IMG/VR virus record: IMGVR_UViG_3300025736_000071
Span: 1-38,890 of that record
Reading direction: 5' to 3' (one strand)
Origin: a virus
Length of the DNA stretch: 38,890 nucleotides
Shown: piece by piece, positions 1 through 38,890 of the stretch
Layout: every line of letters starts with the position of its first letter
How positions within the stretch are numbered: position 1 is the first letter of the stretch
Translations under genes and position numbers: made by a program
Notes under the pieces: generated by a model
The model's input: only the letters and a program-made list of their open reading frames with translations
Databases searched by the model: none
Told to the model about the DNA's origin: nothing

Positions 1-3000
1 AAATACTGGATCTGCTGCAGTTGAACCAAGTAGAACTTGTCCGTTTGTTCCAACCGTTAAGGGAGTAATTGCTCCAGTTCCAGATCCAACAAGCACCGAA
101 TGATCTTCTAGAGTTGATGCACCTGTTCCACCATATTCAACAGCAAGGTCAGTTGTAAGCTGTAAGTCATCTATAATAACTTGTCCGGTTCCCTTAGCAG
201 TGATATTAATATCTATATCTGCATCAGTTCCGTCAGCTAATAAAGATGTGCCTGAAAGTGTTACGCCTGCTGCATCAACGTTTGTATCAAATGTAGTCGC
301 ATTAACAGTAGTCGCAGTAATTGTTGTAAATGTTGGTGTTGAACTCCATGTTGGATCAGCCCCAGTGTTACCGACTAATACCTCACCAGTTGCACCCTCA
401 GCAGTAACTGTAAGATCTCCTGCTCCATTACCTACCAATACGCCATTATCTGTAAATGTAGATACGCCTGTGCCACCCTCTGAAACATCAAGATCGTTAT
501 TTAAAGTGATAACACCTGCACTTGTCATGGTGAATAAATCTGTACCAGCTGAAGGTGTTGCTCCAGTAGTGATCTTAAAATTATCACTGTCTGAGTTATC
601 AATACCTACTGAATATGTTCCTGCACCTGTAACTAAGTAATTTGTATATGGGTCACCAGTTGAAGTTGATCCACCAACAGACGTGCACACACAAGCATTT
701 GATGCCGTAGCTGTGTTATCTGTATTTGCAACAGTTATATTTCTATTGCCTGCTGCCGTAGGGCCACTGCAAATCATATCACCATCAATTGGGCTTTTAA
801 CTTCATAGAAGATGCCACCAGCAGCCACACTAGCACCATCAGCAGCAACAACATCATCAAATATTACAGTTACAGTTGCACCAGCACCAACAAGGTATGA
901 ATAACTTGAACCTCCAACATCAACTACACGAACATGATTAAAAAAGAATCTAGATTCTGAAGCTGTATCAGCACTAAAGAAACCATATCCAGTATTAGCT
1001 GCACCAACAGTAACGTGAATAGTATTTCTAAAAAACTCACTGCTTGTTCCAGTACCACCAAGATATGCTAAACCAACTACGATTGTAGAATCTGAATCAG
1101 CAACAGTAATAATACAATCGTGAATTTCAAAATTACCAGTAGATGCTGTATCGATACCTATACCACTTACCAAAGCTGTACCACTGTTAGAAACTGTTAA
1201 ATCTTCAATAAGACTTAATGAAACGAGTCCACCATCTGCAGTTGCAAATGCTCCTTTATTGGCAGTTCCACCACCATTGCCGGTATGATAGTAATATGCT
1301 TTTCCGAGAATAACAGATAACGTTCCAGCTCCAGTTACTCTACCAACGCCAGGTTGCGCTACAGCAGCTATATCAGCAGCAGAAGTCATAGATATTTGGC
1401 ATTCTTTAAATGAACATACACCGGTAGAACCCTCAACTGTCCATATAGCTGAAGTTGCTGCCGTACAACTAATTCCAAAGAATTTATATTGGATTCCAGA
1501 AAATGTTGCGAAGTCAATAACATTAGCATCTGCCTGAGTAATAATACAATTGCTTGGTTTTCCTTGCGCTAGTATAGTTACATTATTGGCAGCATGCGTA
1601 ATCGTTTCTGTATATGTTCCAGGATAAACAATAATTGTATCACCGGCTGCGGCTGCAGTTACGGCTGCTTGAATAGTTAATTTAGCTTCTGATGGACATA
1701 ATCCACTGTTAGCATCATCACCATGTTTACCAACATAAAGCATATTGTCTTGATCGAAATCAACTGAAGATACAAAACCAGTCGCATCTGCTTTAAGATA
1801 ACCATCAGTAATACTAGGGAATTGAACTGTTCCTGTAGCTTTAAGATTAACATCTGCAATAACTGCACCACCAGCTCTTACATTGCCCATAGTGGCTCGA
1901 ATATTGCCCGTGGTTGAATTTATTCCAGTTCCAGCCGTGATTGTCGTTGCGGCAGTAATCGTTGTACCTGCGTAAATTGAACCAAATGGAGCTGTAATAT
2001 TTCCAAGTGATGAAACAACATCACCAGTTGCTGCAATAATATCATTACCAGCAGTTACGTCTCCAATAGACGCTGTAACGTTTCCTGTCAGAGCAGTTAT
2101 GCCACCAGCAGAAACGACATAACTACCAGCACTTAAATAACCTAGGGTAGATACAACATTTCCAGCAGATGATGTAATATTTCCAGCAGCTTTGATATAT
2201 CCCGAAACTTCTTCATAACCAGCTAAAACTTTTAGGTTTCCTGTTGTAACAGTTAAGCCTGTTCCAGCTGTGATTGTTGATCCAGCTGACATAAGTCCAG
2301 ATGCTGTAACGTTTCCTGCTAACGCAGCGATATTTCCAGCAGTTGATGTGATATTTGTTCCTGCTGTAATTGTTGTTCCAGCTGACATTAATCCAGAAGC
2401 TGTCATGTTTCCTGATACTGCAACAATATTGCCAATTGTAGACGTTATTCCAGTTCCTGCAGTAATTGTTGATCCAGCTGACATTAAACCTGAGGCTGTA
2501 ACATTTCCTACTAATGCAGCAATGTTTCCAGTGGTTGATGTGATATCTGTTCCAGCTGTTAATGACCCTGTAACTGATGGACTTGCATCAAGATTAATTG
2601 TGACGATTGCACCAGCACCAGATGTATTTATATTTAAACCACCAGCCATTGTTATCGCACTAGCTGCTACCGACGCATCACCAGCATCAGTATGAAATGT
2701 AGCTGGAGCACCAAATGATTCTAAATTAATAGAGTTAACACCTGGTGTAATAGTAATAGATCCACTAGTAGAAGTTATACTTGCCCAGGTAACATCTGCA
2801 CCTGTAGCACCAATTAATAATTGTCCATTTAATCCATTAATAGAAGAAATGACACCTGTTGAACTTGATTGAAGCATGCCCCGTGAAAGGCTGCTTAATG
2901 TTGTGGTTCCAAGTGAAGTTATACCTCCAGCGTTAACAGTTAATCCAGTTCCTGCAGTAACTGTAGTTCCGGCAATTACCGGTCCAGTGCTAGCTTGAAC

Positions 3001-3597
3001 AGATCCTGTAGCTGAAATAATATCATCTCTTGCTGTAATTTTTCCTGCGTTTACTACAATATTACCCGTAGTTACTATAACGCCAGTTCCCGCAATTAGT
3101 TTTAATCCAGCTGTAACATTTCCAGCCGTTGCATAGATATCGCCTACAGTTGTAATAATATCGCCTGTAGCAACAACATCTCCACCTGTTTTTAAATCGC
3201 CAATGGTTGCTATAATGTCACCCAATGAAGCAATTATATTTCCAGTTGTGGAGGTTATTCCTGTGCCAGCCGTAATTGATCCTGCAACAGAAGGGCTGCT
3301 GTCTAAATTAACTGTTACAATTGATCCTGCACCAGATGTATTAAGATTCGAACCACCAGCAACAGTAATTACACCAAGCGAAGGAGTTGCCGATCCCGCA
3401 TCGGTATCATATGTATCAGCAACTGATCCAGAAATTGAAATCTCTAAAAGGTTAGATCCTGGCGTACCCGTTACTACTACTGTTCCAATTCCCTGAATAT
3501 CAACATTCCCAAGCGACGGCCCAACGGCTCCTCCAGCATCACCAGTTAAAGTTGAGATAGATGTACTTTGTTGATAAAATTGACCCATTTGTGACAT
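1..3597 (-). CDS. Giant tail fibre with beta-helix core (partial, C-terminal end off the window)
   Basis: Open from an ATG at 3597 (AAGGAG about 7 bases upstream) to the left edge, 1199 codons, no stop seen. Three parts are visible. Residues about 1-600 are glycine/threonine repeats of the type AGTGITSTTGNI. Residues about 617-900 look like a right-handed parallel beta-helix of the pectate-lyase/DUF1565 kind, starting MLYVGKHGDDANSG and followed by GDTIIVYPGTYTE. From about 1040 on there are GGTGxSTxxDxxVLVGxG repeats common in phage tail fibres. It is a paralogue of the fibre at 5042-7801: both carry a NGQLLIG motif and a DASPSVxGSLTA motif. Inferred role: receptor-binding or exopolysaccharide-contacting fibre. 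The beta-helix could have depolymerase activity, but no catalytic residues could be assigned. It is the last gene of a unit that begins at 4921. Confidence 0.85.
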   Translation of the reverse strand, partial: MSQMGQFYQQSTSISTLTGDAGGAVGPSLGNVDIQGIGTVVVTGTPGSNLLEISISGSVADTYDTDAGSATPSLGVITVAGGSNLNTSGAGSIVTVNLDSSPSVAGSITAGTGITSTTGNIIASLGDIIATIGDLKTGGDVVATGDIITTVGDIYATAGNVTAGLKLIAGTGVIVTTGNIVVNAGKITARDDIISATGSVQASTGPVIAGTTVTAGTGLTVNAGGITSLGTTTLSSLSRGMLQSSSTGVISSINGLNGQLLIGATGADVTWASITSTSGSITITPGVNSINLESFGAPATFHTDAGDASVAASAITMAGGLNINTSGAGAIVTINLDASPSVTGSLTAGTDITSTTGNIAALVGNVTASGLMSAGSTITAGTGITSTIGNIVAVSGNMTASGLMSAGTTITAGTNITSTAGNIAALAGNVTASGLMSAGSTITAGTGLTVTTGNLKVLAGYEEVSGYIKAAGNITSSAGNVVSTLGYLSAGSYVVSAGGITALTGNVTASIGDVTAGNDIIAATGDVVSSLGNITAPFGSIYAGTTITAATTITAGTGINSTTGNIRATMGNVRAGGAVIADVNLKATGTVQFPSITDGYLKADATGFVSSVDFDQDNMLYVGKHGDDANSGLCPSEAKLTIQAAVTAAAAGDTIIVYPGTYTETITHAANNVTILAQGKPSNCIITQADANVIDFATFSGIQYKFFGISCTAATSAIWTVEGSTGVCSFKECQISMTSAADIAAVAQPGVGRVTGAGTLSVILGKAYYYHTGNGGGTANKGAFATADGGLVSLSLIEDLTVSNSGTALVSGIGIDTASTGNFEIHDCIITVADSDSTIVVGLAYLGGTGTSSEFFRNTIHVTVGAANTGYGFFSADTASESRFFFNHVRVVDVGGSSYSYLVGAGATVTVIFDDVVAADGASVAAGGIFYEVKSPIDGDMICSGPTAAGNRNITVANTDNTATASNACVCTSVGGSTSTGDPYTNYLVTGAGTYSVGIDNSDSDNFKITTGATPSAGTDLFTMTSAGVITLNNDLDVSEGGTGVSTFTDNGVLVGNGAGDLTVTAEGATGEVLVGNTGADPTWSSTPTFTTITATTVNATTFDTNVDAAGVTLSGTSLLADGTDADIDINITAKGTGQVIIDDLQLTTDLAVEYGGTGASTLEDHSVLVGSGTGAITPLTVGTNGQVLLGSTAADPVF

Positions 3598-3621
3598 GGC
3601 AGACTCCTTTTATATAATTTT

Positions 3622-3963
3622 TTAGTAATCAGCACCGTGTATAACCGTTACATATACGGAACCAGAGGTAGGAGCTGCAGTGTCTTCTTTTACATAAATA
3701 CGTTTTCCTTCAGATAAGAAAAATCCTTGAGGGACTGTTTTATTAGATGCAATATCCAATAAAAGAAACCCATTTGCAGCAAGTGGAAAATGGTCGTTAA
3801 TTCCATCGAATGAAAATAATAATAATTTATCAGTAAGGTTTTGAACATGTAGTATTCGAGTAGCATGCGTAATAGCTGTACCAACTCCCATATACGCAGC
3901 ACCAATGGATGCGAAACCAAGTTTTCTTAGTGGTTCGGCAGCCATTCTGATTTCAAATGACAT
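3622..3963 (-). CDS. Small beta-rich virion protein, copy 3 of a tandem family
   Basis: 113 aa. It shares with the two genes on its right the core SFDGINDH, a KRIYVK strand and a closing VYVT strand, so it belongs to a three-copy tandem family. It is the most divergent copy: its N-terminus (MSFEIRMAAEPLRK) differs and it lacks the MSV start of the other two. It lies 24 bases upstream of the giant fibre and downstream of a GC-rich hairpin. The compact beta-strand pattern and its place among fibre genes suggest a structural or decoration role; the family is not recognised by name. Confidence 0.7.
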   Translation of the reverse strand: MSFEIRMAAEPLRKLGFASIGAAYMGVGTAITHATRILHVQNLTDKLLLFSFDGINDHFPLAANGFLLLDIASNKTVPQGFFLSEGKRIYVKEDTAAPTSGSVYVTVIHGADY

Positions 3964-3981
3964 AACATTTCCCCTTTTTTA

Positions 3982-4023
3982 AACGACTGATCCCCGAAGG
4001 ATCCCCGGCGGGGACCAGTCGTT
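3982..4023 (-). other. GC-rich hairpin between paralogous small genes
   Basis: Two nested stems, AACGACTG with CAGTCGTT outside and CCCCG with CGGGG inside, in a region otherwise poor in G and C. It sits between the stop at 4026 and the start at 3963 of two co-directional genes. There is no good T-run on either side, so it looks more like an attenuator or RNA-stability element that changes the ratio of upstream to downstream products than a full terminator. Confidence 0.55.
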
Positions 4024-4025
4024 AC

Positions 4026-4355
4026 TTAATTTAAACGTCTGTAATATCCAAATACGTATAAGTTTCCTATGCTTGCTGTTCCTCGTACATAGATTTTTGT
4101 ACGCTTCGAGAATGACACAGTATCGTTATCTCTATCGTATCCATAAATCTCAAGAGATCTTCCTGGCCATAAAAATTCATGGTCAGTTATACCATCAAAA
4201 CTAACCAGTATTTGTCCCTTTGTATGATTAAAAATACGCACAAGAAAACACGCATTGCTTAATCCAGATGTGTTAACAGCTTGATATCCAGCTAATAATG
4301 ATGCACTTGAAAATGTTGAAATTGTTTCTTCATTGATAGCATTAGTAACACTCAT
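4026..4355 (-). CDS. Small beta-rich virion protein, copy 2 of a tandem family
   Basis: 109 aa. It aligns along its whole length with the 111-aa protein encoded just upstream: MSV start, CFLVRIFN, VSFDGITDHEF, LEIYGYDRDND, KIYVRGT and a final VFGYYRR. No signal peptide or membrane segment. It ends just before a GC-rich hairpin, which may set its level against copy 3. Inferred structural or decoration protein; no family name can be given from sequence alone. Confidence 0.72.
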   Translation of the reverse strand: MSVTNAINEETISTFSSASLLAGYQAVNTSGLSNACFLVRIFNHTKGQILVSFDGITDHEFLWPGRSLEIYGYDRDNDTVSFSKRTKIYVRGTASIGNLYVFGYYRRLN

Positions 4356-4372
4356 TATTTCACCTAACTGTA

Positions 4373-4708
4373 TTAGATACCTTGTGGACGATTATAACCA
4401 GATAAATAGACTAATCCTGTTCCAGCGCCGATGCCTTTTATATAGATCTTTAATCCCTTTGGAAATTCAGCACGGTCATTCGAATATAACAATCCACGAA
4501 TTTCAACAGTTTCACCTATTGGAACATAGTCATGTGACGTAGCTCCATCATAACTTACCGTAACATCCTTATTAGATTCATTAATAATACGGATTAAAAA
4601 ACATGATTCATCTAATCCATTAGTATTAATAACCTTAAATGCTGTTGATAACCCTGTTGTGTTAAATGAAGTAAGTTCAATAGGGCGAATTGAATTTTTA
4701 ACACTCAT
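4373..4708 (-). CDS. Small beta-rich virion protein, copy 1 of a tandem family
   Basis: 111 aa. First copy of the tandem family: MSV start, CFLIRIIN, VSYDGATSHDY, VEIRGLLYSNDR, KIYIKG and VYLSGYNRP. The spacing of these strands is the same as in copy 2, so the pair arose by duplication. It follows a 66-aa gene by 12 bases and is probably co-transcribed with the two other copies and the giant fibre. Likely virion-associated, from position and composition only. Confidence 0.72.
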   Translation of the reverse strand: MSVKNSIRPIELTSFNTTGLSTAFKVINTNGLDESCFLIRIINESNKDVTVSYDGATSHDYVPIGETVEIRGLLYSNDRAEFPKGLKIYIKGIGAGTGLVYLSGYNRPQGI

Positions 4709-4720
4709 TTCTTATTTCCT

Positions 4721-4921
4721 TTATTCGTGGTCAGCAACTACTTCTTCTTCTTCTTTTTTATTTGTTGCTGCTGCTTTGTCTGCTAATTCAACAATTTGAC
4801 GAAGAATTGAAAATGCTGCGTCATAACATTCTCCAAGAGGTGCGCCGATTGGCATTTCAAATCTGAATGTACGATCTTCTTTTTCTACGACGATCATCAT
4901 TACTGGTTGCATGTTTTCCAT
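4721..4921 (-). CDS. Small acidic phage protein, first gene of the left fibre operon
   Basis: 66 aa with AAAGGAG in front of the ATG. The N-terminal half (MIVVEKEDRTFRFEMPIG, then GECYDAAF) looks like a compact alpha/beta fold; the C-terminus is a lysine/glutamate-rich tail (KKEEEEVV). No catalytic motif. It is the first gene after the terminator at 5001-5038, so it leads the unit that ends in the giant fibre. Its function is unknown; as a small protein ahead of fibre genes, a fibre assembly or chaperone role is possible but not shown. Confidence 0.7.
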   Translation of the reverse strand: MENMQPVMMIVVEKEDRTFRFEMPIGAPLGECYDAAFSILRQIVELADKAAATNKKEEEEVVADHE

Positions 4922-4957
4922 AAGACTCCTTTGTGTAAGATATTAATTATTACTACT

Positions 4958-4984
4958 AGTATAATTCTATCACGATCTTGTCAT
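4958..4984 (-). promoter_or_regulatory. Possible promoter of the left fibre operon
   Basis: On the minus strand ATGACA and TATACT are separated by 15 bases, shorter than the ideal 17. It lies between the terminator at 5001-5038 and the first gene of the next unit, where a new promoter is expected. The call rests on that position plus a good -10 box. Confidence 0.4.
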
Positions 4985-5000
4985 TATTTTATACAAATTT

Positions 5001-5038
5001 AAAAGATTGGAGGGAGCCGAAACTCCCTCCAATCTTTT
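5001..5038 (-). terminator. Rho-independent terminator after the 919-aa fibre
   Basis: Perfect 16-base-pair stem (arms 5001-5016 and 5023-5038, sequence AAAAGATTGGAGGGAG) with a 6-base loop, followed on the minus strand by a T-rich stretch. It begins 3 bases after the stop of the fibre gene, so it ends that transcript. Confidence 0.9.
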
Positions 5039-5041
5039 AAA

Positions 5042-7801
5042 TTATGAAGCTGTTGTTAAAGCAGCCCACGCAGTTGATCCATCAGTGTTGATATAAGCAC
5101 GATCGTTTGTTGTTGATCCATCAGTTCTTAAATATAGAGAACCCTTAGGCGCTGTTACTGATCCTGAAGGAGATCCTGCACCATCAATAACTTTAACACC
5201 AGATCCACAAATGAATCCTTTAGTTGCTGTTGCTGCTTCGACATCGCCAGCTGCAGATGTAACATTACCAGTTGTAGCTGTAACTCCTGTTCCACCAGTT
5301 ACGGTTGTTCCAGCAGATACTGCGCCAGCAGTTGCTGTAACATTACCTGTCGTTGCTGTAACTCCAGTTCCAGCAGTCATTGTTGTATTAGCATTAACTT
5401 GTCCAGCGGATGCTGCAATATTACCTGTTGTAGCTGTGATGCCCGTGCCTGCTACAACCGTTGTTGCAACGCCACATCCACCTAAAGTAGCTACGAATCC
5501 ACCAGCATCAGCTGTGATATCACCTGTAGTAGCAGCTATTCCCGTGCCTGCAGTTACTGTTGTTGCAAAACTACCGGCACCAGCCGTGGCTACTAAGTCA
5601 CCAGCATCAGCTGTAATATTTCCCAAAGTAGAACTAATTCCTGTGCCAGCTGTCATTGTTGTAGCAACACTACCAGCTCCAGCTGTAGCAACTAAGTCGC
5701 CAGCGTCAGCAGTAATATTTCCTAAAGTAGAAGAAATTCCTGTGCCAGCTGTCATTGTTGTAGCAACACTACCGGAACCAGCTGTAGAAACTAAATTTCC
5801 TGCATCGGCTGTAATATCACCTGTAGTTGCTGAAACGCCTGTTCCACCAGTTACCGTTGTTGCTGCAGCTACTGAACCGGCTACTGAAGTAATATTACCA
5901 AGTGTAGCTACCAAATTGCCTGCATCAGCTGTAATATCTCCTGTCGTAGCAGATATGCCTGTTCCTGCTGTCATTGTTGTAGCAACAGATCCAGCACCAG
6001 CTGTAGCAATTAAATCACCAGCGTCGGCTGTGATGTTACCTAAAGTAGAACTGATACCCGTTCCTGCCGTTACTGTTGTAGCAAAGCTACCTGCACCAGC
6101 CGTAGAAACTATGTCACCAGCATCAGATGTAATATCACCCAAAGTAGAACTGATACCCGTTCCCGCAGTTACTGTTGTAGCAGCACTTACTGAACTTGCA
6201 GCAGAATCAATGCTACCTAATGTAGCTACTAAGTTACCAGCGTCAGCAGTAATATTGCCTGTAGTAGCAGCTATTCCCGTGCCTGCAGTTACTGTTGTTG
6301 CAAAACTACCGGCACCAGCCGTGGCTACTAAGTCACCAGCATCAGCTGTAATATTTCCCAAAGTAGAACTAATTCCTGTTCCTGCTGTAAGTGTTGTAGC
6401 AACACTACCAGAACCAGCTGTAGCAACTAAGTTGCCTGCATCGGCTGTAATATCACCAGTTGTAGCAGCAATGCCAGTTCCAGCAGTTACTGTTGTAGCA
6501 AAGCTACCTGCACCAGCTGAAGCTGTAATATCACCTGTTGTTGATGTGATACCAGTTCCGGCAACCACGGTTGTTGCAACTCCGCAACCACCTAATGTAG
6601 CGACAAGGTCGCCAGCATCGGCAGTAATATCGCCTGTAGTTGCAGCGATTCCTGTGCCTGCAGTTACTGTTGTAGCAAAGCTACCCGCACCAACCGTAGA
6701 GACTATGTCACCGGCATCTGATGTAATATTGCCTGTAGTTGCAGATATGCCTGTTCCTGATGTAATCGTTGTTGCTGCTGATACTGATCCAGCTGCAGAT
6801 GAAATATTACCAAGTGTGGCTACTAAGTTGCCTGCTGAAGCTGTAATGTGTCCTGTGGTTGCCGTAATTCCTGTGCCAGCCGTAACTGTTGTAGCTGCTT
6901 GTACATTTCCTACTACAGCAACAAAATTTCCAGCAGAAGCTGTAATATTTCCTGTGGTTGCAACAAGGCCTGTTCCACCAGTGACTGTTGTTGCGGCTTG
7001 AATATTTCCAAGAGTCGCAATAAGGTTTCCGGCAGCAGATGTGATATTTCCTGTTGTCGAACTAATTCCTGTACCAGCTGTAATAGTTGTTGAAGCTGTA
7101 ACTGCTCCACCAAGAGAAGCGATTGTTCCTGCGGTAGCAGAAATATTTGTAGCAGCTGTTAAAGAACCTGCAACTGATGGACTTGCATCAAGTGCTACTG
7201 TAACTGTTTGACCAACTGCAGATGTTGTTAAGTTAGATCCACCAAGAATATTAACATCGCCAGCAACAGGATTAGCTGTACCACCGTCTGTTGTATTTTT
7301 AGTAACACCAGCCGCACCACCTGTATCAAGGTTAATGCCACCAGCTGTTTCTGTAATAACAATAGATCCACCAAAAGATGTTATGCTTGCAAAAGCAGGC
7401 GCAGCACCTGTTGATCCAATAAGTAATTGACCATTTGTTCCAGTAACTGATGAAATAACACCTGCTGCTGTTGAACGAAGAACACCAAAGCCAAATGTGC
7501 CAATCGTAAGTGTTCCAGCTGTCATTTGTAAACTACTACCAGCTGTAATTTTTCCTGTGGTTGTTACTGTTGTAAAAGATCCACTTCCACCACCAGCATT
7601 AACCCATGTTGCTGAATTTCCAGCTAAACCTGTTAAGAAATATGCATCGTTGCCTGTTTTATCAATCCAAACAGTTCCCAACTCAGCTTTATCGCCTGTT
7701 GCTGGAGCACGGCTTGCAATGATAGGCTCTTGATATAATCCTTTTAGTATTTGGGGATCAAATACTGAGGCTGTCACACCTCTGTTATGAATATTAGCCA
7801 T
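5042..7801 (-). CDS. 919-aa repeat fibre protein
   Basis: Start ATG at 7801 with AAAGGAGA upstream. Residues 1-75 form a head-like domain (RAPATGDKAELGTVWI, then GNSATWVNAG) that recurs in the 73-aa protein at 38078-38299. Residues about 200-840 are tandem units of roughly 20-34 residues built on TTVTAGTGIxxTTGDITADAG and closing in LVAT; serine, valine and phenylalanine variants alternate. The C-terminus (PKGSLYLRTDGSTTND, then STAWAAL) is a motif common at the ends of phage fibres. Such repeats usually form long trimeric beta-structured shafts. It is a paralogue of the giant fibre at the left edge. It has its own terminator. Function inferred: adhesion fibre or side fibre. Confidence 0.85.
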   Translation of the reverse strand: MANIHNRGVTASVFDPQILKGLYQEPIIASRAPATGDKAELGTVWIDKTGNDAYFLTGLAGNSATWVNAGGGSGSFTTVTTTGKITAGSSLQMTAGTLTIGTFGFGVLRSTAAGVISSVTGTNGQLLIGSTGAAPAFASITSFGGSIVITETAGGINLDTGGAAGVTKNTTDGGTANPVAGDVNILGGSNLTTSAVGQTVTVALDASPSVAGSLTAATNISATAGTIASLGGAVTASTTITAGTGISSTTGNITSAAGNLIATLGNIQAATTVTGGTGLVATTGNITASAGNFVAVVGNVQAATTVTAGTGITATTGHITASAGNLVATLGNISSAAGSVSAATTITSGTGISATTGNITSDAGDIVSTVGAGSFATTVTAGTGIAATTGDITADAGDLVATLGGCGVATTVVAGTGITSTTGDITASAGAGSFATTVTAGTGIAATTGDITADAGNLVATAGSGSVATTLTAGTGISSTLGNITADAGDLVATAGAGSFATTVTAGTGIAATTGNITADAGNLVATLGSIDSAASSVSAATTVTAGTGISSTLGDITSDAGDIVSTAGAGSFATTVTAGTGISSTLGNITADAGDLIATAGAGSVATTMTAGTGISATTGDITADAGNLVATLGNITSVAGSVAAATTVTGGTGVSATTGDITADAGNLVSTAGSGSVATTMTAGTGISSTLGNITADAGDLVATAGAGSVATTMTAGTGISSTLGNITADAGDLVATAGAGSFATTVTAGTGIAATTGDITADAGGFVATLGGCGVATTVVAGTGITATTGNIAASAGQVNANTTMTAGTGVTATTGNVTATAGAVSAGTTVTGGTGVTATTGNVTSAAGDVEAATATKGFICGSGVKVIDGAGSPSGSVTAPKGSLYLRTDGSTTNDRAYINTDGSTAWAALTTAS
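5280..7120 (-). repeat. Tandem in-frame repeats coding for the fibre shaft
   Basis: More than 20 degenerate in-frame copies of a roughly 60-100 base unit. Some copies are almost identical at the DNA level (for example the stretches near 5550 and 6300), while others have drifted. Near-identical non-adjacent copies point to ongoing recombination or gene conversion inside the shaft. The same composition opens a long false reading frame on the other strand. Confidence 0.8.
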
Positions 7802-7982
7802 ATAATTCTCCTTTATGAAAATAGATATATACTACTAGATCAATTAAACAGAGCCATCTGGCAATATGCAAAGCTTTTAAAAGATTCTATGGACAAGAAC
7901 ATCGTTACACTGTAGGTTCTCATTATGTATACACTTATTTTTACTATATTTTTTGCTTTATTAGTTTTCATAAATATCAGAA

Positions 7983-8432
7983 ATGAATGGTGTAAGCGTG
8001 GATGAATCAACGATAAAACGATTTGAACGTTTAGTTATTAAACACGACGATGGTTGCTGGGGATGGAGTGGAACATCAACACATAACGGATACGCGCGAA
8101 TATTTTATAAAAATAACAGCGTTGGTGCCCATCGAGTAAGTTGGCTTATTTATCGAGGAGAAATTGCTCCTCAATCTTCAATATTACATACCTGCGATAA
8201 GCTTATATGCACAAATCCTGATCATTTATATATGGCTCAATATGGACAAAGATCGTCACATATAAAATCTAATACCATTGCAAATAAAAAAATGGGAAGA
8301 AAACGATTGCATATTGATATACCATCTGAGTTATATAACTACCTACATGAAATTACTTCAAACCGAAATTGCACCATTACTAAATATATGCTCAGAATGA
8401 TTGTTGAAAAACTGTCATGCGAAAGAAAATAA
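7983..8432 (+). CDS. HNH endonuclease with C-terminal ribbon-helix-helix-like segment
   Basis: 149 aa. Residues about 20-95 match the HNH_3 type: CWGWSG, NGYARIF, AHRVSWLIYRGEI, LHTCDKLICTNPDHLYM; the conserved histidines and the C/C/NPxHL motif are all present. Residues about 103-145 (RKRLHIDIPSELYNYL, then ITKYMLRMIVEKL) resemble a ribbon-helix-helix DNA-binding unit. The gene is divergent from the fibre gene and ends 3 bases before the large terminase. It may be a free-standing homing endonuclease, but an HNH beside TerL also recalls HNH proteins that take part in DNA packaging in some phages. The start has only a weak Shine-Dalgarno sequence. Confidence 0.85.
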   Translation: MNGVSVDESTIKRFERLVIKHDDGCWGWSGTSTHNGYARIFYKNNSVGAHRVSWLIYRGEIAPQSSILHTCDKLICTNPDHLYMAQYGQRSSHIKSNTIANKKMGRKRLHIDIPSELYNYLHEITSNRNCTITKYMLRMIVEKLSCERK

Positions 8433-8435
8433 TTT

Positions 8436-9788
8436 ATGAATGTAGAATCACAAATCATTCTTAATCAATTCAAACCACGATCGTACCAACTTCCTATAGT
8501 AGATGCCATTGAAAACAAGGGCTACAGGCGCGTGGTAGCAATTCTTCCTCGACGGGCAGGAAAAGATATCGTCGCATTTAATCTTGCCATTAGACAGTGT
8601 TTACGCAAGGTATGTGTCGTCTACTATATTTTTCCCACATATGCGCAAGCGAAAAAAGTGATCTGGGACAGTGTTACAAACGAAGGTAAACGATTTTTAG
8701 ATTTCATACCACCAACACTAGTCGCATCGATGAATGGTCAGGAAATGAAAATACGTCTTACCAACGGTTCATTGCTGCAACTTGTTGGGTCAGACAATGT
8801 CGACTCATTAATGGGATCTAATCCATCAGCCTGTATATTTTCAGAATATGCTCTTCAAGACCCGCGGGCGTACCAGTTTATACGACCAATTCTGACTGCT
8901 AACGATGGTTGGGCATTATTTATTAGTACGCCCCGTGGGAAAAACTGTTTATATGAATTATATGAAATCGCTCGAAACTCACCTGATTGGTTTTGCTATA
9001 AATTATCTATTGACGACACACAGCATATTTCATATCGAGCTATTGAAAAAGAACGAGCTGACGGAATCATGTCTGAAGATTTAATTCAACAAGAATATTA
9101 TTGTTCCTTCACACAAGGCGTTGAGGGAGCTTACTATGCAAAATATCTCGACCGTATGCGCATAAATAATCAAGTTGGAATGGTACCATGGGAATCAGCA
9201 TTTAAAGTTCATACAGCGTGGGATATTGGCGTGAGAGATTCAACATCAATTATATTTTTTCAGACAATCGGTCAAACCGTAAGAATTATAGATTGTTATG
9301 AAAACTCTAAACAAGGTCTTGAATTCTACGTTAAAATACTAGAACAGAAACCATATTCATACGGAAAGCATATAGCTCCACATGATATCGCAGTTAAGGA
9401 ATGGGGTTCTGGCATGACGCGTATAGAAAAAGCACGCCAGCTGGGAATCAATTTTATAACAGCTAAGGGTCTATCTATTGAAGATGGCATTGAATCAGTA
9501 CGTTCATCATTCAGTAAAATGTGGATAGATGAACATAAATGTGCACCCATGCTTAAGGCCATCGAAAACTATCGGCAAGAATATGATTCAAAAAAGAAGA
9601 TCTATAAAAGTAATGCTTTGCATGATTGGTCTTCGCATTTTGCTGATTGTTTAAGATACTTATCTATTTCTTTACCGAGGACACGCGATGGTTTATCTGC
9701 TGAAGACATTGAACGCGAGTATCAAGAAACTGTGTATGGTAATCAATCCAATATGCCGTCTGTATTCCAAGATCATTTTCCATATTAG
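8436..9788 (+). CDS. terL: Terminase large subunit (DNA-packaging ATPase/nuclease)
   Basis: 450 aa, a normal length. The packaging motor ATPase is shown by a Walker A variant LPRRAGKD (residues 37-44), Walker B ACIFSE (132-137) and the coupling motif FISTPRGKN (162-170). The nuclease half starts at AWDIGVRDST (261-270, with the acidic residues D263 and D268), followed by PHDIAVKEW and the late HDWSSHFADCLRY. All key residues are present, so the enzyme should be active. It sits on the plus strand, opposite to all other virion genes, together with the HNH gene, and is followed by its own terminator. No small terminase gene is next to it; a candidate is at 29813-30358. Confidence 0.95.
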   Translation: MNVESQIILNQFKPRSYQLPIVDAIENKGYRRVVAILPRRAGKDIVAFNLAIRQCLRKVCVVYYIFPTYAQAKKVIWDSVTNEGKRFLDFIPPTLVASMNGQEMKIRLTNGSLLQLVGSDNVDSLMGSNPSACIFSEYALQDPRAYQFIRPILTANDGWALFISTPRGKNCLYELYEIARNSPDWFCYKLSIDDTQHISYRAIEKERADGIMSEDLIQQEYYCSFTQGVEGAYYAKYLDRMRINNQVGMVPWESAFKVHTAWDIGVRDSTSIIFFQTIGQTVRIIDCYENSKQGLEFYVKILEQKPYSYGKHIAPHDIAVKEWGSGMTRIEKARQLGINFITAKGLSIEDGIESVRSSFSKMWIDEHKCAPMLKAIENYRQEYDSKKKIYKSNALHDWSSHFADCLRYLSISLPRTRDGLSAEDIEREYQETVYGNQSNMPSVFQDHFPY

Positions 9789-9906
9789 TTCAGAAAAAAC
9801 AAAAGTATTAATAAGAAGATTAGGTAGATATAACTGATATACGAAAGGAGGAATATGATAAGAAATTAAATTAAACCCAATTCCCTTTTTGTTCATTAGC
9901 GTATTT

Positions 9907-9936
9907 AGGGTGGTCTCCCCAGACCACCCTTTTTTT
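9907..9936 (+). terminator. Strong terminator after the large terminase
   Basis: AGGGTGGTCT, loop CCCC, AGACCACCCT, then seven T. A perfect 10-base-pair stem. It ends the plus-strand HNH-terL transcript and separates it from the convergent ejection-protein gene whose stop is at 9935. Confidence 0.95.
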
Positions 9937-12900
9937 ATAACTTAGCTTGTTTTCGAGATATAGTAACGACTCGCTTTATTTGTTTATCCGTATATCCGTT
10001 GTCTTTCAGTGCTCTGCGAATTCTATTAACACGTTTTATATCGTGTTTTTCAAATGCTTTTATTAATTCTGGTTCTGATTTATATAGTGTTGCTCCTTTT
10101 GATATAGGAACAGCCCCCAATCCAGTTGCTATAAATGGAGCAACGCCATGTAGTTTTGCTGATTTTATTGAAAATGGAATGGGTTCTGAAGCGAGTGATG
10201 CTGCCCTAGAAACAGCACGAGCACTAGTTCCTGATTTCGTTGCATCCCATGGTTGAAATTTACCTCTTGCAAACTTTCCTCTAACCGCAAATCCTTCACG
10301 TTCATCTTTCGATGGTGTGCGACCAGTCATTTGTTTATATACCATTGATAGAAGAGGATTTGATTTATTGAAAAACGTCGTTACTGGATGCTTATACCAG
10401 TCTTTAATTTCAAGAAACTGTTTTCCTGAATGTGTATATAATTTCGATCCAACTTTTTTCCATTCAGTTGGTGCTTCTCGTCCTGGATTAAACTTAATTC
10501 CAGCAATTTCAATTGGAATATCAGGAAGCGGAAACTTAAACCATTCTATAGGATCTGGATCAGTAATTTCTTCTTTTGCTTTTGTTGGACTCCAAGCTAC
10601 TCCGCCAATCTGTAGTTTATCTCCTGGTTCAGCTTTTTTAAAGCCTCCCATCAAGTATTTTAAAGTTCCATGAACAAGCATTGTATTTAAACCAACACGA
10701 AGGAAATACTTTCTAGCTTGTTCACCCTTGAGTCCACCCGACAATACTCCTGCTGCTTGTTTTATGGCTGATATAGTCCAATCGGGATATGCTATTACTC
10801 TTCGAAGCCACTTTCTATATTCAGGGTTATTAAATCCACGCTGAATTTCCCAGTTTTGGCCACCAAATTCTGCATTAACACGATCGGCCATTTGCTTTTG
10901 AATTTTTATCACTTGTTGTGGTGTTGGAGGTTTTCCTTCGTTAATTCCCTTATCAATAAATCCATCTACGTAGTGCTTCCATACGACTGATTTAATCCGT
11001 GGGTGAAACTTTTCGAACAAGAATTTTTGTGCATCAATATATTTAGTTAACCCTTTATTAAACATACTTTTCTGAGTCTTATTAACTACTTGTTCTGGTA
11101 AAAGTTTAATAGCAGTATCAAACATTTTATCAGTAACTCTTTCACTAGTTTCCCATCGTTCTAATGGTTTATGAATAATAAGACCACTGCGTGCAGCTGT
11201 TTTTCTAAAATCAAGGTCGTTTAATAGGTCTTGACCTTGCTTCATTACATTTTTCATGCTGAATGCTTTTTTAATACCTATTCCGCCAGCTAAACTTTCT
11301 GCAAGTGGTACATAATGGAAAAAAGACATTTTTACTCGGCCAGTTCGTATAGTATCGGCCGTAGCATCGTAACCTTTCCAAAAATTTGTAGCGATTGGAT
11401 TACCAGGTTTATAAGCATCTTTATTAAATATTCCACGTAATGCTGGTGATAATTCAGGTGCAACTAACGCAGGTGCTTCTGTTGGAAATTTAGACATTGT
11501 TTTTGGTAAAAATTTCTTCATTTCTTCAATGTCAGCGCCATGTTCTTTAACAAATTCATTGATGTTTGTATCAATGTTTTTATCGTTTTTAAGATATTCA
11601 GATTTAAGACGACCACTTTTAACTTCTTCTTTAAGATAATCCTTAAAATTATCAACGTTTTCAATGAAATTAATATCTGGGAATTTTTCTTGAAACGCTT
11701 TGCTAGCTTCAGGGATTTTTGCATCTCTAACACGACGAAGCATGACGTCGTCATATGGTACAAAACCATCATGTAAAGCATTTATGTATTCACGCGGATT
11801 GTTTTTCGTAACAATTAGTCGTCGTCCTTGTTGTTTTTCTAATTTATGAATGTTCTCAAGCATATCTGCCGCTGCAAATTCTTTAGCTACAACTTCGTCA
11901 TAAATCTGTATAAGTTTGCGTACGTTATTATATCGTGGTTTTAAACCACCTTCTCGTAATGCTTCGTTATAATCTAAAAATGCTTTTTTATTAGTAAATG
12001 GATCGCGAGAACGTACTTTTTTAGATACGGAATTAAATTTTTCTGGATTTTTATAAAGACCTGGTAAATACTTTGCAACAACTTCTTCACGTGGAATAAC
12101 TGTTTTTAAATATGGATTTTTATTTCGCTCTTCTAATGTCGTTTTAAAATGTTCCGTTAAATCCTTATTCATAATGTTGCGCAATTCAACTGGAATGCGC
12201 TTGATTATCTTTGCCATACTGTCATGGTCAACATTAGGATTTGTTGTTTTTTGCGCATAGTACATCGCATCTTCATATTCTTCAGGAGTAAATTTACTTT
12301 TATTTTTTAGTTCTGCTTTTTCAAAAACCTTAGACCATTTATCTTGATCTACAACAAGTTTTTCGTGTTTTTTACCAATTACATCTCTAAGAACATCGAA
12401 GTACGGCTGTTCTTTTTTAATTTTTGATATGACGCGATCTACTAACTTAGGTGTAACTTCTTTTGCTCGTTTCATAAAAATATCTACTTCTGTTGGTGCA
12501 AATTCAGGAGTTTCTTTAACCAATGGTTCTTTTCCAGCTAGTTTTCCTATTTTACTTGCACCAGCACCTGCTGCTTTCATTGCACCAAGTAATAAAACAT
12601 TTTCTGCTACATCTTTGGCAGATGGCATATCACCTGTAATAGCAGCCTGGGCACCTGTCATTGCTATTAATTCTGCCGCACTTTTAATTGCTTCTTGTCC
12701 TGTTTTAGTGTTAGCAATTTTAAATAATGGCGCTAACCTTCCAGCCCCACCTGTTGCAGCACCAATAAGTGCGCTTTTGGCTGTTTCAACTGGTATATCA
12801 GCAATCTGTCCAATTTTTGCTATAGCACCTTCTTTTTTAGGATTTCTCACATAACTTGAAATTTGCTTAATTAGTTCAGGTAATCCAAATGCTCCAGCAC

Positions 12901-13471
12901 CAGCTCCTATTGCTGCACCAAGAGGCCCAGCTCCTAATCCTCCTGCAATTGCTCCTCCCAAAGTGCCACCAAGCGACATTGCAGGAATATCTCCAGCTAA
13001 TGCACCTGCTTTAAATTTAAGTGATTCAGCCATAGATTGTTCTTCTGTTGGATATTGTGGTGTAAATCCTAATGCTTGACCAGGCGCGGATGCCTTTAAT
13101 CCTTGTATCAAATTACTACCAGGTGTTGCTTGTTTAGTAGCTAAAAGTTTTTCTACAGCACCTTTTGGCCCACCAGAAATTAATTCTGGCATCGCTAACG
13201 GAGCAGGAATATTTTTTAATGCATTGGTTACCGCACTCTTTGGGCCACCAGAAATTAATTCTGGCATCGCTAACGGAGCAGGAATATTTTTTAATGCATT
13301 GGTTACCGCACTCTTTGGGCCACCCTCAATTAATTCTGACATTTCTAATGGTGCTGGAATATTGCTTACAGATTCTTCTTCATATTTTATAGCTCGCTCA
13401 TCAAAAATATCTTGCGCTTTTTTCTTATAAACTCTTTTCTTACTAGCTCGTTCGTCAAAAATATCTGCCAT
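9935..13471 (-). CDS. Very large internal virion (ejection-type) protein
   Basis: 1178 aa. The N-terminus carries a duplicated DIFDERA motif and then two perfect and one degenerate copies of a 25-residue unit containing NIPAPLAMPELISGG. Around residues 165-200 is a glycine/alanine-rich stretch (GGAIAGGLGAGPLGAAIG) that could insert in a membrane. The middle and C-terminal parts are charged and helical, ending with a lysine/arginine-rich segment. Size, glycine-zipper segment and position last in the late operon after two smaller glutamine/alanine-rich proteins match the pattern of ejected internal virion proteins of short-tailed phages. No peptidoglycan-hydrolase motif was seen. The assignment is by architecture and position. 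Confidence 0.65.
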   Translation of the reverse strand: MADIFDERASKKRVYKKKAQDIFDERAIKYEEESVSNIPAPLEMSELIEGGPKSAVTNALKNIPAPLAMPELISGGPKSAVTNALKNIPAPLAMPELISGGPKGAVEKLLATKQATPGSNLIQGLKASAPGQALGFTPQYPTEEQSMAESLKFKAGALAGDIPAMSLGGTLGGAIAGGLGAGPLGAAIGAGAGAFGLPELIKQISSYVRNPKKEGAIAKIGQIADIPVETAKSALIGAATGGAGRLAPLFKIANTKTGQEAIKSAAELIAMTGAQAAITGDMPSAKDVAENVLLLGAMKAAGAGASKIGKLAGKEPLVKETPEFAPTEVDIFMKRAKEVTPKLVDRVISKIKKEQPYFDVLRDVIGKKHEKLVVDQDKWSKVFEKAELKNKSKFTPEEYEDAMYYAQKTTNPNVDHDSMAKIIKRIPVELRNIMNKDLTEHFKTTLEERNKNPYLKTVIPREEVVAKYLPGLYKNPEKFNSVSKKVRSRDPFTNKKAFLDYNEALREGGLKPRYNNVRKLIQIYDEVVAKEFAAADMLENIHKLEKQQGRRLIVTKNNPREYINALHDGFVPYDDVMLRRVRDAKIPEASKAFQEKFPDINFIENVDNFKDYLKEEVKSGRLKSEYLKNDKNIDTNINEFVKEHGADIEEMKKFLPKTMSKFPTEAPALVAPELSPALRGIFNKDAYKPGNPIATNFWKGYDATADTIRTGRVKMSFFHYVPLAESLAGGIGIKKAFSMKNVMKQGQDLLNDLDFRKTAARSGLIIHKPLERWETSERVTDKMFDTAIKLLPEQVVNKTQKSMFNKGLTKYIDAQKFLFEKFHPRIKSVVWKHYVDGFIDKGINEGKPPTPQQVIKIQKQMADRVNAEFGGQNWEIQRGFNNPEYRKWLRRVIAYPDWTISAIKQAAGVLSGGLKGEQARKYFLRVGLNTMLVHGTLKYLMGGFKKAEPGDKLQIGGVAWSPTKAKEEITDPDPIEWFKFPLPDIPIEIAGIKFNPGREAPTEWKKVGSKLYTHSGKQFLEIKDWYKHPVTTFFNKSNPLLSMVYKQMTGRTPSKDEREGFAVRGKFARGKFQPWDATKSGTSARAVSRAASLASEPIPFSIKSAKLHGVAPFIATGLGAVPISKGATLYKSEPELIKAFEKHDIKRVNRIRRALKDNGYTDKQIKRVVTISRKQAKL
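13171..13320 (-). repeat. Two perfect 75-base direct repeats
   Basis: 13171-13245 and 13246-13320 are identical; a third, decayed copy starts at 13321. The period of 75 bases keeps the frame, adding 25 residues per copy to the 1178-aa ejection-type protein. Perfect identity suggests a recent duplication and copy-number variation among relatives. Confidence 0.97.
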
Positions 13472-14166
13472 TATTGCACCTTAAAGCCATACTTCTTTGC
13501 TAAAGCACGGGCTTTTTGTGGGTTTTGTTTAGTTTTAGATAAAAAGAAATCTACTACATCTGGAGTTAAGGTTGTTGATGTAATTGCACTTATTTCCTTT
13601 GCATCAAAACCTTTTTTCTTTAATTGTTTCATCATCTGTGGTGTGATTTCTTTATTTGATGCAGCCATAGATTTTATTTTTTTACTCCAGCTTATGGCTG
13701 TTTGTGGAGCAGCAACTTCTTTCTGTTGAATTTGTGCTTTATCTTGTTGTATTTTACCTGATTGTTCTTGCATTGATTCTGGAGCACTCGTTCCAAGTTC
13801 TTGCATTTGATTAACCATTTGTGAACCAGGAGCACCTTCTGACATCATTTGACCTGGCGCTTGTTCTTGTTGTTGAATTCCTTGCATAAGACGCTGAATT
13901 ACAGGGTTGGCTTCGCCTTCTGGACCTTTCCCAGACAATAATGCCTTAAACATAGCTGGAAACATTTCTTTTGGAAGTGCTGACAACATTGATGCACTTT
14001 GTTCACCAATCAGTGGAGATAATGCAGTCTTGGCTTTTGCTTTATATTGTCGTTCCTCAAGTTGTTTAACCTTTGTATCGATTAGGCCTTTAAGTCCTGA
14101 GCTTAAACCCTGACCCATAGCTTGGCCCATCATAACACTTCGATTTGGTGCGTTGATAACTTGCAT
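13471..14166 (-). CDS. Glutamine/methionine-rich internal virion protein
   Basis: 231 aa. The N-terminal third has MGQAMGQGLSSGLKGL and a coiled-coil start; the middle is rich in Q, M and G (MQGIQQQEQAPGQMM), and the C-terminus is basic and helical (KKYGFKVQ). The stop codon touches the start of the 1178-aa gene, so they are translationally coupled. It has the size, composition and position of the small ejection or DNA-transfer proteins of podoviruses; no specific family could be recognised. Confidence 0.6.
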   Translation of the reverse strand: MQVINAPNRSVMMGQAMGQGLSSGLKGLIDTKVKQLEERQYKAKAKTALSPLIGEQSASMLSALPKEMFPAMFKALLSGKGPEGEANPVIQRLMQGIQQQEQAPGQMMSEGAPGSQMVNQMQELGTSAPESMQEQSGKIQQDKAQIQQKEVAAPQTAISWSKKIKSMAASNKEITPQMMKQLKKKGFDAKEISAITSTTLTPDVVDFFLSKTKQNPQKARALAKKYGFKVQ

Positions 14167-14173
14167 GATTTTC

Positions 14174-14662
14174 CTAACCCATTAATAATGACATTAAACC
14201 TGGTAACATACCTGACATGCCTTGCATACCTTGTTGAAGCATTCCGCCTTGTGCAGGAAAGTATGATGATTCAAACCTAGGGGTTAAACCCATTTGCATC
14301 TGTTGCATTCCATGTTGAGATCGTAATGCAGCAAGACTAGATTCAAGTCCTGCTCCAGCCTGTCCTAATGCTCCCTGAAATGCACTTGATCTTTGGCCAC
14401 CAGCTCCTCCACCCATTTCAGTAAAACGTTCTGCAAGAGAAGGAACAGTATTTTGCATAAATCCTTGTCTTGCTTGTTGTTCCTGTGGCGCAAATGATGA
14501 TGATCCAAATCCTTGTTGAAGGAGTTGGCTAAGCACTGATTCTTGTTCGGGTGTAAATCTTCCAGTTTGCTCTGTTCTTGCGGGAGTACCCAATATAGCT
14601 TGCCCTACAGGCTTTGCTACATGGGAAAACGCGTTTCCAATTGATTTAAAAATACTTGCCAT
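14174..14662 (-). CDS. Glycine/glutamine/methionine-rich DNA-transfer-type protein
   Basis: 162 aa. Begins MASIFKSIGNAFSHVAK, a short amphipathic helix, then has TPEQESVLSQLLQQGFG, glycine-rich AEMGGGAGGQRS-like segments and ends in a methionine-rich MSGMLPGLMSLLMG. This layout is typical of small internal virion proteins ejected with DNA in P22-like and related phages. It lies 7 bases before the 231-aa gene and forms one cassette with the two following genes. The role is inferred from composition and order. Confidence 0.6.
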   Translation of the reverse strand: MASIFKSIGNAFSHVAKPVGQAILGTPARTEQTGRFTPEQESVLSQLLQQGFGSSSFAPQEQQARQGFMQNTVPSLAERFTEMGGGAGGQRSSAFQGALGQAGAGLESSLAALRSQHGMQQMQMGLTPRFESSYFPAQGGMLQQGMQGMSGMLPGLMSLLMG

Positions 14663-14674
14663 TGTTCTCTCCTT

Positions 14675-15214
14675 TTATTTTAAATACTCTAAAGTTACAT
14701 ATGCATTCCACGCACTATTGTCACCAAGTGTTGTGATATATACATCGTCTTCTCGTACTTCTAGTCTAATTGCACCCATAACTGACGAACCAGGGTTTGG
14801 TAAAGGAACAGAGCTGTAAGATATTGTCGTGCGCTTAGCGGTACCATAAATACGTGTAAATATTAATGTGTCTGTGATCGTAATTCCGTGTGCAACTTGT
14901 TTAGGAACACCGCCAACTGCTGGTAAAGCTCCAAAATTAATTACTTTTCTATAAACAGGTCGTTGTGTTGGCGTTGTAGTGCTACTTGATCTTAATGCAG
15001 GATCAGGAAAATATACTTGTCCACATACAAACTCGCTTGTGTCATATATACCTGCATCTCTTGCATTCACACCAATTGACATGAGATTAAGATTTTGATA
15101 AAGACGCACTAATAATTCTTTAAATGCATCGCTTGTAACGTCTGTTTGGTATATTTCTGAAACATCCCAGACATTCGTCGTCGGTATAAATGCGCCTGTA
15201 TTTTGTGATGACAT
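14675..15214 (-). CDS. Conserved-looking virion protein, 179 aa
   Basis: 179 aa with no membrane segment. It starts MSSQNTGAFIPTTNVWDV, has ELLVRLYQNLNLMSIG in the middle, AHGITITDT and FTRIYGTA further on, and closes YVTLEYLK. The alternating hydrophobic pattern indicates a beta-sandwich. It lies between a small membrane protein and the ejection cassette in the late operon. I believe this type of protein is common in phages of this build, but I cannot give it an established name. Possible roles: tail accessory or fibre-attachment protein. Confidence 0.65.
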   Translation of the reverse strand: MSSQNTGAFIPTTNVWDVSEIYQTDVTSDAFKELLVRLYQNLNLMSIGVNARDAGIYDTSEFVCGQVYFPDPALRSSSTTTPTQRPVYRKVINFGALPAVGGVPKQVAHGITITDTLIFTRIYGTAKRTTISYSSVPLPNPGSSVMGAIRLEVREDDVYITTLGDNSAWNAYVTLEYLK

Positions 15215-15222
15215 ATATTACC

Positions 15223-15414
15223 TTATTTTTTTTTGGATTCAGTTTTTTCTGGGGTAAAGTCTACATCCCAACCCGTTTGCCCTTTAATATATTTTTCGCT
15301 TGTTTGTTCAATAAACGTATCGGGTTTTTTAAATACTAGGTGAGCACTGTATCCTGCAATTGTTGCACCTACCAAAAGGGCTACTTTAATAATAATTCCT
15401 ACACCAAATATCAT
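15223..15414 (-). CDS. Small single-pass membrane protein
   Basis: 63 aa. One hydrophobic segment at residues 3-25 (IFGVGIIIKVALLVGATIAG), then a charged soluble part (KKPDTFIEQTSEKYIKG, TGWDVDFTPEKTESKKK). It sits between the tail hub and the 179-aa virion protein. It could be a holin-like or virion membrane protein; one membrane segment with a long cytoplasm- or periplasm-facing tail does not decide. It has its own Shine-Dalgarno AAAGGAAT. Confidence 0.55.
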   Translation of the reverse strand: MIFGVGIIIKVALLVGATIAGYSAHLVFKKPDTFIEQTSEKYIKGQTGWDVDFTPEKTESKKK

Positions 15415-15429
15415 AATATTCCTTTCTGT

Positions 15430-17679
15430 TTATTCGTATTCGCTTGTTCTTGTTGAGGAAACAATCATACCTTCAAGCTGAAAATCTGATTCTGCAATGG
15501 CAGGGTTTTTTAACTGGTCATCGTTAAGGTAAATTCTAATCTGTACACATGTGCCATCAGCTTGAAAATATACTCTATGAACTAATCGATCTTGTGTTTC
15601 TTCCATTGTATTAAGTGGATATGGGTTTGTTTCAAGAATGCTATTACCAATTATCGCACCTGTTGCAACGCCTTCATCAATCATTGATATATTTGATGAT
15701 GATGGTGAGTAATCAATACAGACTTGTCCGTTTTCTGTTTTTTGTATGATGAAATCGATATGTGATAAGTAAATTGATCGAGCTTCTTTTAAATAGAAGT
15801 TCCACTGTTTTGAAACAATATTTACGTTTGAAATACGACCAACCGTTCCACCACCAAGATATGTGCCAGTACAGCTTGGAACAATAACGCTAATAGTATC
15901 AGCATCAACTACCGTAACTTGATATATACCATCTCCTCCAATTGTTAATCCAGTAACATTAGTCAGCTTGATATAATCTTCACTTTCTAACGTGTGATCA
16001 ATAATTGTAAGTGTTAGTACATTTGTAGTCGTGTCATATGATGTATTTGTAATCTGTATATTTTCAGCGTTGCTTGTAATTTCCGGACTAACAATAAAAA
16101 CAAATCCGTGCTGATTACCAGCGATAATCTGTCTAAATTTAGGACTAGTTGTTGCACTATCCCATGCAAATGTCATTTCTTCCCATGTCATATCCATGGC
16201 TGCCCATGTAAGCCCTAGTTGCTGCTCAAAATATCCAAATGCTGTTATACAATCATCGTTAAATGCCCAGGTTTGGTTCTTATAATTATATACTAGTATT
16301 TTATTCGGATAGATATCAGAGTTTGCCCCTGCATTTGCTGTCGGGAAAGCCCAATAAACCATTTCTGTATAGTAATCACGAATACCGGCAACACGATCAA
16401 CACCATTATTGTCTTGGCGTACTTGGAATATTTTGTTAGGTATCTTTTGGTCGACTCGTTCAACATTACCTCCGTTGCATGCATGAATACCGCGTGAACC
16501 AATTGTCAGGACAACCTTATCAAATGGTACTGTTGAATTCATTGAATCGGAGCCATATTCTGTATTAATTTTCTGCCACAGAAATGGTAATACTTGATTG
16601 CTTGTATATGCAAGTTCCCATGTGCTGCGTTCAAAATAAACTATTAATCTATCTTTAATAAATTCAACGCTAATGATTTCTTCTTCAGTTGGTGCATCAA
16701 TCCATCCACCACCACTTGCACCAACTTCATTTGGTTCATACCAGGCTGTTGCGGAAAGAGGACTACCATTATGTGAATATCGAATACGATTTTTATATGA
16801 AGTATTAACCGTTCCTGCTGCGTTTTGTTCTATTGTATTAAATAAAACTAAACGATCTTTAAATGGCACGATCATCTTTGCAGTCTTAATCTTATCACCT
16901 GCAACAAAGAAATTTGGATTAAACGCTGTCCATGCTGCGCCACTGTAATACCACATAGAATCATCTGATGCGTCTGGTGTTCCAATTGTCGCATTAAAGT
17001 TCGTAGTAAATAAGTAAGTATCACTAAATGTTAATCCAGTCCAATTTGCTGCCCAAAAAAACTGCGAATTGCTTCCATGCCATTGAGAAGCTGTTGGACC
17101 GATCAAGTCCCATGAAGCACCATTAAATTTATATGCAAACTGTGTATCAAATGCGACTGCAGGACTATCATTAATAGTTCCTGATTCATGTTGTGTAAGT
17201 CCCATTACTGGTTCTGATGTATAAAAATATATTTGTGTTGTAGCAGGAGCACCATTAAATGCATATACACCAGTAGTTGTATTAAGCGTGCATGTTGTCG
17301 TTGCATCAGTCTTCAGCATTGTTGCAGGAGTTCCAAGTACCGAAACAGTATAAATCACCGTTCCGATAGAAAAGATTTGTCCTACCTTAAATACAGATCC
17401 GGGAACGGTGCCTGTGGCTGCGCCGGCACCGTCGGTAATACCAACAGCTGCACCGCCTGTAAGTTTAATTCTTAGTCGTGAAAATAATTGTGCATTTGAT
17501 GATGTAGTTGCGCCATACCCAGTTAAAGAACTACCAAAACGTTTTCTGACTCTTCCTCTAAAGATATATGCATTATTTAATTGCTGAAATGCATCTTCTG
17601 GAATAAGCCACGGTTTAAGATCGGTTTCAAGTCCAGTTTCAAATGGAGCGATTAAAAATTTATCAAATGAGCCTGGCAT
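15430..17679 (-). CDS. Tail hub / beta-propeller tail protein
   Basis: 749 aa from the ATG at 17679, preceded by AAAGGATGAC; an upstream ATG would add 31 hydrophobic residues but overlaps the previous gene and has no good ribosome site. The N-terminus (MPGSFDKFLIAPFETGL, then LNNAYIFRGRVRKRFG) and blade-like repeats (FKDRLVLFN, FIKDRLIVYFERSTWEL, NKILVYNYKNQTWAF) indicate a beta-propeller as in gp10-like stabilisation or gp12-like tubular tail proteins. Around residues 555-640 there is an inserted beta-domain (ITNTSYDTTTNVLTLTI, HTLESEDYIKLTNV) that also appears in the two proteins at 19605-19961 and 20496-21461. It probably closes the tail channel. Confidence 0.75.
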   Translation of the reverse strand: MPGSFDKFLIAPFETGLETDLKPWLIPEDAFQQLNNAYIFRGRVRKRFGSSLTGYGATTSSNAQLFSRLRIKLTGGAAVGITDGAGAATGTVPGSVFKVGQIFSIGTVIYTVSVLGTPATMLKTDATTTCTLNTTTGVYAFNGAPATTQIYFYTSEPVMGLTQHESGTINDSPAVAFDTQFAYKFNGASWDLIGPTASQWHGSNSQFFWAANWTGLTFSDTYLFTTNFNATIGTPDASDDSMWYYSGAAWTAFNPNFFVAGDKIKTAKMIVPFKDRLVLFNTIEQNAAGTVNTSYKNRIRYSHNGSPLSATAWYEPNEVGASGGGWIDAPTEEEIISVEFIKDRLIVYFERSTWELAYTSNQVLPFLWQKINTEYGSDSMNSTVPFDKVVLTIGSRGIHACNGGNVERVDQKIPNKIFQVRQDNNGVDRVAGIRDYYTEMVYWAFPTANAGANSDIYPNKILVYNYKNQTWAFNDDCITAFGYFEQQLGLTWAAMDMTWEEMTFAWDSATTSPKFRQIIAGNQHGFVFIVSPEITSNAENIQITNTSYDTTTNVLTLTIIDHTLESEDYIKLTNVTGLTIGGDGIYQVTVVDADTISVIVPSCTGTYLGGGTVGRISNVNIVSKQWNFYLKEARSIYLSHIDFIIQKTENGQVCIDYSPSSSNISMIDEGVATGAIIGNSILETNPYPLNTMEETQDRLVHRVYFQADGTCVQIRIYLNDDQLKNPAIAESDFQLEGMIVSSTRTSEYE

Positions 17680-17689
17680 GTCATCCTTT

Positions 17690-18250
17690 CTATACCCCAA
17701 TAACTTGGTAGTAAAAATTACGAGTACCACCTGCGGTATTTGTATTAAGAACGTTAATATCGTCTTCATCAAAACTTGTTACATAAAAAGGCAGAGCCAT
17801 TCCAGCAGCACCATCTAAAGTAATTTGCGCTGAATACGCTGTTGTCATTGTTATTGTTGTATCATACGTAGCAGTTCCTGCAGAATCAGCATCAACGGTT
17901 CCTTTGCCCCATTTGATTATTATTCCTGATGGAAGTATGGCACAACCAGTTTCAGCTTTTTTAGATGCTGTTACTTCAACTTCAGTTCCATCACTTTCTG
18001 GACGATAGTAAAGAGCTGGATCACCGGCAGCATTATCTTTACTGTATAAAGCTACTTCGTTTGCGGCAGTAGTTGGAGCTGCTGCTTGTTTAACTAATGT
18101 GACATAAATGTGTTTACCTTGATTACCCGCATTAAAGTCTTCGTGGTTTATTTCAAGATATGTTTTAAGTTCTGAAAAGTTAGCTAAAATTTGTGGTTGT
18201 GATGTTGCGCCCGAATCTGTTGGTTGTGGAATAGCGTCATTATATGCCAT
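17690..18250 (-). CDS. Tail fibre with gp53-like C-terminal domain
   Basis: 186 aa. N-terminus MAYNDAIPQPTDSG followed by SQPQILANFSELKTYLEINH and NQGKHIYVTL; then EVALYSKD and LYYRPESDGTE; C-terminal half LPSGIIIKWGKGT ... NFYYQVIG. This order (NF helix, QGKH, ALYSK, PSGIIIKWG, YxxIG) is found in many short phage tail fibres ending in a gp53-like trimerisation domain. It overlaps nothing and is followed at 12 bases by the tail hub, so it may attach to the hub. Full-length and intact. Confidence 0.75.
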   Translation of the reverse strand: MAYNDAIPQPTDSGATSQPQILANFSELKTYLEINHEDFNAGNQGKHIYVTLVKQAAAPTTAANEVALYSKDNAAGDPALYYRPESDGTEVEVTASKKAETGCAILPSGIIIKWGKGTVDADSAGTATYDTTITMTTAYSAQITLDGAAGMALPFYVTSFDEDDINVLNTNTAGGTRNFYYQVIGV

Positions 18251-18260
18251 TGATACACCT

Positions 18261-18446
18261 TTATTTAAACTGATTTATATCTTCTTTATCTATAAAATCT
18301 ACCGCTATAAAACTGTTATCAAATTGTTTATTAAAACAGTATGGCAATATCATGAAACTCGTAGCCATGATTGCTACAAAAAGTATTGTGTACATGATTA
18401 CGAAAATAATATCTTTATAGTTTATATTTATCATGATACGCGCCAT
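18261..18446 (-). CDS. Small membrane protein overlapping the previous gene
   Basis: 61 aa, or 57 aa if translation starts at the second ATG (18434). A single long hydrophobic segment at residues about 12-36 (IIFVIMYTILFVAIMATSFM), then a short acidic tail (DFIDKEDINQFK). Its 5' end overlaps the 3' end of another small membrane-protein gene (18415-18573) in a different frame. Small overlapping membrane proteins in a late operon are often lysis functions such as holins or antiholins; that is inference. No strong ribosome site is visible, so it may depend on translational coupling. Confidence 0.5.
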   Translation of the reverse strand: MARIMININYKDIIFVIMYTILFVAIMATSFMILPYCFNKQFDNSFIAVDFIDKEDINQFK

Positions 18447-18573
18447 TCCATGTTTTATTTGATTTCCGTATCTTTTTCACTGACTTTATCGTGTAGCGCA
18501 AGAACATTAATTTAAATAGTATGACTCCTAAGACCACACAATAAAGTGAAAACTGCTGATCAAAATAGTCCAT
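18415..18573 (-). CDS. Small single-pass membrane protein, overlaps both neighbours
   Basis: 52 aa. ATG at 18573 lies inside the 3' end of the adaptor gene and has AGGAG 9 bases upstream. N-terminal MDYFDQQF, then a membrane segment YCVVLGVILFKLMFL (residues about 11-25), then a strongly basic tail (TIKSVKKIRKSNKTW). It overlaps the adaptor gene by 14 bases and the next membrane-protein gene by 32 bases. Membrane segment plus positive tail is compatible with a small holin or regulator of one. The gene is short and easily missed. Confidence 0.55.
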   Translation of the reverse strand: MDYFDQQFSLYCVVLGVILFKLMFLRYTIKSVKKIRKSNKTWNGAYHDKYKL

Positions 18574-19591
18574 TGTCACTTACTCCTGGAATTATTTGGC
18601 CTGCATAAATTGTTGCCGCTCGTTGAGTAGAATCTTGTATTAATGTTCTTGCTAATACCAACATTTCTTGCTTTTTAAATTCTGGTAAAATTGCTTGTAT
18701 GCTATCTGTATCCATACGATCTTCGAATACTTTCTTTGATGCACCATATGCAATATATTGCCACCACTGTGAAAGTAACGGTGCATCATCTGGATCAGAT
18801 AAAATATCTAATGGTCGTGCTGCAACTTGTACATCAACCCGATATGATTTATCAGGAACAGGTCGCATTTCGAATTTATTATCGTAATAAAATATACCTG
18901 AAGGTTTGGATACACTTATTGGGACAACTGATGCTTCAATTTTTTCTCCAGTTGCTGGAGCTGAAGGGAATGTAAATGAGTACACTCCTGTAACATAATC
19001 AATGGTTCCAAGGCTTGCTGTAGTACCAGGAATATATAACCCACCTGTTTTGGTAGGATTTCCTGTAACGCCGCTTATAATGGGACTATCCACTAACACA
19101 ATTCCTGCATCGTTTGAATCAATCGACGTAAACGTAACATGGTTTTGTAATAATGGCTTACTAGATAGCGTTCCAGAGAATTCTGTTGTTACTCCATCTC
19201 CAGTTGAACCTGTTGCAAGTGTGTAATTAGTTTTTGGATATGCTGCATAAAACTGCTCAACATTTTGAGCAAAAAATGATTCATAGCCTGAAATATAAAT
19301 AGGTCCGTAAACATTAGTGTATTTATTTTTAAAATTGTATAAAGGGTCGTCACTGTTTACGGTATTGTTTTCGTACGTAGAAATGTATGGTTGTGTATAA
19401 AAAGTTAAAGTCTTACATAAACTAAATACACGAAGATTTTCTGGGAAATCGTAAAGCACAAATGTATTAATATAATTATCTAAATCATTATTGCTGAGTT
19501 GTGCTGTTGATAAGCTTCTAGTTAGTCTTCTTACTTTTGTACGTATTTGTGCAAGTGTGGAGTAGGAAGAATCAGGTGCTGGAATGGCCAT
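18560..19591 (-). CDS. Head-tail adaptor protein
   Basis: 343 aa. The N-terminus (ASTYSTLAQIRTKVRRL-like start, then LDNYINTFVLYDFPENL) and the C-terminal helical part (LSQWWQYIAYGASKKVFEDR, then FKKQEMLVLARTLIQD) match the pattern of podovirus connector/adaptor proteins that sit below the portal. A central insertion of about 100 residues (YTLATGSTGDGVTTEFSG to SFTFPSAPATGEKIEAS) is beta-rich. The gene ends at TGA, one of only a few such stops here. Its position between capsid-side and tail-side genes supports the call. Confidence 0.7.
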   Translation of the reverse strand: MAIPAPDSSYSTLAQIRTKVRRLTRSLSTAQLSNNDLDNYINTFVLYDFPENLRVFSLCKTLTFYTQPYISTYENNTVNSDDPLYNFKNKYTNVYGPIYISGYESFFAQNVEQFYAAYPKTNYTLATGSTGDGVTTEFSGTLSSKPLLQNHVTFTSIDSNDAGIVLVDSPIISGVTGNPTKTGGLYIPGTTASLGTIDYVTGVYSFTFPSAPATGEKIEASVVPISVSKPSGIFYYDNKFEMRPVPDKSYRVDVQVAARPLDILSDPDDAPLLSQWWQYIAYGASKKVFEDRMDTDSIQAILPEFKKQEMLVLARTLIQDSTQRAATIYAGQIIPGVSDNGLF

Positions 19592-19604
19592 TTCAATCTC
19601 CTAA

Positions 19605-19961
19605 TTAATTTGCGTTATGGGTTGCCGCACTTAACATATCGTTTGCTTCTCCTACGGGCACCACTTGTGCACACGTATTCTGATAATATGCAGGAGAAAC
19701 CGGTATGCTAAAAGCATCAAATGCAGACGCATCAACGGGTAACGTGAATGTGTCTGTACCTGTTACCGTTATTTCTCCAACAAACTTATCTATCTGTTGC
19801 ATGCCAACATCTACAGGTATACGCAATCGAACAATAGTTCCCGATTCATAGTCATGATCAAATGTTGTTGTAACAACTACAGGATGAGTTTGAGTAATTG
19901 CTGAAATAATTCTCATCGCGGGTTGAAACGTAGGATCTTCGCTTGCATAACATGTCGACAT
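19605..19961 (-). CDS. Virion beta-domain protein, homologous to the end of the 321-aa protein
   Basis: 118 aa. Its core (RIISAITQTHPVVVTTT, DHDYESGTIVRLRIP, MQQIDKFVGEITVTG, VDASAFDAFSIP, VVPVGEA) lines up segment by segment with the C-terminal part of the 321-aa protein encoded two genes upstream (RSISKITQ, AHGYTVGQKVRIKVP, MIEMNDELVTITAI, VDSTGFTAFAFP, VIPVGEA). A related module is inserted in the tail hub. The fold resembles the small beta-domain often annotated in databases as E1-FCCH-like in phage tail proteins. Role inferred: structural, possibly a connector or decoration element. Confidence 0.7.
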   Translation of the reverse strand: MSTCYASEDPTFQPAMRIISAITQTHPVVVTTTFDHDYESGTIVRLRIPVDVGMQQIDKFVGEITVTGTDTFTLPVDASAFDAFSIPVSPAYYQNTCAQVVPVGEANDMLSAATHNAN

Positions 19962-19977
19962 CGCACCTCCTTACAGA

Positions 19978-20400
19978 CTAAAGATTTTTAACAGTTATAA
20001 TCTGTTTATCACCGTGTTCGAATTCATCTACATCAACAAATTCTAAACTTTGGAATGCAAATCTTCTAACCTTTTGTCCGATTAGTTGTGATGTTTTGCC
20101 ATTTTCGTCTTGTGTATACTTATGAATTGGATACCAGCCATTTTTATTTAAATGTTTAGCTACTCCAAGAGGAATGGTACGTATTTCACCATCAAGAAAC
20201 TTATACGTTTTAACTGGTTCTGGTTTATATTTCTTATATACAAACTCAAGTTGTCCACCAGGAACTTCAAAGTTTCTAAATATACCCTTAACAGGTACAG
20301 CATCTTTTTTTCTTTGGTATTCAAGATTCTTACTTAAATCTTCTTTTACAATTTGCTTTGTTGCTTTGCTTGCGGTGTTTGCTTCGCTCATTTCTATCAT
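19978..20400 (-). CDS. Small virion-module protein, 140 aa
   Basis: 140 aa; the ATG at 20400 is 6 bases after AAGGAG. Basic N-terminus (KATKQIVKEDLSKNLEYQRKK), then GIFRNFEVPGGQLEFVYKKY, PLGVAKHLNKNGWYPIHKY and a C-terminus KVRRFAFQSLEFVDVDEF. It looks like a compact alpha/beta protein. It lies between two beta-domain virion proteins in the head-to-tail part of the operon. I know of similar small proteins in the same place in other phages but no assigned function. Likely part of the virion or its assembly. Confidence 0.65.
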   Translation of the reverse strand: MIEMSEANTASKATKQIVKEDLSKNLEYQRKKDAVPVKGIFRNFEVPGGQLEFVYKKYKPEPVKTYKFLDGEIRTIPLGVAKHLNKNGWYPIHKYTQDENGKTSQLIGQKVRRFAFQSLEFVDVDEFEHGDKQIITVKNL

Positions 20401-20461
20401 CTATTCTCCTTTTTGGTTGTTTTTCAAGGTAACTTTCATACCTTCATGGTCATAAATCAAG

Positions 20462-20489
20462 GTAAGGGGAAGGAAAACCTCCCCCTTAC
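20462..20489 (-). terminator. Hairpin after the 321-aa virion gene, weak terminator
   Basis: GTAAGGGGAAGG and CCTCCCCCTTAC form a 12-base stem with one mismatch and loop AAAA, 7 bases past the stop at 20496. The T-run after it on the minus strand is poor, so partial termination or an mRNA end-protecting role after the abundant capsid genes is more likely than complete termination. Confidence 0.6.
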
Positions 20490-20495
20490 GAACGA

Positions 20496-21461
20496 TTATA
20501 AGTTAGATGATTTACCAGCTGTCCAGAAAATTACATCGCTTGTGGAACCTGCAGGGCTCAATACGCCTGTTGCAAGAATCATACCGATATAGCCTCTGTT
20601 TTCTGTTGCATCATCAAGCAAGTTTGCGTAATCACTTGTTGCTGCTTCACCTACTGGAATGACAAGTGCTTGGCTAAATCCAACTGCGCCAATGGCGGTA
20701 AGTGGGAATGCAAACGCTGTAAATCCTGTAGAATCAACATTAACTGTGATTGTTCCAGCTGTGATTGCTGTAATTGTTACAAGTTCGTCGTTCATTTCAA
20801 TCATGCCAAATGCTGATGGTACTTTGATACGTACTTTTTGGCCAACTGTGTAGCCATGAGCAACGGTCATTGTAATAACAGCGCTTGCTGCTTGTGTGAT
20901 TTTCGAAATTGAACGATGTCTTGGATAGAACTGAGGATTGTAAGCGATCTTTCTAATCGACCCAGTTGTACCCGCAACGATTTGGTCCATATAATCAAGT
21001 GAGAAGTCTGTTCCGCTAAAGGTATTGTTACCAATAGTGAAATCATAACCACCCAATTGTTGTGCGCCTGTTACGTCGATAAAGCGAACAACGTCACCAA
21101 CTTGCAATAATGCTGTTGATGCAATTGTTGCTACAGGAATTGCAGCCGCCGAAACGTCTGTAAGTGTTGCATCAATTGCGCCAACTGGACTATCAGAAGT
21201 ATCAATAAGCGTGAAACCAGCATGAGCTGCGATTGAATCGATAGCTAATGTTTGGTCTGCGGCTGGATGATAATAAACTAAACCAAGTCCAGCTGCCATT
21301 CCACGCTGCCAATAGTACTCTGTACCATGGTTTTGTGTTCCTGCGTCTGCTTCTGTGTAGTTTATAACGCGCATCCAGTCAATATCGGATCTTAATTTTA
21401 AGGTAACAGGTGAACCCGTACCTACAAATGTACCCGATTGTACGATTGTATTTTCTGCCAT
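20496..21461 (-). CDS. 321-aa virion protein next to the major capsid gene
   Basis: 321 aa directly after the major capsid gene (12-base gap). The N-terminal half (IVQSGTFVGTGSPVTLKL, DIDWMRVINYTEAD, YYWQRGMAAGLGLVYYHP) is beta-rich; residues about 185-290 are the beta-module also seen in the 118-aa protein at 19605 and in the tail hub. No hydrophobic segment. Its position right behind the capsid gene and before a weak terminator suggests a product made in quantity: a minor capsid, head-decoration or major tail-surface protein. Not recognised further. Confidence 0.65.
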   Translation of the reverse strand: MAENTIVQSGTFVGTGSPVTLKLRSDIDWMRVINYTEADAGTQNHGTEYYWQRGMAAGLGLVYYHPAADQTLAIDSIAAHAGFTLIDTSDSPVGAIDATLTDVSAAAIPVATIASTALLQVGDVVRFIDVTGAQQLGGYDFTIGNNTFSGTDFSLDYMDQIVAGTTGSIRKIAYNPQFYPRHRSISKITQAASAVITMTVAHGYTVGQKVRIKVPSAFGMIEMNDELVTITAITAGTITVNVDSTGFTAFAFPLTAIGAVGFSQALVIPVGEAATSDYANLLDDATENRGYIGMILATGVLSPAGSTSDVIFWTAGKSSNL

Positions 21462-21473
21462 AATATTTCCTTA

Positions 21474-22424
21474 CTACGCTAATGTCGCACGAAGATTTGT
21501 TATCCACAGATCATTGGTAATTCGAGGAGCGGCCGCGAATTTGTAACCAAGTGTTGCGTTTTGAGCAAGAGGTCCACCTGCAATTGATGGTGGTCGATAG
21601 ATATATTGTGCGCTATATCCGTCTTGTTCGATCATTGCGTATGCTTCCATACCTGTTACGAAGACGTTCATGACATCTGCACCAAGATTGGATGCATTTG
21701 GTGAAATTGAACCAACAGATGACAAGAAGAAACGTACGTTTCCAATTGCGCCCCATTCACTTTCAAGCCCTTGACTTGCTGAAGGATATTGGTTTTTATG
21801 AATGAAACCAGTTACTTCATCAAGGTTACCAATAAGTTCAGTTGAACCCATTGCTATGTACGAATCGCGAGTTGGTGCGGTACCAAACTTATTTTGCGCT
21901 TCAATATTGCTAATAATTGTACGAGCATTGCTATTTTTCAATGCGCGAACAACTGTATCAACATCAGAACGTGTAATTTGTGTTGGGTTGTCACCGTTTG
22001 TACCACCTGTACAGTTAATAAACGATGCTGTTGATGCCAACATATCTCTTGTTAGTTCATCTTCAGTTTGACGTAACGATACGCCAAGACGATCTGTTAA
22101 TTCATTAAGAACAGGATCTTGGTTTTGTAATGTTACTTGTTCGTTGATATTGAGCCATGTTCCATAAAATGAAATCTTAGCATCAATATCTACAGCTGAA
22201 GGTGTTTGAGAAGGAGGCGTTGCCCCTGAATTTCCCAAAGGTACCATAGCGGTATCTAGGGCGTTATATCGTCTCATTCTGAGCGTTGTTCCACCGTTTT
22301 TAGGCATCATTTTTTTCATTGCCGTAAAACCATGAATCAAATCAGGTGTTGGTACAGACAAAAGCTTCAACGAGAAACTTTGTTGTACTGGTGCTGGCAT
22401 AATAGTTGTTGTTGTAAGTGCCAT
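21474..22424 (-). CDS. Major capsid protein, N4-gp56 type
   Basis: 316 aa. It shows the pattern of the N4-gp56 family: an N-terminal LLSVPTPDLIHGFTAM, KMMPKNGGTTLRMRRYNALD, ISFYGTWLNINEQVTLQNQD, LRQTEDELTRDML, the central FGTAPTRDSYIAMGS, and a late GYKFAAAPRITNDLWI. The full length is normal for this HK97-fold family. Shine-Dalgarno AGGAATTATT. It has its own promoter and a structured leader of about 130 bases (22425-22558), separating it from the scaffold unit, which fits the need for very high expression. Many copies form the icosahedral head. Confidence 0.87.
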   Translation of the reverse strand: MALTTTTIMPAPVQQSFSLKLLSVPTPDLIHGFTAMKKMMPKNGGTTLRMRRYNALDTAMVPLGNSGATPPSQTPSAVDIDAKISFYGTWLNINEQVTLQNQDPVLNELTDRLGVSLRQTEDELTRDMLASTASFINCTGGTNGDNPTQITRSDVDTVVRALKNSNARTIISNIEAQNKFGTAPTRDSYIAMGSTELIGNLDEVTGFIHKNQYPSASQGLESEWGAIGNVRFFLSSVGSISPNASNLGADVMNVFVTGMEAYAMIEQDGYSAQYIYRPPSIAGGPLAQNATLGYKFAAAPRITNDLWITNLRATLA

Positions 22425-22558
22425 AATAATTCCTATAAATGTGTTAAAGATTCACACAGTTACGTTGACGAAGCGTTCGTACGTCGTGGAATTGAGTTGC
22501 CGAAACTCTATACGACACGGGAATGGTTTGAAGGCGCGACCCTTCGATACGCACTATC
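22425..22558 (-). promoter_or_regulatory. Structured 5' leader of the major capsid mRNA
   Basis: No gene. Read on the minus strand it holds three short hairpins, GAAGG/CCTTC with loop GTCGCG, GAGTT/AACTC with loop TCGGC, and ACGAA/TTCGT with loop CGC, followed by AACACATTTATAGGAATT and the ATG. The segment is richer in G and C than its surroundings. It probably stabilises the abundant capsid mRNA or controls its translation. Confidence 0.5.
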
Positions 22559-22588
22559 AGTATAATGCAGAGACTTTAAGATTCACAA
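22559..22588 (-). promoter_or_regulatory. Promoter of the major capsid unit
   Basis: On the minus strand TTGTGA (22583-22588), 18 bases, TATACT (22559-22564), a good sigma70-like match. It lies downstream of the scaffold terminator and upstream of the capsid gene, so the capsid unit can be transcribed separately from the portal-scaffold unit. Confidence 0.65.
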
Positions 22589-22616
22589 TAAAAAATAATT
22601 GTTTGTCATTTTATGT

Positions 22617-22731
22617 TACGAGCTCGTAGATACTTCACCAGCTTTTCGTAGGGGAAAGTGTTATCACATACTGGAGCTCCGTTTTAAGTTTGTATTGAAT
22701 TCTAGGCATTAATTTACTTGCGAGCTCGCAA
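22617..22731. repeat. Three palindromes with a GAGCTC core upstream of the capsid promoter
   Basis: TACGAGCTCGTA (22617-22628), GGAGCTCC (22673-22680) and TTGCGAGCTCGCAA (22718-22731). The cores start at 22620, 22674 and 22722, that is 54 and 48 bases apart, in a gene-free, otherwise AT-rich stretch just upstream of the capsid promoter. They could be binding sites for a dimeric late regulator. No other function is evident. Confidence 0.55.
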
Positions 22732-22741
22732 ACGAATGCAT

Positions 22742-22781
22742 AAAAAAACACAGCCCCTCGTTTGGCTTGAGAGGCTGTGTT
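22742..22781 (-). terminator. Terminator after the scaffold gene
   Basis: Stem AACACAGCC(c)CTC with GAGGCTGTGTT, followed on the minus strand by seven T. It lies 46 bases after the scaffold stop and ends (or partly ends) the portal-to-scaffold transcript. Confidence 0.9.
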
Positions 22782-22826
22782 ATAAATGAATAGTCGCGGT
22801 TAGTGGGCGACTTTAATTAAAGGCTA

Positions 22827-23588
22827 TTAATAGTTCTTGCGTGCTGCTTGCATTTCAGCATATAACTGTGCTTTTAGTTCTGGAGTTAATCCATTCGCAA
22901 ATGCATTAGCATGTGACAATGGACTATTACCTTGTTGAGGTGACACAGTGGATACTGGTTTAGGTTTAGCCGCATTGCGCCGTACTATTTCACGTTCTTT
23001 TTCATGTGTATCTTCAACATGAATACCCAGTTTCTTAATTAAAGTATAGGCAGAAACAGCTTGGTTGTGCAAGTTCTTTGATGAACCAATTGTATTAGAA
23101 AGTTCTGGATATAATTCTTTAAGTGTTTGTAAGTTGTCTGGATTAACAACTTGTTCAAAGTCAGGATACTGTGCACGTATACGCGTTTCAACTAACTGTT
23201 CATTAAGCTTTTTAATCTTTTTATTAACCGAAGTATAATGTCGTCCTTCAACTAAATCATCAGCTGCAAGGGCAACCTCTTCTTCTTCTACATCTTCTTG
23301 ATATTGCTTGTGTTGTGGATCTTGTGGCTGATTCTTACGAAGGTACGCAAGCAGTTCATCGCGTTCTTTTTCAGCCTTAGCTTTTTCATCACGAAGTTTT
23401 TGGAAGTTGAGCTCTTTATTACTGACTTTAACAGGGCGTTCTTCAGGTTGCTCAACTGTTGAGTCAACTTCATCAACGTTTGAAGCTTCATCAAGTTGTT
23501 CAGCTAGTGTAGTTTCTTCTTGCTCTGTTTCTACGTTATTATCTTCGGTTGTTTCGATGTTGGCTTCTTCGTATTGTGTGCTTTCCAT
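22827..23588 (-). CDS. Scaffolding protein
   Basis: 253 aa, strongly acidic N-terminal third (ETEQEETTLAEQLDEA, VDEVDSTVEQPEERP), then a charged coiled coil (FQKLRDEKAKAEKERDELL), a middle acidic patch (QEDVEEEEVALAADDL) and a basic/polar C-terminus (NAAKPKP, LKAQLYAEMQAARKNY) that could contact the capsid protein. Low aromatic content, predicted helices, position directly before the capsid gene and after the portal: all are typical of a phage scaffolding protein that guides prohead assembly and leaves before DNA packaging. Start ATG at 23588 has AAAAAAGGAG upstream. No protease motif was seen. Confidence 0.8.
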   Translation of the reverse strand: MESTQYEEANIETTEDNNVETEQEETTLAEQLDEASNVDEVDSTVEQPEERPVKVSNKELNFQKLRDEKAKAEKERDELLAYLRKNQPQDPQHKQYQEDVEEEEVALAADDLVEGRHYTSVNKKIKKLNEQLVETRIRAQYPDFEQVVNPDNLQTLKELYPELSNTIGSSKNLHNQAVSAYTLIKKLGIHVEDTHEKEREIVRRNAAKPKPVSTVSPQQGNSPLSHANAFANGLTPELKAQLYAEMQAARKNY

Positions 23589-24097
23589 AAATCTCCTTTT
23601 TTGGTAAATAGATAGTCTAAAGACTCTTCTCCGTTTTCTTTCATTGCTAGTTTATCGTATGTTCCATCATAAAAATTAAGTGCGCTTGATAATGCTGCCC
23701 ACATATCACGAGGTACATCTTGTTTGTTGTTTATAAAGTAAAGACACCATGGTTTGCTTGGTATTGACCATAAGAATTCTAGTTCTCCGCTCTTATGATG
23801 ATATTTGTATACATTCTCATCAAAGTTGGGGGTTGGGCATGACTTACGAGCATAATAAAAAGTGCGTGTCATGTTTTCAAGCAGTTTTTCTTTTTTAAGC
23901 ATCGCAATTACATAAAAATCATTATGGTATGTAGCAGAATATGTACTTACACACTCTGCAACGTTCTTTTCATAGTCTTTATAGTTCAGTTCTGATTGTT
24001 CGCGTGGCGTAATGGCTTCGGCAGGCTTTTGTAGTAATTCATTAGATAGCTCACCAGCTGTTTTGGTTCTCTTCGGGTCTTTCTTCTGTGTTACCAT
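23531..24097 (-). CDS. Unknown 188-aa protein between portal and scaffold
   Basis: 188 aa from the ATG at 24097 (MVTQKKDPKRTKTAGELS). It has a basic N-terminus, then ITPREQSELNYKDYEKNVAE, HNDFYVIAMLKKEKLLENM, an aromatic-rich middle (FYYARKSCPTPNFDENVYKYHH, FLWSIPSKPWCLYF) and DMWAALSSALNFYDGTYDKL. Its 3' end overlaps the scaffold start by 58 bases and its 5' end overlaps the preceding small gene by 47 bases, unusually long overlaps that suggest translational coupling. Not recognised. Position suggests a head-assembly role. Confidence 0.65.
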   Translation of the reverse strand: MVTQKKDPKRTKTAGELSNELLQKPAEAITPREQSELNYKDYEKNVAECVSTYSATYHNDFYVIAMLKKEKLLENMTRTFYYARKSCPTPNFDENVYKYHHKSGELEFLWSIPSKPWCLYFINNKQDVPRDMWAALSSALNFYDGTYDKLAMKENGEESLDYLFTKKGDLWKAHNTKKPTSKQPKIIT

Positions 24098-24236
24098 ACT
24101 GCTCTTCTTTGGGTTTTTGACGCTTAACATGCTTTTTATAAGTTCCAGACGAATCGCTATCCGCAATAACTGGAATATTAAGAATTTCTACCGCTATTCT
24201 CTTAGTTTTTCCGTCTTTTCGTGGCATTACTGGCAT
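24051..24236 (-). CDS. Small basic/acidic protein in the head operon
   Basis: 61 aa from the ATG at 24236, 6 bases after AAAGGA. MPVMPRKDGKTKRIAVEIL opens the protein; the rest is charged and probably disordered (KKHVKRQKPKEEQYGNTEE). It ends at a TGA inside the next gene. A hairpin (24256-24298) lies just upstream. Function unknown; no membrane segment or motif. The ribosome site and tight packing between head genes support it as real. Confidence 0.55.
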   Translation of the reverse strand: MPVMPRKDGKTKRIAVEILNIPVIADSDSSGTYKKHVKRQKPKEEQYGNTEERPEENQNSW

Positions 24237-24255
24237 AGTGATTCCTTTAAAAATT

Positions 24256-24298
24256 GAGACTACCACGCAGCAATTAAAAACCACTACATGGCAGTCTC
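24256..24298 (-). other. Long intergenic hairpin in the head operon
   Basis: Read on the minus strand, GAGACTGCCATGTAG pairs with CTGCGTGGTAGTCTC (15 pairs including G-U), loop of 13 bases, followed by AATTTTTAAAGG. It separates two small genes after the portal. With only five T it is probably a partial terminator or an RNA-processing/stability element. Confidence 0.55.
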
Positions 24299-24304
24299 GT
24301 CTAA

Positions 24305-24490
24305 CTATTTATTAAGCGGTTTCATTTGACGTTTGATACCAGCTTTATCGCGGTTGATTTGATGATCAACTCCGCTCAATTTGTCGTCAATACCTTCTGG
24401 CATAATTGAACCATCTGTTGGAAATGGTTTCATTACCAATTCAGTAGGCATGTTTGCATGTTTGCCAGAGTAGAACTTTTTGCTTGCCAT
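24305..24490 (-). CDS. Small protein directly after the portal
   Basis: 61 aa from the ATG at 24490 (MASKKFYSGKHANMPTELVM), with AAAGG 7 bases upstream. The sequence continues PFPTDGSIMPEGIDDKLSGV and ends with a basic KRQMKPLNK. A longer frame upstream overlaps the portal and has no ribosome site. Soluble, no motif. Function unknown; small proteins of this size after the portal may help head assembly. Confidence 0.6.
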   Translation of the reverse strand: MASKKFYSGKHANMPTELVMKPFPTDGSIMPEGIDDKLSGVDHQINRDKAGIKRQMKPLNK

Positions 24491-24548
24491 GTGTGGCCTT
24501 TCTTTGGAAACTGCGAAGATATTTCTCCGCAAGGTTAATAATATACCT

Positions 24549-26645
24549 CTAACCGTTGACTGTTTGTCCTTCTGCAGCCGCCTCTTGCGGTTCGGGAGAA
24601 GTTGCTGCCGTTTCATTTTGCATCATTTTATCTGCTGCTATTTTCTCAGCAGACTTTGGTTTATCAACTGCTGTGTCTTCTTGTGCTTTAAGTGCGTTGC
24701 TTATCGAAACCAAACGTTCTATTTGTGTTAAGTCGATATCATCGATCTCTTTAAGTGTCTTAACTAATGTAAGCATTCCCATTTCACGATCTTTTTGTGC
24801 TTCAGCGCGTCGTTCAATAGCTAATGCTTCGTTCTCTTCTATTCTACTTATACGTTCAAGGCCAAGTCCCTTATCTGCAATAGCTCTTGCATGCGATAAT
24901 TCACTACGTGCTTGAATCTCTTGTAGCTCAACTTGCATCTTCATTTCTTCGACTTGTGCTTGTTTGTCATTTGCTGCTTTAACTGCGTCAGTAAGTTCTT
25001 TCTTATTCTGTACAGTTGAAGCTTCAAGTAAGACTTCATCAGGTATGTTGACGCCAGCTTCTTTAAGACTCAACAACTGAACGAATTGCATTTGACGTTG
25101 TGTTGTTGTATTAAGTCCATCTTCTACAGCTGCATCGTATATACCAAATGCTTTATTGAAGAATTGTGGTGCTGGTTCTTCTTCAATGATTCTCTTTACC
25201 TTGCCAGGTGCAAAATTAGTTTGAATCACATTAATAAGTAAGTTGCCAAGTTGTCGTTGAGATCTATCAAGTCCATCAAATAAACCCTGAAGTGTTACAA
25301 GTCCAGCTTCTTGTCGTAACTTAGAAAGTATTCCAGCTTTATCATCAACAGCACTACCAAGCAACTCTTCATTAACACCAGAAATGTTTTGCATTTCATC
25401 GCCCATACCTTTTGATACTTCAAGCATCGAAGGTGGAATTTGTGGGGGCTGAATTGGTTGTATGTCCTGTAAACTATAATTAGCATCAACAACAAGTGAT
25501 TTGCCTTGTCCTGTAAGGTAAACATCTTTAGGATTCTTGAGTGCACCCTCTTTATGTATCCAACCACCTGTTATTTGGCTTTCAAGCATATCAAGTTCAA
25601 TGATTTTACGGCGGTTATAAAGGAACTGAGAGTCCCGCAAACCACGAACCATGCCTTGTATTCGCCATTCATAGTAAGGTATTTGTGGGTTGTAATAACC
25701 AAAGACCGGTACAAATGGATACTTATCAATACCAAGTGGATTTGCGCCATCGTACATAACCTGATCTTGAACAACAATTGATAACTTAACAGTAGGAACT
25801 TCTTGATCAATAACAGTTACACGTGGATATAAATTTAAGAATTGACGAAGCGCATCATCTTCACCATTCCACTCCATCGTTTCACCAGTTTGAGCGTCAA
25901 CTAACATGCGTTGTGTACGTGAAGACTTATAATAGAACTCGTCATACGAAAGAAGGTCACTTGTTCCCGCATTCAAGTTTTCTGGCATATACGGAAACTT
26001 ACCATCACGATTGCTTAAAGTTGATATTGCTTCAATATCTTTCTTATGATCTGGAAGCAATGAAGCACATTCTTGTTTGCTTAAAAACGATCTCTTCCAT
26101 AAACCATTACAATCAGATAAGTCACTCTTCTTAAAAAATGGATCTATTAGGTAACTATTGTAAGAACAATTATCCACCTTAATATCACCTGAGATTGCAT
26201 CATTACGATAGTCTAGATACACCTGTAATAAATTCATTCCAGTTACAAGTGCACCCTCAAATGCATCTGATACCGTTTCAAGTACGTTATCGCGTTGATT
26301 ACTCCACATCATTACTTTTGTAAATTGTGATGCTGTGACTTCATCGGCATTAGAAACCGGTGTGGCAATTATTGACTTTCTACTCTGCCGTTGTTTACCA
26401 GATACCATGTTGATGATACGTCGTATGCGATTGAAATTAAATTGTTTGCGTTGATGTAGTGGGAGTGACCCATAGAACTCGTTCCATAAAGATTGGTCAC
26501 CCACGAAGAATCGACTGTCAATATCAGCTTGTTGCCAATAACTTTGATTCATTGTAACCGATTGACGATGAAAATTAGCCATTCTAGCTAGTACTTGATT
26601 AGGGCTATCCTCATTGTAACCAGTCCCAAGTTGCGGAGACACCAT
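24549..26645 (-). CDS. Portal protein, P22-like
   Basis: 698 aa, the usual size for P22-type portals. Seen: N-terminal QADIDSRFFVGDQSLWNEF, QFNFNRIRRIINMVSGKQRQ, a central VPVFGYYNPQIPYYEWRIQG with RGLRDSQFLYNRRKIIELD, IPPSMLEVSKGMGDEMQNIS, and LRQEAGLVTLQGLFDGLDRS. The C-terminal about 150 residues form a long charged coiled coil (AVKAANDKQAQVEEMKMQVE), which fits the barrel of P22-like portals. It forms the dodecameric DNA gate, contacts terminase and adaptor and is the first gene of the late operon. The start has GAGGGGAAG upstream and a promoter at 26700-26728. Confidence 0.9.
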   Translation of the reverse strand: MVSPQLGTGYNEDSPNQVLARMANFHRQSVTMNQSYWQQADIDSRFFVGDQSLWNEFYGSLPLHQRKQFNFNRIRRIINMVSGKQRQSRKSIIATPVSNADEVTASQFTKVMMWSNQRDNVLETVSDAFEGALVTGMNLLQVYLDYRNDAISGDIKVDNCSYNSYLIDPFFKKSDLSDCNGLWKRSFLSKQECASLLPDHKKDIEAISTLSNRDGKFPYMPENLNAGTSDLLSYDEFYYKSSRTQRMLVDAQTGETMEWNGEDDALRQFLNLYPRVTVIDQEVPTVKLSIVVQDQVMYDGANPLGIDKYPFVPVFGYYNPQIPYYEWRIQGMVRGLRDSQFLYNRRKIIELDMLESQITGGWIHKEGALKNPKDVYLTGQGKSLVVDANYSLQDIQPIQPPQIPPSMLEVSKGMGDEMQNISGVNEELLGSAVDDKAGILSKLRQEAGLVTLQGLFDGLDRSQRQLGNLLINVIQTNFAPGKVKRIIEEEPAPQFFNKAFGIYDAAVEDGLNTTTQRQMQFVQLLSLKEAGVNIPDEVLLEASTVQNKKELTDAVKAANDKQAQVEEMKMQVELQEIQARSELSHARAIADKGLGLERISRIEENEALAIERRAEAQKDREMGMLTLVKTLKEIDDIDLTQIERLVSISNALKAQEDTAVDKPKSAEKIAADKMMQNETAATSPEPQEAAAEGQTVNG

Positions 26646-26699
26646 AATATCTTCCCCTCATAGGCTGCTTCATTACTCTCTTATTGACTCTTTGTCCTT

Positions 26700-26728
26700 A
26701 TTTTAGAGTTACTGAGGGGTTATAGCAA
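26700..26728 (-). promoter_or_regulatory. Promoter of the portal-led late unit
   Basis: Minus strand TTGCTA (26723-26728), 17 bases, TAAAAT (26700-26705). It lies between the terminator of the early unit and the portal start; no other promoter-like sequence is as good in this gap. Confidence 0.6.
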
Positions 26729-26738
26729 GATTATTAAA

Positions 26739-26776
26739 ATAGAAAAAGGGCGAGTCGCAATTAAGGACTCACCCTT
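26739..26776 (-). terminator. Terminator of the tRNA/GroES early unit
   Basis: Minus strand AAGGGTGAGTC, 9-base loop, GACTCGCCCTT (11 pairs, one G-U), then TTTCTATTTT. It lies about 60 bases after the small membrane-protein gene and cleanly separates the early unit from the late unit. Confidence 0.93.
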
Positions 26777-26834
26777 AAGTAAGCAGTTACAAGTAAGACA
26801 ATTAAACTTGTACTGTGTCTAACATGCTTTTAAT

Positions 26835-26951
26835 CTATTTTTTCTTAGAGTCTTTGTAAAGCATATACGTTGCCAGCAATAAACTTATTGAGACTACGAC
26901 GACAACCATACAGTCAACAAAGAAGAGTACGTTGTGTTGAATTATTGACAT
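26835..26951 (-). CDS. 38-aa single-pass membrane protein
   Basis: 38 aa. ATG at 26951, preceded by GAGGAAAGAT; a longer frame starting inside the tRNA-Glu gene is not credible. MSIIQHNVLFFVDC, then a strongly hydrophobic run (MVVVVVSISLLLATYML, residues 15-31) and a basic end (KDSKKK). Last gene of the early unit, before its terminator. One membrane segment with a positive tail fits a small toxin-like or holin-like peptide, but nothing decides this. Being in the early unit argues against a late lysis role. Confidence 0.6.
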   Translation of the reverse strand: MSIIQHNVLFFVDCMVVVVVSISLLLATYMLYKDSKKK

Positions 26952-26965
26952 ATCTTTCCTCAATT

Positions 26966-26993
26966 TGGCGAGACCAGTGGAATTCGAACCCCC
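26966..26993 (-). other. Detached tRNA 3'-end fragment (T-arm, acceptor 3' half and CCA)
   Basis: Minus strand GGGGGTTCGAATTCCAC then TGGTCTCGCCA, which has a T-loop, an acceptor 3' half, a discriminator G and CCA, with no matching 5' half: upstream comes the complete tRNA-Glu. It would need a GAGACCA acceptor 5' half. Either a decayed tRNA or a copy of the 3' end of a host tRNA, as in phage attachment cores. Confidence 0.6.
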
Positions 26994-26998
26994 GTAAT

Positions 26999-27072
26999 TG
27001 GCATCCCGACACGGAATTGAACCGTGGCTCACAGCGTGAAAAGCTGTTGTTCTGCCACTAAACTACCGGGAC
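26999..27072 (-). tRNA. tRNA-Glu (anticodon UUC)
   Basis: Complete cloverleaf of 74 nt with an encoded CCA. Acceptor GTCCCGG pairs with TCGGGAT (G-U at both ends); anticodon stem ACAGC/GCTGT with loop TTTTCAC gives UUC; T-arm CACGG/CCGTG. Discriminator G as expected for Glu. It lies 5 bases after the stop of the zinc-ribbon gene and must be processed from that transcript. Confidence 0.93.
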
Positions 27073-27077
27073 ATAAA

Positions 27078-27338
27078 CTACATGCGCTTTAATTCAGCAA
27101 GTAACTCCGTAAGCAACATTTCTATACCAGCTAATGTTTCTCCTGAAGTTTCTGCTTTATCGGATATTAAATCAAGTGTATCGTTAGACTTTTTAATTTC
27201 GCGTAGAATTTTGTTTCCAACCGAAATGTCATCACAATTTGGACACTCATGAGTAACGCCATTATTACTAATATATATCTCTCTCGAATGGTTTTTGCAC
27301 CTATCGCACCAACTATCTTTTGTTTCGTTTTGTTCCAT
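27078..27338 (-). CDS. Zinc-ribbon protein with coiled-coil end
   Basis: 86 aa. Two cysteine pairs, CDRC (residues about 12-15) and CPNC (about 33-36), form a zinc-ribbon knuckle; the rest is a helical, leucine/isoleucine-rich segment ending LIxELLAELKRM-like. The start overlaps the stop of the previous gene (TAATG). Zinc-ribbon proteins of this size in phages are often transcription or DNA-interacting factors, but no partner can be named. Confidence 0.65.
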   Translation of the reverse strand: MEQNETKDSWCDRCKNHSREIYISNNGVTHECPNCDDISVGNKILREIKKSNDTLDLISDKAETSGETLAGIEMLLTELLAELKRM

Positions 27339-27583
27339 TAATCTTCCTCTGGATACATTAATTCTGGGTGAACAAGTGGTTTTCCTTCTTTTTCAAGGCG
27401 TCGATTAAGATGGATAAGATTTAATCTATTAATAAGAACACCTGTTTCCTTATCAACTTCTTGTTGTAACTTCATAGTTTCTTCTAAACTTTTGTAATAA
27501 CTTCTATTGTAAAAATACCTTCCCACAAAATAAATAAGTAAAATCGGTAAAAAAACTACTATTAATAAAATCTCTGTTTCCAT
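27338..27583 (-). CDS. Membrane-anchored coiled-coil protein
   Basis: 81 aa from the ATG at 27583, overlapping the previous stop (TGATG). N-terminal membrane segment (ILLIVVFLPILLIYFVGRYF, residues about 4-23), then a charged helix (YYKSLEETMKLQQEVDKETG) and a short acidic tail. An N-terminal anchor plus a periplasmic-type coiled coil is the shape of inner-membrane spanins, but no outer-membrane partner gene overlaps it, so this is only a possibility. Shine-Dalgarno GAGGAAGAT. Confidence 0.6.
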   Translation of the reverse strand: METEILLIVVFLPILLIYFVGRYFYNRSYYKSLEETMKLQQEVDKETGVLINRLNLIHLNRRLEKEGKPLVHPELMYPEED

Positions 27584-27945
27584 CAATCTTCCTCAATAAC
27601 GTGATCTATAGACTCCATAGGTAGCGACTTAGCTTTTGGATACCTACAAAATGAAATCATTGGGATACCTAGACCACCATCAGTCAAACTAATCATGATG
27701 GCATTTCTCCAATAGCCATGAATACTATCAAACCCAGGAATGTTTTTAGAATCTTTATGATGTTCATAATCAGCATGATTAATAAACCCACTTATATATG
27801 AAACTGCCTCTCTATATCTCCATGGATAGCAAATCTCATATGTATCGCTATACCATATGTCGCCATGTGGTGCTTCAATTGGACAACTATCATGCTTGAG
27901 TAGCTCATTTAAAGCATCATGGAACTCTTGCCTATTGATCTTCAT
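27583..27945 (-). CDS. Unknown 120-aa protein
   Basis: 120 aa. Rich in tryptophan, tyrosine and histidine: CPIEAPHGDIWYSDTYEICY, WRYREAVSYISGF, NHADYEHHKD, GYWRNAIMISL. No recognised motif. It lies between groES and a membrane-anchored gene and ends with TGA overlapping the next start, so it belongs to the same operon. Shine-Dalgarno AGGAAGAT. Confidence 0.65.
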   Translation of the reverse strand: MKINRQEFHDALNELLKHDSCPIEAPHGDIWYSDTYEICYPWRYREAVSYISGFINHADYEHHKDSKNIPGFDSIHGYWRNAIMISLTDGGLGIPMISFCRYPKAKSLPMESIDHVIEED

Positions 27946-27954
27946 ATCTTCCTA

Positions 27955-28242
27955 TTAAACTATTATTCCAAGCAGTTCATCTTCTTTAAATATCAAGTAA
28001 TCAGCACCATCAAGATTGATTTCTGTTCCAGAAAACTTGCCAAATAAAACATGGTCATCTTTTTTGATACTAATAGGAACAATACCATTGCTTGTAATGC
28101 GACCATTTCCAACTTCTACTACTAATCCGATCTGTGTTTTTTCTTGAGCTGCATCTGGAATAAACAAACCACTTGCTGTTTTTTCTTCTGTTTCCATTCT
28201 CTTAACTAAAACTCTGTCATATAACGGCTTGATTGTTCTCAT
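27955..28242 (-). CDS. groES: GroES-type co-chaperonin
   Basis: 95 aa, the normal length of bacterial GroES. N-terminal PLYDRVLVKRMETEEKTASG with the mobile-loop region GLFIPDAAQEKTQ, then GLVVEVGNGR, a KKDDHVLFGKFSGTEI segment and the closing DGADYLIFKEDELLGII. It would cap the host GroEL ring and help fold phage proteins, as gp31 of T4 does for its capsid protein. No GroEL gene is present. It is expressed from the early unit, surrounded by tRNA genes, so it would accumulate before the capsid protein is made. Confidence 0.95.
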   Translation of the reverse strand: MRTIKPLYDRVLVKRMETEEKTASGLFIPDAAQEKTQIGLVVEVGNGRITSNGIVPISIKKDDHVLFGKFSGTEINLDGADYLIFKEDELLGIIV

Positions 28243-28263
28243 TTCGATCTCCCTTGTAAGGCA

Positions 28264-28288
28264 GTCTGCTCAGATAATCTGAGCAGAC
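28264..28288. other. Perfect inverted repeat upstream of groES
   Basis: GTCTGCTCAGA, 3 bases, TCTGAGCAGAC, ending about 20 bases upstream of the groES start region. No T-run follows on either strand. It could be a regulator-binding site or a hairpin that separates tRNA processing from groES mRNA. Confidence 0.5.
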
Positions 28289-28418
28289 AAATTGATTAAC
28301 GCTTTTGAAGATGAGCTTACTAAATTCTTTTACATTTTTAATATCAATTAAGATGCCATTTGATTTCTACATATATTCCTCCAATGTTAATTGGTGAAAC
28401 ATTCAAATATACAAAACT

Positions 28419-28494
28419 TGGAGCTGGCGACTGGATTCGAACCCGCGACCTGTTGATTACAAATCAACTGCTCTACCAACTGAGCTACGCCAGC
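28419..28494 (-). tRNA. tRNA-Thr (anticodon UGU)
   Basis: Complete 76-nt cloverleaf with encoded CCA. Acceptor GCTGGCG/CGCCAGC, D-arm GCTC/GAGC, anticodon stem GTTGA/TCAAC with loop TTTGTAA giving UGU, T-arm CGCGG region with TTCGAAT. All standard positions (U33, A37) are kept, so it should be functional. It reads ACA codons, which are frequent in AT-rich phage genes. Confidence 0.95.
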
Positions 28495-28522
28495 ATTAAC
28501 ATCTATAATTATTCTTGTTAAC

Positions 28523-28633
28523 TTAATGCGGATATGCTTCTGATGCTAGACGTAATAAGCAGCGAGCTGCCCCTTGCGCCAATGAATACTTGAACAGTTG
28601 GCTGTAGCTGGTAACCAATCCAACCAGAAGCAT
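28523..28633 (-). CDS. 36-aa small protein
   Basis: ATG at 28633 with GGAG 6 bases upstream, starting 15 bases after the stop of the previous gene. Sequence begins MLLVGLVTSYSQLF and continues YSLAQGAARCLLRLASEAYP. Hydrophobic N-terminus and an amphipathic helix. The ribosome site and position in the operon support it, but it is short and no relative is recognised. Confidence 0.4.
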   Translation of the reverse strand: MLLVGLVTSYSQLFKYSLAQGAARCLLRLASEAYPH

Positions 28634-28647
28634 ACAAATCTCCAGCT

Positions 28648-29082
28648 TTATACCAGTATCTCTATTATGCTCTTTTCTTTCAATTCGATTAGCAAGTCAA
28701 ACTGCTTCTTTGTCATGCCGTTCTTATCAAATGCGTATTCAAAGTTTAACAGCTTCTTAATCCACTTAACGAACTGCTCAATGCACACATGTAGATGGCG
28801 TAACCGATATGAAGGATCAGAGTCTCGACGGAGTTCCCTTAAAATGGAGGAAATATCGATAACTGTAAGCGATCTTAAAGATACAAGCGTGCCATCCTTA
28901 TATCGTAACGGTATTAGATTAGTAGAGGATAAGTATTTGAACTCTACTTCAAATCCATCTTCGTCTACTTCTTCTGACCAATATTGAAATAACCCCAAGG
29001 TTGGACTATTAAGTATGGCCTCACCATTAGCGGCAATTATATCGCGTAACTTTAGTAACTCTTCAGTTGTCATCTTCTTCAT
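28648..29082 (-). CDS. Unknown 144-aa early protein
   Basis: 144 aa with AAAGGAGAG in front of the ATG. MTTEELLKLRDIIAANGEA opens a helical part; the middle has EVDEDGFEVEFKYLSSTNLI and RYKDGTLVSLRSL; the C-terminal third is helical and basic (RLRHLHVCIEQFVKWIKKLL). No family recognised. It is one of a string of early genes interleaved with tRNAs and shares the leader TTTAAAGGAGAGATC with the gene at 29099. Confidence 0.65.
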   Translation of the reverse strand: MKKMTTEELLKLRDIIAANGEAILNSPTLGLFQYWSEEVDEDGFEVEFKYLSSTNLIPLRYKDGTLVSLRSLTVIDISSILRELRRDSDPSYRLRHLHVCIEQFVKWIKKLLNFEYAFDKNGMTKKQFDLLIELKEKSIIEILV

Positions 29083-29098
29083 CGATCTCTCCTTTAAA

Positions 29099-29344
29099 CT
29101 AGCTTATTACTTCTATCTCATCGTCATGAGTTGTACACAAGTTCATTAAATCAAACGCATCGCAAAATAACAGCATTAACTTACCCGAAGCGGTTTCAAA
29201 TTCTTCTATCGAATCTATTATACCACTAGAAATATCATCACATTCTCTAATTACATGTAACTTGTCACTTAATCTTCGTCCTGAATCTACAACCTCTTGC
29301 TTTACTTTATTCAACAACAAAGTTCTTTCGCAAAAATCGCACAT
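29099..29344 (-). CDS. Unknown 81-aa early protein
   Basis: 81 aa, start ATG after AAAGGAGAGATCT. An N-terminal CDFC pair is followed by a helical acidic protein (LLLNKVKQEVVDSGRRLSDK, IIDSIEEFETASGKLMLLF) and a further cysteine near the end. It is too small for a named family. It is placed directly downstream of the aberrant Cys-like tRNA and before the 144-aa gene. Confidence 0.6.
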   Translation of the reverse strand: MCDFCERTLLLNKVKQEVVDSGRRLSDKLHVIRECDDISSGIIDSIEEFETASGKLMLLFCDAFDLMNLCTTHDDEIEVIS

Positions 29345-29373
29345 AGATCTCTCCTTTAAAGTTCGGCAGGTGT

Positions 29374-29444
29374 GGGGACTAGCAGGATTTGAACCTACAA
29401 CCTCTTGTTTGCTCCAAGTGTTCTTCCGTTTGAACTATAGCCCC
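29374..29444 (-). tRNA. Aberrant tRNA, probably Cys-like (GCA), possibly non-functional
   Basis: Acceptor GGGGCTA/TAGTCCC, D-arm GTTC/GAAC, T-arm GTAGG/CCTGC with TTCAAAT. The anticodon arm has only four clear pairs (CTTG/CAAG) and loop GAGCAAA, so reading GCA puts A instead of the invariant U at position 33. No CCA is encoded (ACA follows). It may be a decaying tRNA, or one with a non-decoding role. The identity is therefore uncertain. Confidence 0.6.
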
Positions 29445-29450
29445 ATAAAC

Positions 29451-29526
29451 TGGCGGAACTGGCGGGAGACGAGCCCGCAACCTCTTGATAGACAGTCAAG
29501 CGCTCTACCAATTGAGCTACAGCTCC
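29451..29526 (-). tRNA. tRNA-Asp (anticodon GUC)
   Basis: 76 nt with encoded CCA and discriminator G, as for Asp. Acceptor GGAGCTG/CAGTTCC, anticodon stem CTTGA/TCAAG with loop CTGTCTA giving GUC, T-arm GCGGG/CCCGC. Unusual: U at position 37 and T-loop CTCGTCT, lacking the usual TTCGA. Only one base separates it from the stop of the ribbon-helix-helix gene, and 6 bases from the Cys-like tRNA. Confidence 0.85.
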
Positions 29527-29527
29527 A

Positions 29528-29797
29528 TTAATCTTCCTTTGGTAACGATTCTGTGATTGCATTAACAATCCACAGATTACGCGAGACTCTACCTGAGTAT
29601 TTCTTACGATCAGCATCTACTCTATCTAAAAGGACTTTGGGTAACCTTAAAGTAAGCCGATGATATTCTTCTATCTGTTTCAACTCAGACAAAGGTATTA
29701 AAGGTGGTGTTTTTAAAAACTCCTTTGCAAGCTCTGGATTCTTAGCAAGGAAATCATGGATACCTTGATATACAACGTTGATGTTCTTGTCTTTCAT
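29528..29797 (-). CDS. Ribbon-helix-helix DNA-binding protein
   Basis: 89 aa. C-terminal half HRLTLRLPKVLLDRVDADR followed by RVSRNLWIVNAITESL is an Arc/MetJ-type ribbon-helix-helix: one beta-strand with alternating residues, then two helices. The N-terminal 45 residues (GIHDFLAKNPELAKEFL) are helical and may be a partner-binding part. It probably acts as a dimeric regulator. It stands between the candidate small terminase and two tRNA genes. Shine-Dalgarno AAGGGAAGA. Confidence 0.7.
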   Translation of the reverse strand: MKDKNINVVYQGIHDFLAKNPELAKEFLKTPPLIPLSELKQIEEYHRLTLRLPKVLLDRVDADRKKYSGRVSRNLWIVNAITESLPKED

Positions 29798-29812
29798 ATG
29801 TCTTCCCTTTGG

Positions 29813-30358
29813 CTATTCGTCTTCTTCTTTTGCTTTCTCTGGCACTAACTCTGAATTAGGGAAACGTTCTATAACTACAACTTGCGTACCGTTCTTGTTT
29901 GCTTCTTCTTTCTGGGTGAGCTTAGAACGCCACTCAGCCATATCTTTCCAGTCTTGATCATAGTGTGGCATTGTGGTTGCTACTATACCGGCATCAAGTT
30001 TCTTCTTCATTGCGCCTATTTCTCTTCTGTCACCTAAAGCACTGAGTGCAAATGTGTGAGCCTTCTTAAGTGCGGGGCAACGTTCTTCCCAGCGTTTCAT
30101 ATCTGATGAGCCAATACCTCTTAAACGATAGAACTGAGTAAGCTTATACGCTTCTTCGCAATTATTAGCCCAGTCTACGAGTTGGGCTGCTATTTTTTCT
30201 ATATATTCCAATGATGCGGGTCTTTGGCGCATTGTAAACATATCAGTATATTCTTCAAACACATAATTGGTGCTTTTTGTGTTCTCCGTGATATTATCAG
30301 ACGCGCATATTACTTTGCCAGAAGGCTTCTTTTTGGAGGTTTTCTTCTTATCTGGCAT
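29813..30358 (-). CDS. Candidate terminase small subunit
   Basis: 181 aa. Basic N-terminal tail (KKKTSKKKPSGK), a helix-rich DNA-binding-like centre (EKIAAQLVDWANNCEEAYKL, RGIGSSDMKRWEERCPALKK, then DRREIGAMKKKLD), and a C-terminal part HYDQDWKDMAEWRSKL with VVVIERFPNSELVP. The arrangement of a helix-turn-helix (tryptophan after RxxGI..S), an ALSALGDRREIGAxK helix and an acidic tail matches small terminases of several phages. It is far from terL and in the early unit, so the call is moderate. Start AAGGAG. It could be another DNA-binding protein. Confidence 0.5.
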   Translation of the reverse strand: MPDKKKTSKKKPSGKVICASDNITENTKSTNYVFEEYTDMFTMRQRPASLEYIEKIAAQLVDWANNCEEAYKLTQFYRLRGIGSSDMKRWEERCPALKKAHTFALSALGDRREIGAMKKKLDAGIVATTMPHYDQDWKDMAEWRSKLTQKEEANKNGTQVVVIERFPNSELVPEKAKEEDE

Positions 30359-30422
30359 ATTATGTAAACTCCTTAATATTTATTTAAGACTGCTTAAAAT
30401 GGGTGGATTGGGTTTGGCTTCT

Positions 30423-31502
30423 TTAGTGTGCTGTACATTCTTTAATAACAAGCACATCGAATATTCTACTAAGATACGCCTTCATTGCTTCTTTACCAAT
30501 GATTGCTTCCATTTGTTGGTACGCTTGGCTATCGCAGTATTTAATAAACTTTTCTGCTTCTGATTTTATATCTATTGGTTGTGTTTGTACGGGTTCCCAC
30601 ATTTTATGTGAGTTAACTGCACGCAGTGCTACGGATTTTGTGTTAGGAAGTGAACTGGAACTGGTCGAATTGAAAGAGGGATTAGATTTTTTAGTTACAA
30701 GCATCGGCGCTCCTTTTGGCATTTCATAAACAAGTGCTAACTTTTTCGACCAGCTCCAGTTCGGAGAAAGTCCATGTTGTTTAGAGTATCTCAAGCAGCC
30801 TGAGAAAAACCAGTTAAACTGATTTCTTATACCTGAGGTGGAGTTAAACTGGTATGCGACTTCATCAATTACATCGTCTGCGAATGCTGAAAGTTTTATT
30901 TGTCCCCATTTTGTAAGAGGAATACCTTTAAGGTTACGAATAGATTTTGAGATAGGGTTTTCGTGATCTTGATTAAGTGAGATCTTACTGATAAGCATAT
31001 TTTGCTCGAGAAGACTGTGCATGCTACGTGTGGTCTCCTTTCCACTTGAAACTTGTGGGACGGGACTTATTATAATATTTCTTTTTATCCCTATTCCGTG
31101 AAGACTATAATATTGTGTCAACAGTGCCACGGAAAGCGCTTTGAATGCATCTATCAGAAAACTGAGCTGATGGCGAACACGATGAGAGCGAAAGAAAGAC
31201 GAAATCTTATACAGACATGTCTTCATATGTCTGTAGTTACTAAGGATCAAACCTTCACTCTCTAAATACTGCAATAACTTGTTGCAATATTGTCTCGATA
31301 TCCCAATTCGCTCAGCTAAGGCTGATTGACTTATCCAAATCTGTTTACACGTCATTGAATAGGATACCAAAATATTAAATAATTTCAATGTGACAGGATT
31401 TAATCTCTTAAAATAGGAAACTGCACTTTTTCTTATCTCGCTTTTAGGCTGTATATCAAGTGTTTCGAAAAACTGCTTACTTTTTCTCTTTTTTATTTGC
31501 AA
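30423..31502 (-). CDS. Replication-initiator-like winged-helix protein
   Basis: 359 aa from a TTG at 31502 with the strong site GGAAAGGAG; an ATG (31520) and another TTG (31544) upstream lack such a site, so the TTG is preferred. Residues about 30-100 hold a winged helix: KLFNILVSYSMTCKQIWIS, then SALAERIGISRQYCNKLLQY and LESEGLILSNYRHM, as in plasmid and phage replication initiators and helix-turn-helix loaders. The middle and C-terminal parts (NQFNWFFSGCLRYSKQHGLS) are not recognised. It is the only replication-like gene on this strand. No helicase motif was seen. It may bind a phage origin; a transcription regulator is the alternative. Confidence 0.6.
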   Translation of the reverse strand: MQIKKRKSKQFFETLDIQPKSEIRKSAVSYFKRLNPVTLKLFNILVSYSMTCKQIWISQSALAERIGISRQYCNKLLQYLESEGLILSNYRHMKTCLYKISSFFRSHRVRHQLSFLIDAFKALSVALLTQYYSLHGIGIKRNIIISPVPQVSSGKETTRSMHSLLEQNMLISKISLNQDHENPISKSIRNLKGIPLTKWGQIKLSAFADDVIDEVAYQFNSTSGIRNQFNWFFSGCLRYSKQHGLSPNWSWSKKLALVYEMPKGAPMLVTKKSNPSFNSTSSSSLPNTKSVALRAVNSHKMWEPVQTQPIDIKSEAEKFIKYCDSQAYQQMEAIIGKEAMKAYLSRIFDVLVIKECTAH

Positions 31503-31602
31503 TATTCTCCTTTCCTGCATATAATACTTAAGCAATATTCTCAAAGAGGAAGGCGAGGCGAAGCATATAACGTCTCGTCTTTTTCGTTTTATACTATTTC
31601 AA

Positions 31603-31818
31603 TTACTTGTTAACCCATTCAACAATCTTGCAATAACTTGGGAAACTAATACGTTTCTCGTCTTGTATATACGCTTTACACGTAATAGACGAAATGCCAA
31701 CAGCCTTTGCAAGCGCTTTAATACTTAATGGGTTTTTCATTAAATGCTTGAGTACAGTCTGCCGATAAATATCCTGACTGTCTAGGAATTCCATATAAGA
31801 TAATTTCTTTTCTTCCAT
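31603..31818 (-). CDS. Small helix-turn-helix regulator (repressor-like)
   Basis: 71 aa. The helix-turn-helix is seen at PLSIKALAKAVGISSITCKA followed by YIQDEKRISFPSYCKIVEW, of the Cro/C1-like lambda-repressor superfamily. ATG preceded by CAGGAG. It is transcribed divergently from the right early operon, and the shared 135-base gap contains a canonical promoter and three inverted repeats: the classic arrangement of a phage switch. It most likely represses the rightward promoter and its own gene. Confidence 0.75.
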   Translation of the reverse strand: MEEKKLSYMEFLDSQDIYRQTVLKHLMKNPLSIKALAKAVGISSITCKAYIQDEKRISFPSYCKIVEWVNK

Positions 31819-31882
31819 TAATTGCTCCTGTGGCTTTTTATACGTTATATATAATATATTACACTATTTATATACATAAGTA

Positions 31883-31947
31883 AACACACCGTGTTGACAT
31901 GTGGTACATTATGCAATATGATATATGTACATTGATAAAGGATCAAT
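31883..31947 (+). promoter_or_regulatory. Divergent control region: promoter with three inverted repeats
   Basis: Promoter TTGACA (31894-31899), 17 bases, TATGAT (31917-31922), a near-perfect sigma70-type match reading right. Inverted repeats: AACAC-ACC-GTGTT (31883-31895) touching the -35 box; GTACAT (31904-31909) with ATGTAC (31925-31930) flanking the -10 box; ATTGAT-AAAGG-ATCAAT (31931-31947) just before the first gene. These are good candidate operators for the divergently encoded helix-turn-helix protein; the last could also be an RNA hairpin with AAAGG in its loop. Confidence 0.75.
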
Positions 31948-31982
31948 GAAAAATGCAACTCTCAAATCCCAAGGAAAATCTC

Positions 31983-32576
31983 ATGATTCTAGAAATGGAA
32001 GTAATCATAACCGATTCATTCGGCAAAGAAATATTAATCGACTTTTCACATAAGTTTAAAGTTGAAACTGCAGCAGAATACCCGCATCCATGTGGAAAAG
32101 CTGTATTTGAAGCATTTTGTGAATATCTTACAGAAGATATGCGCGAAAATCATTCAGACGAAATAAACGTAATGACATATGCATCAAATCCTAAGTTCAA
32201 AAACCATTTCTTTGATGAAAGCGCATGCTCAAGTCCTACATTTAGTGATCTTGGAGACTTTAGAGAAAAAATAGACGGATCAATTCATAGTGCGTTAAGT
32301 CAGGCGTTTCATTGGATAGCAAACAACATGAAACAAGCTGGCATCAAAAACCCTCCAATAATTACTAAAGAGATGAGAATTACAGAAAAACACCTGGAAA
32401 TACTAGAGGAAGCGCTCGGCGACCTCCAAGTAGACGAAAACATTGTTAAATCATCTGTAATAGAAAGCGTATGCGAGTCTTACGAAATAGAAAACTTAGG
32501 TCTTATATCTGAAGAAGACTACGAAAAACTACGCGAAGAGTACAAAGAGAGGTTCGAATACGTAAACGAGAGATAA
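31983..32576 (+). CDS. Early protein A, paralogue of the 120-aa protein at 33082
   Basis: 197 aa from the ATG at 31983, which has AAGGA 7 bases upstream; an ATG at 31953 would add 10 residues. The chosen start matches the start of its paralogue at 33082: MILEMEVIITDSFGKEI versus MKFNIEVNIFRDGYGEWD, then IDFSHKFKVET versus MDFSKQFEFDT, FEAFCEYLTEDM versus KQFEEYATKEM, and ALSQAFHWIANNM versus LYHCLGWLCADL. A C-terminal extension of about 60 residues is highly acidic. Function unknown. First gene after the rightward early promoter. Confidence 0.65.
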   Translation: MILEMEVIITDSFGKEILIDFSHKFKVETAAEYPHPCGKAVFEAFCEYLTEDMRENHSDEINVMTYASNPKFKNHFFDESACSSPTFSDLGDFREKIDGSIHSALSQAFHWIANNMKQAGIKNPPIITKEMRITEKHLEILEEALGDLQVDENIVKSSVIESVCESYEIENLGLISEEDYEKLREEYKERFEYVNER

Positions 32577-32588
32577 AAGGGGCGAACA

Positions 32589-32873
32589 ATGATCGATAAC
32601 GTAAAGTTTTTAGAAACAGCAATAAACTTAAAAACAATCAAAGACAAAATAAAGTACCTTCAAAACGAAGAGAAAAAGACAGTCAAAAAACTTCAAGACT
32701 TGTGTGGTGGCGAAACATATGCTCATGAGTGCTACACGTTCGAGCGTATTGAACGCGTAGGATCAGTGAAGTACAAAGACATTCCGGAACTTGAAGAAGT
32801 TAACCTCGCGCTTTATAGAGGCGAAAACGTAATAGCATGGAAACTGAACTACATACCTAAATTTGATATATAA
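32589..32873 (+). CDS. Small early protein, 94 aa
   Basis: 94 aa. N-terminal helix (LETAINLKTIKDKIKYLQNEE, KKTVKKLQDLCGGE), then CYTFERIERVGSVKYKDIPE and a closing YRGENVIAWKLNYIP. The C-terminal form (YKDIPEL..VxLxxYR..xxxxWKL) occurs in small proteins near recombination genes in other phages, as far as I recall; the function is not known to me. Ribosome site GGGG with acceptable spacing. Downstream the genes are tightly packed. Confidence 0.65.
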   Translation: MIDNVKFLETAINLKTIKDKIKYLQNEEKKTVKKLQDLCGGETYAHECYTFERIERVGSVKYKDIPELEEVNLALYRGENVIAWKLNYIPKFDI

Positions 32874-32883
32874 GGAGAAGACT

Positions 32884-33072
32884 ATGCATCAAGAAGAAAC
32901 ACTAGCAGCACTTATAAAACTGTCAATTGATATGACACGGATCAACAGCACATTAACTAATCTCAATTCAATAATGGATAAACGACTTGAAGAATCAAAT
33001 AGACAGTTCAATATGATTCGTTCTGAAATAACTGAAATTTATCGACATATTAGTGGCGACAGCAAATTATAA
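32884..33072 (+). CDS. 62-aa coiled-coil protein
   Basis: 62 aa from ATG 32884, after AAGGAG; an earlier TTG start at 32863 has no ribosome site. Almost the whole protein is one amphipathic helix with heptad-like spacing (DMTRINSTLTNLNSIMDKRL, then EESNRQFNMIRSEITEIYRH). Probably a self-associating accessory protein. No other signal. Confidence 0.6.
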   Translation: MHQEETLAALIKLSIDMTRINSTLTNLNSIMDKRLEESNRQFNMIRSEITEIYRHISGDSKL

Positions 33073-33081
33073 AGGGAAAAA

Positions 33082-33444
33082 ATGAAATTTAATATTGAAG
33101 TAAATATATTTAGAGATGGCTACGGAGAATGGGATATGGATTTTTCAAAACAATTTGAATTCGATACAGACAACGAATCTTGTCCAATGAGTATGTCTTT
33201 TGATGTCATGAAACAATTTGAAGAATATGCAACTAAAGAGATGCTAATGCCTTTATATGAAATAGAACATGATAATACAATCGTATTCGATATTCTCGCT
33301 CACTCAAAAGATGATGACGGAACAATACGATCAAGCGTATCTAGCTTATGCACAGAAATAACAGAAATGGAGCGAACGCTATACCACTGTCTTGGATGGT
33401 TATGTGCAGATCTATTGTTGCGTCTTTATAAAAAAGAAAAATAG
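33082..33444 (+). CDS. Early protein B, paralogue of the 197-aa protein
   Basis: 120 aa. It starts MKFNIEVNIFRDGYGEWD, continues MDFSKQFEFDTDNESCPMSM, KQFEEYATKEML, and ends EMERTLYHCLGWLCADLLLR, each matching a segment of the protein at 31983. It lacks the acidic C-terminal tail of its relative. RBS AAGGG. The family is unknown. Its stop TAG is immediately followed by the next ATG. Confidence 0.65.
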   Translation: MKFNIEVNIFRDGYGEWDMDFSKQFEFDTDNESCPMSMSFDVMKQFEEYATKEMLMPLYEIEHDNTIVFDILAHSKDDDGTIRSSVSSLCTEITEMERTLYHCLGWLCADLLLRLYKKEK

Positions 33445-33642
33445 ATGATAACTAAAAAAGATGTTAGCAGATTAACCATAGATATACCAAAAGAAGACCA
33501 CCGTGCACTTAAAGTATTTTGTGCTCAGTCTGGTAAAAGTATGGCTGATGTAATCAGAGCTATAATTAATAAAAAAATACAAGGATTTAGCGACCTGCAT
33601 AGAATAATGATAGAAGATAAGAAATTTTGGGAAAAAAAATGA
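33445..33642 (+). CDS. Ribbon-helix-helix DNA-binding protein
   Basis: 65 aa. SRLTIDIPKEDHRALKVF is a typical ribbon-helix-helix strand and helix, followed by SGKSMADVIRAIINKKI, the second helix, with a lysine-rich end. Similar to CopG/ParG-type regulators and antitoxins. Its ATG follows the TAG of the previous gene directly and its TGA overlaps the next ATG (ATGA), so the three genes are coupled. As no obvious toxin follows, a regulator of this operon is the simpler reading. Confidence 0.7.
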   Translation: MITKKDVSRLTIDIPKEDHRALKVFCAQSGKSMADVIRAIINKKIQGFSDLHRIMIEDKKFWEKK

Positions 33643-33869
33643 TTAAGAAACTGATCTTAGCATTTATGCTGCTTACAATAGCACCAGCATATGCAGTAAA
33701 TAACGATTACGAAGAAGTAGAAATTGAAAGAGTTTCTACGCCAATGCCAACCGATGAAGAATTTGAAACAAATAGAATTTTTCTACGCATATATAGTAAC
33801 GGATTAACGGTTTATGTTGTAGGCCAAGAACCCATAATAAAAAAGGAAGTAGAGAATAATGAGAATTAA
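33639..33869 (+). CDS. Small exported protein with signal peptide
   Basis: 76 aa from ATG 33639, overlapping the previous TGA. N-terminal MIKKLILAFMLLTIAPAYA is a signal peptide with a good AxA-type cleavage site (PAYA, before VNND). The mature part, about 57 residues, is acidic (YEEVEIERVSTPMPTDEEF), then beta-rich (FLRIYSNGLTVYVVG). It would be secreted to the periplasm. Exported early phage proteins sometimes exclude superinfecting phages or act on the envelope; that is only a possibility here. Confidence 0.65.
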   Translation: MIKKLILAFMLLTIAPAYAVNNDYEEVEIERVSTPMPTDEEFETNRIFLRIYSNGLTVYVVGQEPIIKKEVENNEN

Positions 33870-34143
33870 CGAATACCTATTTAATAAAATTATAACTGAA
33901 TTTTTTAGCGATACTCTCATGCTACAAGAACACATTAATGATGGGCAACCTTTAGATACGTCTTCCTATGTAGTTCTTTCTATTAACAGAAGTATAAATA
34001 GCTTACGAGAAGCTGATTTGCTTTCAACCGCTATCGAAAGACTTCCTGAATACCAAGACATATTCGATGCAGTTCCTAAACTTTCAGAAACATTAAATGC
34101 AAAAACCAGTGAGTTCTTTCCAAAGAGAGCACCAATAAATTAA
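33859..34143 (+). CDS. Unknown 94-aa helical protein
   Basis: 94 aa; the ATG overlaps the end of the exported-protein gene (AATGAGAATTAA). Helical throughout: YLFNKIITEFFSDTLMLQEH, VVLSINRSINSLREADLL, then YQDIFDAVPKLSETL. No recognised motif or membrane segment. A strong hairpin follows its stop, so it is probably the last gene of the first part of the right early operon. Confidence 0.6.
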   Translation: MRINEYLFNKIITEFFSDTLMLQEHINDGQPLDTSSYVVLSINRSINSLREADLLSTAIERLPEYQDIFDAVPKLSETLNAKTSEFFPKRAPIN

Positions 34144-34145
34144 TT

Positions 34146-34184
34146 GTTGATAAATCTCTTTTCCTTTTAGAGAGATTTATCAAC
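34146..34184 (+). terminator. Long hairpin between two early genes
   Basis: GTTGATAAATCTCT, an 11-base pyrimidine-rich loop, AGAGATTTATCAAC: a perfect 14-base-pair stem 3 bases after the stop at 34143. No T-run follows (TGACAATTTCC), so it is at best a weak terminator; it could instead be an RNase-processing site or a protein-binding site before the INT_rpt gene. Confidence 0.55.
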
Positions 34185-34219
34185 TGACAATTTCCTTCGA
34201 CTAAAAACAAGGACTAAAA

Positions 34220-35935
34220 ATGCACTATAGCAATCATCCTCGTCTGAAAAAAGTTTTTAAATCATTTGAAGACGCAAGAGATTATGTAAGAAGATATAAA
34301 TTGCATAATACAGATGACTGGAATATATGGCTAAAAATATATCGACCTGATGATATCCCTTCAAGTCCATGGACAATTTATAAAGACCAAGGCTGGAAAG
34401 GTATTCCTGACTTCTGCGGATTTAAAGCTAGACAAGGAGGAAGTAAAAAACGCCAATACTTATCATTTGAAAAAGCACGCGAGTATGTAAGAACTAAAAA
34501 TATTAAAAGCAAAACAGAATGGGACGAATGGTCTTCTTCTGGCAAAAGACCTACAAACATACCAAGCAATCCTCGGCAGACGTATAAAAACAATGGATGG
34601 ATCGGAATGCCAGATTTTTGTGGCTTTATTTATACAAAATCAAAAACAGGCATCGTAAGAATATTCCTAACATTTCAAGAAGCATGCGAATACGTAAGAA
34701 CACTCAATTTGCAGAATTTCACTGAGTATAAACATTGGAGCAAAACTAATCGTCCGGGTAATATCCCATCTAGCCCTTCGACTGTGTACCGAGATCAAGG
34801 ATGGTTAAGTTTTAAACATTATTGTGGCTGGAATGCACAGCCTCGAATTAAAAATTTTGTTAATTTCGAAAAAGCTAAAGAGATCATACAGTCGTTTAAA
34901 CTTAAAAATTATGATGAATATTCAGAATGGATAAAAACCATGCGACCAGGGAATGTTCCAAGCACACCAGGCGTAATATATAAAGATGAAGGATGGGCTG
35001 GTATTCCTGATTATTGTGGCTATGGAAAGAAGAGAAAAGGCCGCAAGAAAAGAAATGGAATAAGATTTATGCCATTCAAAAAAGCACGTGAATATATGCA
35101 TTCATTAAATCTTCTTTCAAGCACCGACTGGAACAGTTGGTCATTATCAGAGCGTCCAGTTGGAATTCCAAGCCGTCCAGACAGAGTTTACGCAAGCGAT
35201 GGATGGATCAGCTGGACAGATTGGATCGGATGTTATCACGGGAACTTAGGAAAACAATTAGACAGTAAATACAAAGGAAGTGAACCAATGTTTTTTAACA
35301 GAATCAAAAAGAATATAACTAAAGAAGAACCAAAGCCTGAAGAAAATAAAGAAAAAGTAGAGAATGGATTAGAAGGTCTTATTAGGAAAAACAACCTAAT
35401 GACACTCAAAGAAGCGTCTGATACATTCGATATCAATCTAAAAACTATTCAATACTGGACGACTCAGTCAAAAATACTACCTAGATACAAACTTCCTGGA
35501 TCATGCTATTTAGTAAAAAAAGAAGATGTAGAACAAATCATATCAACGCAATATCCACGCAATGAGAAACAAGTTATAACTGAGAAAAATCAAGAGCCTG
35601 TAACTATTAAAGAAGAACCTATTGTCGTTAATCCCGTTCAAAAAGAAACGTGTTCTGAACCAACATATATACGAGTTGTCGGAATACTCATTAACAAATT
35701 AGATAATATGCAATCCGCCTTGATACAAGGAACCGGAAATGCAGAATCTATGAATAAATTCCTGGGGTTATTATATACTATTCATGAAGACATGATCGAG
35801 CTTAACGATGAAACAGTTATATATACCATAAGCCAACGATGCCCACAGTTTGCAGAAGCGCTTGAATTAATGAGTGAATACACGGTAATTATTAAAACAA
35901 TCCAAGATGCAATAAGAAATATAAAACTTAGATAG
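34220..35935 (+). CDS. Five-repeat INT_rpt protein with excisionase-like helix-turn-helix
   Basis: 571 aa. Five tandem units of about 54 residues (residues 15-68, 82-136, 151-204, 215-268, 285-338) share the pattern FxxARxYVRxxxL, a W in the middle, RPxxIPSxPxxxYKDxGW and a final FCGF/IGC: this is the phage-integrase repeat unit (INT_rpt) family. Such repeats normally extend integrases and other DNA enzymes, probably to bind DNA. Residues about 393-440 (LMTLKEASDTFDINLKTIQ, YWTTQSKILP, then YLVKKEDVEQII) form a MerR/excisionase-type helix-turn-helix. No tyrosine-recombinase catalytic residues are present. The C-terminus is helical. A repeat array of GGGAATTT and the ERF pair follow directly. 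Likely a sequence-specific DNA-organising protein. Confidence 0.8.
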   Translation: MHYSNHPRLKKVFKSFEDARDYVRRYKLHNTDDWNIWLKIYRPDDIPSSPWTIYKDQGWKGIPDFCGFKARQGGSKKRQYLSFEKAREYVRTKNIKSKTEWDEWSSSGKRPTNIPSNPRQTYKNNGWIGMPDFCGFIYTKSKTGIVRIFLTFQEACEYVRTLNLQNFTEYKHWSKTNRPGNIPSSPSTVYRDQGWLSFKHYCGWNAQPRIKNFVNFEKAKEIIQSFKLKNYDEYSEWIKTMRPGNVPSTPGVIYKDEGWAGIPDYCGYGKKRKGRKKRNGIRFMPFKKAREYMHSLNLLSSTDWNSWSLSERPVGIPSRPDRVYASDGWISWTDWIGCYHGNLGKQLDSKYKGSEPMFFNRIKKNITKEEPKPEENKEKVENGLEGLIRKNNLMTLKEASDTFDINLKTIQYWTTQSKILPRYKLPGSCYLVKKEDVEQIISTQYPRNEKQVITEKNQEPVTIKEEPIVVNPVQKETCSEPTYIRVVGILINKLDNMQSALIQGTGNAESMNKFLGLLYTIHEDMIELNDETVIYTISQRCPQFAEALELMSEYTVIIKTIQDAIRNIKLR

Positions 35936-35938
35936 CTT

Positions 35939-35998
35939 GGGAATTTTATGTCAAGACATGGGAATTTGACGGGAATTTTTTTAAAATAAAGGGAATTT
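35939..35998 (+). repeat. Four helically phased GGGAATTT repeats
   Basis: Copies at 35939, 35960, 35971 and 35991, with starts 21, 11 and 20 bases apart, that is close to multiples of one helical turn. They fill the gap between the INT_rpt gene and the first ERF gene; the last copy overlaps the ERF ribosome site. Candidate iteron array or operator for the upstream DNA-binding protein. The first copy precedes a 13-codon open frame (MSRHGNLTGIFLK) ending before the ERF gene. Confidence 0.7.
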
Positions 35999-36544
35999 AT
36001 GGAAAACGCTCCAAACAAACCTGCTGTTAAAGAGAATACTTTGACACAAACATTTATCTACGACCAAGCACGAATCGAAAAATATTTAAAATATCATGAA
36101 AATAAAAACTTCTTTTCAAATACAAGATCAAAAGATATTGATAAAATCGTAGAGGCAAAAATAGGATTTAAAAGAGCATGTCCAAAGCTTATAAAAGATC
36201 AACATTCTGGAACTGGCACTGCAAAATATCAAACATTCGGCGCAATGCTTGCAGTAATATTTGAACCGATGGCTGCCAATGGACTAGACTTCTCCCAGCT
36301 ATTACATGTGTATGATAAAACATCATACGTTGTCACAGAGCTTATGCATATTAGTGGACAATACATTCGTTCTGTTACTATGCTTCCTCCATATGCAGAA
36401 TCAATGTTAGTAAACGTTGTGAAGACGGGTAATGATATGAAGGCATACGGAGCAGCATCTTCATATTTGAAACGATACGCACTTAAATCAATATTAGGTA
36501 TTGAACCCGATAATGACGATTACGACGGGAGCTACCAAAAATAA
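35999..36544 (+). CDS. ERF-family single-strand annealing protein, copy 1
   Basis: 181 aa. The ERF core is seen: FKRACPKLIKDQHSGTGTAKYQTFG, EPMAANGLDFSQLLHVYDKT, VVTELMHISGQYIRSVTMLP, then the signature TGNDMKAYGAASSYLKRYAL and LGIEPDNDDYDG. These correspond to the conserved GYxSAxTYxxRYxLxxxxGI...DDD pattern of the family. ERF proteins pair complementary strands during phage recombination and genome circularisation. Shorter than many members; ends soon after the DDD motif. It is followed by a second, divergent ERF-type gene. Start AAGGG. Confidence 0.85.
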   Translation: MENAPNKPAVKENTLTQTFIYDQARIEKYLKYHENKNFFSNTRSKDIDKIVEAKIGFKRACPKLIKDQHSGTGTAKYQTFGAMLAVIFEPMAANGLDFSQLLHVYDKTSYVVTELMHISGQYIRSVTMLPPYAESMLVNVVKTGNDMKAYGAASSYLKRYALKSILGIEPDNDDYDGSYQK

Positions 36545-36564
36545 AAAAAGGGAAAAGGAGATCA

Positions 36565-37326
36565 ATGGAGAGCAGTTTTGACTTTGAAAAACAGCTGAAG
36601 TTCTTTGAATTACTTGAAGCAGTGATCGCCAAAAAGGTGGAAGCTGCACTGTCTGAACCAACAGACGAACCTTATGAATCTGAAAAAACAGATGAAATAT
36701 CAGCAGCACTCGCAGTTTCACAAGGTGAGTTTCTTGTAGTAAGAAATAATCGAACCAACCCATATTTCTCAACAGAGTACGGTGACCTGGATCAGATTAT
36801 GAAAGCAATAAGACCTTCGCTTGTTAAGAATGGCATAAGTTTAACACAGCAGCTCAAATTTAACGATGGTGCAATGATTCTAGCAACACGGATACGACAC
36901 AATAGCGGACAATGGATCGAGACGCGTGCACGAATTTTACCGTCAAAAAATGATGACCAAACATTTGCATCAGCTTTGATGTTTATGAAGAGACATTCTG
37001 TTGCTACATTAGTAGGAATTACAATTCCTGATGATACATACGATGACGATGCAGAAGTTCAAATGATCGGCGCAAGAAATATTATCGCCAAAGGTCCATC
37101 TAACAAGTATAATCCTAGAGAGCAGTCTTTTGAGCCAATAGGCAAGGATCAGCTAGAAGAACTTGAATGCGAACTCGCAGAATATCCACATATTGCAGAA
37201 GAAGTTTTGGATAAAATGAAAATCCAAAGCCTTGCTGACCTTCCAAAATCAAGATTTAAAGTATCGATTGCACGCGTACGTGCTATAAAATACGCACTCG
37301 AGAACTCAGATCAAAAAAAACAATAA
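36565..37326 (+). CDS. ERF-family protein, copy 2 (divergent)
   Basis: 253 aa. N-terminal helical extension (residues 1-55), then the ERF pattern: FLVVRNNRTNPYFSTEYGDL, SLVKNGISLTQQLKFNDG, LATRIRHNSGQWIETRARIL, and the signature region SALMFMKRHSVATLVGITIP with a following DDTYDDDAE. The lysine/arginine-rich C-terminus (ELAEYPHIAEEVLDKMKIQS) has its own helical part. It is clearly related to but distant from copy 1. The two could act as a heteromer, or one may be a regulator of the other. Start AAAAGGAG. Confidence 0.8.
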   Translation: MESSFDFEKQLKFFELLEAVIAKKVEAALSEPTDEPYESEKTDEISAALAVSQGEFLVVRNNRTNPYFSTEYGDLDQIMKAIRPSLVKNGISLTQQLKFNDGAMILATRIRHNSGQWIETRARILPSKNDDQTFASALMFMKRHSVATLVGITIPDDTYDDDAEVQMIGARNIIAKGPSNKYNPREQSFEPIGKDQLEELECELAEYPHIAEEVLDKMKIQSLADLPKSRFKVSIARVRAIKYALENSDQKKQ

Positions 37327-37341
37327 GGAAGAAAGGATGTT

Positions 37342-37533
37342 ATGTCAGATAAAATAAAAGAAATTATAAGCGACAAAGAACTTACACAAATTAAAACAGT
37401 ATTCAATAAGGATAAAGAACTAGAAAAGCATGTACTTAACGGAATGCCCGTTGAAATTTTAAAAAAGCTTCCAAAAGCTAAATTTGCGGAATTTCTGGAA
37501 AAAATTAAAACAATGTTTAAATTAAAAGTATAA
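37342..37533 (+). CDS. Small 63-aa lysine-rich protein
   Basis: 63 aa with AAAGGAT in front of ATG. Helical and highly charged (KIKEIISDKELTQIKTVFNK, VEILKKLPKAKFAEFLEKIK). It follows the second ERF gene at 15 bases and is the last gene before the structured RNA at 37540. A helper of the annealing pair is plausible; there is no direct evidence. Confidence 0.6.
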   Translation: MSDKIKEIISDKELTQIKTVFNKDKELEKHVLNGMPVEILKKLPKAKFAEFLEKIKTMFKLKV

Positions 37534-37539
37534 AAATTA

Positions 37540-37655
37540 TCCATGCGTGTCCCTAGACTACATGTATGGATGTTTCTTGTCACTTCGGTGGTAAGAGACT
37601 CCCCGTGTCAGTTGTTAGCATTCAACTGGCGCGGGTCTCCTTTTATAAAATATCA
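37540..37655 (+). ncRNA. Candidate structured RNA with three hairpins and a terminator
   Basis: 116 bases, clearly richer in G and C than the flanks, no reading frame with a ribosome site. Hairpin 1: TCCATGCGTGT with ACATGTATGGA. Hairpin 2: CTTGTCAC, TTCG, GTGGTAAG, closed by the very stable C(UUCG)G tetraloop. Hairpin 3: GAGAC..CAGTTG with CAACTG..GTCTC, followed by CTTTTAT, a terminator shape. Small RNA or a leader of the gene at 37666. Its function is unknown. Confidence 0.6.
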
Positions 37656-37665
37656 AAGGAATCTC

Positions 37666-37986
37666 ATGATCAATGAAGTACAACCATCGCTGATTAAAAA
37701 ACCCATTGAAGAAAAAGAAGAATTCTTGACAGTTAGACAAACTCCTCCAACAGTTCGAGACATTGCTCCATTTGGAATGATCGTTCAATGTAAGGATCGA
37801 TATTATATTCAATTATCAGACAATTCTTCCACTCCAAATTGGAATCCAATTGGTAACTTATTAGAGATAGCATTTAAAGATTTTATATTAGACAAAAACT
37901 TTATCAAACAATGTCTTATTATTTACAAAAACAATGAAACACTTGATACCATTGGTTCGATACTAAAAAATAAAAATAACTTATAA
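37666..37986 (+). CDS. Unknown 106-aa protein
   Basis: 106 aa from ATG 37666 with AAAGGA 5 bases upstream; an earlier start at 37543 would run through the structured RNA and is rejected. Sequence MINEVQPSLIKKPIEEKEEF, VRQTPPTVRDIAPFGMIVQC, IQLSDNSSTPNWNPIGNLLE, FIKQCLIIYKNNETLDTIGS. The middle has the look of a small beta-fold found near phage fibre heads (a DNSSTPNWNPIG turn). It is convergent with the fibre genes to its right. Function unknown. Confidence 0.6.
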   Translation: MINEVQPSLIKKPIEEKEEFLTVRQTPPTVRDIAPFGMIVQCKDRYYIQLSDNSSTPNWNPIGNLLEIAFKDFILDKNFIKQCLIIYKNNETLDTIGSILKNKNNL

Positions 37987-37992
37987 AGAAAA

Positions 37993-38022
37993 TGGTCGCA
38001 CTACCACGAGATAGTGCGACCA
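37993..38022 (-). terminator. Terminator of the right-edge fibre unit
   Basis: TGGTCGCACTA, 8-base loop, TAGTGCGACCA: perfect 11-base-pair stem. Read on the minus strand it is followed by TTTTCTTTATAAG, so it ends the leftward fibre transcript (38078-38890). On the plus strand no T-run follows. Confidence 0.9.
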
Positions 38023-38077
38023 ACCAAAGGAGATCGGAGACATATGAGAAGAAGCTCACCATCTGCCGTCTTAAAAA

Positions 38078-38299
38078 TTATCCGAGTTGTAACCACGTAG
38101 CAGCATGTCCAGAAATATCTGTTAACATATAAACTTCTGTGGTTGCGGTTCCGTCGTTAAAAATCCAAATCGTTCCTTTATTAAAATTTACAAGATCATT
38201 AGCTGTTGGTTGTCGTGTTGAATGATATGTCTGAGATGGATTCGTCGCCTGAACGCCCATATATGATAATGGATTCAAACCATTTAATTTAGATGACAT
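38078..38299 (-). CDS. 73-aa fibre-head-type domain protein
   Basis: 73 aa. MSSKLNGLNPLSYMGVQATN, then STRQPTANDLVNFNKGTIWI, DGTATTEVYMLTDISGHAATWLQLG broken into a beta-sheet pattern. The GTIWI...ATW spacing is the same as in the N-terminal domain of the 919-aa fibre (GTVWI...SATWVN). A short stand-alone copy of a fibre head domain. It ends before a terminator, so it is probably the last gene of the unit. RBS AAGGAT. Confidence 0.65.
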   Translation of the reverse strand: MSSKLNGLNPLSYMGVQATNPSQTYHSTRQPTANDLVNFNKGTIWIFNDGTATTEVYMLTDISGHAATWLQLG

Positions 38300-38348
38300 T
38301 ATTTATCCTTACTATTGTTAGGAAGTTTTTTGTAGATTCTAAACTTCA

Positions 38349-38555
38349 TTATAATGCAGCGTCACCATCTTTTCCCGCTGAATATGTTATTCCTGAAGAT
38401 GATGTAGCATCATGATTTCCACTTTCATCTGTAGCATCACCGTTAAACATTCATAAAGCAACCCCACTGCTATCTCCAAATGTATCTACTACAGTCTTCC
38501 CGCCGCCGCCACCGCTTCGTCTTCGAGATGAAATAACTCCTGGTATAATGCTCAT
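38349..38555 (-). pseudogene. LamG-like gene fragment with an in-frame TGA
   Basis: From an ATG at 38555 (AAGGA upstream) the frame reads MSIIPGVISSRRRSGGGGGK, then DTFGDSSGVAL, stops at TGA (38451-38453), and continues in the same frame MFNGDATDESGNHDATSSSG and ITYSAGKDGDAAL to a TAA (38349-38351). The typical N-terminus of LamG/concanavalin-like phage proteins runs through both halves (xSGVALYxFNGDATDESGN), with an aromatic residue where TGA stands. The gene also ends after about 70 residues, before most of the domain. It looks like a decayed fibre gene, or two tiny genes with a TGAATG junction. Confidence 0.55.
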
Positions 38556-38565
38556 TTAATATCCT

Positions 38566-38890
38566 TTAAAATTTATCTGTAGTTTGCAACAGTCCATCCT
38601 CGCCAGCTGCCACTACATAAGTTCCATCGTACCCTAGGGTATAAATGCCAGCTGATGCAGTAGATTCTAAAGCCCACGTACCAGTTGGATTAGTTGCATC
38701 TGTAGTAGCAATTTCTCCGGTTGCGCTCGCAGCTATCCAAGTTCCATTGATATATTTTACTGCTCTAATACTATCTGTTCCGAATGGGTGACTTGTATTT
38801 GCTGTCCACCCAGCCGTTGGATTTGAAGAATAATATAACTTACCAGCATCTCCAACTGCTACCCAGTATCCATTTCCAAAATCAACACTT
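38566..38890 (-). CDS. Beta-propeller fibre protein, C-terminal part (start off the window)
   Basis: 108 codons from the right edge to TAA at 38566-38568; the start is beyond the edge. Repeats of NGYWVAVGDAGKLYYSS, NGTWIAASATGEIATTDA and DGTYVVAAGEDGLLQTTD are blades of a BNR/sialidase-like or photosystem-assembly-factor-like propeller often used as a receptor-binding part of phage fibres. It is followed 11 bases later by the broken LamG-like gene and then by the 73-aa fibre-head gene, in one leftward unit. Confidence 0.75.
   Translation of the reverse strand, partial: SVDFGNGYWVAVGDAGKLYYSSNPTAGWTANTSHPFGTDSIRAVKYINGTWIAASATGEIATTDATNPTGTWALESTASAGIYTLGYDGTYVVAAGEDGLLQTTDKF

Follow-up and report, generated by a model that had tools for sequence, protein, structure and literature searches.

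The DNA analysed here is a window of 38,890 bp from an uncultured virus of bacteria, in which a short repeat array directly precedes a DNA-recombination gene. The array occupies a 63-bp intergenic gap (35936..35998) between the stop codon of a gene for a 571-aa protein (34220..35935, + strand) and the ATG of ERF1 at 35999. Four exact copies of the 8-mer GGGAATTT lie in this gap, all on the + strand and in direct orientation: copy 1 at 35939..35946, copy 2 at 35960..35967 (starting 21 bp past copy 1), copy 3 at 35971..35978 (11 bp past copy 2), and copy 4 at 35991..35998 (20 bp past copy 3). An earlier sequence-only reading of the window had reported this arrangement, and exact matching reproduces it in full. 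An all-A/T stretch (35974-35990) lies next to the repeats, and a small palindrome, ATGTC-AA-GACAT (35948..35959), which may be a chance occurrence, sits between copies 1 and 2. The likely ERF1 ribosome-binding site, AAAGGG, begins just ahead of copy 4 and runs into it (start region AAAGGGAATTTATG). No promoter or terminator was found at the array in a consensus scan.

ERF1 (35999..36544, + strand) encodes a predicted ssDNA-annealing protein (PF04404, E 1.7e-14; phrog_2324, E 1.1e-23) and is followed by a second ERF gene, ERF2 (36565..37326, + strand), so that the pair of ERF genes described earlier stands on matches to both. ERF2 has orthologs among relatives identified by their capsid protein, at up to 49% identity; ERF1 shares 22% identity with ERF2 and looks like an extra, diverged ERF copy. 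The + strand operon, which starts at 31953 and ends near 37.5 kb, is tightly packed, with gaps of at most 20 bp, and its only two long gaps flank the 571-aa gene, 76 bp before it and 63 bp after it. The 76-bp gap contains a strong A/U-rich hairpin (34146-34184; 16-bp stem, RNA z-score -5.3); since no T-run lies behind it, it is perhaps a processing or attenuation site. Elsewhere in the window, positions 5042-7801 encode a tail-like protein of 919 aa, with many repeat units of 99 and 120 nt.

The array is a real, non-random direct-repeat element, far beyond chance expectation. GGGAATTT is the single 8-mer in the whole window with at least three non-overlapping copies per 63 nt, and its sole exact copy outside the array, the fifth, is at 11679. 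Order-3 Markov windows of the same length (n = 150) contained a mean of 0.1 8-mers with three such copies and none with four. The sequence outside the 8-mer differs from copy to copy, so the copies do not stem from a recent tandem duplication, and this favours selection acting on the 8-mer. As a word, GGGAATTT is not special across viruses; triplets with gaps of up to 25 nt were counted in 84 stretches of IMG/VR, and the same word reversed, as a control, gave 38. Approximately 795 kb of loci fetched by protein homology (L193-L268) yielded a single case of four 8-mer copies within 63 nt, built of TCCACTCC and located inside a predicted ORF (L210).

The four copy starts also share one face of the helix, as had been proposed, with R = 0.978 at 10.5 bp/turn. 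Two of the three spacings correspond to two helical turns and the third to a single turn. The probability of such phasing is 0.005 under random placement and rises to 0.017 when helical repeats anywhere between 10 and 11 bp are allowed, values that are indicative only because the phasing was spotted post hoc.

The upstream neighbour is a protein with five basic INT_rpt repeats (pI 9.8; window 34247-35239; PF14882 above cut-off, repeats counted by eye and in the model), a predicted excisionase/MerR-like winged helix-turn-helix (HTH) at about residues 385-451, and an acidic helical tail. PF14882 and HTH_17 matches uphold the repeats and HTH that the sequence-only reading had described. For the winged HTH, the match to HTH_17 exceeds the cut-off, that to TIGR01764 (excise) falls below it, and phrog_66, annotated as "excisionase and transcriptional regulator", is matched as well. 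Over its full length the protein is modelled with low confidence (pLDDT 63.7). In VIA alignments, the winged-HTH fold superposes on pSK1 Par bound to centromere DNA (Z 6.5, 53 residues, 2.0 Å), on RacA (Z 6.1), on DNA-bound BldC (Z 5.7), and on Pukovnik Xis (Z 5.5); scores at this intermediate level are frequent among small HTH folds, so the class assignment comes mainly from the family matches. Sequence similarity to BldC is low, at 18-20% across the domain. By those family matches, the HTH is of the excisionase/BldC class, and the 571-aa protein is a credible candidate reader of the array. A possible derivation of the acidic C-terminal tail from the small gene upstream of the ERF genes in relatives was also considered and rejected, as the two have no significant similarity.

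Excisionases, including Apl of phage 186, bind direct repeats spaced one helical turn apart; Apl recognizes sets of five and seven repeats at 10-11 bp spacing and serves as both an excisionase and a promoter repressor (PMC7498355). BldC molecules line up head-to-tail along direct repeats whose core is AATT (PMC5859096). The locus described here combines multiple direct repeats with an excisionase/MerR-like winged HTH encoded in the same element, and our preferred interpretation, to which we assign a probability of roughly 0.4, is that the array is an operator of the ERF genes read by a protein of this class. A phage-encoded excisionase/BldC-type winged-HTH protein, most likely the 571-aa protein, would bind the four repeats cooperatively and in one orientation, bending the DNA, and the bound reader would repress transcription into the two ERF genes or tune it in some other way. 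Copy 4 overlaps the ERF1 ribosome-binding site, so a protein occupying this copy would extend as far as the start codon. Several observations count against this interpretation: no promoter-like site lies at the array, two of the three spacings are two turns, the fold scores are only intermediate, the 32 capsid relatives have neither the array nor the 571-aa protein, and the 8-mer is nothing special among viruses. A role in excision is unlikely, since the window yielded no tyrosine integrase. Binding of the array, the identity of its reader, and control of the ERF genes by it are all inferred from the layout, because no close relative carrying the array was found. Among the roles put forward in the sequence-only reading, an operator read by the neighbouring protein thus retains support through the class of its HTH, while the iteron origin and the recombination-loading site do not.

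The search for relatives covered 45 capsid-related loci, from which 32 records, all distant relatives and some of them fragments, were examined. None of the 32 contains a pair of GGGAATTT copies or a homolog of the 571-aa protein. An ERF gene is present in 13 of the 32, close behind its neighbouring gene, and no repeat array lies upstream of any of these genes, which leaves a recombination-loading site unsupported. An ERF-matched stretch in two of the capsid relatives (L244 and L245; records G010 and G025) carries one in-frame TAG, which may point to TAG recoding in that lineage. One locus (L193) is 100% identical to the window over 11.4 kb; it spans 18111-29545 only and stops short of the array region. 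Searches of IMG/VR with peptide patterns recovered no close relative of either ERF1 or the 571-aa protein, and for the latter the GTDB genomes gave none either. The viral contigs with GGGAATTT triplets belong to unrelated families, several of the triplets being tandem or coding and one lying beside IstA/IstB-like transposase genes, and no homolog of the 571-aa protein occurs at these loci. Distant ERF matches were confined to two loci from the GGGAATTT pair search (L051 and L094). Arrays in genome contigs are mostly tandem repeats, with one chance-like 21/11 case (L349), and none lies near ERF or INT_rpt genes. The genome and viral scans together returned no locus homologous to the array region. 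A separate family of phage contigs (L034, L047, L120, L139, and others) carries CCCTACGTGGGAATTTG repeats at spacings of 19, 35, 19, and 23, several of them just before a start codon, and these are possibly another operator array.

The same operon encodes a second potential DNA-binding protein, a basic 65-aa ribbon-helix-helix (RHH) protein (33445..33642, + strand), and RHH dimers bind runs of 7-8 bp boxes. Its matches are to ParD, an Arc-like repressor, CopG-like proteins, and ORF56 copy control, all weak and below curated cut-offs, and its gene lies earlier in the operon, not adjacent to the array. A precedent is omega/ParB of pSM19035, which binds heptads and requires four or more of them without gaps (PMC9499535). 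The parS site and other RHH heptad arrays resemble the present locus in having an array of short boxes, here with an RHH protein encoded nearby, and the count of four copies would suffice; however, pSM19035 heptads are contiguous, whereas the GGGAATTT copies are separated by 3-13 bp. We therefore consider an operator read by the RHH protein unlikely.

The repeats could instead be repeated ribosome-binding sites, an alternative raised in the sequence-only reading, or could have arisen neutrally, by accident, as the leader sequence drifted. Copy 4 does occupy a Shine-Dalgarno position, and pairing of the ERF1 site with the anti-Shine-Dalgarno sequence (-5.3 kcal/mol) is within the range of the phage's other genes. 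Copy 1 is a doubtful second case, as it precedes an ORF of just 13 residues (35948-35989). Copies 2 and 3, in contrast, have no ATG start downstream; copy 2 is followed by no more than an in-frame TTG. GGGAATTT is absent from the other gene starts examined in the phage. Copy 4 thus doubles as part of the ERF1 ribosome site, but ribosome sites do not account for the array; as the chance occurrence of four copies is also remote, we rate both forms of this explanation as quite unlikely.

Control could also act on RNA: a protein with affinity for RNA or ssDNA would recognize the repeats in the leader of the ERF1 mRNA, and this protein could be ERF1 itself, in autogenous fashion, for which T4 gp32 is the model. 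The overlap of copy 4 with the ribosome-binding site would suit such a mechanism, as would the A/U-rich leader, whose folding is unremarkable (z -1.15). At the RNA level, however, the phasing of the copies would be meaningless and would have to be a coincidence, which counts against this improbable scheme.

We hold it to be similarly improbable that the INT_rpt repeats themselves engage successive 8-mers along one helix face in a modular form of DNA recognition. INT_rpt relatives in large phages occur with a GIY-YIG domain (L260), with helicase and methyltransferase domains (L254 and L255), and, by eye, with an HNH-like domain (L258); L262 is also among these loci. Such partners suggest a DNA-targeting role for INT_rpt. 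None of the large-phage INT_rpt loci has a four-copy array, so the array here need not have the repeats as its reader. In a 147-kb viral contig (L256), several stretches of INT_rpt lie no more than about 6 kb apart in total. A single INT_rpt unit is modelled with high confidence (pLDDT 94), and VIA/Foldseek searches of one library returned no convincing match to a solved structure. Should INT_rpt prove to read the array, a nuclease- and helicase-associated repeat of large phages would have been turned into a regulator of transcription or recombination.

Origin iterons of the lambda or plasmid type combine multiple direct repeats with A/T-rich DNA, and origins of O-type initiators usually lie in or beside the initiator gene. 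The iteron-type origin, one of the roles offered in the sequence-only reading, is very improbable: although direct repeats at roughly two-turn spacing beside the all-A/T stretch at 35974-35990 resemble such an origin, the array is only 63 bp, much smaller than those iterons, is absent from the relatives examined, and has no adjacent initiator gene, the O-like gene (30423-31544; weak matches) lying at a distance of 4.5 kb and on the minus strand.

If the preferred interpretation, an ERF-gene operator read by a winged-HTH protein, is true, the array would be a compact operator controlling phage ssDNA-annealing recombinases and, together with the neighbouring gene, would offer a direct route to what INT_rpt repeats bind. 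If it is wrong, the array is still a well-defined, non-random, unexplained leader element. The kind of array is already known from the operators of Apl, Xis, and BldC. Several features set the present locus apart from them: Apl sites comprise five to seven repeats at 10-11 bp, compared with four at 21/11/20 here, and Apl and BldC sites are spaced by one turn or less, whereas only one of the three spacings here is a single turn. BldC is a 68-aa Streptomyces protein whose repeats are closer together than those of this array, and, unlike in the Apl/Xis systems, the candidate reader runs to 571 aa, includes five INT_rpt repeats, and is encoded in a window in which no integrase was found. The array nevertheless shares with the Apl operators (phage 186 att and pR-pL) and the wider Xis/RDF family short direct repeats on one helix face in a phage control region and, in the candidate, a reader that would be an excisionase-class winged HTH; with BldC operators, it shares direct repeats with an AATT core and a candidate MerR-like winged HTH.
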